From: Virgibacillus natechei
Lineage (GTDB): Bacteria > Bacillota > Bacilli > Bacillales > Amphibacillaceae
NCBI RefSeq assembly: GCF_026013645.1
Contig: NZ_CP110224.1
Coordinates: 3,286,001-3,350,000, forward strand
DNA length: 64,000 nt
Reading direction: 5' to 3'
In this document: positions 1 to 64,000 of the stretch, piece by piece
Numbering within the stretch: position 1 is the first letter of the stretch
Layout: each line of letters starts with the position of its first letter
The notes under the pieces: generated by a model
Database searches by the model: none
Told to the model about the DNA's origin: nothing
The model's input: only the letters and a program-made list of their open reading frames with translations
Translations under genes and position numbers: made by a program

Positions 1-307
1 TGGAAAAATGCCCGGAATGCAGAACGACTAGTCCCATTCCATTCCATACGCGTGCTTTTACTTTTTCCGCAATCTCATCCTTTACTTCATCATGTGCTTT
101 ATGCCCCCACCATACAAGGACATCGGTTTCTTCTAAAACTTTATCCGTTAAACCATGATCCAGCTCATCCAGCGTTGCAGTCGTGAGGTCATGCCCTTCT
201 TCCTTTAAAAATGCCGCAATTGCACCATGGATGCCTTCTGGGTAATTCTCTGCTACAACTGAATTGGTTTTTTCATGGCGGTTTTCATTCCAGACGGTTA
301 TTTTCAT
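1..307 (-). CDS. ThuA-like trehalose-utilization family protein, N-terminal part (partial)
   Basis: The reading frame starts at an ATG at 307, preceded by AGGAGCG, and runs off the left edge of the window, so only about the first 102 residues are seen. It begins [14 protein letters not shown] and contains [13 protein letters not shown] and VVLHSGHFS, a pattern known from the ThuA/PF06283 family (class I glutamine amidotransferase-like fold, linked to trehalose or other sugar catabolism). It lies immediately downstream of the alpha-glucosidase gene on the same strand, so co-transcription with the sugar genes is likely. The catalytic role of ThuA proteins is not well settled, so no reaction is assigned. 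Confidence 0.8.
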
Positions 308-335
308 GATAAACGCTCCTTTTTCGTTTAAGCGG

Positions 336-2009
336 TTAATCTACTGTATAAACTCTAGCTTCATAAGGTTTTAATAGAATTTCGTTACTAGCTCTTTCTG
401 AATCAACTTCATAATTGCTTAAAATCACTTCCGAGGATTTACTTTGGGAAATATCAGGAAAGATGAACGATGTCTCTTCAGCAAAAAGGTTCGCGATCAC
501 AATTACCTTTTCATTATCCAGCGTTCTTGTATACGCAAAAATTTTATCATGGTCTTCTAAAATAAGTTCATAGTCTCCATATACGAGGACGGCGTTTTCT
601 TTTCTAAGCTTAATCATTCGCTTGTAATAGTTGTAAATAGAATCAGGATCGTTCAATGATTGTTCCACATTAATTTCTTTAAAGTTAGGGTTTACTTTCA
701 ACCATGGGGTATCGCTAGTCGTAAATCCTGCGTTTTCATCATGGTTCCACTGCATCGGGGTTCTAGAATTATCCCGGCCATTTTTCCAGATGACCTCCAT
801 GATTTCCTGATGCGGCTTGCCTTCTTCGCGTTCATTATTATACAAATTCTTGATGGAAACGTCATTGTAATCATCAATCGAATCAAACTGTACATTCGTC
901 ATCCCAATTTCCTGCCCTTGGTAAATAAACGGTGTCCCTTGCATGAGAAAATACATCGTCGCAAGGCATTTCGCCGACTCCACTCTCCATACTTCATCAT
1001 TTCCCCATGTTGATACCGAACGGGGCTGATCATGATTTTCCAAAAATAACGCGTTCCAACCAACACCATCCAACCCTTTTTGCCATTTCGTCAATGTTTG
1101 CTTCAATGCATGGATGTCCAGTCCTCCAGTTGTACTATTTCCCCAGAGATCCAAATGCTCGAATTGAAAAATCATATTGAATGTCCCATTCGCCTCGCCA
1201 ACCCAATCCTCTGCTTCCTCGACATCGACGCCATTCGCTTCACCAACAGTCATAATGTCATAATGATCAAAGGTTTCATGCTTTAATTCTTGTAAAAATT
1301 GCTGGATACCAGGTCGATTCATATGCCCATTAAATGATGGTACATATTTTTTATTATCCGGGTTAGGCAAGTCAGGATATCCGTTCTCTTTTTTTATATG
1401 GGAGATAGCATCAACGCGGAAGCCATCGATTCCTTTATCCAACCACCAGTTGACCATTTCATACAAATCGTTTCTAACTGCTGGATTTTCCCAATTTAGA
1501 TCAGGTTGTTTGCGTGAAAAGACGTGCATGTAATATTCGTTCGTTTTAGCATCATATTCCCAAGCTGAGCCACCAAAAATGGACTCCCAATTATTCGGCT
1601 CCTTGCCGTCTTTTTTTCCTTCTTGCCAAAGATAATAATCTCTGTATGGATTGCCCTTTGAAGAACGTGACTCTATAAACCAAGGATGTTCATCAGACGT
1701 ATGGTTGATGACTAGATCCATAATGAGTTTCATTCCACGAGTGTGGACTTCTTCTAGCAATTGATCAAAATCCTCCATGGTGCCAAATTCATCCATGATC
1801 CCCTTATAGTCGCTTATATCATATCCGTTGTCATCATTTGGTGAAGAGTAAATTGGACTTACCCACACAACATCGACTCCCAAATTTTTCAAATAATCCA
1901 ACTTGGAAATTATTCCTTGGATGTCACCAATCCCATCCCCATTAGAGTCCATAAAACTCCGTGGGTAGATTTGATAGGCTATTGCTTCCTTCCACCATAT
2001 TTTATTCAT
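336..2009 (-). CDS. malL: GH13 alpha-glucosidase (MalL family, probably exo-alpha-1,4)
   Basis: Cytoplasmic glycoside hydrolase family 13 enzyme of 557 residues that releases glucose from the non-reducing end of imported maltodextrins. Visible GH13 regions: DLVINHT (about 98-104), [10 protein letters not shown] with the nucleophile Asp200, VGEAN with the acid/base Glu, and ENHDQPR with the third Asp. The residue after the nucleophile is Ala201. In this family Ala there is associated with alpha-1,4 and Val with alpha-1,6 (oligo-1,6-glucosidase) specificity, so alpha-1,4 is predicted. The ATG at 2009 is chosen because AAGGAGGG lies 8 bases upstream; an ATG eight codons earlier has no such site. 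It sits with mdxEFG and a LacI regulator, as in the Bacillus mdx locus. Confidence 0.92.
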
Positions 2010-2082
2010 AATTGCCCTCCTTACACTATTCATTGCTGTTTTTTTGTTTTAATTTTACCTAAACGATAGACCTAGAAAGGAT

Positions 2083-2096
2083 CTAAACGCTTGTTT
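2083..2096. promoter_or_regulatory. LacI-type operator (putative MdxR or CcpA site)
   Basis: On the minus strand this reads AAACAAGCGTTTAG, an imperfect palindrome around a central CG as in LacI-family operators. It lies just downstream of the putative -10 box of the alpha-glucosidase promoter, a position that would block transcription. Similar sequences occur at 7022-7037, 7119-7132 and 7211-7224. Assignment to the local regulator rather than CcpA is inference. Confidence 0.5.
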
Positions 2097-2109
2097 CTAT
2101 GAAAAAGAG

Positions 2110-2137
2110 ATTATAATCCCGCTTCTTGAAAAACCAA
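2110..2137 (-). promoter_or_regulatory. Sigma-A-like promoter of the alpha-glucosidase gene
   Basis: On the minus strand a TTGGTT -35 (2132-2137) is followed after 16 bases by a perfect TATAAT -10 (2110-2115). This suggests the alpha-glucosidase is not only transcribed by read-through from the regulator gene. Confidence 0.6.
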
Positions 2138-2177
2138 CTTATAATTACACATTATTATCAGTAATATATTTTATGTT

Positions 2178-3197
2178 TCAATTTTTCTTACCCACAGAGT
2201 CACGATAGACAATATTATGTGGAATAATTATCCGTTTCGCCGGTTCGTCTTCATTTACCGTTTTTTCAATTAACGCTTTTGCTGATTGCGCACCTAATTC
2301 ATAAATCTTAATATCTACTGTTGTTAATGATGGCTGTGTAATTTCTGATAGATAGACATTATTAAAACTAACCAATGAAATATCCCGGGGAACATTGTAC
2401 GCGAGTTCCTCTAACATACTTAACACACCAAGACCGATCAGATCATCACTAACAACTATTCCAGTTGGTGGGCTCTCTAATAAAAATAAACGTTCAACCG
2501 CCCCGCGTCCACCCGATTCTAAAAATTCTGTATGAATCTTATATTCTTCGGAATTTTTGAGGTTCGCATCCGTTAATGCTGCTTCATAACCAGCTTCACG
2601 GTCTATTGTTACGAATAAATCATTTGCTCCACCAATAAAGGCAATTTTTTCGTGACCTTGTTCAATCAAGCTATTTGTAATGTCTTTCCCCGCCTGGTAG
2701 TTGTCATTATCGACGTGTGTAATCTCATTGGTATATTCATATGGCTTTCCTACAATGACAAAGGGAAAATTCTGCTTATGTAAAAATTCCGTAACCCGAT
2801 CATCTACTCGGGAGTAGAGCAGAATGACGCCATCTATATAGCTACCATGCACCATTCGTTGTACCTCTTCAAAAATCTCCTTCTCCGATTCACCAGTAGA
2901 CAAAAACATTGAATAATGCATTTTATGAATAACCGAGCTGATACCTCGTAATACTTCTGGAAAAAAGGGATTTTGCAAGGCCTTATCTGCTGGAGAAGGT
3001 ATGATAACACCTATGGACTTTGTTGATTTGGCAACCAGATTTCTTGCATTAACATTAGGATGATAACCCATTTCCTTCATTATCTTTCGCACTTTTTTCT
3101 TCGTTTCAGCACCTATTCTTGGATTATCTGCAATTACTCTGGATACAGTAGAAGGTGATACACCACTCTTTTTGGCTACATCTTTAATAGTTACTAT
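2178..3197 (-). CDS. mdxR: LacI family maltodextrin regulator, apparent ATA start
   Basis: Transcription repressor of 339-340 residues: N-terminal LacI helix-turn-helix (VTIKDVAKKSGVSPSTVSRV) followed by a periplasmic-binding-protein-like effector domain. Position in the maltodextrin locus suggests it controls mdxEFG, the neopullulanase and the alpha-glucosidase. The helix-turn-helix is complete and in frame, but no ATG, GTG or TTG exists between the upstream in-frame stop and a GTG at 3092 that would cut off the DNA-binding domain. Where homologues have Met-Val-Thr-Ile the codons are ATA GTA ACT ATT, with AAAGGGGG eight bases upstream. Start 3197 (ATA) is therefore chosen, either a rare start, an ATG-to-ATA mutation or a sequence error. 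Confidence 0.8.
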   Translation of the reverse strand: MVTIKDVAKKSGVSPSTVSRVIADNPRIGAETKKKVRKIMKEMGYHPNVNARNLVAKSTKSIGVIIPSPADKALQNPFFPEVLRGISSVIHKMHYSMFLSTGESEKEIFEEVQRMVHGSYIDGVILLYSRVDDRVTEFLHKQNFPFVIVGKPYEYTNEITHVDNDNYQAGKDITNSLIEQGHEKIAFIGGANDLFVTIDREAGYEAALTDANLKNSEEYKIHTEFLESGGRGAVERLFLLESPPTGIVVSDDLIGLGVLSMLEELAYNVPRDISLVSFNNVYLSEITQPSLTTVDIKIYELGAQSAKALIEKTVNEDEPAKRIIIPHNIVYRDSVGKKN

Positions 3198-3441
3198 TTT
3201 TAAATCCCCCTTTTTACGCTTGATTTATTTTTGAATGCTATAATAATTCCAGTCTAATTTCTTCATTTATCATAACATCATGCTATGCTCATCTCAGTTC
3301 AATCACTTATATTATATTTCCTAAGAAAAGTTTCTCCCCTATTTAGAATAGGGGAGGCCAACTGATAAGATTACAGCCATTACAGCTGGCCACCTTAGAT
3401 AAATATGTTTCTCCTATTCCCGTCTAAAAGGTACATTTTAT
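3198..3441. other. Intergenic region between mdxG and mdxR
   Basis: No gene is seen. It holds the regulator's ribosome binding site, an AT-rich promoter-like stretch near 3230-3310 without a convincing -35/-10 pair, a strong hairpin at 3334-3356 and a second imperfect hairpin at about 3356-3391 (GGCCAACTG pairing with CAGCTGGCC). Confidence 0.5.
3334..3356 (-). terminator. Strong hairpin after mdxG (probable terminator)
   Basis: CTCCCCTATT pairs perfectly with AATAGGGGAG around a three-base loop. On the minus strand it is followed by AAACTTTTC, a weak U tract, so termination after mdxG may be incomplete. Confidence 0.5.
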
Positions 3442-4290
3442 TTATCCTTTTGTTGCGCCCGATGTCAAACCTGATATCAAATAACGCTGTAACAATAGGA
3501 ATACAAGTGCAATCGGGATCGCAATCAGAATAGATCCTGCGGCAAAACGCGTGAAATTGGTGGAAAACTGGTCATTTATAAAATTAAACAGACCCAGTGC
3601 CAATGTGAAATTTTCCGGACTGCTTAACACGATACGTGGCAAAAGAAAGTCCATAAATGGTGCCATGAAATTAAATAAAGCAACAACAGCTAAAATTGGT
3701 TTCGCCAGTGGCAACATAATGCTCCAAAACACTCGTAAGTGACCTGCACCATCAATTTTTGCTGACTCATCCAGTTCTTTTGGAATCGTATCGAAATAAC
3801 CTTTCACAAGCCATGCATTAAATGGTATCTGTCCCCCAAGATAAATGAGCAAAAGTCCCCACAACGAATCTGTTAGACCGATTGTATTTAAAAGAATATA
3901 AAGGGCAACCATCCCCATTAATGCTGGAAACATTTGCAAAAGCAAGAACATATATAATCCATACTTCCGACCGACAAATTTGTATCTCGAAAATGCATAA
4001 GCTATAAGCGAAGTTATAACAACCGATCCTAACGCATTTAGTGAAGCAACAAGCATACTATTTTTATACCAGATTAAGTAATCGCTGTCAGGACTGGTGA
4101 AAAGCCATTTATAGTGTTCTAATGTCGGGTTTTCAGGAAATAAATCCGTAACAAGCATGTTCGTTCCAGGATTTAAGCTCATCATGATTGTCCAGAATAA
4201 AGGATACCCAATAATAATGAACATGAAAAGAATAAACAGATATATGAACGTCACTTCAATATTTGATTTGGTTTTAGGTTTCATAGCCAT
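3442..4290 (-). CDS. mdxG: Maltodextrin ABC transporter permease (MalG-like)
   Basis: Integral membrane subunit of 282 residues with about six hydrophobic segments. It carries the EAA loop that contacts the ATPase (IPKELDESAKIDGAGHLR, about residues 180-197), characteristic of MalG/MdxG permeases, and ends in the family's usual LTSGATKG. Its first base is shared with the end of mdxF, showing tight translational coupling. It works with mdxF and the lipoprotein mdxE to import maltodextrins. No ATPase gene is present, as in Bacillus where the shared ATPase MsmX energizes several importers (family knowledge). Confidence 0.93.
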   Translation of the reverse strand: MAMKPKTKSNIEVTFIYLFILFMFIIIGYPLFWTIMMSLNPGTNMLVTDLFPENPTLEHYKWLFTSPDSDYLIWYKNSMLVASLNALGSVVITSLIAYAFSRYKFVGRKYGLYMFLLLQMFPALMGMVALYILLNTIGLTDSLWGLLLIYLGGQIPFNAWLVKGYFDTIPKELDESAKIDGAGHLRVFWSIMLPLAKPILAVVALFNFMAPFMDFLLPRIVLSSPENFTLALGLFNFINDQFSTNFTRFAAGSILIAIPIALVFLLLQRYLISGLTSGATKG

Positions 4291-5591
4291 TAGTAACGTT
4301 CCTCCTCTTTAAATGCTGCCGTTTTCCTGAATTGGAAGAAAGCAAAAATGGAAATAACCAATCCCATGATTATGGTGATGGCAGCAGCCATATTATAGTT
4401 GTTTGTTTCAAATGTTAACTTGTAGACCCATGAAATCAGAATATCGGTCCCGCCGGCGTTTTGTCCACGAACCGCCGGATTCCCTTCGTTAAACAAGTAT
4501 ATAATATTGAAGTTATTAAAGTTTTGTGCGTACTGCATAATCAATAGTGGTGCTGTTGCAAAAAGCAAGTGTGGCATCGTAATATGTTGAAACTTTTGCC
4601 AACGTGTCCCACCATCAACATCTGCCGCTTCATACATATCCTGCGGCACGCTTTGCAGAACTCCAGTAAATAATGCAAAAACAAACGGAAATCCCAACCA
4701 TGTCTGAATCATAATCAAGGCTGTCTTTGCCCAAAAAGGGTCAGATAACCAGGGGATCATAATATTTAAATGGGAAAGGAGATCACGATTAATGGCTCCG
4801 AAAGTAGGATTAAACAAAGCAGAAAATATAAGAATGGAAACAAACGCCGGTATAGCCCACGGCAAAATCAACACCGTGCGAATCGATCGTTTGAATTTAA
4901 TCCGTTTGTCGTTTACAAGCAAAGCCAGGAACAATCCTAGAACAATTTGTAGCGATGTCGCAATAACAGTCCAGACAATCGTCCATGTGAATACACTAAA
5001 AAATGTATCTTTCCATATATCTATTGTGACTAGCGACTTAAAGTTATCAAAACCTACCCAACTCAATAGATTCCTTGGCGGTGAATTGTATTGATTATAA
5101 TCCGTAAATGCCAAAGCTAACATAAATAATAACGGTAAAACGACAATAAACACTAACATAACAAGCCCCGGTAGAATCATATAGTACGGAAAACCACGGC
5201 TGTAGAAATCTGCAATGCCTTGCAGTAAAGTTGGCTTTGACTTGCCTTGTTCACGAGCAATCGCATCGCCTCTTGCATCTTTAATATTAAAAATATAGAT
5301 CGCAATTCCAAAGATCAGAACAATCAGGGAAATAAGACCCTGTAGCAGTAATTGGACTGAGTGATGTTCTTGCGGTACGGTACCAAGTGTAACTATTCCC
5401 CAAAGTCCAATATCAATATAATCCCATGTTGTGACCAAAAAAGAAACGGACAGGATTAGAAATATAAATCCTTTTAATATACGCCGATTATAAAATTGAC
5501 CCAATCCTGGAAACAGAACCGATAGCAATGTAGCTATATTCCGGGGTTGGGTGAGGCCGCCTTTTTTGTGGCGTTTCTTCTTTTGGGCCAT
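4290..5591 (-). CDS. mdxF: Maltodextrin ABC transporter permease (MalF-like)
   Basis: Membrane permease of 433 residues, about the length of Bacillus MdxF. The basic N-terminus is followed by a segment with FPGLGQFYNRR and several membrane helices, then the MalF permease domain with EAA loop VPQDMYEAADVDGGTRW. The ATG is preceded by TTTAGGAGGAGACGCTT, a strong ribosome binding site. It is the first permease after mdxE and forms the channel heterodimer with mdxG. Confidence 0.93.
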   Translation of the reverse strand: MAQKKKRHKKGGLTQPRNIATLLSVLFPGLGQFYNRRILKGFIFLILSVSFLVTTWDYIDIGLWGIVTLGTVPQEHHSVQLLLQGLISLIVLIFGIAIYIFNIKDARGDAIAREQGKSKPTLLQGIADFYSRGFPYYMILPGLVMLVFIVVLPLLFMLALAFTDYNQYNSPPRNLLSWVGFDNFKSLVTIDIWKDTFFSVFTWTIVWTVIATSLQIVLGLFLALLVNDKRIKFKRSIRTVLILPWAIPAFVSILIFSALFNPTFGAINRDLLSHLNIMIPWLSDPFWAKTALIMIQTWLGFPFVFALFTGVLQSVPQDMYEAADVDGGTRWQKFQHITMPHLLFATAPLLIMQYAQNFNNFNIIYLFNEGNPAVRGQNAGGTDILISWVYKLTFETNNYNMAAAITIIMGLVISIFAFFQFRKTAAFKEEERY

Positions 5592-5661
5592 AAGCGTCTC
5601 CTCCTAAACAATACGTTCTATAAGTTATTGTAGCCAACAGTATGTTCTAACAGTTTTGTTT

Positions 5662-5698
5662 AATCGGTATAGGAAGGTGACCCCTCCATATACCGATT
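5662..5698 (-). promoter_or_regulatory. Intercistronic stem-loop between mdxE and mdxF
   Basis: AATCGGTAT (5662-5670) pairs with ATACCGATT (5690-5698), with further imperfect pairing inside. On the minus strand it follows the mdxE stop codon and lacks a U tract. Such a structure after a binding-protein gene typically protects the upstream message or damps downstream expression (inference). Confidence 0.5.
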
Positions 5699-5715
5699 AC
5701 TGTTATTTCCTACTA

Positions 5716-6990
5716 TTATTGATTTGCCCCGGATGCCTCGATTTGATCGTGGATCGTCTGTACAGTTTCTGTCAATACTTCATCCACCGTTTCCCCCCTG
5801 GATATAAAATCCAGTGCATCGTTAATCGGATCCCATATTTGCTGCACGGCCGGATCACTTGGCATTGGTTCGCCATATTCAGTTTGTTCAGCAAATGCAG
5901 AGAAAATTTCGTCATCCGCAATGACAGGGTCTTCCAAAGCATCATCGCGCGGTGGCATTTCACCCGCGACATCATAATAATGCATGCTATTTTCTTTGTT
6001 AGTAATAAACGCCATCAAGTCCTGCGCCCACTCTTTATTTTCCGAGTAGTAAGACATCATGTATGATTTTACCCCTACAAAAGAATTCGGGTGTTCCCCA
6101 TTATCGAGGACAGGCATCGGAACAGCTCCTAAATCGTCCCCCAACGCTTCTGCAAAGTCACGAACCATCCATGGGCCATTCAGCACCGTGGAAACTTTCC
6201 CTTCTTGAAAAAGGCCATTCATGATATCTGGCGTCAGATCTTGCGGGATATAGCCATCTTCATACCAAGACTGAACAAGTTCCCCACCTTCTACCGCTCC
6301 TTCGTTGTCAAGACCGATATCGGAAATGTCATAGTTTCCATCCTCGTTGGCAAATACATATGATCCATATCCAGCAAAAAACGGGTACACATAATAGAAA
6401 TTATCGGCTTCCATTAAAAATCCAAATTCATCATTACTAGCATTTGTATCACTTTCGGCAATGTTCATGATATCTTCCATGGATTCTGGTTCACTGTCAA
6501 CTAATGATTTATTGTAAAACATAGTATAGGTTTCAATAACAGCAGGGTAGCCCCAATATTCTCCTTCATAAGTAACAGCCTCAAGCGACGTATCCGTATA
6601 TTCCGATTCCACGTCATCTAAATCAATTGGGTCAACCAATCCGCGTATCACCAAATCACCGATCCGGTCATGTGGTTGAAAAATAACGTCTGGGCCATTA
6701 CCTGCTGGCCCTTCAACATCAAGACTCTCAATTTGATCTAGCATATCGATAGGTGTAAGTTCAACATCAATTCCTGTTTCTTCCGTATATTTATCCGTGA
6801 TTTCTTCAACAGCCTGTTCTTGATTTTCTTCGGCATTCACCCATAGTTTGAGTGCGTCAGGTTTTTCCGGCATTTCTCCGGTATTTTCACCTGCTTGTTC
6901 CTCAGATTGATCTGCTTCATCGGGGCCACATGCTACAAGCAAACCGCCTAAAAACAGAACAATAATAAACATCCAAATCCACTTTTTCAT
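5716..6990 (-). CDS. mdxE: Maltodextrin-binding lipoprotein (MalE-like)
   Basis: Extracellular solute-binding lipoprotein of 424 residues. The signal peptide MKKWIWMFIIVLFLGG is followed by lipobox LLVAC with the lipidated Cys21 and an acidic linker. The body is a family 1 sugar-binding protein with LKLWVNAEE, PAVIETYTMFYNKSLV and NGPWMVRDFAEALG. The ATG at 6990 is chosen over one at 7104 because GGGAGGT lies close upstream and the lipoprotein signal starts there. It delivers maltodextrin to mdxFG. A promoter and a LacI-type operator lie directly upstream. Confidence 0.94.
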   Translation of the reverse strand: MKKWIWMFIIVLFLGGLLVACGPDEADQSEEQAGENTGEMPEKPDALKLWVNAEENQEQAVEEITDKYTEETGIDVELTPIDMLDQIESLDVEGPAGNGPDVIFQPHDRIGDLVIRGLVDPIDLDDVESEYTDTSLEAVTYEGEYWGYPAVIETYTMFYNKSLVDSEPESMEDIMNIAESDTNASNDEFGFLMEADNFYYVYPFFAGYGSYVFANEDGNYDISDIGLDNEGAVEGGELVQSWYEDGYIPQDLTPDIMNGLFQEGKVSTVLNGPWMVRDFAEALGDDLGAVPMPVLDNGEHPNSFVGVKSYMMSYYSENKEWAQDLMAFITNKENSMHYYDVAGEMPPRDDALEDPVIADDEIFSAFAEQTEYGEPMPSDPAVQQIWDPINDALDFISRGETVDEVLTETVQTIHDQIEASGANQ

Positions 6991-7021
6991 GTCATTAACC
7001 TCCCATTTTAAATAAAATCTG

Positions 7022-7037
7022 TGAAAACGTTTGCGCA
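7022..7037. promoter_or_regulatory. LacI-type operator upstream of mdxE
   Basis: TGAAAACGTTTGCGCA, a near-palindrome around CG and close to the MalR/cre consensus. It lies between the mdxE -10 box and its start codon, where a bound repressor would block transcription. Confidence 0.6.
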
Positions 7038-7051
7038 TAACGTTATACTTG

Positions 7052-7079
7052 ATTATACACTGTTTAAAAATATTCGCAA
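7052..7079 (-). promoter_or_regulatory. mdxEFG promoter
   Basis: On the minus strand TTGCGA (-35, 7074-7079) and TATAAT (-10, 7052-7057) are separated by 16 bases, directly upstream of a LacI-type operator. Confidence 0.65.
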
Positions 7080-7118
7080 CCTTGAATTTAATTTTTATAA
7101 ACATTTATTTATCAGTTT

Positions 7119-7132
7119 ATAAAACGCTTACA
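7119..7132. promoter_or_regulatory. cre/LacI-like site in the divergent control region
   Basis: ATAAAACGCTTACA matches 12 of 14 positions of the cre pattern TGWNANCGNTNWCA. It lies between the two divergent promoters and may bind CcpA or the local regulator. Confidence 0.4.
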
Positions 7133-7163
7133 ATATTTTTATATAAATGGTACAATAAAAATA

Positions 7164-7191
7164 TTAGTATTAATTAGGACTTCTTTATAAT
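7164..7191 (+). promoter_or_regulatory. Neopullulanase promoter
   Basis: TTAGTA (7164-7169) and TATAAT (7186-7191) with a 16-base spacer, about 50 bases before the neopullulanase start. The -35 is weak. Confidence 0.5.
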
Positions 7192-7198
7192 TTAATAG

Positions 7199-9010
<1,812 letters not shown>

Positions 9011-9105
9011 CCAACAAATTACTTGCAGACACAATAAACTAACAGCCACAACTAACCGTGAATCTTTCTTAAAGGCATCACGCAAATAACAGGCACTTCC
9101 AGAAA

Positions 9106-9157
9106 AATTCCCCCTCAGAGAGTTCATTCAATCTGAGAGGGAATTCTCTTCTTTTTT
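9106..9157. terminator. Terminator between convergent neopullulanase and mtlD
   Basis: A 14-bp stem with one mismatch (AATTCCCCCTCAGA with TCTGAGAGGGAATT) is followed by CTCTTCTTTTTT on the plus strand. On the minus strand the exit sequence is AATTTTTCT, so it can serve both convergent units. Confidence 0.85.
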
Positions 9158-9187
9158 AGTTGTGTCCATAATGTTCTCCTGAAATCA

Positions 9188-10348
9188 CTACCTACGCCAT
9201 TCGCCAATCCTATCCACTTCCTCCAACACAGCACCAATCAACGTACTACCAGCTGCCAATCCCGAAACCGACTGCAGCACCTTTTCAACGCCATCTTCCT
9301 GAATCATTTGCTGCAATTCAACCGCTTCTGCGTCCTGCTCGTTCCCAAACTGCAACGCGGCTGCGATTGTTTTGGCAAGGTAAGTTGGCTTCTTCCCTGT
9401 TACTTCCATATAAGCGCTGGCTGGACGAATGAGGCGGTCACGCGGTCCAAGCTTGCGAATTGGGCCTCGTCCAACTCTGGTTACTTCGTCTGAAATATAA
9501 GGGTTCATAAATCGGTTCATGATGGTGTTAATATACGTTTGATGTTCTTCTCGATCAAAATGATACGTTTGAATAAGTGCTTCTCCTGACTCGGATAATG
9601 CACCTTTGATGATTTCCTGCACCTGAGGCTCATCCATTGCGTCTGCAATTGTCTCGCATCCCATATAGTGTCCGATATACGCTACTGCCGAATGGCCTGT
9701 ATTGACCGTGAATAATTTTCGCTCAATATAAGGTGTTAAGTCCTGAACATAGGTGATGCCCTCAATCGCTGGGGTTTGGCCTTTGATGCCTATTTCCTCC
9801 ACTAACCATTCATAATACGGCTCAACAGATACTTCCAGCAGATCATCATTAACCTGGTTCGGAACGATTCGATCAACTGCTGCATTTGGGAAGCCAATCA
9901 ATGCATCGCATGACGCTTGCTCATCTGATGCAAGATGCTCGTAGACCTTTTCCTTTAAAATCGAACTTCCCCCTATCATGTTCTCGCAAGCAATAATATT
10001 TAATGGCTGCTTATTTGATTTCACGCGTTCCCGCAAGCCTTCTGCTATTAGTTCTGCGATCACAGGTAAAATATTCGGGCCAACAGCTGTTGTCAGTATT
10101 GCAGCATTTTTAATAGCTTCCACAACGCTAGCGGCATCCGTAACGCTGTTAATTCCTGAAACATGTTGCACATTGTGTTTCTCACTATTTTCAGAAGCCA
10201 AAATAACGTTGTACTGCTTATTTTCGTTTAAAGCTTGAATAACTTCCGCATTCACATCTATAAATGTTGTATGATAATTTGCCTGGTGAAGCAGGGAACC
10301 GATAAAACCACGACCGATATTCCCTGCACCAAAATGTACTGCCTCCAT
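9188..10348 (-). CDS. mtlD: Mannitol-1-phosphate 5-dehydrogenase
   Basis: Cytoplasmic NAD-dependent enzyme of 386 residues that converts mannitol-1-phosphate to fructose-6-phosphate. The N-terminal nucleotide-binding motif FGAGNIGRGFIG (residues 6-17) is typical of MtlD, and IGFPNAAVDRIVP and LFTVNTGHSAVAYIGHY match the family. It is the last gene of the mannitol operon, abutting mtlF with no spacer (mtlF stop at 10349-10351), so translation is coupled. Confidence 0.95.
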   Translation of the reverse strand: MEAVHFGAGNIGRGFIGSLLHQANYHTTFIDVNAEVIQALNENKQYNVILASENSEKHNVQHVSGINSVTDAASVVEAIKNAAILTTAVGPNILPVIAELIAEGLRERVKSNKQPLNIIACENMIGGSSILKEKVYEHLASDEQASCDALIGFPNAAVDRIVPNQVNDDLLEVSVEPYYEWLVEEIGIKGQTPAIEGITYVQDLTPYIERKLFTVNTGHSAVAYIGHYMGCETIADAMDEPQVQEIIKGALSESGEALIQTYHFDREEHQTYINTIMNRFMNPYISDEVTRVGRGPIRKLGPRDRLIRPASAYMEVTGKKPTYLAKTIAAALQFGNEQDAEAVELQQMIQEDGVEKVLQSVSGLAAGSTLIGAVLEEVDRIGEWRR

Positions 10349-10789
10349 TTAGCTCACCTCATCAAACAAACGTATAATTTCCTCTTTTGATTGTGCTCCA
10401 ACGATTTTTTCGATGTTCTCCTCTTCCGAACATACGATAGCAATTTTTGATAGGACTTCTAAATGTTCGTCCCCTTTACCAGCAATGCCGATAAGCACTT
10501 TTACGATATTTCCATCACCAAAATCGACGCCTTCTGGTACGGTCACGATAGAAAGTCCCGTTTCCAGAACAGCCACCTTCGCGTCTTCCGTTCCGTGTGG
10601 GATGGCAACATTATTCCCCATAAATGTAGACGTCACTTCTTCTCTTTCTAGCATTTTCCCTACATAGGATTCTTCCACATACCCGTTATCAACTAGGATT
10701 TCGCCCGTGTAACGAATCGCTTCCTCTTTCTCAGCTAGTGTTGATACGTTTAGATGGATATTGTCTTTACTTAAAATTTCTTTTGTCAT
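10349..10789 (-). CDS. mtlF: Mannitol-specific PTS enzyme IIA
   Basis: Phosphocarrier of 146 residues passing phosphate from HPr to the EIIB domain of MtlA. The active histidine is His65 in NNVAIPHGTEDAK. A GTG at 10801 lies almost on top of the ribosome binding site; the ATG at 10789, 11 bases after AAGGAG, gives a protein of the usual size and is preferred. It lies 16 bases downstream of mtlR and directly upstream of mtlD. Confidence 0.93.
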   Translation of the reverse strand: MTKEILSKDNIHLNVSTLAEKEEAIRYTGEILVDNGYVEESYVGKMLEREEVTSTFMGNNVAIPHGTEDAKVAVLETGLSIVTVPEGVDFGDGNIVKVLIGIAGKGDEHLEVLSKIAIVCSEEENIEKIVGAQSKEEIIRLFDEVS

Positions 10790-10805
10790 AACTTGATGCA
10801 CTCCT

Positions 10806-12905
10806 TCAGTGAATTAGTTTCTTCTCATTTAAAAATGAATAAAATTGGTCAGTCAGGAAGTTCTTGATTTTCGCTTCGTCCCCTGACTCGAATCGTTTTA
10901 TGCTTTCTTTTCCTTGGATAACGATACTACTTAAATAACTTAAAACCTCTAGCATTTCCGGGTGTGCATCTTCAGGTGCAAGCATGAGCAACATTCGGTT
11001 CATCGTCATGTCTTCTCCGTCCATCCCTGCGACAATTAAGGACTCGTTTAGTGCATGGATCGTGAAGCTTGGCACAAAAACATGAGCAGATCGTGTGTGA
11101 TAAAGCGCCAATGACGTACCTGGGATGCCTAGACCACTTACCTGTTCCCTGTTTTGCAGCTCACGAAAAACGGTATCTCTATCCTCTATCATTTGGCTTT
11201 TTTCCAATTGCATACAGACCGAACGTAAAATGGCTGCCACATTTTGTTTGGCTGCCATTTCTTCCATGTAAAAGGCATTTAATACATCTAAAATCACCTT
11301 CGAGTAATGCTGCATTGCTTCCAACTGTAGGATAAAGTCTGTGTTTTGCTCTTCGTCCCGGTCATGTTTTGCCTCGTTTGGCTTGTAGGTAAGTTTCTTT
11401 TTTCTTATGGCTTTTTTAATACGTTCTACTTCATCTTTCGTTAGCATTGGGGACGTAACAACGTACTCCTCGTCCAACCCTTTTAACGGAATGGTCGACA
11501 CAATAATATCATAGGCCCCCGTATCTGAATCCCCCAGATCAAACAGGGATTTATTATCTACCTGTTTAACCTCTGGGAAACGCTGCATGAGCTTCGTGGC
11601 TAGAATTTTTGCCGTTCCAATTCCACTGGAACAAATCACAAGTGCGTGTAAATCAGCGTCCTTTTCCCCGTGCAACAAGACAGATGCAAAGTGAAGCACA
11701 AGATAACCGATTTCGTCTTTCGGCAATGCTACATCTGGGAAAATGTCTCTTGCGCCTTGTTCGATCAGATAAAAGAGGTCCGCGTAGTCTCTTGTGATTT
11801 CATCTATCATTGGATTCTTGATATTCATGCCTTGCTTTAAGCGATAAATCGTTGGCTTCAAATGGGTCACCAAATCATTCAATAGCGCTGTGTTATCGGT
11901 CAGATCCGTATCCAATTGTGTACTAATATACTGAATTAATGCTTTCGCTTGATAGGCAACATCCATACTGGAATCTTCTAGCATAAAATGGTGATCACTA
12001 CGCAATTTAGCACCCAACAAATGCATCGTAATATAGCCTATTTCATCTTCTGGTATTTCCATATCGAATGCCATTTCAAGATCCTGAATCAGCTTTTTTG
12101 CAATTGCATATTCATGTGTTTCTTCCATTTGCTTTAAATATACGGGGTCAAATTCAATGGTATCCCCTTTTTGCAATCGTTCTATTGCCAATGCCAGGTG
12201 AACGACGAGCCCTACATGCGCACTGTCCGCTAATTCATGTTGTAAGTGGGTCCTCGTTTGTTCTACTTTTTGCTCAATCAAGACGAGTTTCTCTGGATTG
12301 ACTAAACCAAGTAATCGATTCGAAATACTATTTAATTGCGGCTTTGATTTTTTTTGGATGTTTTCTTTTATCAGGGAGACGAATTCAAATGGATCTACAT
12401 ATTTGCTGATTAAATTACTGATTGCAGCCCGTTTATTCCGTTCCTCTCCCTCTACTTTAACGCCAAATCCTCTTTTTCGTATCAGGAAAAGGTGATGGGA
12501 CGTGAGCGGTTCTTCCAGCTCATCAAGGTCATGACTAATGGTCGCAACCGTCACGCCAAGTTCACTTGCCAGCGCGTATAATTTAATGGGCTCATTTGTC
12601 TCCAGCAATGCCGATAAAATAACGGCCTGTCGTTCATTTGGTGTGAATTCCAAAGATGGCATTTTTGTAAGAGCCATCTCCAGTTGCTGCAAGTCCTGGC
12701 TGTCCCCAATAATGCGGACGCCGACCCCAGCCTTCTTTGCTAATTCCAGGTTATAATCAAACAGTGTTTTTTCACTATTTTTCAAGTCTCGGTGAATCGT
12801 TCGGGTGCTGACTTCAAGCTCAGCACCCAGCTCTTTCACCGTTATGCCTTCCGGGTACTTGATTAAAAGCTCGATTACTTTTCGCTCACGACCAGCAATA
12901 TACAA
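10806..12905 (-). CDS. mtlR: Mannitol operon activator with PRDs and EIIB/EIIA-like domains
   Basis: Transcription activator of about 699 residues. Order of parts: N-terminal DNA-binding helix-turn-helix (VKELGAELEVSTRTIHRDLK), a second winged helix, two PTS regulation domains (about 185-400), an EIIB-like domain with Cys425 (ICSSGIGTAK) and a C-terminal EIIA-like domain with His603 (ALYHTR). PTS phosphorylation of such domains sets its activity. A GTG at 12914 touches the Shine-Dalgarno sequence. A TTG at 12905, eight bases after AAAGGG, gives an N-terminus (YIAGRERKVIELL) that aligns with known MtlR and is preferred. Unlike in Bacillus subtilis, mtlR lies inside the operon. Confidence 0.92.
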   Translation of the reverse strand: MYIAGRERKVIELLIKYPEGITVKELGAELEVSTRTIHRDLKNSEKTLFDYNLELAKKAGVGVRIIGDSQDLQQLEMALTKMPSLEFTPNERQAVILSALLETNEPIKLYALASELGVTVATISHDLDELEEPLTSHHLFLIRKRGFGVKVEGEERNKRAAISNLISKYVDPFEFVSLIKENIQKKSKPQLNSISNRLLGLVNPEKLVLIEQKVEQTRTHLQHELADSAHVGLVVHLALAIERLQKGDTIEFDPVYLKQMEETHEYAIAKKLIQDLEMAFDMEIPEDEIGYITMHLLGAKLRSDHHFMLEDSSMDVAYQAKALIQYISTQLDTDLTDNTALLNDLVTHLKPTIYRLKQGMNIKNPMIDEITRDYADLFYLIEQGARDIFPDVALPKDEIGYLVLHFASVLLHGEKDADLHALVICSSGIGTAKILATKLMQRFPEVKQVDNKSLFDLGDSDTGAYDIIVSTIPLKGLDEEYVVTSPMLTKDEVERIKKAIRKKKLTYKPNEAKHDRDEEQNTDFILQLEAMQHYSKVILDVLNAFYMEEMAAKQNVAAILRSVCMQLEKSQMIEDRDTVFRELQNREQVSGLGIPGTSLALYHTRSAHVFVPSFTIHALNESLIVAGMDGEDMTMNRMLLMLAPEDAHPEMLEVLSYLSSIVIQGKESIKRFESGDEAKIKNFLTDQFYSFLNEKKLIH

Positions 12906-12917
12906 ACGGTTCACCCT

Positions 12918-14360
12918 TTATTTCTTAAGACGTTCAACCAACTCTTCATACGCCGGACTGTTTAAGAAATTTTCCACCGAAATATGCTCAGCAGTCGGTA
13001 ATTTCGCTTTTGCACGATCCGTTAAATCTTTATGGGTAATAATGATATCCGCATCATCTGGTATGTTGTTAATCGCGGTATTGGTAACAAAAATATCAAT
13101 ATCCGCTTTTTTAAATTTATTTTTTAACAACGATGATCCCATTGCACTTGAACCCATACCCGCATCACAGGCGAAAATTACTTTTTCTACTTCATCAGCG
13201 GTCTTTTCCTCCACAGCTTCCGCGTCTTTTTCAAATTGAGCTTCTTCCGCATCTTGCGTTAAAGTGGAAGATACAGCACTTTGATTGCCCTTCATTTCTT
13301 CCATTTGCCCAGTAGCGGATGACAAATCATCATCCTCCTGCTTACTTGTTTTCAAAATAAACCCTGCTATCACAAATGAGACGGCTGCAGCAACGATGAC
13401 ACCAAGGATCGTGCCAAGATAATTACCTTGTGGCGTCAGAGCTAGTAAAGCAAAAATACTTCCAGGTGATGCTGGAGCTACTAATCCTGCGTCAAATAGC
13501 ACGAATGTGAACACCCCACTTACACCACCACCGATTGCAGCTAAAATTAATGTTGGCTTCATTAAAATGTATGGGAAATAGATCTCGTGAATCCCACCAA
13601 AGAATTGAATAATTGAAGCACCAGATGCGGAGCTTTTCGACATCCCTGTACCAAAAACAGCAAAGGCAAGGAGAATACCAAAACCTGGACCAGGATTTGC
13701 TTCTAATAGGAACAAAATTGATTTCCCTACCTCAGAAGCTTGCTCAGCCCCGATCGGACTTAATATCCCGTGGTTAATTGCATTATTTAAAAATAAGATC
13801 TTCGCCGGTTCAATAATGATATTTGCAAGTGGCAATAATCCAGCAGCAACAATCACTTCAACCCCAGCAGCTAGCAGATTATTAAGTGCCTCTACAAGCG
13901 GGCTAACGCCAAACAAAGAAAAACATGCTAAAATCGCACCAAGAATACCAGCCGAGAAATTATTGTAAAGCATTTCAAATCCGGATTTAACTTTATCCTG
14001 GAACCGCTCGTCGATCTTCTTCATTAAGTAACCAGCCAACGGACCCATAATCATAGCCCCTAAAAACATCGGTATATCCGCACCGACAATAACACCCATC
14101 GTAGCCGTGGCACCAACCACTCCACCACGTAGGTCGTGGACCATCCGACCGCCAGTAAAACCAATTAATAGTGGCAGCAGGAAATAAAGCATCGGATCAA
14201 CTAATTCCGCCAAACTCTCATTCGGCCACCAGCCATCAGGTATAAATAAAGCTGTAATAATACCCCAAGCAATAAATGCCCCGATATTCGGCATAATCAT
14301 TCCACTTAAGTAACTACCAAAACGCTGTACCTTCGCTCGAAAACCTTTCTTCTCTGACAT
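12918..14360 (-). CDS. mtlA: Mannitol-specific PTS enzyme IICB
   Basis: Membrane transporter of 480 residues that imports and phosphorylates mannitol. The N-terminal EIIC domain (about 1-335) has the family stretches GIITALFIPDGWWPN and FGGIHEIYFPYILMKP. An acidic linker leads to an EIIB domain with phospho-Cys398 (FACDAGMGSSAMGSS). The ATG at 14360 is chosen because AGAGGTG lies 8 bases upstream; an ATG six codons earlier overlaps that site. The EIIA domain is separate (mtlF). First gene of the mtl operon. Confidence 0.95.
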   Translation of the reverse strand: MSEKKGFRAKVQRFGSYLSGMIMPNIGAFIAWGIITALFIPDGWWPNESLAELVDPMLYFLLPLLIGFTGGRMVHDLRGGVVGATATMGVIVGADIPMFLGAMIMGPLAGYLMKKIDERFQDKVKSGFEMLYNNFSAGILGAILACFSLFGVSPLVEALNNLLAAGVEVIVAAGLLPLANIIIEPAKILFLNNAINHGILSPIGAEQASEVGKSILFLLEANPGPGFGILLAFAVFGTGMSKSSASGASIIQFFGGIHEIYFPYILMKPTLILAAIGGGVSGVFTFVLFDAGLVAPASPGSIFALLALTPQGNYLGTILGVIVAAAVSFVIAGFILKTSKQEDDDLSSATGQMEEMKGNQSAVSSTLTQDAEEAQFEKDAEAVEEKTADEVEKVIFACDAGMGSSAMGSSLLKNKFKKADIDIFVTNTAINNIPDDADIIITHKDLTDRAKAKLPTAEHISVENFLNSPAYEELVERLKK

Positions 14361-14423
14361 GATAAAACACCTCTTCATTCTATTTGAAATTCATTATAGT
14401 GCGTGTTCATTTCTACTACCTCT

Positions 14424-14452
14424 AGTATATACGCTGACATTTGACTCCTCAA
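14424..14452 (-). promoter_or_regulatory. mtl operon promoter
   Basis: On the minus strand TTGAGG (14447-14452) and TATACT (14424-14429) with an exact 17-base spacer, about 65 bases before mtlA. A second possible -10, TATAAT, lies nearer the gene (about 14395) without a good -35. Confidence 0.55.
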
Positions 14453-14509
14453 TTACTTAAAAACACTCATTTGTCGCGAGGGATGTTGACATTATTTAAT
14501 AAGTGCGTT

Positions 14510-14800
14510 TGGAGGTGCTGGTGCTCGAGCGATGGGGGCTCTTACTCGAGCGGGAGGCTCGTCCTCGGTATGCCGGCGCTCGACATTGGGGTGCTGGTGC
14601 TCGAGCGAGCGGGAAAGTGCTCACTCGAGCGGTGGGAGCTCTTACTTGAGCGGCAGCTTGTCTCACTCGAGCAGTGGGAGCTCTTACTCGAGCGGTAGCT
14701 TGTCTCACTCGAGCAGTGGGAGCTCTTACTCGAGCGGTAGCTTATCTCACTCGAGCGGAAGCTATGCCAGCGCTCGACCCTGGGGTACTGGTGCTCGATC
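14510..14800 (+). repeat. GC-rich CTCGAG repeat island, copy 1
   Basis: About 290 bases between the mtl promoter and the next gene, with nine CTCGAG hexamers at irregular short spacing, embedded in units such as GTGGGAGCTCTTACTCGAGC. Base composition is far richer in GC than the surroundings. All three frames give low-complexity Ser/Arg/Leu/Glu peptides without a ribosome binding site, so it is taken as non-coding. It is homologous to the opposite-strand island at 27985-28510. Confidence 0.85.
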
Positions 14801-14906
14801 CCAGGCACTTTATCTTTTAAATGTAAAACGATTCACCTGTAATATTTCCCTACTTTTAGCAATATGATTCAGTATAACGGCATAACGCTTTTTCGGGAGG
14901 GATAGG
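14801..14906. other. Leader of the 14907 gene
   Basis: AT-rich stretch after the repeat island containing the ribosome binding site GGGAGGGATAGG. No clear promoter hexamers are recognised. Confidence 0.4.
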
Positions 14907-15284
14907 ATGATCACTGGCGACATGCTTGCTCGATATTATGAACTTAATAAAAAGAAAAAAGAAATCGATACGGAGATGAAACAACTAAAGGAGACGTTTC
15001 ATACGTATTTCGATGACCAAGTGGGAGCTAACACAAAAGGAGTAATCACTGATGGAGGATTCAAACTGCAAAGGCAAATACGCAAATCAGAAAAGTATAA
15101 GGAAGAAATAACCGTCAACCGCTTAGAGGAATTGAAGATGAATGATCTGGTACAAGTCGTGAAAAAGCCAGATAGTGAAAAGATCAAGGCAGCAATTGAT
15201 CTGGGTTTACTAGCCAATGAGGACCTGGAAGACTGCAGATTAACCACCTTCTCTGCAGCCATTTCTGTTAAAGAGGAAAGCTAA
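14907..15284 (+). CDS. Small conserved-type hypothetical protein
   Basis: A 125-residue hydrophilic protein not recognised with confidence. The first 30 residues are charged and helical (LARYYELNKKKKEIDTEMKQ), probably a short coiled coil. The middle is lysine/arginine-rich (KLQRQIRKSEKYKEE) and the C-terminal part has alternating charged and aliphatic residues. There is no signal peptide or membrane segment. The ATG has a strong GGGAGG site upstream, and a terminator hairpin follows 12 bases after the stop, so it looks like a real single-gene unit. The build resembles small phage-type proteins, but no function is assigned. Confidence 0.7.
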   Translation: MITGDMLARYYELNKKKKEIDTEMKQLKETFHTYFDDQVGANTKGVITDGGFKLQRQIRKSEKYKEEITVNRLEELKMNDLVQVVKKPDSEKIKAAIDLGLLANEDLEDCRLTTFSAAISVKEES

Positions 15285-15295
15285 GATGTGGATAT

Positions 15296-15352
15296 GATGC
15301 CTGTCCCTCGCTACGCTAATGCGGTAGAGCGATGAGGGACAGGCATCTTTTT
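15296..15352 (+). terminator. Palindromic terminator of the CCTGTCCCTCGCT family
   Basis: GATGCCTGTCCCTCGCT pairs with AGCGATGAGGGACAGGCATC and is followed by TTTTT. The same arms recur at 17609-17666 and in altered form at 17518-17572 and 20325-20372, so it is both a terminator and a dispersed repeat. Confidence 0.8.
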
Positions 15353-15374
15353 CGCGAATCTGGAGACAGAACAC

Positions 15375-15415
15375 ATTCGACACAAATTGACATAATTCGG
15401 GAAGTGACAGGCACC
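15375..15415 (+). repeat. Dispersed ATTCGACA...GTGACAGGCAC repeat, long form, copy A
   Basis: Begins ATTCGACACAAATTGACATA and ends GGGAAGTGACAGGCACC. It matches the long-form copies at 17679 and 18973 almost base for base. Confidence 0.85.
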
Positions 15416-15475
15416 TCCCCGCAACAGGCACCTCCCCGCACGAGGCACCTCCCCGCACGCGCATCTCCCTCCACA
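15407..15475 (+). repeat. Short tandem repeat AGGCACCTCCCCGCA
   Basis: Three near-identical 16-18 base units of AGGCACCTCCCCGCA plus a decayed fourth, growing out of the end of dispersed-repeat copy A. Looks like local slippage amplification of the repeat tail. Confidence 0.7.
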
Positions 15476-15559
15476 TGCGCAGGCACCCCCCCTCTTGAAT
15501 ACGCGACCTTTTTCCCTCATAATAAGATATAATTATTCAAATTTATGAGGTGGTTGTTT

Positions 15560-17512
15560 ATGAGTAAAACCGGTAGAAATGATCCTTGTCCATGTGGAAG
15601 CGGGAAAAAGTATAAGAAATGTTGTGGGGCTTCGAATGTGGTTGAAATGGGTATGGGACGATATAACACTGAATTGGAGCGCCTTCGCAACACCCTCATC
15701 GCTTTTGCCATATATGAGCATGAATTTGATCTGGAGAAAATCATCGATAAATATCCACAACCAGCACTGCTTCATGACGATGAGTTGATGGATACGTATA
15801 TGACAGGACTAACTCCTTGGATGATCGTGAACGCACCTATTTTTGCTAATGATCAAACGATATATGACGTGTTTAATAAGAAAGAGCAATCAAAAATCAA
15901 GCATACTAGAATAAAGAACACGTTTGAAGAATGGGGTAACAGCAAGCCATCTATTTACGAGATTTTATCAACCGATCAGCAAGCAAACAAAAAAGCAACA
16001 CTACAAGATGTATTAACAAATGAAACATATGACATTGCATTAGATGAAGAGAATGATTTCGAGGAAGTCAATCTGGTCACTGGGATACTAGTTCCCTATA
16101 TCGATCATCACCAGTTCCTTTTTCCAATGATTGAACTGCCCAGCGATAGTAAAGAAAAAGTCATCGATTTGGCTAAAAATTATATGGATGGGGCTGGAGA
16201 CGCGGGCCTTGCAGTAGACTTCCCTGACTTTTTAGGCGAAGCACTAGCGATCCAAGCAAATACAATAGAACTGGAATGGGACAACCCCACTCACGAATTG
16301 GTCGCCAATCATTTTGAAAACCATATGCGTGCCAAAGGATTCGACGATAAAATGATCTCGGCAGGCGTTCTTCTCTGGAATATTTATTGTGAAAAAGCAA
16401 ATCCATCTTTTAGAAAACTTGGACCTTCCGCAGCGGCCATTGACTACCTCATCCACCATACGCTGGTCCCAGATACAATTGTCACGCAAAGCCAGCTAGC
16501 AAAAGAATATGAGACATCAGCCGGTTCCATATCAAAAATGGTAAAAAGAATAGAAAAAGAGCTAGATGAGGAGATGGAACATCTTTTTCATGAAATGATC
16601 GAGGAAGGAATTCTTGACGAGGAAGCAGTGGATTCCTTTGATGAAGACATACTTAGCAATAATAACATGAATATGGAAAAAACCATGCGTGACCTTCAAA
16701 ATGCCCTGGAAGGACAAAATTTCGATTCAGAAGAGGAAGTACAGCCATTTATGGATGAGCTAATGAAAAACCAGGAATTGCCGTCCCCCGTTTCCTCCTC
16801 TCCACGCGACCTGGCACAGGACAAGCTATATGAGGCGCAAGTGGAAAAGGGAGCTAAACGAAGAAAGCTGATTAAAGAAGCATTAGACATTTATCCAAAC
16901 AGCCCGGATGCCTACTTACTGATGGCAGCAGATACCAGTTCGATGAATGAGCAGCATAGCCTTTTCCACCAAGCGCTCCTTGCTGGAGAAAAAGATTTGG
17001 GTAAAGACTTTTTCAAAGAAAACAAAGGCCATTTCTGGCTGATGATCGAAACGAGGCCCTACATGCGGGCAAAAGCCGATTATGCAACAGTCCAGTACAA
17101 CCTAGGTGATAAAGAATCGGCGATGGAGCATTACGAGGAATTACTGGAATTGAATCCAAATGATAACCAGGGAATCCGTTACCAATTATTACGCATTTAC
17201 TTGGAAGAAGAAAAATATGTACCAGCCAAACATTTAATCAAGCAATATGAAAAAGAGCAATCAGCAAATTTCCTTTTTAATGAGGCGTTATTACACTATC
17301 GTACAAACGGGATCACTCCCAAAACAAAAGCCTTACTAAAAAAAGCAACGGAGCAAAACCCGTATGTAAAAGACTATTTGCTTGATAAAAAGCCAATTCC
17401 AAGACACAGCCAGGACTTTATGGGAATTGGCGACGAAAGTGAAGCGATTGTGTATGCACAAGAACATATACATCTGTGGAAGGAAGCACAAGCATTGTTG
17501 AAGGAATTATGA
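15560..17512 (+). CDS. SEC-C motif protein with C-terminal helical repeats
   Basis: A 650-residue cytoplasmic protein. The N-terminal SEC-C zinc motif [19 protein letters not shown] (residues 5-23; ligands Cys10, Cys12, Cys21, Cys22) is of the type found at the end of SecA. The middle is acidic and unassigned. The C-terminal third resembles tetratricopeptide-like helices ([21 protein letters not shown] and following). The ATG at 15560 follows GAGGTGG; an ATG at 15545 overlaps that site. Proteins of this kind are widespread in Bacillaceae without known function; a chaperone or ribosome-associated role is only a guess. A terminator follows the stop. Confidence 0.85.
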
Positions 17513-17517
17513 TATAG

Positions 17518-17572
17518 GGTCTGTCCTCATCACGTTAAAGCAGGAGCGTGGCGAGGGGCAGATCCTTTTTTT
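17518..17572 (+). terminator. Terminator after the SEC-C gene
   Basis: GGTCTGTCCTCATCACG can pair, with G-U pairs, with CGTGGCGAGGGGCAGATCC, followed by seven T. It is a diverged member of the dispersed palindrome family. Confidence 0.7.
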
Positions 17573-17608
17573 ATAACGGGAGAGAGGCACTCCAAACCGG
17601 GATTAAAA

Positions 17609-17666
17609 GGCGCCTGTCCCTCGCTACACTAATGCGGTAGAGCGATGAGGAACAGGCACCTTTTTT
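17609..17666. terminator. Second palindromic terminator between the SEC-C and dus genes
   Basis: GGCGCCTGTCCCTCGCTA pairs with TAGAGCGATGAGGAACAGGCACC, followed by six T on the plus strand. The arms are almost the same as at 15296-15352. Confidence 0.75.
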
Positions 17667-17678
17667 AGACCGATACAC

Positions 17679-17718
17679 ATTCGACATAAATTGACATTAC
17701 TCGGGAAGTGACAGGCAC
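17679..17718 (+). repeat. Dispersed GACAGGCAC repeat, long form, copy B
   Basis: Begins ATTCGACATAAATTGACATT and ends GGGAAGTGACAGGCAC. It overlaps the 3' end of the dus gene, whose last codons (CLSLPE plus stop) are read from the repeat's complementary strand. Confidence 0.85.
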
Positions 17719-18677
17719 TTCTTCGACTCAAAGTTATCAAGCAATGCACGCACTTCATCTGTTGACTCTGTGCTCATCAATTGATTCCTTAATTCACTCG
17801 CTCCTCTAAACCTGCGAACATATATCTTAAAAAAGCGACGAAGAGGCCTGAACGGACGAGGTTCTAATACTGAATATTTATCATGTAGATCAAGGTGCAA
17901 TCTTAAGAGATCAAGCATTTCCTTACTACTATGATCTTTGGGCTGCTTTTCAAAGGCAAATGGATTTTTAAAAATACCACGCCCTATCATAACTCCATCA
18001 ATACCGTACTCACGAACGAGCTTCAAGCCAGTCTGGCGGTCAGGGATATCCCCATTGATCGTCAAAAGTGTATCTGGTGCCACCTCATCACGAAGTTTCT
18101 TAATCTCCGGTATTAGTTCCCAGTGTGCATCTACTTTGCTCATTTCCTTTTTTGTACGCAGATGAATGGAAAGATTAACAATGTCTTGTTGCAATAGGTG
18201 TGTTAACCAGTCGCGCCATTCGTCTACATTCGTGTAACCAAGCCGTGTCTTCACACTTACGGGCAACCCTCCTGCTTTTGCTGCTTGTATTAGTTCTGCT
18301 GCAACTTCTGGACGACGGATCAGACCGCAGCCCTTCCCTTTTGTGGCCACATTAGGTACAGGACAGCCCATATTGATATCCAGACCACTAAACCCTTGTT
18401 TCGCCATACCGATACTCATTTCCCGAAAGTGTTCAGGATTATCACCCCATATATGGGCAACAATTGGTTGTTCATCCTCTGTAAAAGTCAAACGCCCACG
18501 CACGCTATGTTGCGCCTCTGGGTGACAATAACTTTCCGAGTTTGTAAACTCTGTAAAAAACACATCAGGTCTGGCTGCCGCGCTCACTACATGGCGAAAA
18601 GCAACATTCGTCACATCTTCCATAGGTGCTAGTATAAAAAATGGTCGTGGTAAATCACGCCAAAAGTTATCTTTCAT
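17697..18677 (-). CDS. dus: tRNA-dihydrouridine synthase
   Basis: FMN-dependent enzyme of about 326 residues that reduces uridine to dihydrouridine in tRNA. TIM-barrel motifs: LAPMEDVT near the start, [20 protein letters not shown] around the active site, VSVKTRLGY, and INGDIP and [12 protein letters not shown] for FMN phosphate binding. Homologues begin [14 protein letters not shown], so the ATG at 18677 is preferred; a frame-extending ATG at 18713 (12 residues longer) has an AAGG six bases upstream and cannot be excluded. The last six residues derive from dispersed repeat copy B, so the C-terminus may differ from that of relatives. Confidence 0.9.
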
Positions 18678-18850
18678 ATTCAACTTCAAAATCCTTTCAT
18701 TATGGGATAACATGTCAAACCTTATCCCAAAATTAAAAGCAAGAATATCTTTGCCTCTTTTATACTTATACCATGCTTAAGCACTTTTTATCAAATCGAA
18801 TCGGGTTTTGTATGTTCCGTATTTTATCAGTTGAAAAATGTTTTTTCGCC

Positions 18851-18923
18851 AGGGACAGGGGGACAGGAGCACTGTCCCCCCATTCATCTGATTCTGGGAC
18901 AATAAACCTGTCCCTCTGTCCCC
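18851..18923 (+). repeat. GGGACAGG...CCTGTCCC dispersed element, copy 1
   Basis: GGGACAGGGGGACAGGAGCA, then ACTGTCCCCC, ATTCATCTGATTCTGGGACA and CCTGTCCCTCTGTCCCCC. Nearly the same element occurs at 29203-29267. Several inverted GGGACAG/CTGTCCC pairs allow hairpins. Confidence 0.8.
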
Positions 18924-18972
18924 CGAAACGGAAGAGCGATGAGGGACAGCCACTTTTTTAAGACAGATACAT

Positions 18973-19012
18973 ATTCGACATAAATTGACATAATTCGGGA
19001 AGTGACAGGCAC
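18973..19012 (+). repeat. Dispersed GACAGGCAC repeat, long form, copy C
   Basis: Begins ATTCGACATAAATTGACATA and ends GGGAAGTGACAGGCAC, six bases from the stop codon of the NRAMP-like gene. Confidence 0.85.
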
Positions 19013-19018
19013 TTTCCC

Positions 19019-20254
19019 CTATCCAATAAAGTCGCCAATCGCCGTAATTAAGCTATGCGTCCCCAGCCCCAAACAAATAATTACAATAATGCTACCGGCC
19101 ACATTTACTTTTAAAGAGTTTCTATAGTTGCCAAGCAATTTTTTATTGTTCATAATGACCATGATTAAAATGGCAATACCTGGCAGGAGAATGCCATTTA
19201 GTGCCTGGGCGAAAAGAAGTACCTCCAATGGCTCAAAATTAAGTATGAAGGAAAGGATACCAATCAGAATAACGGAGCCAAATACGGTTTTGAAACGCCA
19301 ATTTTTCATTCCATTTTCCCATTTCAGCATACTGCTTGCTACCATTGCCGCACCAAGAGCGGAGGCAGTCGTGGAAGAGAAACCAGCTGAAAAAATGCCA
19401 ATCGCTAGAAATGTTTCAGCCCAACTACCTAAAAGCGGTTCCAATTGCAAGGCTAGATCGGCAACTGTTTCTACCTCCACGCCCCGCATTAACGTGCCGG
19501 AAGTAATCAGAACAGCTGCTGTGATTAAGCCGCCCACTCCGATCGTTATAAAAATATCCCAACGCGAATCCTTTAAATGGGAGGGTTTATTCCATTTTTC
19601 CTGTACAGATGAAGAGTGAATGAATAAATTATATGGCACCACGGTCGTACCAATCAGCGCAATAATCGTGATAATCGAACCAGGAGGCATGGAAGGAGCA
19701 AATACCCCTGAAAAAATTCCTGCAAGATCCGGTTTTGCCACAATCATGGTTGTGATAAATACAATACTCATAATGATAACAAGGACAATCATTAATTTTT
19801 CAACTAATTTGTAACTGCCGCTTATGCCGAGCAGCAATACAATGATTCCTACAATGGGGCCGATGACATTTATCGACCATCCTGTCAATGTGGCGATACC
19901 AAGTGATGTTCCATTCAAATCGCCACTCATATAAGCAGCACATCCGATGAATATGGACATCAGGACAAAACCCATGACCGAGTATTTTAAAATCAGATTT
20001 TCAAATTGGTCGCGTATTGCTGCCCCCAGTCCTTTTTGTGCAATGATTCCCAGCCGAGCTACCATCATCTGCAACACCATCGTCGTAATAACGGAAAAGA
20101 CAACTGCCCATAAAAGTGCATACCCGTACGAGGCACCTGCCTGCGTTGCTGTCGTGATTGTGCCAGGTCCGATAAACGATGCTGATATAATCGCGCTTGG
20201 ACCTATTATCTTCAATTTTTCTTTAAATGACTTTTTCTGTGTTGATTGAGACAT
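19019..20254 (-). CDS. NRAMP-family transporter lacking the canonical metal-site residues
   Basis: Membrane protein of 411 residues with about 11 hydrophobic segments and the NRAMP fold signature (TQAGASYGYALLWAVVF after helix 1). The helix 1 metal motif DPGN is GPGT here (residues 29-32), and the helix 6 motif MPH is VPY (206-208, in GTTVVPYNLFIHSS). The Asp, Asn and Met that bind manganese or iron are thus all changed. Metal transport is doubtful; it may belong to the YcsG-like branch, which in Bacillus lies near 5-oxoproline genes (recalled, not verified). The ATG at 20254 has AGGTGG eight bases upstream and is preferred to a GTG at 20266. Confidence 0.8.
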   Translation of the reverse strand: MSQSTQKKSFKEKLKIIGPSAIISASFIGPGTITTATQAGASYGYALLWAVVFSVITTMVLQMMVARLGIIAQKGLGAAIRDQFENLILKYSVMGFVLMSIFIGCAAYMSGDLNGTSLGIATLTGWSINVIGPIVGIIVLLLGISGSYKLVEKLMIVLVIIMSIVFITTMIVAKPDLAGIFSGVFAPSMPPGSIITIIALIGTTVVPYNLFIHSSSVQEKWNKPSHLKDSRWDIFITIGVGGLITAAVLITSGTLMRGVEVETVADLALQLEPLLGSWAETFLAIGIFSAGFSSTTASALGAAMVASSMLKWENGMKNWRFKTVFGSVILIGILSFILNFEPLEVLLFAQALNGILLPGIAILIMVIMNNKKLLGNYRNSLKVNVAGSIIVIICLGLGTHSLITAIGDFIG

Positions 20255-20324
20255 GGCCTCCACCACCTAAATTAAATAATATAGTAGAGGATTCCCTTCT
20301 CTCTTCCTTTTAAACAAACAAGGC

Positions 20325-20372
20325 GGTCTGCCCCTCGCTACGCTAAAGTGTTAGCGTGGTGAGGAACAGACC
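20325..20372 (-). terminator. Terminator after the small lipoprotein gene (palindrome family)
   Basis: On the minus strand GGTCTGTTCCTCACCACGCTAA pairs with TTAGCGTAGCGAGGGGCAGACC, ten bases beyond the lipoprotein stop; the tail is only moderately T-rich (GCCTTGTTTGTTT). Related to the palindromes at 15296 and 17518. Confidence 0.6.
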
Positions 20373-20382
20373 CCAAAATATA

Positions 20383-20685
20383 CTACTCTATCATCCACTC
20401 ATAGTCCATCGTGTCGCTATCTATGCTGATTTTCACAGTAAATCCCGCCCCATTTTGATACGCATCAAATACATTACCGCTTACCTCGTACAAGTTATCG
20501 CCTATCTCTTCAATCTCAGTCATCTCAAACGATGAATATTCCAATGTAAACTCATTAGGCTCAGCGAATTCCGATTCCAGAACGCTGATTGCCTCCTCGT
20601 AGAGCTCCTCATCGCTCATCGTTTCCCCACAGGCCATCAGAAACAATAGAAAAAACGACGCGAGACCTACTTTAATCATCCTCAT
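20383..20685 (-). CDS. Small acidic lipoprotein of unknown function
   Basis: A 100-residue secreted protein. Signal peptide MRMIKVGLASFFLLF leads to a lipobox ending in Cys19 (FLMACGE), followed by a strongly acidic domain (MSDEELYEEAISVLESEF) and a C-terminal part predicted to be beta-rich. The ATG at 20685 has AAGGAG nine bases upstream; an ATG 11 codons earlier would spoil the signal peptide. No family is recognised. It is a single-gene unit ending in a terminator. Confidence 0.75.
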   Translation of the reverse strand: MRMIKVGLASFFLLFLMACGETMSDEELYEEAISVLESEFAEPNEFTLEYSSFEMTEIEEIGDNLYEVSGNVFDAYQNGAGFTVKISIDSDTMDYEWMIE

Positions 20686-20842
20686 AAAGCAAAACTCCTT
20701 AACTTTTTTGTACAACAATCTGGTTTGAAACTAATGATTTACATCTATGTTCAACCCGCGTTGTGAAAGATCAGGATAGCGTATGAATAGCGACTTGGAA
20801 TGGTGAATAGATTTGGGGGACTGTTCCCCGCTACGATAAAGC

Positions 20843-20873
20843 ATTCGACATAAACCGGGAAGTGACAGGCACC
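20843..20873 (+). repeat. Dispersed GACAGGCAC repeat, short form, copy E
   Basis: ATTCGACATAAACCGGGAAG followed by TGACAGGCACC. It lacks about 11 bases (TTGACATAATT) present in the long form. Confidence 0.85.
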
Positions 20874-20991
20874 AATTTCGGAACGGGCACCAAATTCCCG
20901 AAACGGGAGAGCGCGGCACCGAATCGGTATGGAAACGCCAGAAATAATGCTGCAATCAAAATAAGTAGTGTTTATTTCAAATTATTAAAAT

Positions 20992-21030
20992 TAATAAATA
21001 ATTAACAGTATATTAATCTTCTCTCAATAT
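20992..21030 (+). promoter_or_regulatory. Putative PhoP box, four repeats at 11-bp spacing
   Basis: TTAATA (20992), TTAACA (21003), TTAATC (21014) and TCAATA (21025) are spaced exactly 11 bases apart, as in Bacillus PhoP binding sites (TT(A/C)ACA-type direct repeats). The array ends ten bases before a TATACT -10 at 21040-21045. No -35 is needed at such activated promoters. It would place ugpAEB and the phosphodiesterase in the phosphate-starvation regulon. Confidence 0.65.
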
Positions 21031-21039
21031 TCATACGCT

Positions 21040-21045
21040 ATACTT
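21040..21045 (+). promoter_or_regulatory. -10 box of the ugp promoter
   Basis: TATACT directly downstream of the PhoP-box-like array. Confidence 0.5.
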
Positions 21046-21125
21046 GCTTTGCACCGAAAAAGGGAGAGGGTAAATTGAAGTTAAATAACCTGGTAGTGCT
21101 AAAAGGACATGCCTCTTTTTTCCTG

Positions 21126-21156
21126 ATTCGACATAAACCGGGAAGTGACAGGCACC
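21126..21156 (+). repeat. Dispersed GACAGGCAC repeat, short form, copy F
   Basis: ATTCGACATAAACCGGGAAG followed by TGACAGGCACC, identical to copies E and G over this stretch. It lies in the ugp leader, between the promoter and ugpA, so it is transcribed. Confidence 0.85.
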
Positions 21157-21265
21157 AAATTCGAAGTTCGAACCAATTTCGGGACGGGCACCAAGTTCTG
21201 ATTCTATTGGGGGTGGTCCAGGCATATCTTTATACAGATAGCGCTAAAGGGGGGATTAAGATTTG

Positions 21266-22189
21266 ATGAAAAGGGGTTCTCAAGTAGTTACAAAACCCAA
21301 TAAAACCGCTCATCACCGGGAAAAGAAATTATTTGGAACTGGAATCTTGTATTTGCTACCTGCTTTAATCCTTTTAGGTGTGTTTTTATTCTATCCTATC
21401 TTTCGAACATTGTATTTTAGTTTTTTTGAACTTAGTGGCGGTGGTGTTGTTGAGGGTTTCATTGGTTGGGCACACTATGCTGATTTAATTCAATCATCGG
21501 AGTTTAGAAAAAGTATGGTGGCAACACTTTTATTCGTACTTTATACCGTGCCCGCTGAGATTATCATTGCCTTATTTTTAGCTCTCCTTGCGAATGAAAA
21601 ATTAAGGGGCATTGGATTCTTTAGAACAATATTTGCATCTACATTAGGGGTATCGATCGCAGCTGGGGCAAGTATTTTCTTATTCTTATTCCACCCTTCA
21701 TTAGGTGTGTTAAACAATATGCTAGAAGTCTTTGGAATAAACGGCGTAGACTGGCTGACAAATTCTAGGTGGGCTTTAGTCTCTGTTGCGATCACGACCG
21801 TATGGATGCATCTGGGAATAAATTTCATTATTTTACTTGGCGGCCTACAAAATATTTCACGGGAATTATATGAAAGTGCAGATATCGATGGAGCAGGATA
21901 TTGGTCAAAGTTATTTAAAATTACAATCCCATTGCTTTCTCCTGTACTGTTTTTTGTTCTTATCATTGCAGTGATTGGGTCATTCCAGACATTTGGTCAA
22001 ATTGATCTCTTAACAGGAGGAGGACCTGCTGGCGCAACGAATATTATTGTGTATTCCATTTATCAAGAAGCATTTTCTTATGGTAACTTCGGCTATGCAA
22101 GTGCACAGGCTATTATATTATTTCTAATCATTTTAATCGTCACCATCTTTCAGTTCAAATACGGGGAGAAGAAGGTGCATTACCAATGA
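21266..22189 (+). CDS. ugpA: Glycerol-3-phosphate-type ABC permease (UgpA-like)
   Basis: Membrane permease of 307 residues with six hydrophobic segments, and EAA loop ISRELYESADIDGAGYW (about 201-217). The order permease, permease, binding lipoprotein, glycerophosphodiesterase indicates import of glycerol-3-phosphate or glycerophosphodiesters. The ATG at 21266 is preceded by AAAGGGGGG; a TTG one codon earlier is an alternative. It overlaps ugpE by four bases (ATGA). No ATPase gene is nearby, so a shared ATPase is likely. Confidence 0.85.
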   Translation: MKRGSQVVTKPNKTAHHREKKLFGTGILYLLPALILLGVFLFYPIFRTLYFSFFELSGGGVVEGFIGWAHYADLIQSSEFRKSMVATLLFVLYTVPAEIIIALFLALLANEKLRGIGFFRTIFASTLGVSIAAGASIFLFLFHPSLGVLNNMLEVFGINGVDWLTNSRWALVSVAITTVWMHLGINFIILLGGLQNISRELYESADIDGAGYWSKLFKITIPLLSPVLFFVLIIAVIGSFQTFGQIDLLTGGGPAGATNIIVYSIYQEAFSYGNFGYASAQAIILFLIILIVTIFQFKYGEKKVHYQ

Positions 22190-23004
22190 TGAAAAAAGTC
22201 TTACTCTATACCCTGTTGTTTTTCTCAGCACTCGTTCTTTTCTTCCCGCTCCTATATGCTGTTTCTGCCAGTTTTATGCAGCCACAAGATATCTATGCTG
22301 GGAATTTGCTTCCATCTTCTCTATCATCTATAAATTTTGATGCTTATAGGGATGTTTTTAATAGAATACCGTTATTTCATTATCTAACCGTTAGTTTTAC
22401 CATGTCTTCCATTGTCATGATTGGGCAATTGATTGTCTGTAGCCTATCTGCATATGCATTTGCCTTTATCCCTTTTAAAGGTAGAGATTTAATTTTTTTC
22501 ATATTTTTAGCTACCATGTTAATCCCTTGGGAAGCTACGGTTATCCCTAACTTCTTAACGATTTTAAATTTGGAATGGCTGAATACGTATCAAGGTTTAA
22601 CGTTTCCATTTTTCGCTCTACCATTTGGCATCTTTTTACTAAGGCAACACTTTCTAACAATACCGAAAGAATTATGGGAGTCAGCGCAAATGGATGGGTG
22701 TTCCAGATTTCGTTATTATTTGAGATTTGTATTACCATTATCAAAAACTTCTTTAAGTGCTCTAGGAATATATGGATTTCTAACAACGTGGAATCAGTAC
22801 CTGTGGCCATTATTAGTCACAAACGAGGATAGCGTTCGTCCTGTGCAGATTGGGCTTAAAATGTTAATTGCAAACGAAAGCTCTTCCTCTTGGAATATGG
22901 TCATGGCTGCGGTTGTAGCGATTCTTATACCTACTCTCCTTATCTTATTTGTCGGTTTGAAATACATTAGAGAAGGACTTACTGCAGGTGCACTTAAAGG
23001 ATAA
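22186..23004 (+). CDS. ugpE: Glycerol-3-phosphate-type ABC permease (UgpE-like)
   Basis: Membrane permease of 272 residues with six hydrophobic segments; EAA loop IPKELWESAQMDGCSRFR and the usual C-terminal LTAGALKG. It starts inside the end of ugpA (ATGA overlap), so the two are translationally coupled and form the membrane heterodimer. Confidence 0.85.
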   Translation: MMKKVLLYTLLFFSALVLFFPLLYAVSASFMQPQDIYAGNLLPSSLSSINFDAYRDVFNRIPLFHYLTVSFTMSSIVMIGQLIVCSLSAYAFAFIPFKGRDLIFFIFLATMLIPWEATVIPNFLTILNLEWLNTYQGLTFPFFALPFGIFLLRQHFLTIPKELWESAQMDGCSRFRYYLRFVLPLSKTSLSALGIYGFLTTWNQYLWPLLVTNEDSVRPVQIGLKMLIANESSSSWNMVMAAVVAILIPTLLILFVGLKYIREGLTAGALKG

Positions 23005-23023
23005 TAAAACGAGGAGGCTTTAC

Positions 23024-24343
23024 ATGAAAAAGTTTATAACCGGCTTAGCCATGCTATTGGTATTCTCTCTTATTTTGGTAGCTTGTAGTAATAATGGTGA
23101 TGAGGACGACAGCAGTTCAGATACAGCTAACGGAGAAAAAACAGACATCACATTTTGGCATGCGATGAGCGGAAGTAATGGCGAGGCTTTAGAAGACATT
23201 GTAGATGGCTTTAATGAACAGTCAGACGATGTCAATGTCGAAGCAATTTATCAAGGAAGCTACGATGACTCGTTAACGCAATTACGAGCAGTAGGTGGTT
23301 CAGATGAAGCGCCTGCGATTGTACAGGTATTTGAAATTGGTACCAAGTACATGAGTGAAAGTGGATTTATTACACCCATGCAGGAATTTATTGATGCAGA
23401 CGACTTCGATACGGATGTTTTAGAACCAAATATTCTCTCTTACTATGAATTAGATGATCAACTGTACTCCATGCCTTTTAACACATCAAATGCGGTTATG
23501 TTTTATAATAAAGACATGTTTGATGAGGTTGGATTAGATCCAGAAAATCCACCAAACAGTTTCAGCGAAATGAAAGATGCGTCTGAGCAGATCACGAATA
23601 ATGCAGATGATGCGTATGGCTTTACAATGGCTACAATTGGATGGTTCTTTGAACAATTGATGGCCAACCAAGGTGCGCTTTATTTAGATAATGATAATGG
23701 GCGCTCCGGAGATGCAACAGAGGCGTTGGTCAACGCTGAAGAAGGATTAAATATTTTTAATTGGTTAAATGAAATGAATGAAGCAGGGACATTTACGAAC
23801 TATGGAAGTAACTGGGAAGATCCCCGTGGTCCTTTCTTTGCTGAACAAGTAGGCATGTACCTTGATTCGACAGCTAATACAGCTGAAGTAATTCAGAATT
23901 CACCATTCGAGGTAGGCACAGCATTCTTACCAGTTGCTGACGGGATGGATCCCGAAGGCGTAATTGTAGGTGGGGCATCCTTATGGATAACCAATCAAGT
24001 TCCTGATGAAGACCAAGAAGCTGCATGGGAATTTATTAAATATACGACAGAATCAGATGTTCAAGCAGAATGGGCAGCAGCGACAGGTTATTTCCCTATT
24101 ACGCCAGCAGCATACGATGAACAAACATTGCTTGATGTTTATGAAGAAAATCCACAGTTCACAACTGCTGTCGATCAACTCGAGAGTACCACGCAGGATC
24201 CAGCAACTGCAGGAGCTTTAACTGAGGTACTACCTGAAGCCAGAACAATTATTGAAACAGCACTCGGGGAAATGTATGAAGGAAGAGATCCACAAGAAGC
24301 TCTTGATGATGCTGCTTCTAAAATTAATGATGCACTAGAGTGA
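23024..24343 (+). CDS. ugpB: Glycerol-3-phosphate-type binding lipoprotein (UgpB-like)
   Basis: Extracellular binding lipoprotein of 439 residues. Signal peptide MKKFITGLAMLLVFSLI, lipobox ILVAC with Cys21, and a long acidic linker; then ITFWHAMSGSNGEALEDIVDGF and FNTSNAVMFYNKDMF, typical of UgpB/family 1 binding proteins. The ATG at 23024 follows GAGGAGGC; the frame opens earlier but without a signal peptide. The high Asp/Glu content of the mature part fits a salt-adapted organism. A stem-loop follows the stop. Confidence 0.87.
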   Translation: MKKFITGLAMLLVFSLILVACSNNGDEDDSSSDTANGEKTDITFWHAMSGSNGEALEDIVDGFNEQSDDVNVEAIYQGSYDDSLTQLRAVGGSDEAPAIVQVFEIGTKYMSESGFITPMQEFIDADDFDTDVLEPNILSYYELDDQLYSMPFNTSNAVMFYNKDMFDEVGLDPENPPNSFSEMKDASEQITNNADDAYGFTMATIGWFFEQLMANQGALYLDNDNGRSGDATEALVNAEEGLNIFNWLNEMNEAGTFTNYGSNWEDPRGPFFAEQVGMYLDSTANTAEVIQNSPFEVGTAFLPVADGMDPEGVIVGGASLWITNQVPDEDQEAAWEFIKYTTESDVQAEWAAATGYFPITPAAYDEQTLLDVYEENPQFTTAVDQLESTTQDPATAGALTEVLPEARTIIETALGEMYEGRDPQEALDDAASKINDALE

Positions 24344-24381
24344 ATAGGATGTTTTTCTAACAACTCGAAAATTATAAACGA

Positions 24382-24421
24382 ACGAAAGTCTTGCTGATAA
24401 CGGTAAGGCTTTCGTGCTTTC
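24382..24421 (+). promoter_or_regulatory. Intercistronic stem-loop between ugpB and the phosphodiesterase gene
   Basis: ACGAAAGTCTTGC pairs with GTAAGGCTTTCGT (one G-U pair), followed by GCTTTCT. It may act as a partial terminator or mRNA stabiliser, paralleling the stem-loop after mdxE. Confidence 0.6.
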
Positions 24422-24437
24422 TCGAGGTGATCTTGAT

Positions 24438-25355
24438 ATGAAAAAAATGCTGCTTACAGTTTTTTTATTAAGCTTTGCTATTGTGGGTTGTACGGATCAA
24501 ACAACTGTCGATACGGACGAGAACGGGAACGATGAATTAAATAAAGTAGATGCAAATGATGAGGATTTATTGTCCCCAAACACCGTATTGAACATCGCGC
24601 ATCGCGGCGCTTCAGGTCACGCGCCTGAACACACGATTCCATCTTATGAAACGGCCGAGGAAATGGTTGGTGATTATATCGAGATCGACTTACAGATGAC
24701 GAATGATGGTGAATTAATTGCCATGCATGATGCCGATGTCTCTCGTACAACGAATGAGGAGGGATTGGTTCATAATTTTTCACTGGATGAAATTAAAGCA
24801 TTTGATGCAGGTACGTGGTTTAATGAGAAAAATCCTGAACGCGCTCAACCTGTTTTCAGTAATGTATCCATTCCGACATTAGAAGAAATCATAGAAAGAT
24901 TTGGACCCGATTCCAATTATTATATTGAAACCAAAACACCTGAAAAATATCCTGGGATGATAGAGGAATTAATCTCTCTTTTAGAGAAGCAGCAATTTAT
25001 CGGTCCAAACGCACGAAAAGGAAAAGTTATTATACAATCATTTAGTGAGGATGGGTTACAAGAAGTCAGTCAATTAGACCCCTCTATCCCCCTCATTCAG
25101 TTAATCAGCTATAACGACACTGCTTCTATTACGAATGATCAAATGGAGGAAATAAAAGATTACGCGATTGGTATAGGGGCAAATTATGAGCATTTAACGG
25201 AAGAATATGTTGCAAAAGTTCGAGATGCCGGGCTCTTACTGCACGCCTATACTGTAAACGAAGAAGACGATATGAAGCAGCTAATTGAATGGGGAGTGAC
25301 TGGCATATTTACTGATTATCCAGATCGGTTAAGTGGGGTATTGGATGGGGTTTGA
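24438..25355 (+). CDS. ugpQ: Glycerophosphodiester phosphodiesterase lipoprotein
   Basis: Surface-anchored enzyme of 305 residues that cleaves glycerophosphodiesters to glycerol-3-phosphate plus alcohol. Signal peptide with lipobox ending in Cys18 (AIVGC), then the GDPD domain: IAHRGASGHAPEHT (His55, Arg56, Glu64), IEIDLQMTNDGE (metal-binding Glu/Asp) and MHDADVSRTTN. The ATG at 24438 follows GAGGTGAT. As last gene behind ugpAEB it would release the transporter's substrate outside the cell from phospholipid or teichoic acid breakdown products. Confidence 0.92.
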   Translation: MKKMLLTVFLLSFAIVGCTDQTTVDTDENGNDELNKVDANDEDLLSPNTVLNIAHRGASGHAPEHTIPSYETAEEMVGDYIEIDLQMTNDGELIAMHDADVSRTTNEEGLVHNFSLDEIKAFDAGTWFNEKNPERAQPVFSNVSIPTLEEIIERFGPDSNYYIETKTPEKYPGMIEELISLLEKQQFIGPNARKGKVIIQSFSEDGLQEVSQLDPSIPLIQLISYNDTASITNDQMEEIKDYAIGIGANYEHLTEEYVAKVRDAGLLLHAYTVNEEDDMKQLIEWGVTGIFTDYPDRLSGVLDGV

Positions 25356-25373
25356 TCCTCACTGCGCTAAAGC

Positions 25374-25404
25374 ATTCGACATAAACCGGGAAGTGACAGG
25401 CACC
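25374..25404 (+). repeat. Dispersed GACAGGCAC repeat, short form, copy G
   Basis: ATTCGACATAAACCGGGAAG followed by TGACAGGCACC, 18 bases after the phosphodiesterase stop codon. Confidence 0.85.
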
Positions 25405-25435
25405 GAATTCGATTTGCAGGCTTAAAAAATGCATG

Positions 25436-25477
25436 AAAATTGCCCCGCGCAGTTGGTCACTGACGCGGGACAATTTC
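25436..25477. terminator. Terminator between convergent ugpQ and hxlB
   Basis: AAATTGCCCCGCG pairs with CGCGGGACAATTT (one mismatch) around a 14-base core. The minus-strand exit is CAATTTTC and the plus-strand exit CAATTTC, so it may serve both units, chiefly hxlB. Confidence 0.75.
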
Positions 25478-25483
25478 AACATA

Positions 25484-26041
25484 TTATTCTAAATTTGCAT
25501 GCCGACCGTACATCGTCTCTCCATCCATACCCTTTTTCTCCATAAAGCGTAAAATGGTAGCGTCATAAACAAGTAAGAGCGCTTGCTCGAAAAGGGAGGC
25601 CATCGGTTGGATGGAAGTGTTTCCCTTTTCAGATTTAGCTTGGGCAGGTATTTCAACCGTAATATCTGCCATTTTCCCCATCGTTGAATCAGGTGAAACC
25701 GTAACGAGCACAACTTTTGCTCCGATTTTTTTTGCCTTTTCAACCATCGGTACAAGGCTTTTTGTTTCACCAGAACCGGAACCTATGATAAAAATATCCT
25801 CTGCTTCCAGGTTCGGTGTGACGGTTTCGCCTACGACATACGGATCAAGTCCGACATGCATCATTCGCATCGCAAAGGATTTGGCCATTAAACCGGATCT
25901 CCCGGCACCAGTGACGAACACCTTTTTCGCTTCGAGAATGCCATCCACTAGTTGTTCTGTTTCATCGTTCCTAATTAATGCAGTAGTACGCTGTAGTTCT
26001 TTCAGGATTTCGTCTGTATAACGCACTGTCTTAGGCTGCAT
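25484..26041 (-). CDS. hxlB: 6-phospho-3-hexuloisomerase
   Basis: Sugar isomerase-fold enzyme of 185 residues that turns hexulose-6-phosphate into fructose-6-phosphate, the second step of formaldehyde fixation by the ribulose monophosphate pathway. Motifs: VFVTGAGRSGLMAKSFAMRMMH (residues 41-62) and FIIGSGSGETKSLV, typical of HxlB and the SIS domain. It lies two bases downstream of hxlA. Confidence 0.94.
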   Translation of the reverse strand: MQPKTVRYTDEILKELQRTTALIRNDETEQLVDGILEAKKVFVTGAGRSGLMAKSFAMRMMHVGLDPYVVGETVTPNLEAEDIFIIGSGSGETKSLVPMVEKAKKIGAKVVLVTVSPDSTMGKMADITVEIPAQAKSEKGNTSIQPMASLFEQALLLVYDATILRFMEKKGMDGETMYGRHANLE

Positions 26042-26043
26042 GA

Positions 26044-26685
26044 TTATACCGTCGCTGCATCTTTCATTTGTTTTTGTATTTCAGCAGCTACAGCTTTTTT
26101 ATCATCCTGATTAGCAATTCCACCACCTACAATAATCAAGTCAGGTTGTGCTTTAATTACTTCAGGAATTGTTTCTAATTTTATACCACCTGCTACGGCA
26201 GTCTTTGTGTTTTTAACTACATTTTTAATCGTAGTCAATTGGCTGAATGGCGTAACGCCAACTGCTTGCAAGTCGTATCCTGTGTGGACACAGATATAAT
26301 CAACACCTAGTGCGTCTACTTCTTTCGCGCGCTGCTCGATGTCTGTAACATTAATCATATCAACAAGAATTTCAGAACCCTGTTTTTTTGCTTCTTCCAC
26401 AGCACCTTTAATTGTCTCATCATCTGTAGCCCCAAGTACTGTAACAATACTTGCTCCCGCTTGAGATGCATTCATCACTTCGTAACCGCCGGCGTCCATG
26501 ATCTTCGTATCTGCAAGAACTGCCAAAGATGGAAAAGCATCTTTCATTGCTTTTACCGCATGATGACCTTCTTGATTGATGATCGGTGTGCCGATTTCAA
26601 CAACATCGATATGCGCTTCTACCTCTTTAACTACCTCAATTGCTTCTGGAATATTAACTAAGTCTAATGCTAATTGTAATTTCAT
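26044..26685 (-). CDS. hxlA: 3-hexulose-6-phosphate synthase
   Basis: TIM-barrel aldolase of 213 residues joining formaldehyde to ribulose-5-phosphate. Orotidine-decarboxylase-superfamily motifs: LALDLVNI at the start, EIGTPIINQEG, and LADTKIMDAG with the catalytic Asp and Lys. The ATG at 26685 follows GGGAG; an ATG at 26709 is less well placed. It forms a unit with hxlB, used for formaldehyde detoxification. Confidence 0.94.
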   Translation of the reverse strand: MKLQLALDLVNIPEAIEVVKEVEAHIDVVEIGTPIINQEGHHAVKAMKDAFPSLAVLADTKIMDAGGYEVMNASQAGASIVTVLGATDDETIKGAVEEAKKQGSEILVDMINVTDIEQRAKEVDALGVDYICVHTGYDLQAVGVTPFSQLTTIKNVVKNTKTAVAGGIKLETIPEVIKAQPDLIIVGGGIANQDDKKAVAAEIQKQMKDAATV

Positions 26686-26776
26686 AGATGATATCTCCCT
26701 TTCCTTCATTATTTAACCTAAATTTATTGTACTACCTGAGTTATTGAAAAGATAGTACGCACTTTATTCTCACATA

Positions 26777-26790
26777 GTGCTAAAAAGTAT
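26777..26790. promoter_or_regulatory. Putative HxlR operator upstream of hxlA
   Basis: GTGCTAAAAAGTAT, identical over 14 bases to a site upstream of hxlR (27310-27323). On the minus strand a TTGACA (26794-26799) adjoins it as a possible -35. In Bacillus HxlR activates hxlAB by binding direct repeats upstream. Confidence 0.6.
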
Positions 26791-26852
26791 ACTGTCAAAA
26801 CAATACTGGCTTGCAGAGACACTGGAGTTTGCTTCATGTTAAATGATTGAAC

Positions 26853-26889
26853 GAAAAAAACCATGCAGCGTCATTTGCTTTGCATGGTT
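26853..26889 (-). terminator. Terminator after hxlR
   Basis: AACCATGCA (26859-26867) pairs with TGCATGGTT (26881-26889). On the minus strand seven T follow. It separates hxlR from hxlAB although all lie on the same strand. Confidence 0.85.
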
Positions 26890-26897
26890 TGGAAAAA

Positions 26898-27269
26898 TTA
26901 GTTGTTCACGGTTATTTCAGCATCCTCGTCCAGTTGTTCCTCAACGAAGGTCTTGTATTCCATTCCCCAACTGTACATAGATTCAAGAATCGGCATTAAC
27001 GATTTACCACGGTCTGTCAATGAATATTCCACTTTTGGCGGTACAACAGGATACACTTCGCGATGAATAATAAAATCGGATTCAAGTTCACGGAGCTGGT
27101 TCACAAGCATACGTTGGGTGATTCCGGGCATCAGCCTTTTCAATGCATTAAATCGCTGCGTCCCCACTTTGCCCAAATGCCATAAAATGAGCATCTTCCA
27201 TTTACCGCCGATAACAGCAAGCGTTAATTCCTTTTCGCAATTAAATTCTCTTGCACAAATGCGTCCCAT
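26898..27269 (-). CDS. hxlR: HxlR-family transcription regulator
   Basis: Winged helix-turn-helix regulator of 123 residues (PF01638). Family features: near-N-terminal Cys ([21 protein letters not shown]), [13 protein letters not shown] recognition region, [16 protein letters not shown] wing. HxlR activates hxlAB in response to formaldehyde in Bacillus. The ATG at 27269, nine bases after AAAGG, is preferred to one three codons earlier that touches that site. In Bacillus subtilis hxlR is divergent from hxlAB; here it lies upstream in the same direction with its own terminator. Confidence 0.9.
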
Positions 27270-27309
27270 CGTTTTCATCCTTTCTTGACAGTATTTTTTT
27301 TAAGACTAT

Positions 27310-27323
27310 GTGCTAAAAAGTAT
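27310..27323. promoter_or_regulatory. Putative HxlR operator upstream of hxlR
   Basis: GTGCTAAAAAGTAT, the same 14 bases as upstream of hxlA, suggesting autoregulation. Confidence 0.55.
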
Positions 27324-27603
27324 GTACTTATAATAAACAATTGTACATGTAACACTAGAAGTTATACAAGTGTGACAATTGGATAATACGATAATACCAC
27401 CGTCAACATTTATACGGAAAATTCGGTTAACTCCGTTTACCAGTGTATTTGAAAAACATGTGCGCAACTATTAACTGGTATTTAAGACCATAGGAAATTG
27501 ATAAAACAGCATTCAGAAGATTAAGCTGGGTAGCGTCAACTACCGAGTACTGGCAACTACAGTCCGCTTGAAAGAGCAGCTGGCTTCCCTTGCTGTGCTA
27601 ACT

Positions 27604-27654
27604 AAAAGAAGTAATCGCTGATCTTAGTTAGGGAGCGGTTACTTCTTTTTGTTC
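27604..27654. terminator. Long stem-loop AAAAGAAGTAATCGCT / AGCGGTTACTTCTTTT
   Basis: Sixteen-base arms (27604-27619 and 27634-27649) with one G-U pair, then TTTTTG on the plus strand. On the minus strand it overlaps the end of a short toxin-like frame. This resembles the shared terminator region of type I toxin genes of the TxpA/holin-like kind (recalled from family). Confidence 0.55.
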
Positions 27655-27695
27655 AGGCAGACGACAATAGTTAGATAATAGAAAGTGTAGAAAAA
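27639..27695 (-). pseudogene. Possible remnant of a holin-like type I toxin
   Basis: On the minus strand a short open frame reads FFYTFYYLTIVVCLNKKK and then stops within the stem-loop. A hydrophobic helix ending in Asn-Lys-Lys-Lys just before a GAAGTAACCGC stem is typical of the C-terminus of TxpA-like membrane toxins. There is no start codon or ribosome binding site; the sequence upstream is instead a fragment of the dispersed GACAGG element. Probably a truncated, dead copy; the assignment is tentative because the fragment is only 18 residues. Confidence 0.35.
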
Positions 27696-27755
27696 CAGGA
27701 GCCTGTTCCTCTGTCCGTAAATGTTATTTATTAACAGCTTTGCATCGGTTTATAA

Positions 27756-27794
27756 AAAATCGGTTCTCTGCATAAAACAGAAAACCGACTTTTT
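27756..27794 (-). terminator. Terminator after the yvrJ gene
   Basis: On the minus strand AAGTCGGTTTTCTG pairs with CAGAGAACCGATT, followed by TTTTTA, directly after the yvrJ stop codon. Confidence 0.85.
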
Positions 27795-27929
27795 TCATTT
27801 CATTTTCTCCGGCAATGCGTGGATCGATTCAATTAACAGGTTGAGTTTCCCTTCAATGCGATGCAGCAAATAAAATGTCACCGCGATGGGAAATCCGACT
27901 TCTGTAAAGAATGATACCCAGGTTTCCAT
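27795..27929 (-). CDS. YvrJ family small membrane protein
   Basis: A 44-residue protein with one membrane segment (VGFPIAVTFYLLHRIEGKL), recognised as YvrJ family. The ATG at 27929 follows AAAGGAGGAACC, a perfect ribosome binding site; the much longer open frame upstream is repeat DNA and not coding. YvrJ genes usually stand directly after DUF1659 and DUF2922 genes; here that order is kept but a repeat island separates them. Function unknown. Confidence 0.85.
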   Translation of the reverse strand: METWVSFFTEVGFPIAVTFYLLHRIEGKLNLLIESIHALPEKMK

Positions 27930-27984
27930 TGGTGGTTCCTCCTTTCTGGTGATTGGTGTGATTTGCTTCAATTGGTGAGACGCT

Positions 27985-28510
27985 CTTCCGGGTCGAGCGA
28001 GAGGTGTCGGCGCTCGAGTGAGGTGCTCCCCTGCTCGAGTAAGAGCTCCTGGCGCTCGAGTGAGCACCATCCCGCTCGCTCGAGCATCAACATACCTAGA
28101 TCGAGCACCAAAACCCCGAGGACGAGCGCCAGAATCGCTGTCGCTCGGGTAAGGCACTCCCCCGCTCGAGTAAGAGCTCCTGGCGCTCGAATGAGTACCA
28201 TCCCGCTCGCTCGAGCATCAACATACCTAGATCGAGCACCAAAACCCCGAGGACGAGCGCCAGAATCGCTGTCGCTCGGGTAAGGCACTTCCCCGCTCGA
28301 GTGAGAGATCCTGGCGCTCGAATGAGCACCATCCCGCTCGCTCGAGCACCAGCATACCTAGATCGAGCACCAAAACCCCGAGGACGAGCGCCAGAATCGC
28401 TGTCGCTCGGGTAAGGCACTCCCCCGCTCGAGTAAGAGCTCCCGGCGCTCGAATGAGCACCATCCCGCTCGCTCGAGCACCAGCTCCACCGGATCGAGCA
28501 CCAACATCCC
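27985..28510 (-). repeat. GC-rich CTCGAG repeat island, copy 2, with a 131-bp tandem unit
   Basis: The stretch GCTCGCTCGAGCA recurs at 28074, 28205, 28336 and 28467, an exact 131-base period, with nearly identical sequence between. The island holds ten CTCGAG hexamers. On the minus strand it matches the island at 14510-14800, for example GCTGGTGCTCGAGCGAGCGG and GGGAGCTCTTACTCGAGCGG. Frames through it give low-complexity peptides in several phases without ribosome binding sites. It separates yvrJ from DUF2922. Confidence 0.9.
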
Positions 28511-28565
28511 AAGAACGAGCACCACCCTCTCCACCACTACGACAGCGCACCAAACTCTCATCTGC

Positions 28566-28601
28566 CAAAAACAGACCAGTGGGCGAGCCGCTGGTCTGTT
28601 C
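28566..28601 (-). terminator. Terminator after the DUF2922 gene
   Basis: On the minus strand AACAGACCAGCGG pairs with CCACTGGTCTGTT (imperfect in the centre), followed by TTTGG. It means yvrJ needs its own promoter or read-through. Confidence 0.75.
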
Positions 28602-28619
28602 TGCAGGTGACGATTATTA

Positions 28620-28838
28620 TTATAAGCCTAAATCGATATCCTCCACATTGCGTTCTACGATACGGGCGCTGTGTTTTTGGACGATGTCTCCGCCTGTTGA
28701 TGTGAAGGCATTTTGTGTCAAAATTTCATCCATTGCAGCATGTACTGCTTCCGGATCAGCGGGTTCAACTGGATGATCTAATGAATACGTGACGACTCTT
28801 CCGTCTTCGTTAAGAAATTTCAGCTCAATCTTTTTCAT
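28620..28838 (-). CDS. DUF2922 family protein
   Basis: A 72-residue cytoplasmic protein beginning MKKIELKFLNEDGRVVTYSL and containing PADPEAVHAAMDEI and FTSTGGDIVQKHSARIVER, the pattern of DUF2922. The ATG follows AAAGGAGGGAGG. Function unknown. It lies 45 bases downstream of a DUF1659 gene, its usual partner. Confidence 0.88.
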   Translation of the reverse strand: MKKIELKFLNEDGRVVTYSLDHPVEPADPEAVHAAMDEILTQNAFTSTGGDIVQKHSARIVERNVEDIDLGL

Positions 28839-28883
28839 GATCTAACCTCCCTCCTTTCTTTATTAAATTTTTCCCTTTAAAAA

Positions 28884-29120
28884 TTAATCTTCGCCCGCGG
28901 CCTCTCTAAGTTCGGAGTTATCCCGGCGTTCAATGATATAAAGGGAAAGCTCTTGTAATGCTGAGATTGATTGTGCGATTGTTAACAGTTGTTCAGGCGT
29001 TGCTTCCGTTTTGACATTATTGAAGCTTTTGTACTTATAAATCGGATCGCCTGTTATCGTGTCGTTACCTTCGTAAAGGACCAAACGCAGCGTCGAACTG
29101 ATCATATCTGCTACTGCCAT
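28884..29120 (-). CDS. DUF1659 family protein
   Basis: A 78-residue protein starting MAVADMISSTLRLVLYEG with DPIYKYKSFNNVKTEATPEQ, the pattern of DUF1659. The ATG at 29120 follows GGAGGTGATAAAC; an upstream extension of the frame has no such site. First gene of the small DUF1659-DUF2922 unit, function unknown. Confidence 0.88.
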   Translation of the reverse strand: MAVADMISSTLRLVLYEGNDTITGDPIYKYKSFNNVKTEATPEQLLTIAQSISALQELSLYIIERRDNSELREAAGED

Positions 29121-29202
29121 GTTTATCACCTCCTTCACCCATACAATCGAATAGGAAGTGAAGATAGGGGCAAACATAGTAGAAAATTTTCCAAAGAGGG
29201 AC

Positions 29203-29267
29203 GAGGGGACAGGAACAGTGTCCCCCATTCATCTGGTTCTGGGACAAGTAACCTGTCCCTCTGTCCC
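29203..29267 (+). repeat. GGGACAGG...CCTGTCCC dispersed element, copy 2
   Basis: GGGGACAGGAACAGTGTCCC, CCATTCATCTGGTTCTGGGA and CCTGTCCCTCTGTCCC. It matches 18851-18923 with few differences. It lies between the divergent DUF1659 and LCP genes, not after a gene end. Confidence 0.8.
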
Positions 29268-29354
29268 TTCTTCCAAAAATGAGCACATTATCCTATACCT
29301 TTTCCTGCATTATCTGTAAAATATGGTATAAGATAATCATGAGGGGTTTATGCA

Positions 29355-30377
29355 ATGGCCAAACAGCGAAAGCACAATCGAATGTTTTCAATCAAAAAAG
29401 CACTTTTATATAGTAGTGTGATTCTCATTTTCCTTATTGGAATCGGTGTTGGTTATGCCGTTTATCTCTTTGATCGAACGTCCGATACGATAACCGAATC
29501 CCATGAGGAGCTAGGTCGTGAAGATGATCGGTCATCGCTCCGTGACGACATGGTCGATCCAGTGGAGGATAATGTTTCGATCCTTTTTATGGGCGTGGAT
29601 AGTAGTGAACACCGTGGTAATGATGATCATAGTCTCTCGGACGCGTTGCTGCTCGCGACATTCAATAAAGAGGACAGTAACGTTAAATTATTGAGCATAC
29701 CCAGAGATTCTTATGTACGTGTACCCGAATTAGGCTATCATACGAAAATTAACCATGCGCATGCGTTCGGTGGACCTAGTGCAACCATTGAAACGGTGGA
29801 AGAATTCTTGGAACTTCCTGTGGATTACTTCGTGCGGATGAATTTTGAAGGATTTATCGAAGTGGTTGACTCTTTAGATGGCATACCGTTTGATGTTCCC
29901 TATGAATTCACCGAATCGGACTCGAACGATAATAGGGACGCTATTCACTTATATCCTGGTGAGCAAATGTTAAATGGAGAAGAAGCATTGGCACTGGCCC
30001 GCACGCGAGATAATGACAATGACATCGAACGCGGGAAGCGACAGCAGGAAATAATGGAATCGATTGCCAAAAAAGCGACATCAGCGTCGTCCGTTCTAAA
30101 ATTAGACGAATTAATCACAGCAGTCGGCTCCAATATGGCTACCAATTTGAATTTTAGTGAAATACGTAGCTTTTTTTCCTATGGTTTAGATGAACAATTC
30201 GCCATTGAAACGGTCAACCTCGAAGGTACTGGTGGCTATATGGAAGACGGCGTCTGGTATTATCAAGTCGATGAAGCAAGCAGGGTGCAAATTCAGGATG
30301 AACTTCGTGAGCATTTGAATTTACCTTCCATTAATGGAGTTAATGATTTCGCGGAGGATGAGGTATCCTATTACTAA
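29355..30377 (+). CDS. LytR-CpsA-Psr family wall-polymer ligase, copy 1
   Basis: Membrane-anchored protein of 340 residues: short basic cytoplasmic N-terminus, one membrane segment (about 15-36) and an extracellular LCP domain. Motifs: NVSILFMGVDSS, SDALLLATF, LLSIPRDSYVRVPELGYHTKINHAHAFGG and ALALARTRDNDNDIERGKRQQ with the Arg residues that bind the lipid pyrophosphate. LCP enzymes attach teichoic acids and other anionic polymers to peptidoglycan. GAGGGG precedes the start. It is near tagD, a second LCP gene and tagO, so it belongs to the wall polymer pathway. Confidence 0.93.
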   Translation: MAKQRKHNRMFSIKKALLYSSVILIFLIGIGVGYAVYLFDRTSDTITESHEELGREDDRSSLRDDMVDPVEDNVSILFMGVDSSEHRGNDDHSLSDALLLATFNKEDSNVKLLSIPRDSYVRVPELGYHTKINHAHAFGGPSATIETVEEFLELPVDYFVRMNFEGFIEVVDSLDGIPFDVPYEFTESDSNDNRDAIHLYPGEQMLNGEEALALARTRDNDNDIERGKRQQEIMESIAKKATSASSVLKLDELITAVGSNMATNLNFSEIRSFFSYGLDEQFAIETVNLEGTGGYMEDGVWYYQVDEASRVQIQDELREHLNLPSINGVNDFAEDEVSYY

Positions 30378-30382
30378 TCAAT

Positions 30383-30408
30383 GGCTAGTGTCCACTAGCC
30401 TATTTTTT
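30383..30408 (+). terminator. Terminator after LCP copy 1
   Basis: GGCTAGTG pairs with CACTAGCC around a two-base TC loop, followed by TATTTTTT. Confidence 0.85.
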
Positions 30409-30581
30409 CATATAAAGGAAATTTATCTAAAGGGGTATCGCAGTGCCAACATATGCAACCCACGTCGCGCGGTCCGAACTACACATTTTTTCATGTAAGG
30501 TATAATCTGTTGAAAAATGATAATGTATTAACTCCTATATCATGTTATACTATAAAATAACGAATAATTGGAGGGGCGTCA

Positions 30582-30980
30582 ATGAAGAAAATTATCACAT
30601 ATGGAACCTTTGACTTCATTCATAGGGGTCATATAAATATTCTTCGCCGCGCACAAGATTTGGGTGATCATTTAATTGTCGGCCTTTCTACTGATAAATT
30701 TAACATGACTAAAGGAAAACAGGCATATCATAATTATGAAGACAGAAAATTAATAATCGACGCTATTAGCTATGTGGACCAAGTTATCCCTGAATATACT
30801 TGGGATCAAAAAATCACAGATGTCATAACCCATGATATCGATACTTTCGTTATGGGTGATGATTGGAAAGGCGAATTCGACTTCTTAAAAGCTTATTGTG
30901 AAGTGGTTTACCTCCCTCGAACGAAAGGGATTTCCAGTTCAGCAATAAGAAATAGCAGGTTACATTCACGAAATGATTAA
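30582..30980 (+). CDS. tagD: Glycerol-3-phosphate cytidylyltransferase
   Basis: Nucleotidyltransferase of 132 residues making CDP-glycerol from CTP and glycerol-3-phosphate for poly(glycerol phosphate) teichoic acid. The HxGH motif is HRGH (14-17, in YGTFDFIHRGHINIL) and the C-terminal signature is RTKGISSSAIR. Length equals Bacillus TagD. TTGGAGGGG precedes the ATG. It links to the ugp system upstream, which supplies glycerol-3-phosphate (inference). No teichoic acid polymerase gene (tagB/F) is in the window. Confidence 0.92.
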   Translation: MKKIITYGTFDFIHRGHINILRRAQDLGDHLIVGLSTDKFNMTKGKQAYHNYEDRKLIIDAISYVDQVIPEYTWDQKITDVITHDIDTFVMGDDWKGEFDFLKAYCEVVYLPRTKGISSSAIRNSRLHSRND

Positions 30981-31214
30981 TTTTTATTTGAAAATTTGGC
31001 TTATCGCCCAATCTTTATGGCGAATAACCTTAGCCCGCAATGATGCAGTAGGAAGCTTTCCTTTCTACTAAATCTATATTTCTTACAAAATTGTAATCTA
31101 AATTTAATTTACTATCCTAGCATTTCGTAGTAGAATATAAGTTGGTTTTGCATCTTAACTTTGACCTTATGTGCAAAAAGTGTCATATATTGCAAATTAA
31201 AGGAGATATTAGTC

Positions 31215-32258
31215 ATGGATAGGCATAATCCAGAACAAACTCGAACCGTTAAACGAAAACGTAGAAGAAAAATTCGTAAAAGAGCCTTTTTTATTCTCAT
31301 ACCATTAATAGCACTTTTAGGTGTATCCATTTACGGGGGGTACTTATATATTAAAGCAGATTCCGTATTATCCGATTCCTATGAAGATGATGGAAGAGAT
31401 AAATCCGCTCTAAGAGATGCGCAAGTTGACCCCACCGAGGATAATGTCTCGATCCTCATTATGGGTATTGACGAGAATGATACACGAGACAATGCAGAAA
31501 GTGCACTTACCGATGCGCTTATGTTAGCAACACTCAATAAAGAAGACAATACCGTTAATATTGTCAGCATTCCCCGGGATTCTTATGTGCATATTCCAGA
31601 AGTTGGCTATGAAGACAAAATAAATCACGCACATTCATTTGGTGGAACAAAAGCAACCGTTGAAACCGTTGAAAATCTACTTGATATCCCAGTTGATTAT
31701 AACGTCAAAGTGAACTTCAATGGGTTTGTTGAAATAGTTGATGCGCTAGATGGGATTGAAGTAGAAGTACCGTACACGTTCTCCGAATCCAATTCCACGG
31801 ACCAAGGCGAAGATATTCATCTAGTAGAAGGTGAACAAACCTTAGACGGGGAAGAAGCTCTTGCATTGGCCCGTACAAGAAAGCTAGATAATGATATTGA
31901 GCGTGGGAAGAGACAGCAGGACATTATAACAGCCATGATGGATAAAGCAATTTCTGTAAATTCCTTATTAAATTATGGGGATATCCTTGACGCAGTTGGC
32001 GATAACATGTCTACGAATCTAACATTCGGTGAAATGAAAAGTTTTATTTCGTACGCAACAAATGATAATGACTTGGATATAGAAACACACACACTAAAAG
32101 GAACGGATTACCAACCAGGGTCCACGTATTACTGGCAACTCGATCAATTCGCACTAGGTGAAACCCAGTCCATGTTAAAAAATCATCTGGACATCGCAGA
32201 GCCTACAACAGTTGAACAAAAAGAAAGTGAAAATGCATCTGGTTCAGACCCGTATTAA
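31215..32258 (+). CDS. LytR-CpsA-Psr family wall-polymer ligase, copy 2
   Basis: Paralogue of the 29355 gene, 347 residues: highly basic N-terminus (KRKRRRKIRKR), one membrane segment (about 25-48) and the LCP domain with NVSILIMGIDEN, IVSIPRDSYVHIPEVGY and ALALARTRKLDNDIERGKRQQ. The ATG at 31215 has AAAGGAGATA upstream; the frame opens 18 codons earlier without one. Expected to attach a wall polymer to peptidoglycan on the outside of the membrane. Confidence 0.93.
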   Translation: MDRHNPEQTRTVKRKRRRKIRKRAFFILIPLIALLGVSIYGGYLYIKADSVLSDSYEDDGRDKSALRDAQVDPTEDNVSILIMGIDENDTRDNAESALTDALMLATLNKEDNTVNIVSIPRDSYVHIPEVGYEDKINHAHSFGGTKATVETVENLLDIPVDYNVKVNFNGFVEIVDALDGIEVEVPYTFSESNSTDQGEDIHLVEGEQTLDGEEALALARTRKLDNDIERGKRQQDIITAMMDKAISVNSLLNYGDILDAVGDNMSTNLTFGEMKSFISYATNDNDLDIETHTLKGTDYQPGSTYYWQLDQFALGETQSMLKNHLDIAEPTTVEQKESENASGSDPY

Positions 32259-32269
32259 TCATTCATTAA

Positions 32270-32306
32270 AAAACTGCTAGTCCAAATTGGGACTAGCAGT
32301 TTTTTG
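32270..32306. terminator. Terminator between convergent LCP copy 2 and tagO
   Basis: AAAACTGCTAGTCC pairs with GGGACTAGCAGTTTT, with T tracts on both strands. Confidence 0.9.
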
Positions 32307-32308
32307 TA

Positions 32309-33394
32309 TTACTTCATTTTATCCAAATTCCTAATTCCTATTAATCTACGGAAACCATCCAGCAATGGTTGACGATTATAAACCGTAACACCGGCAATCT
32401 CAGCGATTAACTGGATTCCAATAATGATCACACCAAATATAACGAGCGACGTCAGCAATGTGGCACTGTTAAAGATGATCGCCATGCCGCCGAAGAACAC
32501 ACTGAATGCATAGATGATCAAGACAGACCCTCGATGCGAGTACCCCATATTCATTAGCTGATAATGAATATGCTGCTTGTCCGCTGTAGCAATTCCTTGG
32601 TGATTCATCGTACGGCGAATAATGGCCAGTGTCGTATCAAACACAGGAACCGCGATGACGATAATCGGCACAATGAAGCTAAAGAAGGCCACGTTTTTAA
32701 ACAATCCTAGCATGGCAACAATGGCTATCGAATAACCCAAGAACAATGCACCCGTATCCCCCATGAAAATCTTCGCCGGATGGAAATTATGAAATAGAAA
32801 CCCAATACAGCTTCCTATTAGAATAATGGATAGATAAACAACGACAATCTGATAATCTATAATTGCCATTGCAAGAATACTAGCCAGCCCAATTGCGGAA
32901 ACACCAGCAGCTAATCCATCCAGACCATCAATCAAATTAATCGCATTCGAAGCAGCCACAATCCACAGTACCGTAAGAAGAATTCCAAATTCCCCCATAT
33001 AAACCGTACCCGCAAATGGAATCGTCAAATTTTCAATAACCAGACCTGATGACACAACAACAAGCGCAGCAGCAACTTGTCCAGCAAGCTTGTACAATGC
33101 CCTTAGTTCAAACATATCATCCAGCAGACCCGTAAGAACCATTATGAATGCCCCTATAATAATCGCATTCATCTGCTCTTGCATCGGCTGCAAATACATA
33201 AACCCGGCAGCAGCACCTATGAAAATAGCTATTCCACCCATACTAGGCTTCTCCCCATTATGGGACTTTCTATTATTATCTGGTTTATCAACCACTTTTA
33301 ATCTATTTGATAGTTTAATAATGAGCGGAGTAACAAGTAACGTTGCCAGACAAGATATAATAAAAGCGATAACCAACTCACTTATATTCCACAT
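32309..33394 (-). CDS. tagO: Undecaprenyl-phosphate GlcNAc-1-phosphate transferase
   Basis: Membrane enzyme of 361 residues with about ten helices that starts synthesis of teichoic or teichuronic polymers on undecaprenyl phosphate. Motifs of the MraY/WecA family: GEKPSMGGIAIF, the Asp pair in TGLLDDMFELRALYK, NAINLIDGLDGLAAG, FMGDTGALFLGY and the HIHYQL loop. The ATG at 33394 (MWNISELV) has AGGTG upstream and is preferred to a GTG at 33400. Confidence 0.93.
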   Translation of the reverse strand: MWNISELVIAFIISCLATLLVTPLIIKLSNRLKVVDKPDNNRKSHNGEKPSMGGIAIFIGAAAGFMYLQPMQEQMNAIIIGAFIMVLTGLLDDMFELRALYKLAGQVAAALVVVSSGLVIENLTIPFAGTVYMGEFGILLTVLWIVAASNAINLIDGLDGLAAGVSAIGLASILAMAIIDYQIVVVYLSIILIGSCIGFLFHNFHPAKIFMGDTGALFLGYSIAIVAMLGLFKNVAFFSFIVPIIVIAVPVFDTTLAIIRRTMNHQGIATADKQHIHYQLMNMGYSHRGSVLIIYAFSVFFGGMAIIFNSATLLTSLVIFGVIIIGIQLIAEIAGVTVYNRQPLLDGFRRLIGIRNLDKMK

Positions 33395-33540
33395 AAACAC
33401 ACCTACTCCATTTTAGTTGAAATCGAATTCACATTCTCATTTATTTTATCATACTTTGGGAAAATGTATATAAGGATGTTGTTGTTCTTTTTACTTTTTT
33501 GTGGAGGGTTAAACATTTGGTGGGTGGTTTTGATGGTAAA

Positions 33541-33577
33541 TAAAAAATAGCCTAGTCTCTATAAAAGGGACTAGGCT
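33541..33577 (-). terminator. Terminator after the glucosaminidase gene
   Basis: On the minus strand AGCCTAGTC pairs with GACTAGGCT, followed by ATTTTTTA. Confidence 0.88.
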
Positions 33578-33590
33578 AGTAGGTATTTTA

Positions 33591-36500
33591 TTACTTATAT
33601 TGTGGTACATCTAAATACAAATTAGATATTCCTAAATCTTGATATAGATTATACATGGAAAATATTTGTTTTGATGCCCACCCGATATCTGTTGCATATT
33701 GGTGTGAAGCTGTCCCATTCGCTGCCATGGCTGCTGGGTTCCAACGCATACTATACAACGTATTTTGACCAGCTTTAATATAGCTATCACCTATAAACTG
33801 CGCCCCGCCAACGATGGCTTCATCTGGACTAAACCAGCCTTCTTCATACGCACGAAATGCACCACCTTGATGGGCATTACCATCTACTGCTCCTATACCA
33901 AACATATTGTACGTTGTCTCTATGTCTGTCAAATTATCTTTGTTATTTGATGTGACTAAGACTAAGTCACCAGATGGGTTTTTTCCAACTTCAACTCCGT
34001 TAGCTAAAGCTGAACCCCCATTCCCTGTTTCTAAACGGGCATGGGATACAAGATACACATCACTAACGCCATGGATACTACCAGCATCAATAAAGGCTTG
34101 TCCTTGATTCTCAAGGATTCCTTTACCATTTAAATAAATATCTAACTCTGTTGCAGTAGCATTACTATTTCTAGCAAGATCCAGGAATTGAAATCTTTCC
34201 CTCTCATTACTCAAGAAGTTAGTTGGATCTAATTGATACAAGACATCATTCGAACTAGCATTTACCCATTGATGGTTCTCTGTATATTCAATTTGATACC
34301 AACCACCGACTTCGTTTAATATAGTAACTTCGGTTCCTTCACTAAGTTGACCAACTTCCCAATAATTTGTACCAGGACCACCTCTTACATTTAAGGTATT
34401 AGCAGTAACCTTATTGTTATCGTCAATATATGTTTTGGAAACATATGTATCGTATTCGTTATCTGTTTGAGGATTTGCTCCCATTTGTATTGCTAATGCT
34501 TCTTCTAGAGTTAAATCATATTGTGTGGTATTAATTTCTTCAGACCCTACTGCTTCTAGAAGAGTAACGAATGTTATTTCGTCTACGATACCATTTACTT
34601 CAAGTCCGTAAGCTTTCTGGAAATCCTCTACAACGCTTACTGTCACACTGCCATAGTACTGACTTGGATCTGACCAATTCGCAAAGCCTAAAGTAGTTAA
34701 ATCTTCTTTCAGTTTTACGATTGGGTCACCTCTATCTCCACTTTGATATGGTGGTGATAAGATTTCTGCGATTTTATCCCGAGTCGCAGTATCCGCAATA
34801 CCCGTTACTGGCAAGTCGTAATAGTCTTGGAAATTCTCTACTACGCCTACTGTCACACTTCCATAGTATTGACTTGGACTTGACCAATTCGCAAAGCCTA
34901 GGGCTGTTAAATCTTCTTTTAATTCTACGATGTGCTCACCACTATCGCCATCTTGATAATGCGGATCCTGGGTTAGAGCTTCCTCTATTGTCGCTAATGT
35001 GTTAGCACCAGCTATACCGTCGACTGTCAAACCGTAAGCTCTCTGGAAATCCTCTATGACGCCTGCTGTTACATTCCCATAGTATTGACTCGGATTAGAC
35101 CAGCCTGCAAAGCCTAACTCTACCAAGTCTTCCTTCAGTTTTATGACTGGGTCACCTCTATCTCCACTTTGATACGGTGGTGACAGAACGTCTGCAATTT
35201 TATCCCGGGTTGCAGTATCCGCAATACCCGTTACTGGCAAGTCGTAATAGTCTTGGAAATCCTCTACTACGCCTACTGTCACACTTCCATAGTATTGACT
35301 TGGACTTGACCAATTCGCAAAGCCTAGGGCTGTTAAATCTTCTTTTAATTCTACGATGTGCTCACCACTATCGCCATCTTGATAATGCGGATCCTGGGTT
35401 AGAGCTTCCTCTATTGTCGCTAATGTGTTAGCACCAGCTATACCGTCGACTGTCAAACCGTAAGCTCTCTGGAAATCCTCTATGACGCCTGCTGTTACAT
35501 TCCCATAGTATTGACTCGGATTAGACCAGCCTGCAAAGCCTAACTCTACCAAGTCTTCCTTCAGTTTTATGACTGGGTCACCTCTATCTCCACTTTGATA
35601 CGGTGGTGACAGAACGTCTGCAATTTTATCCCGGGTTGCAGTATCCGCAATACCCGTTACTGGCAAGTCGTAATAGTCTTGGAAATCCTCTACTACGCCT
35701 ACTGTCACACTTCCATAGTATTGACTTGGACTTGACCAATTCGCAAAGCCTAGGGCTGTTAAATCTTCTTTTAATTCTACGATGTGCTCACCACTATCGC
35801 CATCTTGATAACGCGGATCCTGGGTTAGAGCTTCCTCTATTGTCGCTAATGTGTTAGCACCAGCTATACCGTCGACTGTCAAACCGTAAGCTCTCTGGAA
35901 ATCCTCTATGACGCCTGCTGTTACATTCCCATAGTATTGACTCGGATTAGACCAGCCTGCAAAGCCTAACTCTACCAAGTCTTCCTTCAGTTTTATGACT
36001 GGGTCACCTCTATCTCCACTTTGATACGGTGGTGACAGAACGTCTGCAATTTTATCCCGGGTTGCAGTATCCGCAATACCCGTTACTGGCAAGTCGTAAT
36101 AGTCTTGGAAATTCTCTACTACGCCTACTGTCACACTTCCATAGTATTGACTTGGACTTGACCAATTCGCAAAACCTAGGGCTGTTAAATCTTCTTTTAA
36201 TTCTACGATGTGCTCACCACTATCGCCATCTTGATAACGCGGATCCTGGATTAGAGCTTCCTCTATTGTCGCTAATGTGTTAGCACCAGCTATACCGTCG
36301 ACTGTCAAACCGTAAGCTCTCTGGAAATCCTCTATGACGCCTGCTGTTACATTCCCATAGTATTGACTCGGATTAGACCAGCCTGCAAAGCCTAACTCTA
36401 CCAAGTCTTCCTTCAGTTTTATGACTGGGTCACCTCTATCTCCACTTTGATACGGTGGTGACAGAACGTCTGCAATTTTATCCCGGGTTGCAGTATCCGC

Positions 36501-37088
36501 AATACCCGTTACTGGCAAGTCGTAATAGTCTTGGAAATTCTCTACTACGCCTACTGTCACACTTCCATAGTATTGACTTGGACTTGACCAATTCGCAAAA
36601 CCTAGGGCTGTTAAATCTTCTTTTAATTCTACGATGTGCTTACCACTATCGCCATCTTGATAGAGTGATTTTTCGGCGTTAGTATTCACGCTTCTTACTT
36701 CGTTAGCTTGCTCTTCCGAAACTTTAGTCTCTTCATCTACCTTACCATCAGAATCATTGGACTCTCCAGTAGTATCTTCACCTATACTATTTTCTAAGTC
36801 TGATGTTGATTTTTCTTCTTGTTCATTACTCTCTACTTCATTTTCCGATGTTTCTTCTTTTTTAGCTTCAACTGAGTCATCTGTTGTGTGATCAGATGTT
36901 CTCTCACCTTCTTCTTGACTTACCCCTTCTTCGCCTTCCAATTCCACTTCTGCTTGTTCACCGGTATCTTCTTCTGTGACTCCTATATCGCCTGGTGGAA
37001 CATCTTCGGTTGCTTCTGCTAAATGTGGACTAAAGTGGAATAGAGAAAATACTAATAAGAGTAGAATAATAGAATTTCTTACCTTCAC
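33591..37088 (-). CDS. Giant secreted wall hydrolase: ten PG-binding repeats, SH3, glucosaminidase
   Basis: Secreted protein of 1165 residues. Signal peptide (VRNSIILLLLVFSLFHFSPHLAEA), then a Glu/Thr/Ser-rich acidic linker to about 140. Ten peptidoglycan-binding_1 repeats of about 71 residues follow (LKEDLTALGFANWSSPSQYY type), alternating between two subtypes. Then an SH3 domain (TANTLNVRGGPGTNYWEVGQ) and a C-terminal N-acetylglucosaminidase domain (VYLVSHARLETGNGGSALAN, YNMFGIGAVD) of the LytD type. The start is GTG at 37088, eight bases after AGGGGGTGA; an ATG seven codons earlier overlaps that site. It shares leader, promoter and repeats with the 38466 gene. Confidence 0.92.
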   Translation of the reverse strand: MKVRNSIILLLLVFSLFHFSPHLAEATEDVPPGDIGVTEEDTGEQAEVELEGEEGVSQEEGERTSDHTTDDSVEAKKEETSENEVESNEQEEKSTSDLENSIGEDTTGESNDSDGKVDEETKVSEEQANEVRSVNTNAEKSLYQDGDSGKHIVELKEDLTALGFANWSSPSQYYGSVTVGVVENFQDYYDLPVTGIADTATRDKIADVLSPPYQSGDRGDPVIKLKEDLVELGFAGWSNPSQYYGNVTAGVIEDFQRAYGLTVDGIAGANTLATIEEALIQDPRYQDGDSGEHIVELKEDLTALGFANWSSPSQYYGSVTVGVVENFQDYYDLPVTGIADTATRDKIADVLSPPYQSGDRGDPVIKLKEDLVELGFAGWSNPSQYYGNVTAGVIEDFQRAYGLTVDGIAGANTLATIEEALTQDPRYQDGDSGEHIVELKEDLTALGFANWSSPSQYYGSVTVGVVEDFQDYYDLPVTGIADTATRDKIADVLSPPYQSGDRGDPVIKLKEDLVELGFAGWSNPSQYYGNVTAGVIEDFQRAYGLTVDGIAGANTLATIEEALTQDPHYQDGDSGEHIVELKEDLTALGFANWSSPSQYYGSVTVGVVEDFQDYYDLPVTGIADTATRDKIADVLSPPYQSGDRGDPVIKLKEDLVELGFAGWSNPSQYYGNVTAGVIEDFQRAYGLTVDGIAGANTLATIEEALTQDPHYQDGDSGEHIVELKEDLTALGFANWSSPSQYYGSVTVGVVENFQDYYDLPVTGIADTATRDKIAEILSPPYQSGDRGDPIVKLKEDLTTLGFANWSDPSQYYGSVTVSVVEDFQKAYGLEVNGIVDEITFVTLLEAVGSEEINTTQYDLTLEEALAIQMGANPQTDNEYDTYVSKTYIDDNNKVTANTLNVRGGPGTNYWEVGQLSEGTEVTILNEVGGWYQIEYTENHQWVNASSNDVLYQLDPTNFLSNERERFQFLDLARNSNATATELDIYLNGKGILENQGQAFIDAGSIHGVSDVYLVSHARLETGNGGSALANGVEVGKNPSGDLVLVTSNNKDNLTDIETTYNMFGIGAVDGNAHQGGAFRAYEEGWFSPDEAIVGGAQFIGDSYIKAGQNTLYSMRWNPAAMAANGTASHQYATDIGWASKQIFSMYNLYQDLGISNLYLDVPQYK
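34620..36700 (-). repeat. 426-bp tandem repeat inside the glucosaminidase gene
   Basis: The segment coding for paired PG-binding repeats recurs with an exact 426-base period (142 codons), about five times. Copies differ at only a few bases, much less than the two subtypes differ from each other, which points to recent unequal crossing-over or gene conversion. Confidence 0.9.
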
Positions 37089-37128
37089 TTTAGTTTCACC
37101 CCCTGTCATTATATTTTATTACTATTAT

Positions 37129-37157
37129 AGTATCGGTTATTACAGAGGTTATTTCAA
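37129..37157 (-). promoter_or_regulatory. Promoter of the glucosaminidase gene
   Basis: On the minus strand TTGAAA (37152-37157) and GATACT (37129-37134) with a 17-base spacer. The same arrangement stands before the amidase gene at 41574-41602. Confidence 0.6.
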
Positions 37158-37381
37158 TAGAGTTTGGTAGATTTTACAATTATTTTGCAAATATATGTCT
37201 GTTTTTGTCATTTTAATTAAAAATAATAACATTATCTTCATTTTTACAGTTTAATATATTCCTTATGATATAATACCTTAATTTAGGAATAACTAATGTT
37301 TAAAATAGATATTACTAGGAAATATTATAAAAGTATTATCTTATATTACCCTGGAGTTAATTAAATTGAGGAGAGTGCGAA

Positions 37382-38398
37382 ATGCTAATTGGCTTTATGA
37401 GGAATAACCGTAAACCGTTTCAGATGGTAAGGTTATTAGCAAAATCCAGTAAATATTACAATATTGATATAATATATTTTAGTGTAGCTGATGTAAATAT
37501 TGAGGATAAAACCATAAATGGAAAAATGCTTATAAATAATAAATGGGTTACTAAAGAGGTTCCGTACCACCATTTATTGATATTTCGCCCTATTGTTTTA
37601 AACATGAAAAAGTCTATCAGTTTTTAAAAGAAAACAGCATATTGTCAGTAACAGAAAAAATAGGTACTAAAGATTATGTATATAAAAAAATTAAAGAAGA
37701 AGGTGTGTTTTCTCACCTGATCATACCTACAGGTGAATGCTCTGACTTTGATGATTTCCGTTCCTTTCTTCAACAGCATACCCAAGTTATTTTAAAACCA
37801 AAGAATGGAGTAAAAGGGAAAAATATATACATGGTTTCTATTACCGAAAAAAGCTATACATTAAGCTATCACCAAAATGAAGAGTATGTTTCTAAAAAAG
37901 GACTAAGAGATTTTTTTTATGATTTCATACGTGATAAACAATACATTCAGCAAAAATATATTAATTCCAGAAATAAAGCCGAAGATCCTTTTGACTGCCG
38001 TATTCGCCTTGAAAAGAACGGCAAAGGAAGATGGGAAGTAGCTGTATATCTCATTAGGATTGGCACGAATCAAAAGGTTACTTCAAACACTTCCCAGCGG
38101 CAGTGTGAGTAAACTAGTGCCGTTCTTAAAAACGAATTTCGGGGACAAGATGCCGTCAATTGAAGCTTCAATCAAACAGGTTGCTAAAACTTTGCCTTAT
38201 AAATTGGAAAGTATATTCGACCAACAGTTTGGTTCATTAGGGTTGGATATTGGTATTGGTAAAAATGGTGATCTTTATTTATTTGAAGTAGAAACTGGGC
38301 CAGGAACTGAATTTGGCACGGGGCAAATTGCAATGATAAAAGCAGACTATTATAAATACATTCGTAATAAATTAGAGAAAAAAGAGAGCATTTATTAA
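37382..38398 (+). pseudogene. Frameshifted YheC/YheD-type ATP-grasp gene
   Basis: A good ribosome binding site (GAGGAGAGTGCGAA) and ATG open a frame reading MLIGFMRNNRKPFQMVRLLA. It shifts phase around 37565-37590 into a frame with SILSVTEKIGTKDYVYKKIK and VILKPKNGVKGKNIYM, then again around 38085-38095 into KLVPFLKTNFG...LDIGIGKNGDLYLFEVETGPG. Joined, the parts give about 338 residues with the order of YheC/YheD ATP-grasp proteins (PF14398; spore-coat-associated in Bacillus). Two separate shifts argue for a real pseudogene rather than one read error. It lies between the two wall-hydrolase genes, divergent from the first. Confidence 0.8.
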
Positions 38399-38414
38399 GT
38401 AACTTTGACTTCTT

Positions 38415-38450
38415 AAAAAACAGAGATGAGCCACATGAGAGCCCATCTCT
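38415..38450 (-). terminator. Terminator after the amidase gene
   Basis: On the minus strand AGAGATGGGC pairs with GCTCATCTCT, followed by GTTTTTT. Confidence 0.85.
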
Positions 38451-38465
38451 TAAACGTAACTTATT

Positions 38466-41400
38466 CTATCTTTTCCCTAAATCAAAGGAATGCGCTATTG
38501 CATCAGCTGTAATTTCACCAAGCCAATCACGGTAATTATCTTGCTTTAATAAAGTATTTTCTACAGTATTATCTATAAACAAATACTCTAATAAAATAGC
38601 AGACATATGAGTGTTTCGTAATACACTGAAGTTAGCTTCTTTCGTTCCTCGATCAGTTACACCTAATTCATTAATTAAATATTGATGCATTTGATTTTGT
38701 TTTTCGCTTGTATTACTTGATACACCGCCATTATATATATAACTTTCAAAACCGCTTGCAGATCCATTAAAGGCATTATTATGGATACTGACGAAGTAAT
38801 CAGCGCCCCAGCCATTAGCCATTTCTGCTCTATCTTCCAGCTCTATAAATGTATCTGTTTCGCGTGAAAGTTTTACATCTACACCTAAGTATTGGTTTTC
38901 TAATACATTTGCGGCTTCTAATGCTATGTCAAGGACAACATTTTTCTCTAGTAATCCATACCCTATGCCACCTGAATCACGGCCACCATGGCCTGGATCT
39001 AGGAAGATTTTAACTATGTTATCTTCTATAGTATTTAGTGTTGTCTGATCAGCGATCCCCGTCACAGGTAAACCATAGGAAGCTTGAAAATCCTCTACTA
39101 CGCCTGCTGTCACACTTCCATAGAATTGAGTTGGATTTGACCAATTCGCAAAACCTAATACAGTTAAATCTTCTTTCAATTTTACGACAGAATCACCTTT
39201 ATCCCCATTTTGATATGGTGGTAGAGCTTCCGCAATTTTATCTAGCGTCGCAGAATCCGCAATACCTGTTACTGACAGATTGTAATAGTCTTGGAAATCC
39301 TCTACTACGCCTGCTGTTACGCTGCCATAGTATTGGCTCGGACTAGACCAATTCGCAAAGCCGAGTGCAGTTAAATCTTCTTTTAACTCTACGATATGCT
39401 CACCACTATCGCCATCTTGATAACGCGGATCTTGGGATAATGCTTCCTCTATAGTAGTTAATGTATTAGCATCGGCTATACCGTCGACTGTCAGATCATA
39501 AGCTTCCTGGAAGTCCTCTACCACGTTAGCTGTTATGCTGCCATAGTATTGACTCGGGGTAGACCAGCTTGCAAAGCCTAACTCTACCAAATCTTCTTTC
39601 AGTTTTACAACTGGGGCACCTCTATCTCCACTTTGGTACGGTGGTGACAAAACATCTGCAATTTTATCCCGAGTTGTAGAATCTGCAATACCTGTTATTG
39701 GTAGGTTGTAATAATCTTGGAGATCCTCTACAACGTCTGCTGTTATACTGCCATAGTTTTGACTTGGGCTAGACCAATTTGCAAAGCCGAGTGCAGTTAA
39801 ATCTTCTTTTAACTCTACGATATGCTCACCACTATCGCCATCCTGATAGCGCGGGTCCTGGGTTAGTACTTCCTCTATTTTCGCTAATGTGTTAGCCCCG
39901 GCTATACCGTCGACTGTCAAACTGTAAGCTCCTTGGAAATCCTCTACGACGTCTGCTGTTACATTCCCATAGTATTGACTCGGATTAGACCAACTTGCAA
40001 AGCCTAGTTCTACCAAGTCTTCTTTCAGTTTTACGACTGGGTCACCTCTATCTCCACTTTGATACGGTGGTGACAGAACGTCTGCAATTTTATCCCGAGT
40101 TGTAGAATCTGCAATACCTGTTATTGGTAGGTTGTAATAATCTTGGAGATCCTCTACAACGTCTGCTGTTATACTGCCATAGTATTGGCTCGGACTAGAC
40201 CAATTCGCAAAGCCGAGTGCAGTTAAATCTTCTTTTAACTCTACGATATGCTCACCACTATCGCCATCTTGATAACGCGGATCTTGGGATAATGCTTCCT
40301 CTATAGTAGTTAATGTATTAGCATCGGCTATACCGTCGACTGTCAGATCATAAGCTTCCTGGAAGTCCTCTACCACGTTAGCTGTTATGCTGCCATAGTA
40401 TTGACTCGGGGTAGACCAGCTTGCAAAGCCTAACTCTACCAAATCTTCTTTCAGTTTTACAACTGGGGCACCTCTATCTCCACTTTGGTACGGTGGTGAC
40501 AAAACATCTGCAATTTTATCCCGAGTTGTAGAATCTGCAATACCTGTTATTGGTAGGTTGTAATAATCTTGGAGATCCTCTACAACGTCTGCTGTTATAC
40601 TGCCATAGTTTTGACTTGGGCTAGACCAATTTGCAAAGCCGAGTGCAGTTAAATCTTCTTTTAACTCTACGATATGCTCACCACTATCGCCATCCTGATA
40701 GCGCGGGTCCTGGGTTAGTACTTCCTCTATTTTCGCTAATGTGTTAGCCCCGGCTATACCGTCGACTGTCAAACTGTAAGCTCCTTGGAAATCCTCTACG
40801 ACGTCTGCTGTTACATTCCCATAGTATTGACTCGGATTAGACCAACTTGCAAAGCCTAGTTCTACCAAGTCTTCTTTCAGTTTTACGACTGGGTCACCTC
40901 TATCTCCACTTTGATACGGTGGTGACAGAACGTCTGCAATTTTATCCTGGGTTGCAGTATCCGCAATACCTGTTACAGGCAAGTCGTAATAGTCTTGAAA
41001 ATCCTCTACAACACCTGCTGTTACACTGCCATAGTGTTGGCTTGGACTAGACCAATTTGCAAAGCCTAGTGTAGTTAAGTCTTCTTTTAAATCTAATAAG
41101 TGTTGGCCACTATCACCATCTTGATAGAGTGGTGTTCCGGCGTTAATATTGTTTTTCAGGATTCTTGCTTCGTTAGCTTGCCCTTCCGAATCCTCAGTCT
41201 CTTCATCTACCCCACTATCAGAATCATTGTGCTCTCCAGTAGTATCTTCATCTGTACTATTTTCTGATTCTGATTTTGGTTTTTCTTCCTGTTCAGTACT
41301 TTCTACTTCATTATCCGGTATTTCTTCTTTTTTAGCTTCACCTGATTCACCTGTTGTCTGATCAGATGTTCCTTCACCTTCTAATTCCACTTCTCCTTGT

Positions 41401-41531
41401 TCACCGGTATTTTCTTCTGTGGCTTCTACATCGCCTGGTGGTACACCCTCGGTTGCTATTGCTACGTGTGGACTAAAGTGGAATAAGGAAAATACTAATA
41501 AGAATAGAATCATAGAATTTCTTACCTTCAC
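38466..41531 (-). CDS. Giant secreted wall hydrolase: ten PG-binding repeats plus N-acetylmuramoyl-L-alanine amidase
   Basis: Secreted protein of 1021 residues, sister of the 33591 protein with the same leader (MKVRNS...VFSLFHFSPH) and acidic linker (to about 132). Ten PG-binding repeats follow (about 134-840). The C-terminus is instead an Amidase_3 domain that cuts the amide between muramic acid and the stem peptide. Zinc and catalytic residues: His in IFLDPGHGGRDSG, Glu in LLEKNVVLD, His in FVSIHNNAF, Glu in ILLEYLFIDN. The start is GTG, after GGGAGGTGA. Paralogue with exchanged catalytic domain. Confidence 0.93.
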   Translation of the reverse strand: MKVRNSMILFLLVFSLFHFSPHVAIATEGVPPGDVEATEENTGEQGEVELEGEGTSDQTTGESGEAKKEEIPDNEVESTEQEEKPKSESENSTDEDTTGEHNDSDSGVDEETEDSEGQANEARILKNNINAGTPLYQDGDSGQHLLDLKEDLTTLGFANWSSPSQHYGSVTAGVVEDFQDYYDLPVTGIADTATQDKIADVLSPPYQSGDRGDPVVKLKEDLVELGFASWSNPSQYYGNVTADVVEDFQGAYSLTVDGIAGANTLAKIEEVLTQDPRYQDGDSGEHIVELKEDLTALGFANWSSPSQNYGSITADVVEDLQDYYNLPITGIADSTTRDKIADVLSPPYQSGDRGAPVVKLKEDLVELGFASWSTPSQYYGSITANVVEDFQEAYDLTVDGIADANTLTTIEEALSQDPRYQDGDSGEHIVELKEDLTALGFANWSSPSQYYGSITADVVEDLQDYYNLPITGIADSTTRDKIADVLSPPYQSGDRGDPVVKLKEDLVELGFASWSNPSQYYGNVTADVVEDFQGAYSLTVDGIAGANTLAKIEEVLTQDPRYQDGDSGEHIVELKEDLTALGFANWSSPSQNYGSITADVVEDLQDYYNLPITGIADSTTRDKIADVLSPPYQSGDRGAPVVKLKEDLVELGFASWSTPSQYYGSITANVVEDFQEAYDLTVDGIADANTLTTIEEALSQDPRYQDGDSGEHIVELKEDLTALGFANWSSPSQYYGSVTAGVVEDFQDYYNLSVTGIADSATLDKIAEALPPYQNGDKGDSVVKLKEDLTVLGFANWSNPTQFYGSVTAGVVEDFQASYGLPVTGIADQTTLNTIEDNIVKIFLDPGHGGRDSGGIGYGLLEKNVVLDIALEAANVLENQYLGVDVKLSRETDTFIELEDRAEMANGWGADYFVSIHNNAFNGSASGFESYIYNGGVSSNTSEKQNQMHQYLINELGVTDRGTKEANFSVLRNTHMSAILLEYLFIDNTVENTLLKQDNYRDWLGEITADAIAHSFDLGKR
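39430..41000 (-). repeat. 852-bp internal duplication in the amidase gene
   Basis: A block of four PG-binding repeats is duplicated with an 852-base offset (for example 39651 and 40503), nearly identical, including variants such as SPSQNYGS shared only between the two blocks. Confidence 0.85.
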
Positions 41532-41573
41532 CTTAGTTTCACCTCCCTATTGTTATATTTTTACTACCATTAT

Positions 41574-41602
41574 AGTATCGGTTATTATACGAGTTAATTC
41601 AA
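41574..41602 (-). promoter_or_regulatory. Promoter of the amidase gene
   Basis: On the minus strand TTGAAT (41597-41602) and GATACT (41574-41579), 17-base spacer. Sequence context is shared with the glucosaminidase promoter. Confidence 0.6.
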
Positions 41603-41662
41603 TAGATTTTGTTGAATCCCATATGAATTTGTGATTTTTTGACGTTTGAGAAGAAATGATAC

Positions 41663-41698
41663 TAAAAAGAGATAAGCAGTTTTTATCAGCTCACCTCT
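41663..41698 (-). terminator. Terminator after ATP-grasp paralogue 1
   Basis: On the minus strand AGAGGTGAGC pairs with GCTTATCTCT (G-U pairs), followed by TTTTTAG. Confidence 0.8.
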
Positions 41699-41733
41699 TA
41701 GGTAATTTGTATTTATAGAACCGGAAACGATTA

Positions 41734-43494
41734 TTATCTTTTTCGATTAATTAAACTTGTGATTTTTCTTAATGGTTTAGTAATTCGCCATGAACGGCTC
41801 TTTTGAATCGTTAAATATTTCTGTTCAAAGAACTTAATTTCTTGTACTGCATCCTTTTTCTCTTCTTCTAATTTTTTCTTTTCTTTAACAACATTATCCT
41901 TTTCTTTCTTTATCTTCACTTTTTGTCGTTTAAATGTTTCTTTTTCGCGTTTTAGCCTTGAAATATCTTGATTGAGACTTTCTATTCTATCTTCCACTTC
42001 TTGTTTTTGTTTTTTTAATTTATTATTTGACTTTTTTTCACTATTCAATGCAGCTTTAAGTTCAGCTTTTGATTCCCTTTGAATTTCAAATCCAATTTTC
42101 ACTGGTTTTTCCCAAGGATATTCTTCAACTTTATTCACTTTTGCATCCGCTGGCCCTTGATAGCATATATCTTTGAAATTATCTACCTTATCTTTGTCTG
42201 TACTTGCAACTACCACCATTGTTTTTCCATATTCGATTCTTTTTGTATAACCGTGCAATTGATATTGTAAAGCCTTCTTTCTTACCCAAGCTTTGTAACC
42301 TACTCCTGTTATTTCTCCATAGACAATATACTTTTTGCCATATGTTTTTTCTAATGAAGGAGGAGGTAAAACCTTCAACTGCTTCGTTGATATATTATTA
42401 AGTGGTGCTAATAAACTGTCAAAATCGAAATAAAGATTTGTCTTTCTTGAATTTATTGTTTCAGGAAAATAATAATCAATTATTGGCTTTATTACATCAC
42501 GAGCTTCTCCTTCCATTGGAAATAGATGTAGACCTAACATAGGCTTAGTGTTAATTTCAATTATAACTCCAGAGTTATTTTCCTTATCAACAATCATATC
42601 TAATCCACATATATCTAAACCTGGGACCGCCTGAGACGCCCTACTAGCCATATCTCTTAATTCATTAGTCAACTGATCGGTTACATCAATCGGGTCCCCA
42701 CCTGTAGAAACATTACTCTTGCTTCTTAGAAAAATTCTTTCCCCATCTTTTGGTATGCTTTCTAATTGATAACCTAGAGACTGAATTGAATTTAATACCT
42801 CTTTATCAATCTTAATAGTTTTTTTAGAAAGATTTGGATTAATCTTTTTCTCTTTATTTTTTAATGTTATTAACTCCTCAATGGTTTTTTTTCCATTTCC
42901 CGTCACATTTGCTGGAATTCTATTGACAGCACCTATTACTTCCCCATTAATAAGTAAAATGCGGTATTCTACCCCTGGTATATACTTCTCTACTATCACG
43001 TCTTGATAATTAAGGTCGTCACGTACATGAATTAAAGACTCTTTTAATTCTTCTTCGGAATTTATATTGGAGAATACTCCTTTTCCAGCATTTAAATTTG
43101 TGGGTTTTAGAACGACAGGGTATCCCATCCGTTTTGCATAGCTTAAAATTTCCGTGATGCTACAAATTACTTCAAATCTCTTTCCTTCTGGCACAGAAAC
43201 TCCCGCTTTTGTTAAATACCTTTTTGTTTCATCCTTATTCTCACATATTTTATCTGCTTCATTCGATAATTTATCTCCTTTAGATCCTTCAAATTTACTT
43301 TCTCTTCCCTTAAAATTTAAAGAATATCGGACTAACACTTTATTATCCATGTTGTCAATGTTAAAAAAGTTTATCGTTATACCTCGTCTCCATGCTTCCA
43401 ATGCAATAAAATACATACTAAGTTTATTTCCATACCCTTCTACAGGGACAGCGTATTGTAAATGTTTAAACCAATTTACGTTCTGCTTTGCCAT
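41734..43494 (-). CDS. ATP-grasp / acylphosphatase-like fusion protein, paralogue 1 (long coiled coil)
   Basis: A 586-residue protein without signal peptide. Residues about 1-90: family-specific region (LSMYFIALEAWRRGI). About 95-340: ATP-grasp domain like the amino-acid-ligating domain of cyanophycin synthetase (VVLKPTNLNAGKGVFSNI, RIPANVTGNGKKTIEELI, SNVSTGGDPIDVTDQL, VIIEINTKP with metal-binding Glu and Asn). Then an acylphosphatase-like domain (YGEITGVGYKAWV) whose catalytic Arg and Asn are replaced, and a charged coiled coil of about 100 residues ending in SRSWRITKPLRK. The ATG at 43494 has GGAGAT upstream. Substrate unknown; amide or peptide ligation on a wall polymer is inferred. Confidence 0.8.
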   Translation of the reverse strand: MAKQNVNWFKHLQYAVPVEGYGNKLSMYFIALEAWRRGITINFFNIDNMDNKVLVRYSLNFKGRESKFEGSKGDKLSNEADKICENKDETKRYLTKAGVSVPEGKRFEVICSITEILSYAKRMGYPVVLKPTNLNAGKGVFSNINSEEELKESLIHVRDDLNYQDVIVEKYIPGVEYRILLINGEVIGAVNRIPANVTGNGKKTIEELITLKNKEKKINPNLSKKTIKIDKEVLNSIQSLGYQLESIPKDGERIFLRSKSNVSTGGDPIDVTDQLTNELRDMASRASQAVPGLDICGLDMIVDKENNSGVIIEINTKPMLGLHLFPMEGEARDVIKPIIDYYFPETINSRKTNLYFDFDSLLAPLNNISTKQLKVLPPPSLEKTYGKKYIVYGEITGVGYKAWVRKKALQYQLHGYTKRIEYGKTMVVVASTDKDKVDNFKDICYQGPADAKVNKVEEYPWEKPVKIGFEIQRESKAELKAALNSEKKSNNKLKKQKQEVEDRIESLNQDISRLKREKETFKRQKVKIKKEKDNVVKEKKKLEEEKKDAVQEIKFFEQKYLTIQKSRSWRITKPLRKITSLINRKR

Positions 43495-43518
43495 TTTAAA
43501 CCATCTCCAATTCAGCAA

Positions 43519-43774
43519 TCTTATAGGAATAATTATTATTCCTATCGTTTTTGATAGCTTTGGTCTTTTTATTTAGAAAAAAAGGACTCGTATTTATACG
43601 TGTCCACAACAGCTTAACATTATCATTCCGAGACAGATCACTCTCATTAACATTTACAAAACTCCGGATCCTTATCCAAACTAAAAGTACCTACCTATTT
43701 CACATATATATTCTTAATTTATATATAAATTAAGGGTATTACTAAATAATTTAAACTAAACTTTACTAGCCCTT
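43519..43774. other. Intergenic region between paralogues 1 and 2
   Basis: 256 bases; contains the terminator of paralogue 2 (43576-43605) and an AT-rich stretch with a palindrome-like AATTTATATATAAATT. The terminator implies paralogue 1 has its own promoter here, not clearly seen. Confidence 0.5.
43576..43605 (-). terminator. Terminator after ATP-grasp paralogue 2
   Basis: On the minus strand GGACACGTA pairs with TACGAGTCC (one A-A mismatch), followed by TTTTTTTC. It lies 170 bases beyond the stop. Confidence 0.7.
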
Positions 43775-45364
43775 TTATTTGGACCTTATAAACCTTTTCA
43801 CTATATCTAATACATTCCTTAGAGGGGACGTGTACCTCCATAGTCTACTACCTTTTATCTGGCTATATCTTTTTCTGAAAAAATCTCTTTCTTTTTCAAT
43901 CTCTTCTTTTTCCTTTTCGATTTGCTTAACTTCTTCAATAGTTAAACTTCTATTGATTTCAAATCCTATCTTTATTGGTGAATGCCAATCCTGTTCAACA
44001 ACTTCTGTAACTTGGGATTTTTTATTACCTTCTAAACAAATACTTTTAAATTCACTTACTTCTTTTTCATCTGTTGATGCAACTACTACAGAAATATCAC
44101 CATTTCCCAGGTCTTCTGCAAATCCATGCATACGACTTAGTAATGCCTGCCTTTTAATCCATACTTTATACCCTACGTTTTGCACTTTTCCAGATATAAT
44201 ATATTTTTTTGCATATACCTTACCTACGGGAAGTGAAGACACCTCAACGGTTGTTGCTGTTCTGTTTTCCAAAGGTTCCAATATACTATTAAAGTCAAAA
44301 TAAAGATCAGATCTATCAATATCTTTCGTCTCAGGGAAATAATAATCAACTATTTCTTTAGGTAGATCCCGAGGTTTCCCTTGTACTGGGAATAAATGAC
44401 CACCTAGACCTGGCTTAGTATTAGCCTCTATAATTACTCCTGAATCATTTTCACTATTAACAATCATATCCATCCCACTTACAGTTAATCCAGGTATCGC
44501 GTTCGTGCCATCTATCGCAATTTGTTTTAATTCAGGTGATAACACATCAGTCAAGTCTACAGAGTCTCCTCCTGTAGAAAGATTACTGGTTAACCTCAAA
44601 GGTACAACTTCACCTTCTTTAGGTACACTTTTTAAGGTATAGTTATTTGAATGAAGCAAATCAATTACTGTTTTATCAATTTTTATATTCCTACTTTTTA
44701 AATGAGGATTTGCTTTCCGTTCATTATTTTTATTTCTTACTAATTCTCTAATCGTATCAACCCCATTACCGATTACATTTGCCGGAACTCTGTTAAGAGC
44801 GCCAACAACCTTATTATCAACGACAACAACCCGGTATTCATTTCCAGCTACATAAGTTTCTACCATAACCTCTAGATAATCTAGTTCATAACGAACATAA
44901 TTTAAAGCATCTTTAAAAGCGTCTAAACTATGAATATTAGAGAAGACACCTTTGCCCCCATTTGCATTTATTGGTTTTAATACTAAAGGGAACCCCAGTT
45001 CATTTGCGTAATCTATTATTTCTTTATCCTCGACATCTTCAGAAAAACTTTTCCCTTTTGGTATTGGAACACCAGCTTTTGATAGATATTCTTTTGTGAG
45101 ATATTTGTCGTCACAAATTTCGTAGGCCAAATCTGTAATCTTATCGCCTTTAGATGACTCAAACCGATGCTCTTTATCTTCGGAGCTAAGTGAGTATCTG
45201 ATTTTTAATTTATTTTCAGGATTGTCAATGGTATAAAACTTTAGCTTAAGCCCTCTTCTCCAACCTTCCAAAGCTATTGTATACATGCTTAATTTCTTAC
45301 CATATCCAGTAACTGGTACCGCATTTTTAAGATGCGGCAACCATTTAACTTCAGTTCCCTCCAT
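43775..45364 (-). CDS. ATP-grasp / acylphosphatase-like fusion protein, paralogue 2
   Basis: A 529-residue protein, same build as paralogue 1. N-terminal WLPHLKNAVPVTGYGKKLSMY, ATP-grasp with VLKPINANGGKGVFSNI, RVPANVIGNGVDTIREL and VIIEANTKPGLGGHLFP, acylphosphatase-like part SGKVQNVGYKVWI (catalytic Arg replaced by Lys, Asn by Asp), short helical tail ending GSRLWRYTSPLRN. AGGAGGAAAGAGCG precedes the ATG. The Glu-x-Asn metal motif is kept, so ligase activity is likely; acylphosphatase activity is not. Confidence 0.8.
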   Translation of the reverse strand: MEGTEVKWLPHLKNAVPVTGYGKKLSMYTIALEGWRRGLKLKFYTIDNPENKLKIRYSLSSEDKEHRFESSKGDKITDLAYEICDDKYLTKEYLSKAGVPIPKGKSFSEDVEDKEIIDYANELGFPLVLKPINANGGKGVFSNIHSLDAFKDALNYVRYELDYLEVMVETYVAGNEYRVVVVDNKVVGALNRVPANVIGNGVDTIRELVRNKNNERKANPHLKSRNIKIDKTVIDLLHSNNYTLKSVPKEGEVVPLRLTSNLSTGGDSVDLTDVLSPELKQIAIDGTNAIPGLTVSGMDMIVNSENDSGVIIEANTKPGLGGHLFPVQGKPRDLPKEIVDYYFPETKDIDRSDLYFDFNSILEPLENRTATTVEVSSLPVGKVYAKKYIISGKVQNVGYKVWIKRQALLSRMHGFAEDLGNGDISVVVASTDEKEVSEFKSICLEGNKKSQVTEVVEQDWHSPIKIGFEINRSLTIEEVKQIEKEKEEIEKERDFFRKRYSQIKGSRLWRYTSPLRNVLDIVKRFIRSK

Positions 45365-45541
45365 CGCTCTTTCCTCCTAAAATGTCTACTTCAATCTTAC
45401 ATAATTTATATATAATCTCGATTAAGAAGCTAACTACTTTTAAACTAACATCAACTATTTCCTATATAACAGGACATTACACGCTAAGATTAACAGATCT
45501 ATTTCAGAATTTAAATTCCAATTATTACCATCATAGCATTG

Positions 45542-47152
45542 TTAGCGTGACCTCACTTCTCTTATTTTACCTCCTAAATAACGAAGAGGTGATGTTAATT
45601 TCCAAATACGGCTTTTCTGAACCATTTTTATTCTATTTCCAATCCGATTTTGTTCTTTTTCAACCAACTTAAGCTCTTTTTTTATGTCCTGTATCTTAAT
45701 TTCCAACTCTCTAACACTCATAGAGTTATATTCATTCATTAGTTCAAAGCCTATCTTGATTGGAAGTTTCCAATCTTCTTCGGAAATACTCGAAATTTGA
45801 GATTGTAGTATTTTGTGATTTAGTATAGTCAAAAATTCGTCAGCATCTGCCTGGGTCTCGCCAGCTATTACAACTTCTATATTCTCATCATCAATCCTTC
45901 TAATAAAGCCATTTAAATTACTTTCAAACACTTTTCTTTGAAGCCATTGATGATATCGTATAGGTTCTATATCACCTGAAATTAAATACCTTTTTGCTAC
46001 AAGTTTCTTATTAATGAGTGGTGCAACTACTACCTCTCTTGTCGTTCCACCTGCTAAAGTATCTTGAATACTTCTAAAGTCAAAATAAACATTTGCATCC
46101 TCAGTAGATATTCCTTTTGTTTCAGGAAAATAAAAATCAATAATTTTTTTTGGTATATCCTTTGCTTTACCCTCCACAGGGAATAAATGGGATCCTATAC
46201 CGGGTCTAGTATTAAGTTCTAGTACCATGCTTGTATCATTTTCTTTATTAATTATCATATCAACACCGCAATGCGTTAATCCTGGTATAGCTTTCACTGC
46301 ATTAATTGCAATACCTCTTTGTTCAGTTGTTAGTTCTGAAGTAACTTCTATGGGGTCTCCCCCAGTTGTGATGTTGCTGGTTTTTCTAAGGAAAATTCTT
46401 TCTCCTGCTTTAGGTATGCTATCCAAGCTATACCCTGCAGCTTGAATTAGCTTTTTGACTTCCGAATCAACTTTTATAGGCCGAAAATATAAATGGGGAA
46501 TATTCTTTCTAAATTGGTTTTTAGCTTCAATTAATTTATTAATTGTATTTATGCCATCTCCAACTACATTGGCAGATCTTCTTTGTACGGCTCCTATAAC
46601 CTTGCCTTCAAGCACGTAAACGCGTACCTCATCTCCCATTACAAATTGCTCAACCACTACATTTTTAAATCCCAACTCATTTCGATTATAAGCCAACGCA
46701 TTCTTTAGTTCTGTGTTAGTTTTAATATTGACGATTACTCCTTTACCACCGTAACCATCAATTGGTTTTAACACTACTGGAAAGTTAATTGATTGCCCAA
46801 ATTTAATTATTTCTTCTTCTGTTTTATCTGAATCAAATCCTCTTCCCTGGGGTACTGGTATTCCAGAATTATTTAAGCGCATTTTTGTCAAACTCTTGTC
46901 GTCACAGATTGTAATTGCCTCAACAGAATTCTTATCCCCACCAGCGCCATCAAAATGATGAACTCTATCTTTATAACTCAAGGAGTATTGAATATCAGGT
47001 TTATTGTTGTTATTATATTTATAAAACTTTAGGTTTAATCCTCTTCTCCATCCTTCTAAAGCTATTGTATACATACTAATCCTATTTCTTTGTGCTTCAA
47101 TAGGTATTGTATTTATAAGATGTGGTAACCAACCTTTTTGAGTATATCCCAC
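45542..47152 (-). CDS. ATP-grasp / acylphosphatase-like fusion protein, paralogue 3
   Basis: A 536-residue protein of the same build: GWLPHLINTIPIEAQRNRISMY, ATP-grasp with VVLKPIDGYGGKGVIVNI, RSANVVGDGINTINKLIE and VLELNTRPGIGSHLFPV, acylphosphatase-like SGDIEPIRYHQWL (catalytic Arg replaced by His), tail KSRIWKLTSPLRYLGG. The GTG at 47152 is chosen because GGAAGGAAG lies seven bases upstream; a TTG six codons earlier has no such site. Confidence 0.78.
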   Translation of the reverse strand: MGYTQKGWLPHLINTIPIEAQRNRISMYTIALEGWRRGLNLKFYKYNNNNKPDIQYSLSYKDRVHHFDGAGGDKNSVEAITICDDKSLTKMRLNNSGIPVPQGRGFDSDKTEEEIIKFGQSINFPVVLKPIDGYGGKGVIVNIKTNTELKNALAYNRNELGFKNVVVEQFVMGDEVRVYVLEGKVIGAVQRRSANVVGDGINTINKLIEAKNQFRKNIPHLYFRPIKVDSEVKKLIQAAGYSLDSIPKAGERIFLRKTSNITTGGDPIEVTSELTTEQRGIAINAVKAIPGLTHCGVDMIINKENDTSMVLELNTRPGIGSHLFPVEGKAKDIPKKIIDFYFPETKGISTEDANVYFDFRSIQDTLAGGTTREVVVAPLINKKLVAKRYLISGDIEPIRYHQWLQRKVFESNLNGFIRRIDDENIEVVIAGETQADADEFLTILNHKILQSQISSISEEDWKLPIKIGFELMNEYNSMSVRELEIKIQDIKKELKLVEKEQNRIGNRIKMVQKSRIWKLTSPLRYLGGKIREVRSR

Positions 47153-47210
47153 TAAAATACTTCCTTCCAATTCTTTTAAAAATGTTTAACGGATTTCCAA
47201 TGCACCCATT

Positions 47211-48814
47211 CTAATCACGTTTAAATGTTTTAACAACATTACGTAATGGCAAAGTATATCTCCAACTTTTACTTTGTTCAATACTATCTAATTTTTTCTT
47301 TGTTTGTTTTTTTTGGTGAACCAACTCTTTATTTTTTTCCTTTTCTGCATTAAGTTTCTTTCTCACTTTCTTTATATGTGAAGATGTATTTCTTATTTCA
47401 AAACCCATTTTAACAGGTTTATTCCATTCCTCTTCGTCAACTGTTTTTACGTTCATTTTTTTTGGTGTGTCTTCCTTAATTGTATCTATAAACTGTTGGA
47501 CTCGTTCTTTATCTCCAGCTACCACAATAAAAACATTTTTGTTTTTAAGATTTTTCACATAACCATTTAACCTTCTGTCAACCGCTCTATCATAAACCCA
47601 TTTCCTAAAACCGACTCGCTGTACTTTTCCTGAAACTGTCATTTTTTTAATTACCGAATTTTCACTTGGCATCGGTGGTACAACAACTTCTTCTACAACT
47701 CCACTTTTAAGAAATTTTACAATGCTTTCATAATTAAAGTAAAATTTGCTAATTTCATTTTTAGTATTATCACAAATAGACTCAGGGAAATAATAATCAA
47801 CTATTGCCTTTGAAATATTTCTTGCTTTCCCCACTACAGGAAATAAGCTACCGCCAATATTTGGTCTAGAGTTAAGTTCGAGCACATAATTGGTTCCCTT
47901 TTCTCTGTCAATCATTATATCCACACCACAAACCGGTAACTCTGGTAGAGCCTTTACTGCTTTAACAGCAACACACTTGTCTTCCGGTGTTAATTCGTCA
48001 GTTACTTCCACTGTGTCTGCTCCAGCAGAAGCAATAGTACTTTCATTTAAAAATACTCTTTCCCCCTTATTTAGAATTGTTTCTAGCAAATAGTCTTTTT
48101 CCCTAAGAAATTCTTTCATCTCAGCATTAATTTTAATTTGAGAACCGCCAACATGTGGGTTTTTTTCCTGTTACTGTTTTTTAGTTCTATTAATTCCTTT
48201 ATTGTATGTTTCCCATCTCCAATAACATTAGCAGCAATTCTTTTAAATGCGCTTACTACTTGATCTCCAACAACAAATAACCGGGTATCTTCTCCAGTAA
48301 CTTGCTGCTCAACAATAATTTCCTTATAGCCCTTATTCCCGCGTAAATGCTTCAAATTTTCGGAAAATGTTTCTTCATCATAAATATTAGTGGTTACACC
48401 GATCCCCAAACTTGCACTTACAGGCTTAATTACTAATGGGTATTCAAGGGTTTTAGCATAATTAATAATTTCATCATCCTCATTTTCCCCACTAAAACTT
48501 CTTCCTTGAGGAGTAGGTATATCCGCTTTTAACAAATAATCTTTAGTATTTTTTTTGCTTCTAGTGATGTTTCTTGTTTCTTTTGGAACAAATTCCGCTA
48601 AAGATAATTGAAATTTTATTTCTCTTTCTTCATTACTTAATGAATATCTAATTTTCACTCGATTTTTAATATATTTCTTAAAAAACTTTAATTTTAACCC
48701 TCGTTTCCATCCCTCTAATGCGACAGAAAACATCGTTGCGTTAGCGCCATAGGCACTTTCAGGTACTATTTCTATAAGTTGATCCAGTGATTTATCTTCT
48801 ATACCTTTCATCAT
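47211..48814 (-). pseudogene. ATP-grasp / acylphosphatase-like fusion protein, paralogue 4, frameshifted in an A7 run
   Basis: Two abutting frames together match the other paralogues: N-terminal 233 residues (SMFSVALEGWKRG-type start, VIKPVSASLGIGVTTNI, RIAANVIGDGKHTIKELIEL) and C-terminal 302 residues (FLNESTIASAGADTVEVTDE, VLELNSRPNIGGSLFP, SGKVQRVGFRKWV, tail QSKSWRYTLPLRN). They join at a run of seven A on the minus strand (48160-48166). An eighth A restores KNPHVGGSQIKIN, which fits the other copies. The acylphosphatase part keeps the catalytic Arg (VGFR) and Asn (GYVKN), unlike all other copies. May be a pseudogene, a phase-variable gene, or a read error. Confidence 0.8.
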
Positions 48815-48856
48815 AATCATTCCTTTTTCAGAAAATAGTATTTACTTAGGGAGCTT

Positions 48857-50488
48857 TTAGGAACGAAACAAGCTTTTAACAGCACCGGTGAATTTTCTAA
48901 CTAGGTAAGTGCTCTTCCATATACGGCTATTTAACATATTCTCATATTGTCGGTCAATAAATTTCTTCTCTTTTTTTGCTTGGATTAATTCTTCTTGGAG
49001 TTTTTTTATATTAACTACGAGTTCTTTGCTTTCCTCTTGTATATCAAATCCTAATTTAACCGGTTTATCCCAAATATCCTCGTTAATTCGTACCACTTCA
49101 GCTAAATTAGTTTCGTGAATAGTATCTTTAAATTGGTTCACTGATAATTCATCAAATCCTGCAATTATTACTTCAATATCATTATTATCAAGTTTATTTA
49201 TAAAACCTATCAAGTTTTGCTCTATAGCTTGTATTCGGAGCCAGTGATGATATTCAAGGGTTTGCACATCTCCGGAAACCGTATATTTTTTTCCAAAAAA
49301 ATTCTTTTGTTGAAGAGATACTACTTCAGTTATTACAGCTGTTTTATTAGCTAAAGGTGACAATGCTTCTCTTAAGTCAAAATAAACCTTTGGTATTATT
49401 TTGGGGGTGTTTTTTGTTCCTGGAAAATAATAATCTATAATTGCAGCAGGAATATTACGCGGCTCACCTTTCATAGGATATAAAAGAGATCCTATCTGTG
49501 CTGTTGGATTGAGCTCCAGCACGACTCCAGATTCTTCGACAGGTTTATTGGAATGTACAATAAGATCGACAGCTCCGTGATTTAAACCAGGCACTGCATA
49601 CAGTGCCTTAACTGCAGTGTCCTTGATTGCTATGGGCAATTCATCTAAAACGTCTATCGGGTCACCGCCTAAGGAAATATTACTCTTTTCACTTAGGTAA
49701 ATTTGTTCATCTTTTTTCAGTATACTATTTATGGTATATCCTGTTTTGTCAATAATATTTTCCGTCTCATAACCTATATTAATCGGGCAACTGATAAGGC
49801 GGGGATTCATACTTCTTTCTTCATTTTTATTGGCTATTAATGTCTCTATAGAACTTATTCCATCCCCGACAACGTTAGCAGGAATTCTATTTATTGCACC
49901 TACTACCTTATTATCTACAACATAAATACGATATTCTTTTCCTGGAATGTATTGTTCTACTATCACGTCTTTATACTTTAGTTCGGACCGTACATAAGTA
50001 AGAGCATAATCCAAGTCTTTATCACTTTGAATATTTGTAACTATACCTCTACCAAAGCTTCCGTCAGTCGGTTTAATTACAACCGGATAGCCTATAGAAG
50101 AAACATAATTTCGAATAACATCGTCTGGCTGATCCTCTTCAAATTGCTTCCCTTGCGGAACAGGCACACCTTTCTTCTGCAATTCTTGCTTCGTTAGTTC
50201 CTTATCTTTTCCAATATCCACCGCTTCATTACTTACTTTATCCCCTCTAGTTCTGAAGAAATAATGTGTTTTCTCTTTAGAACTAAGCGAAAAAAGCTGA
50301 CCAGGTTTATCGACAAACCATGTATTCATTTCACTGAATTTTTCGGAATCCTTTACATGCCATCTGAGTTTTAGACCCCTTCTCCAACCTTCAAGGGAAA
50401 CTGCATAAGCATCAAGTAAATTACCATGGGCATCTGAAACAATTTCACTGGATAGATGCGGCAGCCACTCTGTGTTATTCTCTTCCAT
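48857..50488 (-). CDS. ATP-grasp / acylphosphatase-like fusion protein, paralogue 5
   Basis: A 543-residue protein of the same build: EWLPHLSSEIVSDAHGN, ATP-grasp with VVIKPTDGSFGRGIVTNI, RIPANVVGDGISSIETLI, SNISLGGDPIDVLDEL and VVLELNPTAQIGSLLYP, acylphosphatase-like SGDVQTLEYHHWL (Arg replaced by His), tail NSRIWKSTYLVRK. TTTAGGAGGAAAATCCG precedes the ATG. It stands next to the TupA-like gene and is probably the first of the array to be transcribed after the polymer genes. Confidence 0.8.
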   Translation of the reverse strand: MEENNTEWLPHLSSEIVSDAHGNLLDAYAVSLEGWRRGLKLRWHVKDSEKFSEMNTWFVDKPGQLFSLSSKEKTHYFFRTRGDKVSNEAVDIGKDKELTKQELQKKGVPVPQGKQFEEDQPDDVIRNYVSSIGYPVVIKPTDGSFGRGIVTNIQSDKDLDYALTYVRSELKYKDVIVEQYIPGKEYRIYVVDNKVVGAINRIPANVVGDGISSIETLIANKNEERSMNPRLISCPINIGYETENIIDKTGYTINSILKKDEQIYLSEKSNISLGGDPIDVLDELPIAIKDTAVKALYAVPGLNHGAVDLIVHSNKPVEESGVVLELNPTAQIGSLLYPMKGEPRNIPAAIIDYYFPGTKNTPKIIPKVYFDLREALSPLANKTAVITEVVSLQQKNFFGKKYTVSGDVQTLEYHHWLRIQAIEQNLIGFINKLDNNDIEVIIAGFDELSVNQFKDTIHETNLAEVVRINEDIWDKPVKLGFDIQEESKELVVNIKKLQEELIQAKKEKKFIDRQYENMLNSRIWKSTYLVRKFTGAVKSLFRS

Positions 50489-50527
50489 CGGATTTTCCTC
50501 CTAAAACGCTGGTCCATTCTTTATAAT

Positions 50528-51976
50528 TTATTTAGTAAGACTTTCAATAAACGTTTTGTATTCTTCAAACTGTTTCCCATTCAATAAATCATTCGTTAGG
50601 CGTCCCTGTGCTTCTATGAAATAGTCCCCCAACCACTGATCGGTGAGTTGATCAAAGTCATCGTAGTTTCCCGGCTTTGGTGTGAATTCTCCGAATACCA
50701 AACCATCAGCTGACCTCAGGAAATCTATTCGTATAAATGGGGCTGGTATTTTAGCACTGATGGATGAAGCGAGCTCGATCTCGTCTGCTGAAATGCCTTT
50801 ACCTTTAAATAGATCTTCATCATACTTGCCTGTTCGAATATGCTCACCCGTAGTGGTCCACCAACAGTATTTCATTTCCGGAACACGAGTGATTTCCAAT
50901 ATGATTCCAACTTTTCCATAGAAACAGTAGAATTTTATATCACTTGCAGGACGTTTCTCCTGTTTATTTTCAAAAATAAGCTCTTCGATAAACCATTCAT
51001 CATTCATTACCCAGTCTGACGTGAGGTCTGTCTTCATCGTTTCAATAAGGGAATCCCAGCTGTCAATCGTTTTCGATCGCTTTATATCTATTATATCATT
51101 TAATGAATAGACAAGATATACACCACGAGAACCAGCGCCATCCGCTGGTTTTATGACAATACCTTCTTCTTTAGGAATTTCCGTGTGCTTATATTTTTTA
51201 TCTGAAGTCCATGGTTTTCTTACACCAAGCCTGTCCATGAATGTATAGGCGTCTTGCTTTTCATCCAATACCCATTCCGGCAAGGATTCTGTCAATTGTT
51301 TTTGTCTGATCCGCATATTTAGGCTTGCTCGGAAAGAAGCGGCTTGTTTTAATGGGATACTTTCATCATCTAACCCTGCTCGCATCATAAATTCAGGGAT
51401 TTCTTCTATTTTTAATCCTGAAAGTATGTTCGAGTAGATCAAGTTTCGGTATTCCGTTTTTTCATTCATAAACAGTCTGGCTGCGTAATGTAATGCATGG
51501 GTATAATTGGTCTCTTGTTGTTTCTTCTTTTGAACCGCTTCATCTATAAAGCCCATTAGTTTTCCTTCATCTTTTGTATCTTTCATGACCTCGTGTACTT
51601 GATTGCTATCCAGTTTGCGGTCATCGAACATGGCCTCATTTAATTGTTCTCTTGTTGCGTACAGTTCTTTTTGTGTTTCCTGAAGATTTGCTTCCAGTTC
51701 TTTAATATATTGTTTGCTTTCTGCTGTTTTTGAAAAAAGTTTATTCCATTTTCGTAATGGCTTTGAATATCTCCATGTACTGCTGTTATCTATTTGTTTG
51801 GTTTTCTTTTCATGGGTTTTTCTTTCTTTTTCTGCCTTTGTTATCGCAGCTTCTTTATTGATTAGTAATTTTACTAATTCCTGCTCTTTTTCATGTTCTG
51901 ACTGGTGTGGAGGCTGTGATGAATGATCTTCATCTTGCTTTTCCTGCTCATTATTCACTTCGTTATTTGTCGTCAC
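50528..51976 (-). CDS. TupA-like ATP-grasp protein (teichuronopeptide type)
   Basis: A 482-residue cytoplasmic protein. The N-terminal 100 residues are hydrophilic and coiled-coil with STWRYSKPLRKWNKL, the tail motif seen in its neighbours. The C-terminal half is a TupA-like ATP-grasp domain: KPADGAGSRGVYLVYS, DEWFIEELI, SDIKFYCFYGKVGIILE, FIRIDFLRSADGLVFGEFTPKPG. TupA is needed for teichuronopeptide (polyglucuronate plus polyglutamate) in alkaliphilic Bacillus. The GTG at 51976, after GGGGGTGG, starts one base beyond the stop of the upstream glycosyltransferase, so they are coupled. Confidence 0.8.
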   Translation of the reverse strand: MTTNNEVNNEQEKQDEDHSSQPPHQSEHEKEQELVKLLINKEAAITKAEKERKTHEKKTKQIDNSSTWRYSKPLRKWNKLFSKTAESKQYIKELEANLQETQKELYATREQLNEAMFDDRKLDSNQVHEVMKDTKDEGKLMGFIDEAVQKKKQQETNYTHALHYAARLFMNEKTEYRNLIYSNILSGLKIEEIPEFMMRAGLDDESIPLKQAASFRASLNMRIRQKQLTESLPEWVLDEKQDAYTFMDRLGVRKPWTSDKKYKHTEIPKEEGIVIKPADGAGSRGVYLVYSLNDIIDIKRSKTIDSWDSLIETMKTDLTSDWVMNDEWFIEELIFENKQEKRPASDIKFYCFYGKVGIILEITRVPEMKYCWWTTTGEHIRTGKYDEDLFKGKGISADEIELASSISAKIPAPFIRIDFLRSADGLVFGEFTPKPGNYDDFDQLTDQWLGDYFIEAQGRLTNDLLNGKQFEEYKTFIESLTK

Positions 51977-51977
51977 G

Positions 51978-54116
51978 TCAACCACCCCCTTTTGCATCAC
52001 TTTGTACGTATGGGTTATCGTCCACGAACCAATTTTCTAGCTGTGAGGCGTATGCTTCCCTATCTGTAACTGCATCTGCCCAATTGTCACTGGCTAGTTT
52101 AATCGATTTTAACTCCCTTGTATGGTATTTCTTCAGTGTTTCTCGTATCTGTAGGTTTAATGGATACCATTTCCCTCTTTTGCCAAAATAAGCCACGAGA
52201 TGACGTGCGCACCGTCTCAGGTTGTACCCGTTTGGTGGTTGATCCACGACTACTCGAACCATCCTTGGAGCCACATTCGGAATGTACGTTTGCTGTTCCT
52301 GCAAGATTTGCGGATGTTTAACAATGAGAATATCGCAAGTAATATGCTCGCCATAAACGAGCAATGGAACGTTGTTTGCATCCATCGCTTCCCGTAGTTG
52401 CGGATTTAGCTCTTCTTGCATCGAAAAATCATACCTTGCCATTTGGATGAGGCCTGTACGGAGTCCCATTTTGGTTTGTGTTTTCATTTCTTCAATGGTA
52501 GATAAATGAGTTTCGTCTGCCAATCTAAAATCAGAGACAATCACGACATCAAAGTGGCGACTTCCGGATGGCTTGATTTCCCGGTTCGTCCACATCGGTT
52601 CAGGTACCGGAAAAGGTCTTCTCCCTTGAGGATAAGAATAATGTAATGTATCCGCCTTTTGATGATATTGCCTGTGCACTTCCGCATATTCTTTGCGTAC
52701 GCCCTTTAAAAATCCATTATAGCCAAACGCTGAGCTTCCTGTAAGGGAACCCATCGACTGTCTCGGGAATGATAATGGGCCGGTTTTAAGATCGATCATA
52801 CTTTTTTCACCGAAAACAGCTATTATACGGCGTTTGAATTCACTATCTGCAGCAAATCGGACACTGTCCCAGTATCCAATTTCTTCTGTTACAGGAACAC
52901 GCCTGAACATGAGGGAAGACATATTGGAAAAAATATAATTTCCCGGTGTCCCCCTGCGATAGACTTTAAGTTCTTCCGTTAATCGTGTTTGTTCTGAAGT
53001 GTTTGCGATGATTTGTTTGTTTTTTATTAAATGCTTGACTTGTGTTTCAATTTTTTCTGCATGGGACCAATCATCTGCATCATTGATCGTTACAAACTCA
53101 CCAGTTGCTGCTTTCAGCGCAATATTACGAGCAACATATGGACCACTATTAACTGGTGTTGTCAATAGTTTTACTCTGGAGTCTTTTTTCATGTATGCCT
53201 TTATTACATCCACTGTATTATCAAGGCTGCAATCATCGACGACAAGTAGCTCAAGATTTTGCCAGGTTTGTGACAGCATAGACTCAATCGCTGTTCCTAT
53301 CCCCTTTTCGGCATTGTATGCAGGGATAATAACAGATACTTTCGGTCCTTCTTCTAGAGTTTTGCCTATAGACTTTGTTGTGAGATCTTCATAAGTTGCC
53401 GTTTCTTCTTCGCTTGAAGCAAAAAAAACTGGTTGAATGCCATATACGTCCAAGGATTTATTCATCCATTTCACGCGTTCTTTCAGTGTTTCCTCTAGGT
53501 TAGCTGCTGCCAAATATAAATCCGGATGCTTTTGCAGTGCTAATGCTGCTTTTATAACGCGTTTTCCCGCCTCTATTTCATGCAACCTATCAAGGCATTC
53601 CGCTTTTATGATGGCTGCTTTTCTTAGATAATCCTGATCTTTTCCCCCACTAATTGCGGCAGGAATATATTCCAGAGCTTGACGCGCACCATCCTTGGTG
53701 TATTTATTGGCATGCCATAAGGTGAGTTCCCAGGCGATTGCTTGTTTGACATATCGACTTTCTGTTTCTTTATATAAACTTTCCAGATCAGTTAAAACTT
53801 TCTCCGTAAATCCTAAATCATATAGTTGGTATTTATATTTTTTTAATTGATTTGCTGCTTTTTTTCGTTTGTATGATTTACTATAGACTTGTTTTATATT
53901 TCTTCTTCCGAGCATATAAGCGACAGTTGCTCTTATGGAACTTTTAAATTTTTTTGGCAATCCCATAAGACGCCAAATTTTGCTTTGTTTAACAGCATTA
54001 AAGGATCCCTGCATTTCGTTTAATTTTTTTCTCGACGTTTCATTTTGTGCTTCTTTTTCTTTAAGTTCGTTGTCTAATTTAGTTAGTCGATCCTTCAAGT
54101 CGGCAGTCCTATTCAT
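51978..54116 (-). CDS. Large GT2 glycosyltransferase with helical N-terminal domain, copy 2
   Basis: A 712-residue protein. N-terminal coiled coil ending KQSKIWRLMGLPKKF, then a helical repeat-like domain (to about 230; ELTLWHANKYTKDGARQALEYI), a GT2 domain (VSVIIPAYNAEKGIGTAIES, LLVVDDCSLDNT, FVTINDADDW with the DxD-type motif), and a C-terminal domain of about 250 residues (FDVVIVSDFRLADETHL) of unknown type. It transfers a sugar from a nucleotide donor. The ATG at 54116 overlaps the end of the paralogous upstream gene by eight bases. Confidence 0.85.
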   Translation of the reverse strand: MNRTADLKDRLTKLDNELKEKEAQNETSRKKLNEMQGSFNAVKQSKIWRLMGLPKKFKSSIRATVAYMLGRRNIKQVYSKSYKRKKAANQLKKYKYQLYDLGFTEKVLTDLESLYKETESRYVKQAIAWELTLWHANKYTKDGARQALEYIPAAISGGKDQDYLRKAAIIKAECLDRLHEIEAGKRVIKAALALQKHPDLYLAAANLEETLKERVKWMNKSLDVYGIQPVFFASSEEETATYEDLTTKSIGKTLEEGPKVSVIIPAYNAEKGIGTAIESMLSQTWQNLELLVVDDCSLDNTVDVIKAYMKKDSRVKLLTTPVNSGPYVARNIALKAATGEFVTINDADDWSHAEKIETQVKHLIKNKQIIANTSEQTRLTEELKVYRRGTPGNYIFSNMSSLMFRRVPVTEEIGYWDSVRFAADSEFKRRIIAVFGEKSMIDLKTGPLSFPRQSMGSLTGSSAFGYNGFLKGVRKEYAEVHRQYHQKADTLHYSYPQGRRPFPVPEPMWTNREIKPSGSRHFDVVIVSDFRLADETHLSTIEEMKTQTKMGLRTGLIQMARYDFSMQEELNPQLREAMDANNVPLLVYGEHITCDILIVKHPQILQEQQTYIPNVAPRMVRVVVDQPPNGYNLRRCARHLVAYFGKRGKWYPLNLQIRETLKKYHTRELKSIKLASDNWADAVTDREAYASQLENWFVDDNPYVQSDAKGGG

Positions 54117-56079
54117 AATTACCAGCTCTATTCTGCCAGTTCTCATCAGCCAAATTGATAGCCTTGAGTTCATCTTGATGATTTGTAATTAACGATTCTC
54201 GGATGCTTGAATGTAATGGATACCAGATTCCGGGGTTGTCAAAATATGCCTCCAACTGGCTAAGACAGTGTTCCACGTTGTAAAATCTCTTTTCTCCTTG
54301 TGTTGGCAATTGATTTACGATCACATGGATATTGCCTGCATCTACCTGAGGGATATATTGTTGCCAATCCTCCAGAACAACCGGGTTTATAATATGCAGG
54401 TCCTTCGTGGTGATTTTCTCCCCATAGACAACCATTTGGATTTGATCACCATCAAGTAAATTTCGCACATCTTTATCGATAGTATTTTCTATGTCTAAAT
54501 CATACTGGTACATTTGAATTAATCCGAGACGAATGCCCGCTGCTTTCTGCCTTTGTATTTCTTCGATCACCGTAGAATTTTCTTCTAAGATTCGAAAATC
54601 AGAAGCAATAATTGCGTCAAAAGACCGTCTGCCTGAAGGCTTGTTCTCCCTATTTGGCCACATTGGTTCAGGTACTGGGAATGGCCGTTCATCTTGAGGA
54701 TACGGGTAGTAAAACGTGTCAGTACGAGCATGATGAAATTCAAGACTTTCTACATATTCCTTGCGTACTCCCATGAAAAATCCATTATAGCCAAATGCTG
54801 AACTGCCAGTTAAGGAGGCTACCGACTGCCTTGGCAATGATAATGGTCCAGTGTTCAAATCAACGTAGCTATTTTTTCCGAAAGCCTTGATCAGGCGGCG
54901 CTTAAATTCACCATCTGCAGCAAAACGAACACTGTCCCAGGATCCAAGCTCTTGGACGACTGGTTCACGCCGGAACATTAAGGAGGACATATTAGGGAAT
55001 ATATAGATTCCTGGCGTTCCTCTGCGGTATAATTTCAGGTCTTCGGTTAACCTCGCGTGTTCGGAGGTGTTTGCTATTGTCTCCTTGTTCTCTATTAAAT
55101 GGGTGACCTGTTTTTCAATTTTTTCTGCATGGGACCAATCATCTGCATCATTGACCGTTACATATTCTCCAGTTGCCTCTTTTAATGCGATATTTCTGGC
55201 TACATAAGGCCCGCTGTTTGTTGGGGTTGAAAGAAATATGACCCTGGAATCCTTTTGACTGTATTCTTTAATCACTTCTGCAGTGTTATCCGGGCTACAG
55301 TCATCTACCGCCAGCAGTTCGATATTCTGCCACGTTTGGTTCAGAATGGATTCAATGGCAATACGGACTCCTGATTCTGCATTAAAAGCTGGTAATATCA
55401 CAGATACTTTTGGTCCTTCTTCTATTTTCTTATCTATCGGCTCTGTTTTTAAATCGTCATAGGTTACCGTTTCATTGTTTGTTGAAAATAGAATAGGTTG
55501 AATGTTATAGACGTTTAATGCTTGGTTGATCCATTCTACACGTTCATCTATGCTTTCTTCCAAGTTTGCTGCTGCCATATACAAGTCGGGATGCTTTTGA
55601 TTTTCCAGAGATTTTGTGATAATACGTTTTCCTTCTTCGATTTCATGTAGCATTTCGTGGCATTCTGCTTTTAAAATTGCTGCTTTTCTTAACTGGTTCT
55701 GGTCTTTTTCTCCGTCGATTGAAGGATCAATATATTCAAGCGCTTGACGTGCCCCGTCCTTGGTATATTTATTAGCATGCCATAATGTGAGTTCCCATGC
55801 AGCAAGTCGCTTCATATAAGAATCTCGACTTGCGGAATAGACCGTCTCCAACTCCGTGAGTCCTCTTTCAGTAAATCCAAGATTATAGAGGTGGTGTTTT
55901 ATCCGTTTCAGCTTTTGCCTTTGGGCTTGTTTTTTGCCATTTTTCGTGATTTGCTTTAATTTTTCCTTCTGTTTGTCTGTAAACAAATTGGAAAGGAATG
56001 CTTTCTGTTTTTCAGACAGAAAAGTATATAAAAACCAATCCATTGAGCCGGTAATCATCTTCTTTATTAGACGAAACAA
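54109..56079 (-). CDS. Large GT2 glycosyltransferase with helical N-terminal domain, copy 1
   Basis: A 656-residue paralogue of the downstream gene: helical domain (ELTLWHANKYTKDGARQALEYI is identical), GT2 domain (VSVILPAFNAESGVRIAIES, LLAVDDCSPDNT, YVTVNDADDWSHAEK) and the same C-terminal domain (FDAIIASDFRILEENST). It lacks the coiled coil and WR motif. The start is a TTG, seven bases after AGGTGG. Tandem duplication followed by divergence; both probably act in the same polymer pathway. Confidence 0.83.
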   Translation of the reverse strand: MFRLIKKMITGSMDWFLYTFLSEKQKAFLSNLFTDKQKEKLKQITKNGKKQAQRQKLKRIKHHLYNLGFTERGLTELETVYSASRDSYMKRLAAWELTLWHANKYTKDGARQALEYIDPSIDGEKDQNQLRKAAILKAECHEMLHEIEEGKRIITKSLENQKHPDLYMAAANLEESIDERVEWINQALNVYNIQPILFSTNNETVTYDDLKTEPIDKKIEEGPKVSVILPAFNAESGVRIAIESILNQTWQNIELLAVDDCSPDNTAEVIKEYSQKDSRVIFLSTPTNSGPYVARNIALKEATGEYVTVNDADDWSHAEKIEKQVTHLIENKETIANTSEHARLTEDLKLYRRGTPGIYIFPNMSSLMFRREPVVQELGSWDSVRFAADGEFKRRLIKAFGKNSYVDLNTGPLSLPRQSVASLTGSSAFGYNGFFMGVRKEYVESLEFHHARTDTFYYPYPQDERPFPVPEPMWPNRENKPSGRRSFDAIIASDFRILEENSTVIEEIQRQKAAGIRLGLIQMYQYDLDIENTIDKDVRNLLDGDQIQMVVYGEKITTKDLHIINPVVLEDWQQYIPQVDAGNIHVIVNQLPTQGEKRFYNVEHCLSQLEAYFDNPGIWYPLHSSIRESLITNHQDELKAINLADENWQNRAGNYE

Positions 56080-56107
56080 TACCTCACCACCTACGTAAAA
56101 TCTGCCG

Positions 56108-57655
56108 TTAACTGTCTTTTACTTTCTTTTTAACTTTTCCTTTTTTCTTGACACCCTGTGACTCTCTGTATTTATCTACAGCTTCCTCGGCACTTCCATC
56201 AAAGCGAACTTGTCCTTGTTCCATCCAGATGGCACGCGTACATATCTGCTCAACAAAGCTCATACTATGTGTGACGATGATAACAGCTTTGGCACGCTCC
56301 ATCATATCCTGGATTCGTTCACTCGCCTTTTGCCTAAAAGCCATATCCCCGGTGGATAGTGCTTCATCAATGATAAATATATCCGGTTTTAAAATGGCAG
56401 CAATACTGAAACCAAGTCTTGACTTCATACCACTGGAATAGTCTTTCACCGGTTTATCAATTGATTTTTCTAAGCCGGAGAATTCCACGATTTCATCATA
56501 GTTTTTTGCGATCCTCTTTTTGGGAATTCCTAAGAGCAGTGCATTTAAATAAATATTGTCATGTCCAGTCAACTGCGCATTAAATCCGGTCCCATAACCA
56601 AGCAGAGCAGAAGTTTCTCCATTAATTTCGATTTGTCCCTCGTCAGGTGCAAGGATTCTTGTTAACACCTTACATAATGTACTTTTGCCTGCACCGTTGT
56701 GGCCAATGATTCCTACAACTTCGCCTTCTTTTACGTCAAAGTTGACATCTTTCAGCGCCCAGAACGTGCCGGTATTCAATTTATAGGAAATACCGACATT
56801 TTCTGCTTTAACGACCGTGTTACCCGTTTGGACTGTCTCTGTTTTCTCCAATTGCAGATTACGCTGTTTTCTTGGGGGTAGTGGAGGAACCGTTGCTTTA
56901 TAATTCTCAATGATCTCTTTTGGATCACCAACTTCTCGGACAACGCCTCTGTCCAGCCAAATTAATCTGTCACAATTCCGCTCAGCGTAGCGTAGACTGT
57001 GGGTTACGATAATAACCATTTTCGCTTGCTTTACGAGTTCCTTCATTTTTTCGGATGCTTTTTTACTGAACTTCGCATCACCCGTATTTAATGCTTCATC
57101 CAGAATCAATATTTCCGGTTGCAAATGGGCAGCAACACTAAAACCTAGTCTTGCTTTCATCCCACTGGAATAATACTTCATCGGCTGGTCAATAAATTCG
57201 CCAAGATCGGAGAATTCGTGGATTTTATCAATATAACGGTTGATCAATTCCTTATCAATACCCAGCATCATTCCATTTAAGTAGACGTTATCGCGTCCGG
57301 TTAATTCCTTATTAAAGCCCATACCTAAGGAAAATAATGCAGTTACATTGCCGTCTACCTTCATTTCCCCTTGATCTTCACGAAGGATGCCTGCAATGAT
57401 TTTACTAAGAGTTGTCTTTCCGGCACCATTCGAACCGATAATCCCGAGAATTTCACCCTGATGCCCTATAAAGTTAATATCCTTCAGCGGCCATATCGTT
57501 TCATCCTTATCTTTCTTGCCTTTTTTCTTAAACAAATCGAAAACAAGTGATTTATAGTCATCTTTTTTGGCCCCGAAGGACACCCCTATGTTTTTCGCTT
57601 TGATCACATCGGTATTGGTGGACTTGCTCTTTGTTTGTTCTTCTTGATTCGACAC
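56108..57655 (-). CDS. TagH-like ABC exporter ATPase, two ATPase domains in one chain
   Basis: A 515-residue cytoplasmic protein with two complete polysaccharide-exporter ATPases. Half 1: Walker A GSNGAGKTT, signature YSSGMKARLGFS, Walker B ILILDEAL. Half 2: GHNGAGKST, YSSGMKSRLGFS, IFIIDEAL. Each is of the TagH/Wzt kind. TagH itself has one ATPase domain and works as a dimer, so this chain may supply both sites to the TagG-like permease. GTG at 57655 follows AGAGGG by eight bases; an ATG at 57715 without a ribosome binding site lies inside the permease gene. Confidence 0.87.
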   Translation of the reverse strand: MSNQEEQTKSKSTNTDVIKAKNIGVSFGAKKDDYKSLVFDLFKKKGKKDKDETIWPLKDINFIGHQGEILGIIGSNGAGKTTLSKIIAGILREDQGEMKVDGNVTALFSLGMGFNKELTGRDNVYLNGMMLGIDKELINRYIDKIHEFSDLGEFIDQPMKYYSSGMKARLGFSVAAHLQPEILILDEALNTGDAKFSKKASEKMKELVKQAKMVIIVTHSLRYAERNCDRLIWLDRGVVREVGDPKEIIENYKATVPPLPPRKQRNLQLEKTETVQTGNTVVKAENVGISYKLNTGTFWALKDVNFDVKEGEVVGIIGHNGAGKSTLCKVLTRILAPDEGQIEINGETSALLGYGTGFNAQLTGHDNIYLNALLLGIPKKRIAKNYDEIVEFSGLEKSIDKPVKDYSSGMKSRLGFSIAAILKPDIFIIDEALSTGDMAFRQKASERIQDMMERAKAVIIVTHSMSFVEQICTRAIWMEQGQVRFDGSAEEAVDKYRESQGVKKKGKVKKKVKDS

Positions 57656-57686
57656 GTTAAAAACCCTCTTTTTTATAGTTGATGGT

Positions 57687-58469
57687 TTATAATGCTTTGA
57701 TGATCTTGTGTTCATTTTTACTATAGTGACGTAGTATTAAAATTCCAGCGATTACAGAAATAATTAAAATAGTAAATAGCCCTATAAAATCCGGACTGTT
57801 TTGGTTCATAAGCACATCTCTATAAGCAGTTACGATAATGGCGATCGGATTAATATCCACGACCCAGCCATATTCTGGAGGCAAGCGTCCACCTGCCCAA
57901 ATAATCGGTGATGCATAGAAAAATATCCGTGTTACGTAGGTAAGTACGTTGTCAATATCTCGAATAAACACCGTAATATAGCCTAAAAACAGCCCCACTG
58001 CTAATAAGAATACTAATTGAACGAGTATGATCAGCGGTAGATAAATGATGTTCCAGTCCGGCATGACCCCATATATTGCTAAAAATATGGCAACCACGAT
58101 TAAACCGAATGCAAAGTTAAACATCTGTGAAATCGTGAAAGAGAGCGGAAACAGCGCTTTAGGCATGTACACCTGATTAATAATCGAACTATATCGTAAA
58201 ATCGATTTGGAAGATGAGCCGACTGTCGAACTAATCATGCGCCATGCGACTAGCCCAATAACAAGGAATAACGGATAATTCTCCACATCATCGCCTCTAC
58301 CTAATATAACAACAACTAAAAAGTAGTATACAAGCACATTCAACAGCGGATCCAGCAACCACCAAAAATAGCCCAAGTAGCTGTTTCTATGTTCCGCTTT
58401 TAATCCGGATTTCACGAGAAAATATAATAAGTCTTTTCGTTTTAGCATTTCCTGCAAATAAGTTTTCAT
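57687..58469 (-). CDS. TagG-like ABC-2 polysaccharide export permease
   Basis: A 260-residue membrane protein with six hydrophobic segments and the ABC-2 N-terminal amphipathic start (LKAEHRNSYLGYFWWLLDPLL) of polymer exporters. It pairs with the downstream double ATPase to flip a lipid-linked polymer across the membrane. The ATG at 58469 is used; a GTG at 58484 is an alternative. Same operon as the glycosyltransferases. Confidence 0.88.
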   Translation of the reverse strand: MKTYLQEMLKRKDLLYFLVKSGLKAEHRNSYLGYFWWLLDPLLNVLVYYFLVVVILGRGDDVENYPLFLVIGLVAWRMISSTVGSSSKSILRYSSIINQVYMPKALFPLSFTISQMFNFAFGLIVVAIFLAIYGVMPDWNIIYLPLIILVQLVFLLAVGLFLGYITVFIRDIDNVLTYVTRIFFYASPIIWAGGRLPPEYGWVVDINPIAIIVTAYRDVLMNQNSPDFIGLFTILIISVIAGILILRHYSKNEHKIIKAL

Positions 58470-58526
58470 AGATACAAATGACACCGCCTGTTTCTAACTA
58501 TGACGCTACTAGTAGATTTTAATTTA

Positions 58527-59303
58527 TTACTTTATTTTTCGAATGATTATATTTTTAACTGATTTAAATGCGTAGTTGGAAAAGTACCAAATACTTTTCC
58601 ATAAACTTTGTTTTTCTATATGTCGGTATACGTTCCAATTTTGTCTTGCTGCTTTGAGTTTATTACTGGAAATGGAGTTCTCAACCAATCTGTATTTTGC
58701 CAGTACTTCTGGTAACCCGTAAGCTAGAAACCCTCTCTTTGTAAGGGTCAGCCAGAGTACATAATCCTGTCTTGTTCGGATATTGACCATTTCCACCTTG
58801 CCGATTTTATCTGTATCCAACATTACTGTCAAACAGCCAATAATACAATACTTCATTAGGTCATCATAATCGACATATTGTGGTGTATCGGTGACGGCCT
58901 TCGTTTCCGTGCCGTCTTCCTGGACGATGACATATTTCGTAAATGAAAAGGCAATGTCTTTTTCCTGCATAAATCGCAGCTGTTTCTCCAATTTATCCGC
59001 CGTCCACAGATCGTCACTGTCCAAAAAAGCGAAATAGCGTCCCTTCGCTGCCTCCATTGCTGTATTACGCGCAATAGCTGATCCGCTGTTTTCTTCAAGC
59101 TTTATCAATTTTATTCTATCGTCTTGTTCTTGATAGCCTTTAATATATTCCACTGTTCTATCCATGGAACGATCATCAACGAGGATCATCTCCCAATTGG
59201 AATAGGTTTGCCTCAGAGCAGATTCAATCGTTTGGCTTATGAATTTCTCTGCGTTATAAGCAGGGGTGATGATTGAAATTAAAGGGTTTTGTTTATTTTC
59301 CAA
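58527..59303 (-). CDS. GT2 glycosyltransferase (small)
   Basis: A 258-residue GT-A fold enzyme: ISIITPAYNAEKFISQTIES, ILVDDRSMDRT, ARNTAMEAAKGRYFAFLDSDDLW. Similar to TuaG-type enzymes of the teichuronic acid pathway by general pattern. The start is a TTG two bases from the stop codon of the upstream glycosyltransferase, with only a distant AAAGGA, so it is probably translated by coupling. Confidence 0.82.
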   Translation of the reverse strand: MENKQNPLISIITPAYNAEKFISQTIESALRQTYSNWEMILVDDRSMDRTVEYIKGYQEQDDRIKLIKLEENSGSAIARNTAMEAAKGRYFAFLDSDDLWTADKLEKQLRFMQEKDIAFSFTKYVIVQEDGTETKAVTDTPQYVDYDDLMKYCIIGCLTVMLDTDKIGKVEMVNIRTRQDYVLWLTLTKRGFLAYGLPEVLAKYRLVENSISSNKLKAARQNWNVYRHIEKQSLWKSIWYFSNYAFKSVKNIIIRKIK

Positions 59304-59304
59304 T

Positions 59305-60453
59305 TTACTCAGCCCGATCCTTTTGCATGCTTTGATTTGTCAATTGATCATACCATGTAATCAGCTTGTTTTCTTCTGTATGCCAATTCAAGTATTTCAT
59401 AACAGCTTTCCTTCCATTTTCGCCCATACGCTTTGCCACGTCTTGGTTATTTCTCAAGTATTCAATAGCTTGTTTAATTTCGGATTCGTCATACGGATCA
59501 ACAGCGATCCCACATTCATATGTTTCCACAAATTCTTTCCATACAGGAAAATTAGAACATATAATAGGAAGTCCTGCATTCATATACTCAAAAAACTTCG
59601 TCAGTTCCTTTTTCATGTAATGCTCCGTTGGTGGGAATAGAGCTATCCCGGCCAGCCAATTACGGCTGAGATATCTTGCTTCCATGTCTTCTTTTTCAAT
59701 AAAACGGTCGATTCCTTCTATCTCCAGATTGTCCTTTTTATTCCCGGCAACTGCATACATTTCATCTGCTAAGTCACTTGGACATTTTCCGACAAAATGG
59801 ACGGAAACCGATTCGTCAATAAGCGGAATTTTCGCATGAATAAGCGCACCCCTAACGTGGGATACGTTACCAGTATACAACAATTTATCTTCTAATGGCG
59901 CGTCATTACGATTGTGATTTATAAAATTTTCATTAATCGTCGGGTAGTTTAATATACATTTTCCCCTTGGATAGATATCTTTATAATACTTTTCTGCTAG
60001 GCAAAGTTCCATTTCCCTGGAAAAAAACTTCTCCATATACTTGTACGTTGATGCTATTACTTTTTTAACGGGGGTAGACATATATTCTTTTTGCATAATG
60101 CTTGTAACATAATCTTCATGGATATCATAAATAACGACATTGTTTTTCCTTTTTAACAACCATGCGGCCGGCAGTAACTCCGGATCATGAAAATGATAGA
60201 CATCAGCATCTAGGGTCTTCGCCTTTTTATATGCCTCAATCGTCCCGAAAATCATGCGTTTAAATCTACTTGTATATGTTTTGACAGGTATATGTTTTAT
60301 TGGTTTATCTTGTGCAGTTTCCGTGTCAACTTGTGCGATCAGCGTTACGTCAAGGCCCGCATTGTATAGGGACAGGCATTCTTTATGATAAATCCGTGGG
60401 TCATACGGGTGATGTACGGTTGTCAGATGTACCACTCGTTTAGGAGCAGTCAT
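59305..60453 (-). CDS. GT4-type glycosyltransferase
   Basis: A 382-residue GT-B fold enzyme: RVVHLTTVHHPYDPRIYHKE at the N-terminus, DVYHFHDPELLP, and a C-terminal donor site with TKFFEYMNAGLPIICSNFPVW. It uses a nucleotide sugar. GGAGATGATGGAGT precedes the ATG. It lies 18 bases downstream of another GT4 gene. Confidence 0.87.
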   Translation of the reverse strand: MTAPKRVVHLTTVHHPYDPRIYHKECLSLYNAGLDVTLIAQVDTETAQDKPIKHIPVKTYTSRFKRMIFGTIEAYKKAKTLDADVYHFHDPELLPAAWLLKRKNNVVIYDIHEDYVTSIMQKEYMSTPVKKVIASTYKYMEKFFSREMELCLAEKYYKDIYPRGKCILNYPTINENFINHNRNDAPLEDKLLYTGNVSHVRGALIHAKIPLIDESVSVHFVGKCPSDLADEMYAVAGNKKDNLEIEGIDRFIEKEDMEARYLSRNWLAGIALFPPTEHYMKKELTKFFEYMNAGLPIICSNFPVWKEFVETYECGIAVDPYDESEIKQAIEYLRNNQDVAKRMGENGRKAVMKYLNWHTEENKLITWYDQLTNQSMQKDRAE

Positions 60454-60471
60454 ACTCCATCATCTCCTGCT

Positions 60472-61602
60472 TCATTTTTCTATTTGATCAATCGTTTGAT
60501 TAAAGGCTTCCTCGTACTGTTTAACGATCTTTTTCGCATTAAATTCGTTTGCACGACCCAAACCTTTATCAATGATCTGGGCTGTTTGTTCTTCATTTAA
60601 GTTAAGAATTTCATTTATTTTCGCAGCCATTTCTTCTGCGTTTCCAACCTCACACATCCGGCCAAATTCTCCGTAATTTAACACTTCCTGCGCCCCTGGT
60701 TTGCAATTCGTGGAAACGACAGGAACCCCTGTGGCTAAAGCTTCGGCTAATACATGACCGAACCCTTCACGCTTCGATGATAATACAAACACATCTGCCT
60801 GCTTAAAATAAATATAAGGATTTTGCTGAAAGCCGATGAAATGAACCTTGTCCAGAACGTTTTGATTATACGCTGTCCTTTTTAAGTCTTCTTCCAGTTC
60901 ACCCTCGCCAAGGATTACTAATTTAGCAGTGATTCGCTCGTTTACTTTTGCAAATGCACGGATTAATGTTTCATGATCTTTGTCTTTTACGAGCCTTCCA
61001 GCTGTGATTATAATTTTCGCATCTTCTTCTTTGAAAATAGCTTGATGTTCATTCGCTACTTCCTCGTGTTCTATATTCTTTTTGATACTGTCTAAATCAA
61101 CTGGATTATAGATGACTTTGATTTTTTTTGGTTTAATTTTATAGCGTTTAATGATATTTTCTTTTACGCCCTCTGATAAGGCAATAACTTTGCTGGATAG
61201 TTTATACAGCATTCCATAGGCAAGCAATTTCATATTTTCTGAAGGGCTTCCACCTAAATAAGCCGCCTCCCGAACGATGTTTTTTGCACCAGTAAAAGAA
61301 AATAAATTTGCCAAGATAGCAATCGTATTATAATTTGGAATCGTGCTAAATACGATCGCTGCTTTTTCTTCTCTTATCACCTTCGCTAAGGGAAAAATTG
61401 CTGATCTCAGGCGTTTTGTATCCAATTTAATAAACGTCACATCTGATTTTATATACTCTTCATACGAGCCATTATAATTTAATGTCACCAAAATTGGTGT
61501 AAATTTTGTTCGGTCTAAATTATTAATAATATTAAGCAGGGTCCTTGCTGCACCGCCAGCACCCATTTGATATATAAAAAATAGCACTTTTTTCTTTTCC
61601 AT
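60472..61602 (-). CDS. GT4-type glycosyltransferase, first gene of the polymer operon
   Basis: A 376-residue GT-B enzyme: FFIYQMGAGGAARTLLNII at the start, GRLVKDKDHETLIRAFAKV, and the GT4 donor motif SSKREGFGHVLAEALATGVPVV with the conserved E-x7-E. AAGGGAAGG precedes the ATG. It heads the run of genes down to the ATP-grasp array, following an extended -10 promoter at 61649. Confidence 0.88.
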   Translation of the reverse strand: MEKKKVLFFIYQMGAGGAARTLLNIINNLDRTKFTPILVTLNYNGSYEEYIKSDVTFIKLDTKRLRSAIFPLAKVIREEKAAIVFSTIPNYNTIAILANLFSFTGAKNIVREAAYLGGSPSENMKLLAYGMLYKLSSKVIALSEGVKENIIKRYKIKPKKIKVIYNPVDLDSIKKNIEHEEVANEHQAIFKEEDAKIIITAGRLVKDKDHETLIRAFAKVNERITAKLVILGEGELEEDLKRTAYNQNVLDKVHFIGFQQNPYIYFKQADVFVLSSKREGFGHVLAEALATGVPVVSTNCKPGAQEVLNYGEFGRMCEVGNAEEMAAKINEILNLNEEQTAQIIDKGLGRANEFNAKKIVKQYEEAFNQTIDQIEK

Positions 61603-61648
61603 CGTATGCAGCCTTCCCTTACGCTATTAGCGATCAATACTAAGGGGC

Positions 61649-61657
61649 ATTATACCA
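61649..61657 (-). promoter_or_regulatory. Extended -10 promoter of the polymer operon
   Basis: On the minus strand TGGTATAAT, a TGn-extended TATAAT (61649-61654), about 47 bases before the first glycosyltransferase. No strong -35 is seen. Confidence 0.55.
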
Positions 61658-61756
61658 TAGCACAATGAATAAATAAATTGTCGAAATGGTTACAAAAGTA
61701 GGAGGTGGGGTGGAGGTCTGGGTGTGGCGCGCGGAACGAACAGCTACGCCACCAAT

Positions 61757-61792
61757 CCAAAAAAGGGATTCAGCACCAAAGCCAAATCCCTT
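61757..61792 (-). terminator. Terminator after ugd
   Basis: On the minus strand AAGGGATT pairs with AATCCCTT around a 14-base loop, followed by TTTTGG. It separates galU-ugd from the glycosyltransferase operon. Confidence 0.8.
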
Positions 61793-61797
61793 CTATA

Positions 61798-63105
61798 CTA
61801 TCCATTAACCGTCGGCCGTCCAATCGAATGATACTCCACACCGCTTCCCGCCGCGCCTTCTAATTCAAAACAGTTCCTGCCGTCAAAAATCACGGCATTT
61901 GTCATGTGTTTTTTATAATGCTCTAATGGAAATGCTTTAATTTCCTTCCATTCCGTGAGAATAATAGTGATATCTGCATCTTCAACTGCTTCCTCTATAC
62001 TGGATGTGTAGTTGATTTGCTCGGGTAAAATCTTTTTCGCATTGTCTGATGCGACAGGGTCATAGGCATTTACAATGGCGCCTTCAACCAGAAGCTTTTC
62101 TGTGACTAGGATAGATGGGGCTTCGCGCATGTCATCGGTGTTTGGTTTGAAAGCCAATCCTAATACTGCAACTTTTTTCCCTTTTATCGTTTCATAGCGT
62201 TCCAGGATTTTATCAACTAAGATTCCTCTTTGTCGGTCATTGGATTCCACGACATTTTCCAGTATTGGCATATCGTACGCTGCATCTTTACCTATAGAGA
62301 TGATGGCTCTTGTATCTTTCGGGAAACAGGAGCCGCCATATCCGATGCCTGCATTCAAGAAGGCATTGCCGATTCGTGCATCCATTCCCATGCCTTTGGC
62401 AACATGATCGATATTGGCTCCGATCTTTTCTGATAAGTTTGCCATTTCGTTAATAAAACTGATCTTCGTTGCGAGAAATGCATTTGAAGCATATTTAATC
62501 ATTTCTGCACTTCTTAGATCTGTTTTTACAATAGGGAGATTAAAATCCGCGTTTGCTTTTTCCAGTGTCTGTAATGCTTCTTCATCATCTGAACCTATAA
62601 CGATTCGATCCGCGTTAAATGTATCGTGTACTGCTGAACCCTGACGTAAAAATTCTGGGTTTGAGGCGATTTTTACGGTAATATTTTTTTCCAAATTCGT
62701 TTCAATTTTATCTTTTATATATTCATTTGTGCCAACTGGTACGGTGCTTTTTGTAACGATAACAACATCATTGGCAAGGTCCCTGGCAATTGATTCACAA
62801 GCGGTGTTAATATAGGTTAAATCAGCAGATCCATCTTCTCCCTGAGGCGTTCCAACGGCAATATAAACCAAGCTTTTATCAGAGAGTCCGGTTTTATAAT
62901 CGGTCGTGAAATGCAAATTACCGTTTTCTATATTTTTTTGGAGAAGTTCGGTTAAACCATCCTCGTAAATGGGGCTGATACCCTGTTTCAATGTAGCTAC
63001 TTTGTCTTCATCGATATCAATACATGTCACATTATTTCCTAATTCAGACAGGCAACCCCCAGTCACCAGCCCTACATATCCTGTTCCAATTACGGCTATT
63101 TCCAT
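61798..63105 (-). CDS. ugd: UDP-glucose 6-dehydrogenase
   Basis: A 435-residue NAD-dependent enzyme oxidising UDP-glucose to UDP-glucuronate. N-terminal NAD motif GTGYVG (7-12), STVPVGT, EFLRQGSAVHD and the catalytic Cys260 in GIGYGGSCFPKDT. It corresponds to TuaD of Bacillus. Together with galU it supplies the acidic sugar for a teichuronic-type polymer. Confidence 0.95.
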   Translation of the reverse strand: MEIAVIGTGYVGLVTGGCLSELGNNVTCIDIDEDKVATLKQGISPIYEDGLTELLQKNIENGNLHFTTDYKTGLSDKSLVYIAVGTPQGEDGSADLTYINTACESIARDLANDVVIVTKSTVPVGTNEYIKDKIETNLEKNITVKIASNPEFLRQGSAVHDTFNADRIVIGSDDEEALQTLEKANADFNLPIVKTDLRSAEMIKYASNAFLATKISFINEMANLSEKIGANIDHVAKGMGMDARIGNAFLNAGIGYGGSCFPKDTRAIISIGKDAAYDMPILENVVESNDRQRGILVDKILERYETIKGKKVAVLGLAFKPNTDDMREAPSILVTEKLLVEGAIVNAYDPVASDNAKKILPEQINYTSSIEEAVEDADITIILTEWKEIKAFPLEHYKKHMTNAVIFDGRNCFELEGAAGSGVEYHSIGRPTVNG

Positions 63106-63117
63106 CTTGGGTGCCTC

Positions 63118-64000
63118 CTATTTCTCTAATTTTGCTAACGTTTTTTTCATGTAGGCTTTGATATCGTCATGCAGGTCTTCACGATTTAACGCAAAATCAA
63201 TAGTGGCCTGGACAAATCCTAGCTTACCGCCAATATCATAACGTTCACCTGTGAAATTGTATGCCAGTACCTGCTCCTGCTCATTTAACGTCTCAATGGC
63301 ATCCGTTAATTGTATTTCATTGTCTTTTCCAGGTTCCTGATTTTCGAGAATATCAAAAATCGCTGGCGAAAGTACATACCTTCCCATAATAGCTAAATTT
63401 GATGGTGCTTTGTCCTTTGCAGGTTTTTCGACTAGCGAGTCAATTGCTCGAATGGAAGGGCCGTAATCTTTCGTCGTTAGTGGTTTTATAATACCGTATT
63501 TCGAGACATCTTCCATTGGTACGTCATGTACCCCTATTACAGATGACTGATGTTCATCATAAACACCAATTAATTGTTTTAGGCATGGCTCGTCCGCCTC
63601 CACAATGTCGTCACCAAGGAGCACAGCAAACGGTTCATTTCCGACAAAACTATGTGCACATGCAATCGCGTGTCCAAGGCCTTTCGGTTCCTTTTGCCTT
63701 ATATAATGTATGTTCGCTAAGTTAGAAATGGATTGCACCATCTCCAGCATTTCCTGTTTGTCTTTTTGGGCAAGTTTTTCTTCCAGTTCATAGGATATAT
63801 CGAAATGGTCTTCGATTGCCCGCTTGCCTCGTCCAGAAATAATAATTATATCTTCTATTCCAGAAGCAACCGCTTCTTCGACAATATATTGAATTGTTGG
63901 TTTATCTACAATTGGAAGCATTTCCTTTGGTTGTGCTTTCGTAGCAGGCAAAAAACGTGTTCCTAATCCAGCAGCTGGAATGATTGCTTTTCTTACCTTC
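63118..64000 (-). CDS. galU: UTP-glucose-1-phosphate uridylyltransferase (start just outside the window)
   Basis: Enzyme making UDP-glucose from UTP and glucose-1-phosphate. The readable part begins [20 protein letters not shown] and continues [20 protein letters not shown], so only about two residues are missing at the right edge. Other motifs: [36 protein letters not shown]. An internal ATG at 63951 would remove the nucleotide-binding loop and is not the start. It is 12 bases upstream of ugd, same unit. Confidence 0.95.

Follow-up and report, generated by a model that had tools for sequence, protein, structure and literature searches.

Functional context of the tandem fusions

What does a row of tandem ligase-like genes make when it lies among genes for a sugar polymer? 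The question is raised by a 64,000-nucleotide stretch of the Virgibacillus natechei genome (contig NZ_CP110224.1, positions 3,286,001 to 3,350,000; hereafter the window), which carries an array of five tandem ATP-grasp/acylphosphatase fusion copies on the minus strand (positions 41734–50488; Table 1). The likely product of the tandem ligase block is the acidic peptide portion of a polymer of the cell wall.

In each copy, a cyanophycin-synthetase-like ATP-grasp module is followed by an acylphosphatase domain (PF00708) and then a C-terminal tail; the tails align among the copies and are predicted to be helical in the two that were modelled. PF00708 is above the Pfam cut-off in all five copies (E 1e-9 to 1e-22), and the whole genome has one other such domain, in a 98-aa frame. 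The ATP-grasp modules of the four intact copies match two NCBIfam models for cyanophycin synthetase at E 2e-62 to 1e-74, although these matches fall far below the cut-offs set for full-length synthetases. A first-pass annotation had described five consecutive genes of the same rare build lacking a Mur-ligase partner domain, and indeed no Mur-ligase family occurs among the Pfam matches (E ≤ 0.1) of any copy. All five copies share the build, but the fourth is not one intact gene: it comprises two overlapping open reading frames, one copy in two frames (a frameshift), both halves of which fall in one clade of the family tree. This leaves four of the five copies intact.

Upstream of the array lie, in order, the galU-like gene, ugd, the Wzm/Wzt exporter with the glycosyltransferases, and the TupA-like gene; two peptidoglycan-binding wall hydrolases follow it. 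Pfam confirmed the neighbours named in the earlier annotation (TupA-like PF14305, GT2/GT4, Wzm/Wzt and Ugd). Judged by Pfam family, Ugd, the GalU-like protein and the GT2/GT4 proteins would provide UDP-glucuronate supply and polymer glycosyltransferases of putative specificity. The nearest homologue of the TupA-like protein (P0121, 81% identity) is named by NCBI for teichuronopeptide biosynthesis.

Table 1. Array and neighbouring features, with window coordinates.
Feature	Position	Strand	Remarks
Fusion class C1, 594 aa	41734..43518	-	Long tail; acylphosphatase Arg->Lys, Asn->Arg
Fusion class C2, 529 aa	43775..45364	-	Acylphosphatase Arg->Lys, Asn->Asp; AF2 mean pLDDT 87.1
Fusion class C3, 542 aa	45542..47170	-	Acylphosphatase Arg->His, Asn->Arg
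Split class C4, C-terminal half	47211..48119	-	ATP-grasp end, acylphosphatase with both catalytic residues, tail
Split class C4, N-terminal half	48116..48820	-	ATP-grasp start
Fusion class posA, 543 aa	48857..50488	-	Directly after tupA; acylphosphatase Arg->His, Asn->Lys; fold predicted intact
TupA-like ATP-grasp amidoligase	50528..52000	-	PF14305, E 7e-72; tail-like motif in N-terminal part
GT2 glycosyltransferase GT2a	51978..54173	-	Pfam
GT2 glycosyltransferase GT2b	54109..56079	-	Pfam
Wzt-like ABC exporter ATPase	56108..57715	-	Two ATPase domains; Pfam
Wzm-like ABC-2 exporter membrane subunit	57687..58484	-	Pfam
GT2 glycosyltransferase GT2c	58527..59303	-	Pfam
GT4 glycosyltransferase GT4a	59305..60453	-	Pfam
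GT4 glycosyltransferase GT4b	60472..61602	-	Pfam
Ugd (UDP-glucose/GDP-mannose dehydrogenase family)	61798..63105	-	Presumed UDP-glucuronate source; Pfam
GalU-like nucleotidyltransferase	63118..63999	-	Open to window edge
Wall amidase (Amidase_3)	38466..41531	-	Ten PG_binding_1 stretches; comparable genes seen repeatedly next to arrays
Wall glucosaminidase	33591..37109	-	Ten PG_binding_1 stretches and SH3 domain
YheC/D-type ATP-grasp, PF14398	37642..38398	+	Split into two ORFs
PF00953 lipid-carrier sugar-phosphate transferase (TagO/WecA type)	32309..33400	-	Possible start of linkage unit

Recurrence and partner genes

The build had been called rare, a description that does not hold: the fusion is present in 34 of 159 genomes of the host's bacterial family. 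Many salt- and alkali-loving bacteria have comparable arrays next to genes for sugar polymers and export, and we compared 53 Bacillota loci (L007–L058 and L070, leaving out the Bacillota MAG L059); the counts are of loci, not species, with a contig or genome shared by L026/L040, L015/L018 and L044/L052. Two or more fusions occur in 48 of the 53. The neighbourhood search suggested earlier places the arrays with envelope-polymer genes, as TupA-like genes occur in 42 loci and Wzt in 36, and the order Wzm-Wzt-GT2b-GT2a-TupA-fusions-hydrolases recurs in many. A TupA match is absent from the retrieved DNA of 11 loci, five of which are shorter than 15 kb. YheC/D-type ATP-grasp homologues adjoin the arrays in 20/53. 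Because of the profile E-values and the recurrence in other genera, the array is not a chance effect.

Partner genes in relatives provide clues to the substrate. PgsA/CapA (PF09587) is found in 24 of the 53 loci. Proteins of 717–744 aa matching CapA occur in 7 type I loci, most with TupA as their best match in the window, and both CapA-matching proteins scanned against Pfam are CapA-TupA fusions. Halomonas has an ATP-grasp-CapA-ATP-grasp protein and Nesterenkonia a CapA-ATP-grasp protein, and enolase-superfamily (epimerase-type) domains are fused to ATP-grasp modules, with or without acylphosphatase. An Asp/Glu racemase (PF01177) lies inside the array of a congener and in 3 of 28 type II loci, whose arrays hold posA, posB and further fusions. 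Together, the PgsA/CapA proteins, the few racemases and the CapA-TupA fusions of other arrays point to acidic amino acids as putative substrates. Comparison of the window with the congener gave identities of 80–97% for the glycan half and 41–58% for the array, as if the cassette had been exchanged.

Classes and conserved residues

The earlier description of the copies as diverged is borne out, the others being 37–49% identical to the first; judged from the family tree, the copies are old paralogues forming orthologous classes. Class posA is the next gene after the TupA-like gene in 39 of 42 cases, these 42 genes being a different set from the 42 TupA-bearing loci. The catalytic loop reads N-P-T-A-Q in most posA/posB members and N-[TSA]-[RK]-P in most of C1–C3, and is more varied in C4. 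The ATP-grasp triad, which we take to be metal ligands as is general for this family, is retained by 192 of 194 members, a set chosen by ATP-grasp score and thereby favouring kept ATP-grasp residues. The equivalent of TeCphA1 R309 is kept in all 194, whereas that of R458, assigned to the substrate alpha-carboxylate (residue roles from an excerpt of PMC9427784), is Arg in 7 and Gly in 144, and that of H267 is His in none (0/194). Since the R458 and H267 equivalents are not kept, the amino acid used by the array ligases cannot be inferred from CphA. In the fold comparison the top match is an Asp- and primer-bound structure of cyanophycin synthetase 1, with cyanophycin synthetase and GshF as the nearest enzyme folds.

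The acylphosphatase domain is less conserved. Arg and Asn, presumably its catalytic pair, are both present in 34 of the 178 members with a detectable domain (34/194 in all) and in 0/69 posA/posB members; one or both are changed in 144/178. In the window, one or both are changed in four of the five copies, and only the split copy keeps both. A strict regular expression found tails in 13/195 fusions, and was replaced by a less stringent one run against shuffled controls; as the latter also matches a conserved N-terminal W-R-R-G motif in 133/195 fusions, it is not tail-specific alone.

Proposed function and alternatives

We give a somewhat better than even chance to the array being a cassette that makes the peptide of a teichuronopeptide-like wall polymer, with TupA priming a glucuronate carboxylate and the fusions lengthening an acidic peptide chain. 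Glycosyltransferases would build a glucuronate-containing glycan in the cytoplasm from UDP-sugars that Ugd and the GalU-like enzyme supply. Next, the TupA-like ligase would activate a glucuronate carboxylate and attach the first amino acid, after which the CphA-type ligases of the array would activate the C-terminal carboxylate of the growing chain, adding Glu or Asp in turn, possibly as D-forms in some relatives, with fusion classes perhaps specialized for early versus later addition steps. Wzm/Wzt would export the polymer, and the wall hydrolases may open the wall for it. The acylphosphatase-like domain of most copies could be a binding or docking module, no longer an enzyme; one copy per array often keeps the catalytic residues. 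Gene content and order, the classes, the kept and changed residues, the partner genes of relatives and the divergence pattern come from the sequences compared; what the enzymes join, how it is linked, in which order they act, how the product is attached to the wall and what the tail does are inferred.

Support for the cassette comes from the conserved gene order, the orthologous classes, the kept ATP-grasp residues, the partner genes of relatives, the fold match to cyanophycin synthetase 1, the amide-forming precedent of Cj1438C and the posB-class member of the teichuronopeptide species Halalkalibacterium halodurans, where a review infers a system of this type. On the other side, the racemase is present in few loci and CapA in under half, 11 of the 53 loci show no TupA match in the retrieved DNA, and a canonical pgsBCA-ggt operon lies elsewhere in the host genome, separate from the array; poly-glutamate is therefore possibly made there. 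The specialized amino-acid ligations proposed in the first-pass annotation are supported in part: envelope-gene context, CapA and racemase partners, CapA fusions and old classes favour them, whereas the window's own array is without CapA and racemase, one of its five copies is split, and the acylphosphatase residues are changed in the other four. Only tentatively do we extend the cassette to a position-ordered line of ligases that writes a defined acidic peptide on the wall glycan. TupA would prime, posA act next, and later classes add or switch residues (D- where a racemase is present), with docking through the helical tails; the copy with an active acylphosphatase might edit or end chains by acyl-phosphate hydrolysis, and whole cassettes would pass from strain to strain and genus to genus, leaving the type of wall polymer to be set by its peptide rather than by its sugar.

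It is also conceivable, if rather unlikely, that no polypeptide is made and that each class amidates uronic-acid carboxylates along the glycan with one amino acid or amine. Such decoration has a precedent in Cj1438C of the Campylobacter capsule (PMC11800379, in excerpt) and would suit distinct fusion classes with differing catalytic loops, but the modules resemble CphA and GshF, which extend peptide C-termini, and the CapA proteins and CapA fusions of relatives suggest a poly-amino-acid. Those CapA/PgsA and racemase partners would also suit a poly-acidic peptide secreted free of the glycan, as another kind of poly-glutamate capsule. We regard this as improbable: the array adjoins TupA and glycan genes, no CapB/PgsB or CapC match was obtained among the scanned locus proteins of the window, and the host already possesses the separate pgsBCA-ggt operon.

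That the product stays in the cytoplasm, be it a storage peptide, an osmolyte dipeptide or a compound like glutathione, is very improbable; the nearest enzyme folds and the long loci L019, L021 and L022, whose retrieved DNA holds none of the sought glycan or export neighbours, speak for it, but most arrays adjoin such genes (TupA 42/53, Wzt 36/53) and the copies have no Mur domain. Less credible still, despite the PF00708 matches and the automatic NCBI names, is that the genes encode acylphosphatases of acyl-phosphate turnover, as both catalytic residues occur in 15/15 stand-alone and 2/2 long (763-aa frame) acylphosphatase-domain proteins of related genomes, unlike the fusions; the NCBI label is probably misleading. 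Weighed and rejected for the array were acylphosphatase enzymes, a pathway to storage or glutathione-like compounds, and canonical poly-glutamate synthesis.

With the peptide-making cassette as the preferred reading, the locus supplies ordered candidate ligases for TUP-type peptide synthesis across about 25 named Bacillota genera by our count. It hints that polyamides bound to the wall can be made by ATP-grasp enzymes without PgsBCA, and that the peptides of wall polymers vary by cassette exchange.

Comparison with known systems

Among the matches listed from the open-licence PMC literature, no title or abstract opening described the fusion or the array. The array shares with PgsBCA/CapBCA the CapA/PgsA-family proteins that occur in relatives' arrays or are fused there to TupA or ATP-grasp modules, but its ligases are ATP-grasp rather than Mur-type enzymes. 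The small amines that decorate the Campylobacter capsule are ethanolamine or serinol. Cj1438C from the Campylobacter jejuni capsule shares the TupA-like ATP-grasp fold and the glucuronate carboxylate target; its TupA-like domain, joined to a glycosyltransferase, forms an amide at the glucuronate C6 carboxylate (PMC11800379, in excerpt). It differs in serving capsule decoration, and the excerpt mentions no array of CphA-like ligases.

Cyanophycin synthetases CphA1/CphA2 (7wae, 7txv, 8fxi) have in common with the fusions the ATP-grasp G module, metal triad and acyl-phosphate Arg, besides being the best fold match. The fusions differ in carrying an acylphosphatase-like domain and helical tail instead of the C-terminal Mur-ligase M module, and in not keeping the Arg458 and His267 equivalents.

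Teichuronopeptide (TUP) is linked to alkaliphily. The TUP system of Halalkalibacterium halodurans C-125 shares with the window a TupA-like gene, uronate precursor genes and a glucuronate polymer with a proposed acidic peptide. The review excerpts, that of PMC3815933 included, do not identify the peptide synthetase of TUP, and excerpts of PMC2824669, PMC4431377, PMC4453477 and PMC12457358 add nothing on it; the 2013 review (PMC3815933, in excerpt) infers an unidentified system in Bacillus halodurans, such as an L-PGA synthetase of the ATP-grasp type. A posB-class fusion (P0120) is encoded by this species, which gives presence in the species rather than position, and its best homologous copy in the genomes searched is 74% identical.

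Organization and neighbourhood of the array

The window (G000:C1:3286001–3350000, in a 3.87-Mb single-contig genome) carries five acylphosphatase domains, each preceded in its protein by a cyanophycin-synthetase-like ATP-grasp module and followed by a tail. Four fusion copies are intact (594, 529, 542 and 543 aa), and the fifth is divided between two overlapping ORFs with one half each; the array of five consecutive fusion genes described in the first-pass annotation thus stands, with one correction for the split copy. The neighbours named there (a TupA-like gene, glycosyltransferases, an ABC exporter and ugd) are all present upstream on the same strand, in a set comprising a galU-like gene, ugd, two GT4 genes, one GT2 gene, wzm, a two-ATPase wzt, two long GT2 genes and the TupA-like ligase. 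On its downstream side the array is followed by a pair of wall hydrolases, both with ten peptidoglycan-binding stretches, and by a TagO/WecA-type transferase.

Coordinates of features in the window and in related loci (L-numbers denote extracted loci)
Location	Strand	Feature
41734–50488		Array of five acylphosphatase domains with ATP-grasp modules and tails
48116–48820 and 47211–48119		Split fifth copy
33591–41531		Amidase and glucosaminidase wall hydrolases, ten PG_binding_1 stretches apiece; repeats look very similar within each protein
37642–38398	+	YheC/D-type ATP-grasp gene in two overlapping ORFs; a single 333-aa ORF in congener G153
L007:13441–14470		YheC/D-type homologue of Lentibacillus sp. 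CBA3610, likewise in two pieces
L101:187–3405		Just past the window's right edge: second UDP-sugar dehydrogenase and arylsulfotransferase (ASST) gene, adjoining the polymer locus
L102:6866–12158 (G000:C1)		Beyond the window: Mur-ligase-type PgsB-like gene, CapC, CapA and gamma-glutamyltranspeptidase
L009:11685–13394	-	569-aa protein, weak LANC_like and C5-epimerase matches below cut-off; proteins of comparable length adjoin arrays in L010, L011, L013 and L014
L021:3181–4566		Lacicoccus ATPgrasp_ST (PF14397) ligase on one side of the fusion array, with the C-terminal tail motif of the fusions
L021:13658–15064		ATPgrasp_ST ligase on the other side
L060:14832–17603		Halomonas, inside ligase array: enolase-superfamily (MR_MLE) domain fused to ATP-grasp

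A neighbourhood search for the fusion, suggested in the first-pass annotation, was scored by best match to the window proteins. Among 53 Bacillota loci, a TupA-like protein occurred in 42, Wzt in 36, the glycosyltransferases GT2b and GT2a in 35 and 34, and Wzm in 27; at least two fusions were present in 48 and at least three in 41. Restricting the count to the 43 loci that span 15 kb or more gives 37 with TupA and 27 with a PG-binding wall hydrolase. Six of these 43 lacked a TupA match, of which L049, L054 and L056 carry Wzt, and L019, L021 and L022 gave none of the sought neighbours. The ORF following a stand-alone TupA-like gene belongs to class posA in 39/42 cases; in its place L008 has a short fusion ORF, L040 a copy that had been removed as a duplicate, and Nesterenkonia L065 a different gene.

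Distribution and paralogue classes

Genome searches with A2, a profile of the fusion, gave E values below 1e-190 in 34/159 genomes from the GTDB family, a total that includes the genome of the window, and in 2/3 genomes of the window's genus; all 159 gave some match, non-carriers reaching at best 1e-69, to ATP-grasp proteins. At E ≤ 1e-100, A2 matched in 21/397 genomes of an order sample, and P0120, a fusion protein, in 21/35 genomes of another family. In a taxonomically named scan that gave 545 matches, the best 80, from 64 loci, were mainly from halophilic or alkaliphilic genera of Bacillota, together with Halomonas, Nesterenkonia, Leucobacter, a Balneolales MAG and a Parcubacteria MAG. Outside Bacillota, the acylphosphatase domain was detected in Halomonas/Nesterenkonia loci L061, L062 and L063, Leucobacter and the Balneolales MAG, and not in L060, L064–L066 or the Parcubacteria MAG.

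Judged by the tree classes and the two array types that they define, the array copies are old, diverged paralogues rather than recent tandem duplicates, in agreement with the earlier description of five diverged copies. In a FastTree phylogeny of 196 rows, window copy 48857 falls in the posA clade (41 members from 41 loci, each first in its array; support 0.986), whose sister group posB has 28 members from 28 loci, each second in its array. The branch uniting exactly posA and posB has support of 0.18, rising to 0.98 once three more members join. IQ-TREE analysis of 73 sampled rows gave SH-aLRT values of 100 for posB, 97 for posA+posB, 99 for C3, 99 for C1 and 96 for C2, with posA at 93 without L034 and 53 with it. 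C4, with 45 rows from 34 loci, is less tightly defined (support 0.965), and the other 35 rows form no clade. Type I arrays, posA-(C4)-C3-C2-C1 with variations, occupy 18 loci (the window, Lentibacillus, Evansella, Alkalicoccus and others); type II arrays, posA-posB-others, occupy 28.

Between the window and congener G153, whose array is type II with CapA and a racemase, identity is 80–97% from GalU to TupA, 58% for posA, 41–44% for the nearest matches of C3, C2 and C1, and 41–48% for the wall hydrolases beyond the array. Relative to two Lentibacillus, C2 is 75–77%, TupA 56–57% and posA 58–60% identical, the last no closer than to the congener. This divergence pattern is consistent with exchange of array cassettes. 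On the TupA tree, in which 13 of 42 rows are type I, a minimum of seven switches of array type is needed, and on the Wzt tree (9 of 34 rows type I) a minimum of four; these are raw counts, and some of the branches are weak.

Active sites and the shared tail

The 194 full-length members, of 420–719 aa, were selected for an ATP-grasp score of 250 bits or more, a choice that favours kept ATP-grasp residues. Within this set, D299, E313 and N315 (43775 numbering), the metal ligands in this family of enzymes, occur together in 192/194, and K87, K130 and R178 in 194/194. From the catalytic Asn, posA/posB mostly read N-P-T-A-Q, versus mostly N-[TSA]-[RK]-P in C1–C3. R178, R192, N261 and S263, kept in 194, 184, 172 and 177 of 194, respectively, align with R309, R323, N394 and S396 of the cyanophycin synthetase TeCphA1, to which a passage in PMC9427784 assigns roles in binding acyl-phosphate and aspartate; equivalents of TeCphA1 R458 and H267 are not kept.

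The acylphosphatase domain is detectable in 178/194 members. Of these 178, 34 carry both its Arg and its Asn, a combination seen in 0/65 posA/posB members with the domain (0/69 posA/posB overall). Both residues are kept in the controls from related genomes, comprising 15/15 stand-alone and 2/2 long acylphosphatase proteins, with fusion rows set aside. Of 42 arrays with at least three full-length members, 25 have exactly one both-residue copy, 16 (including the window, its split copy left out of the count) have none and one has two. Shuffling the labels gives expected numbers of 15.7 arrays with a single such copy and 5.2 with at least two (P 0.002–0.003, or 0.004–0.006 with shuffling inside classes, in both cases uncorrected for relatedness). 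Predicted models of 43775 (pLDDT 87.1; top PDB matches, cyanophycin synthetases) and 48857 (pLDDT 87.4) both show a beta-alpha-beta-beta-alpha-beta pattern in this domain, and the fold is therefore predicted to be retained even where the catalytic residues are missing.

The tail pattern W[RK]x4[LIVM][RK] is found within the C-terminal 60 residues of 111/195 family members (2.6 expected from shuffled sequences) and 7/26 YheC/D-class proteins (0.1 expected), and in the first 130 residues of 16/54 TupA-class proteins (0.6 expected). In the same C-terminal stretch it is present in 9/323 other ORFs (1.5 expected), among which are several pieces of ATP-grasp or fusion genes, and in 1/34 ORFs of the glucosaminidase class; it occurs at the N-terminus of 2/38 GT2a proteins (0.5 expected) and was absent from GT2b, GT2c, Wzm and Wzt in the same scan. 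In 133/195 family members the pattern additionally fits W-R-R-G, a conserved stretch close to the N-terminus. The shared tail may be a docking element.

Partner genes and comparison with known systems

A recurring gene of ~350 aa within other arrays encodes PgsA/CapA (PF09587, E 1.5e-69 in L028 and 8e-73 in the congener), with matches in 24/53 Bacillota loci. CapA occurs in 7/18 type I loci, each time within a 717–744-aa protein (the two checked in Pfam are CapA-TupA fusions), and in 16/28 type II loci, as a stand-alone gene in 15 of the 16. Halomonas L061 is arranged as ATP-grasp-CapA-ATP-grasp, and Nesterenkonia L063 as CapA-ATP-grasp. An array gene of ~240 aa encodes an Asp/Glu racemase (PF01177, E 7e-35 in the congener), present in 3/28 type II and 0/18 type I loci and in Nesterenkonia L064. 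Besides the Halomonas L060 gene, proteins P0283 and P0284 join an enolase-superfamily domain to ATP-grasp and acylphosphatase. As to the proposed amino-acid ligations for an acidic polymer, these partners in relatives' arrays point to acidic amino acids; the window's own array contains neither CapA, racemase nor enolase-superfamily partners.

Overall, the interpretation of a teichuronopeptide-like polymer is strengthened and sharpened, its chemistry being predicted. Because a canonical pgsBCA-ggt operon lies elsewhere in the same genome, the organism may make two polyamides. Teichuronopeptide is described in a section of the Horikoshi review as poly-gamma-L-glutamate plus polyglucuronic acid, tied to pH homeostasis. 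According to a passage in the Ashiuchi review (PMC3815933), B. halodurans has neither a pgs nor a cap operon, and an unidentified system, e.g. an ATP-grasp L-PGA synthetase, is inferred there. P0120, which bears the NCBI name Halalkalibacterium halodurans, is a posB-class fusion whose ten best matches are all posB.
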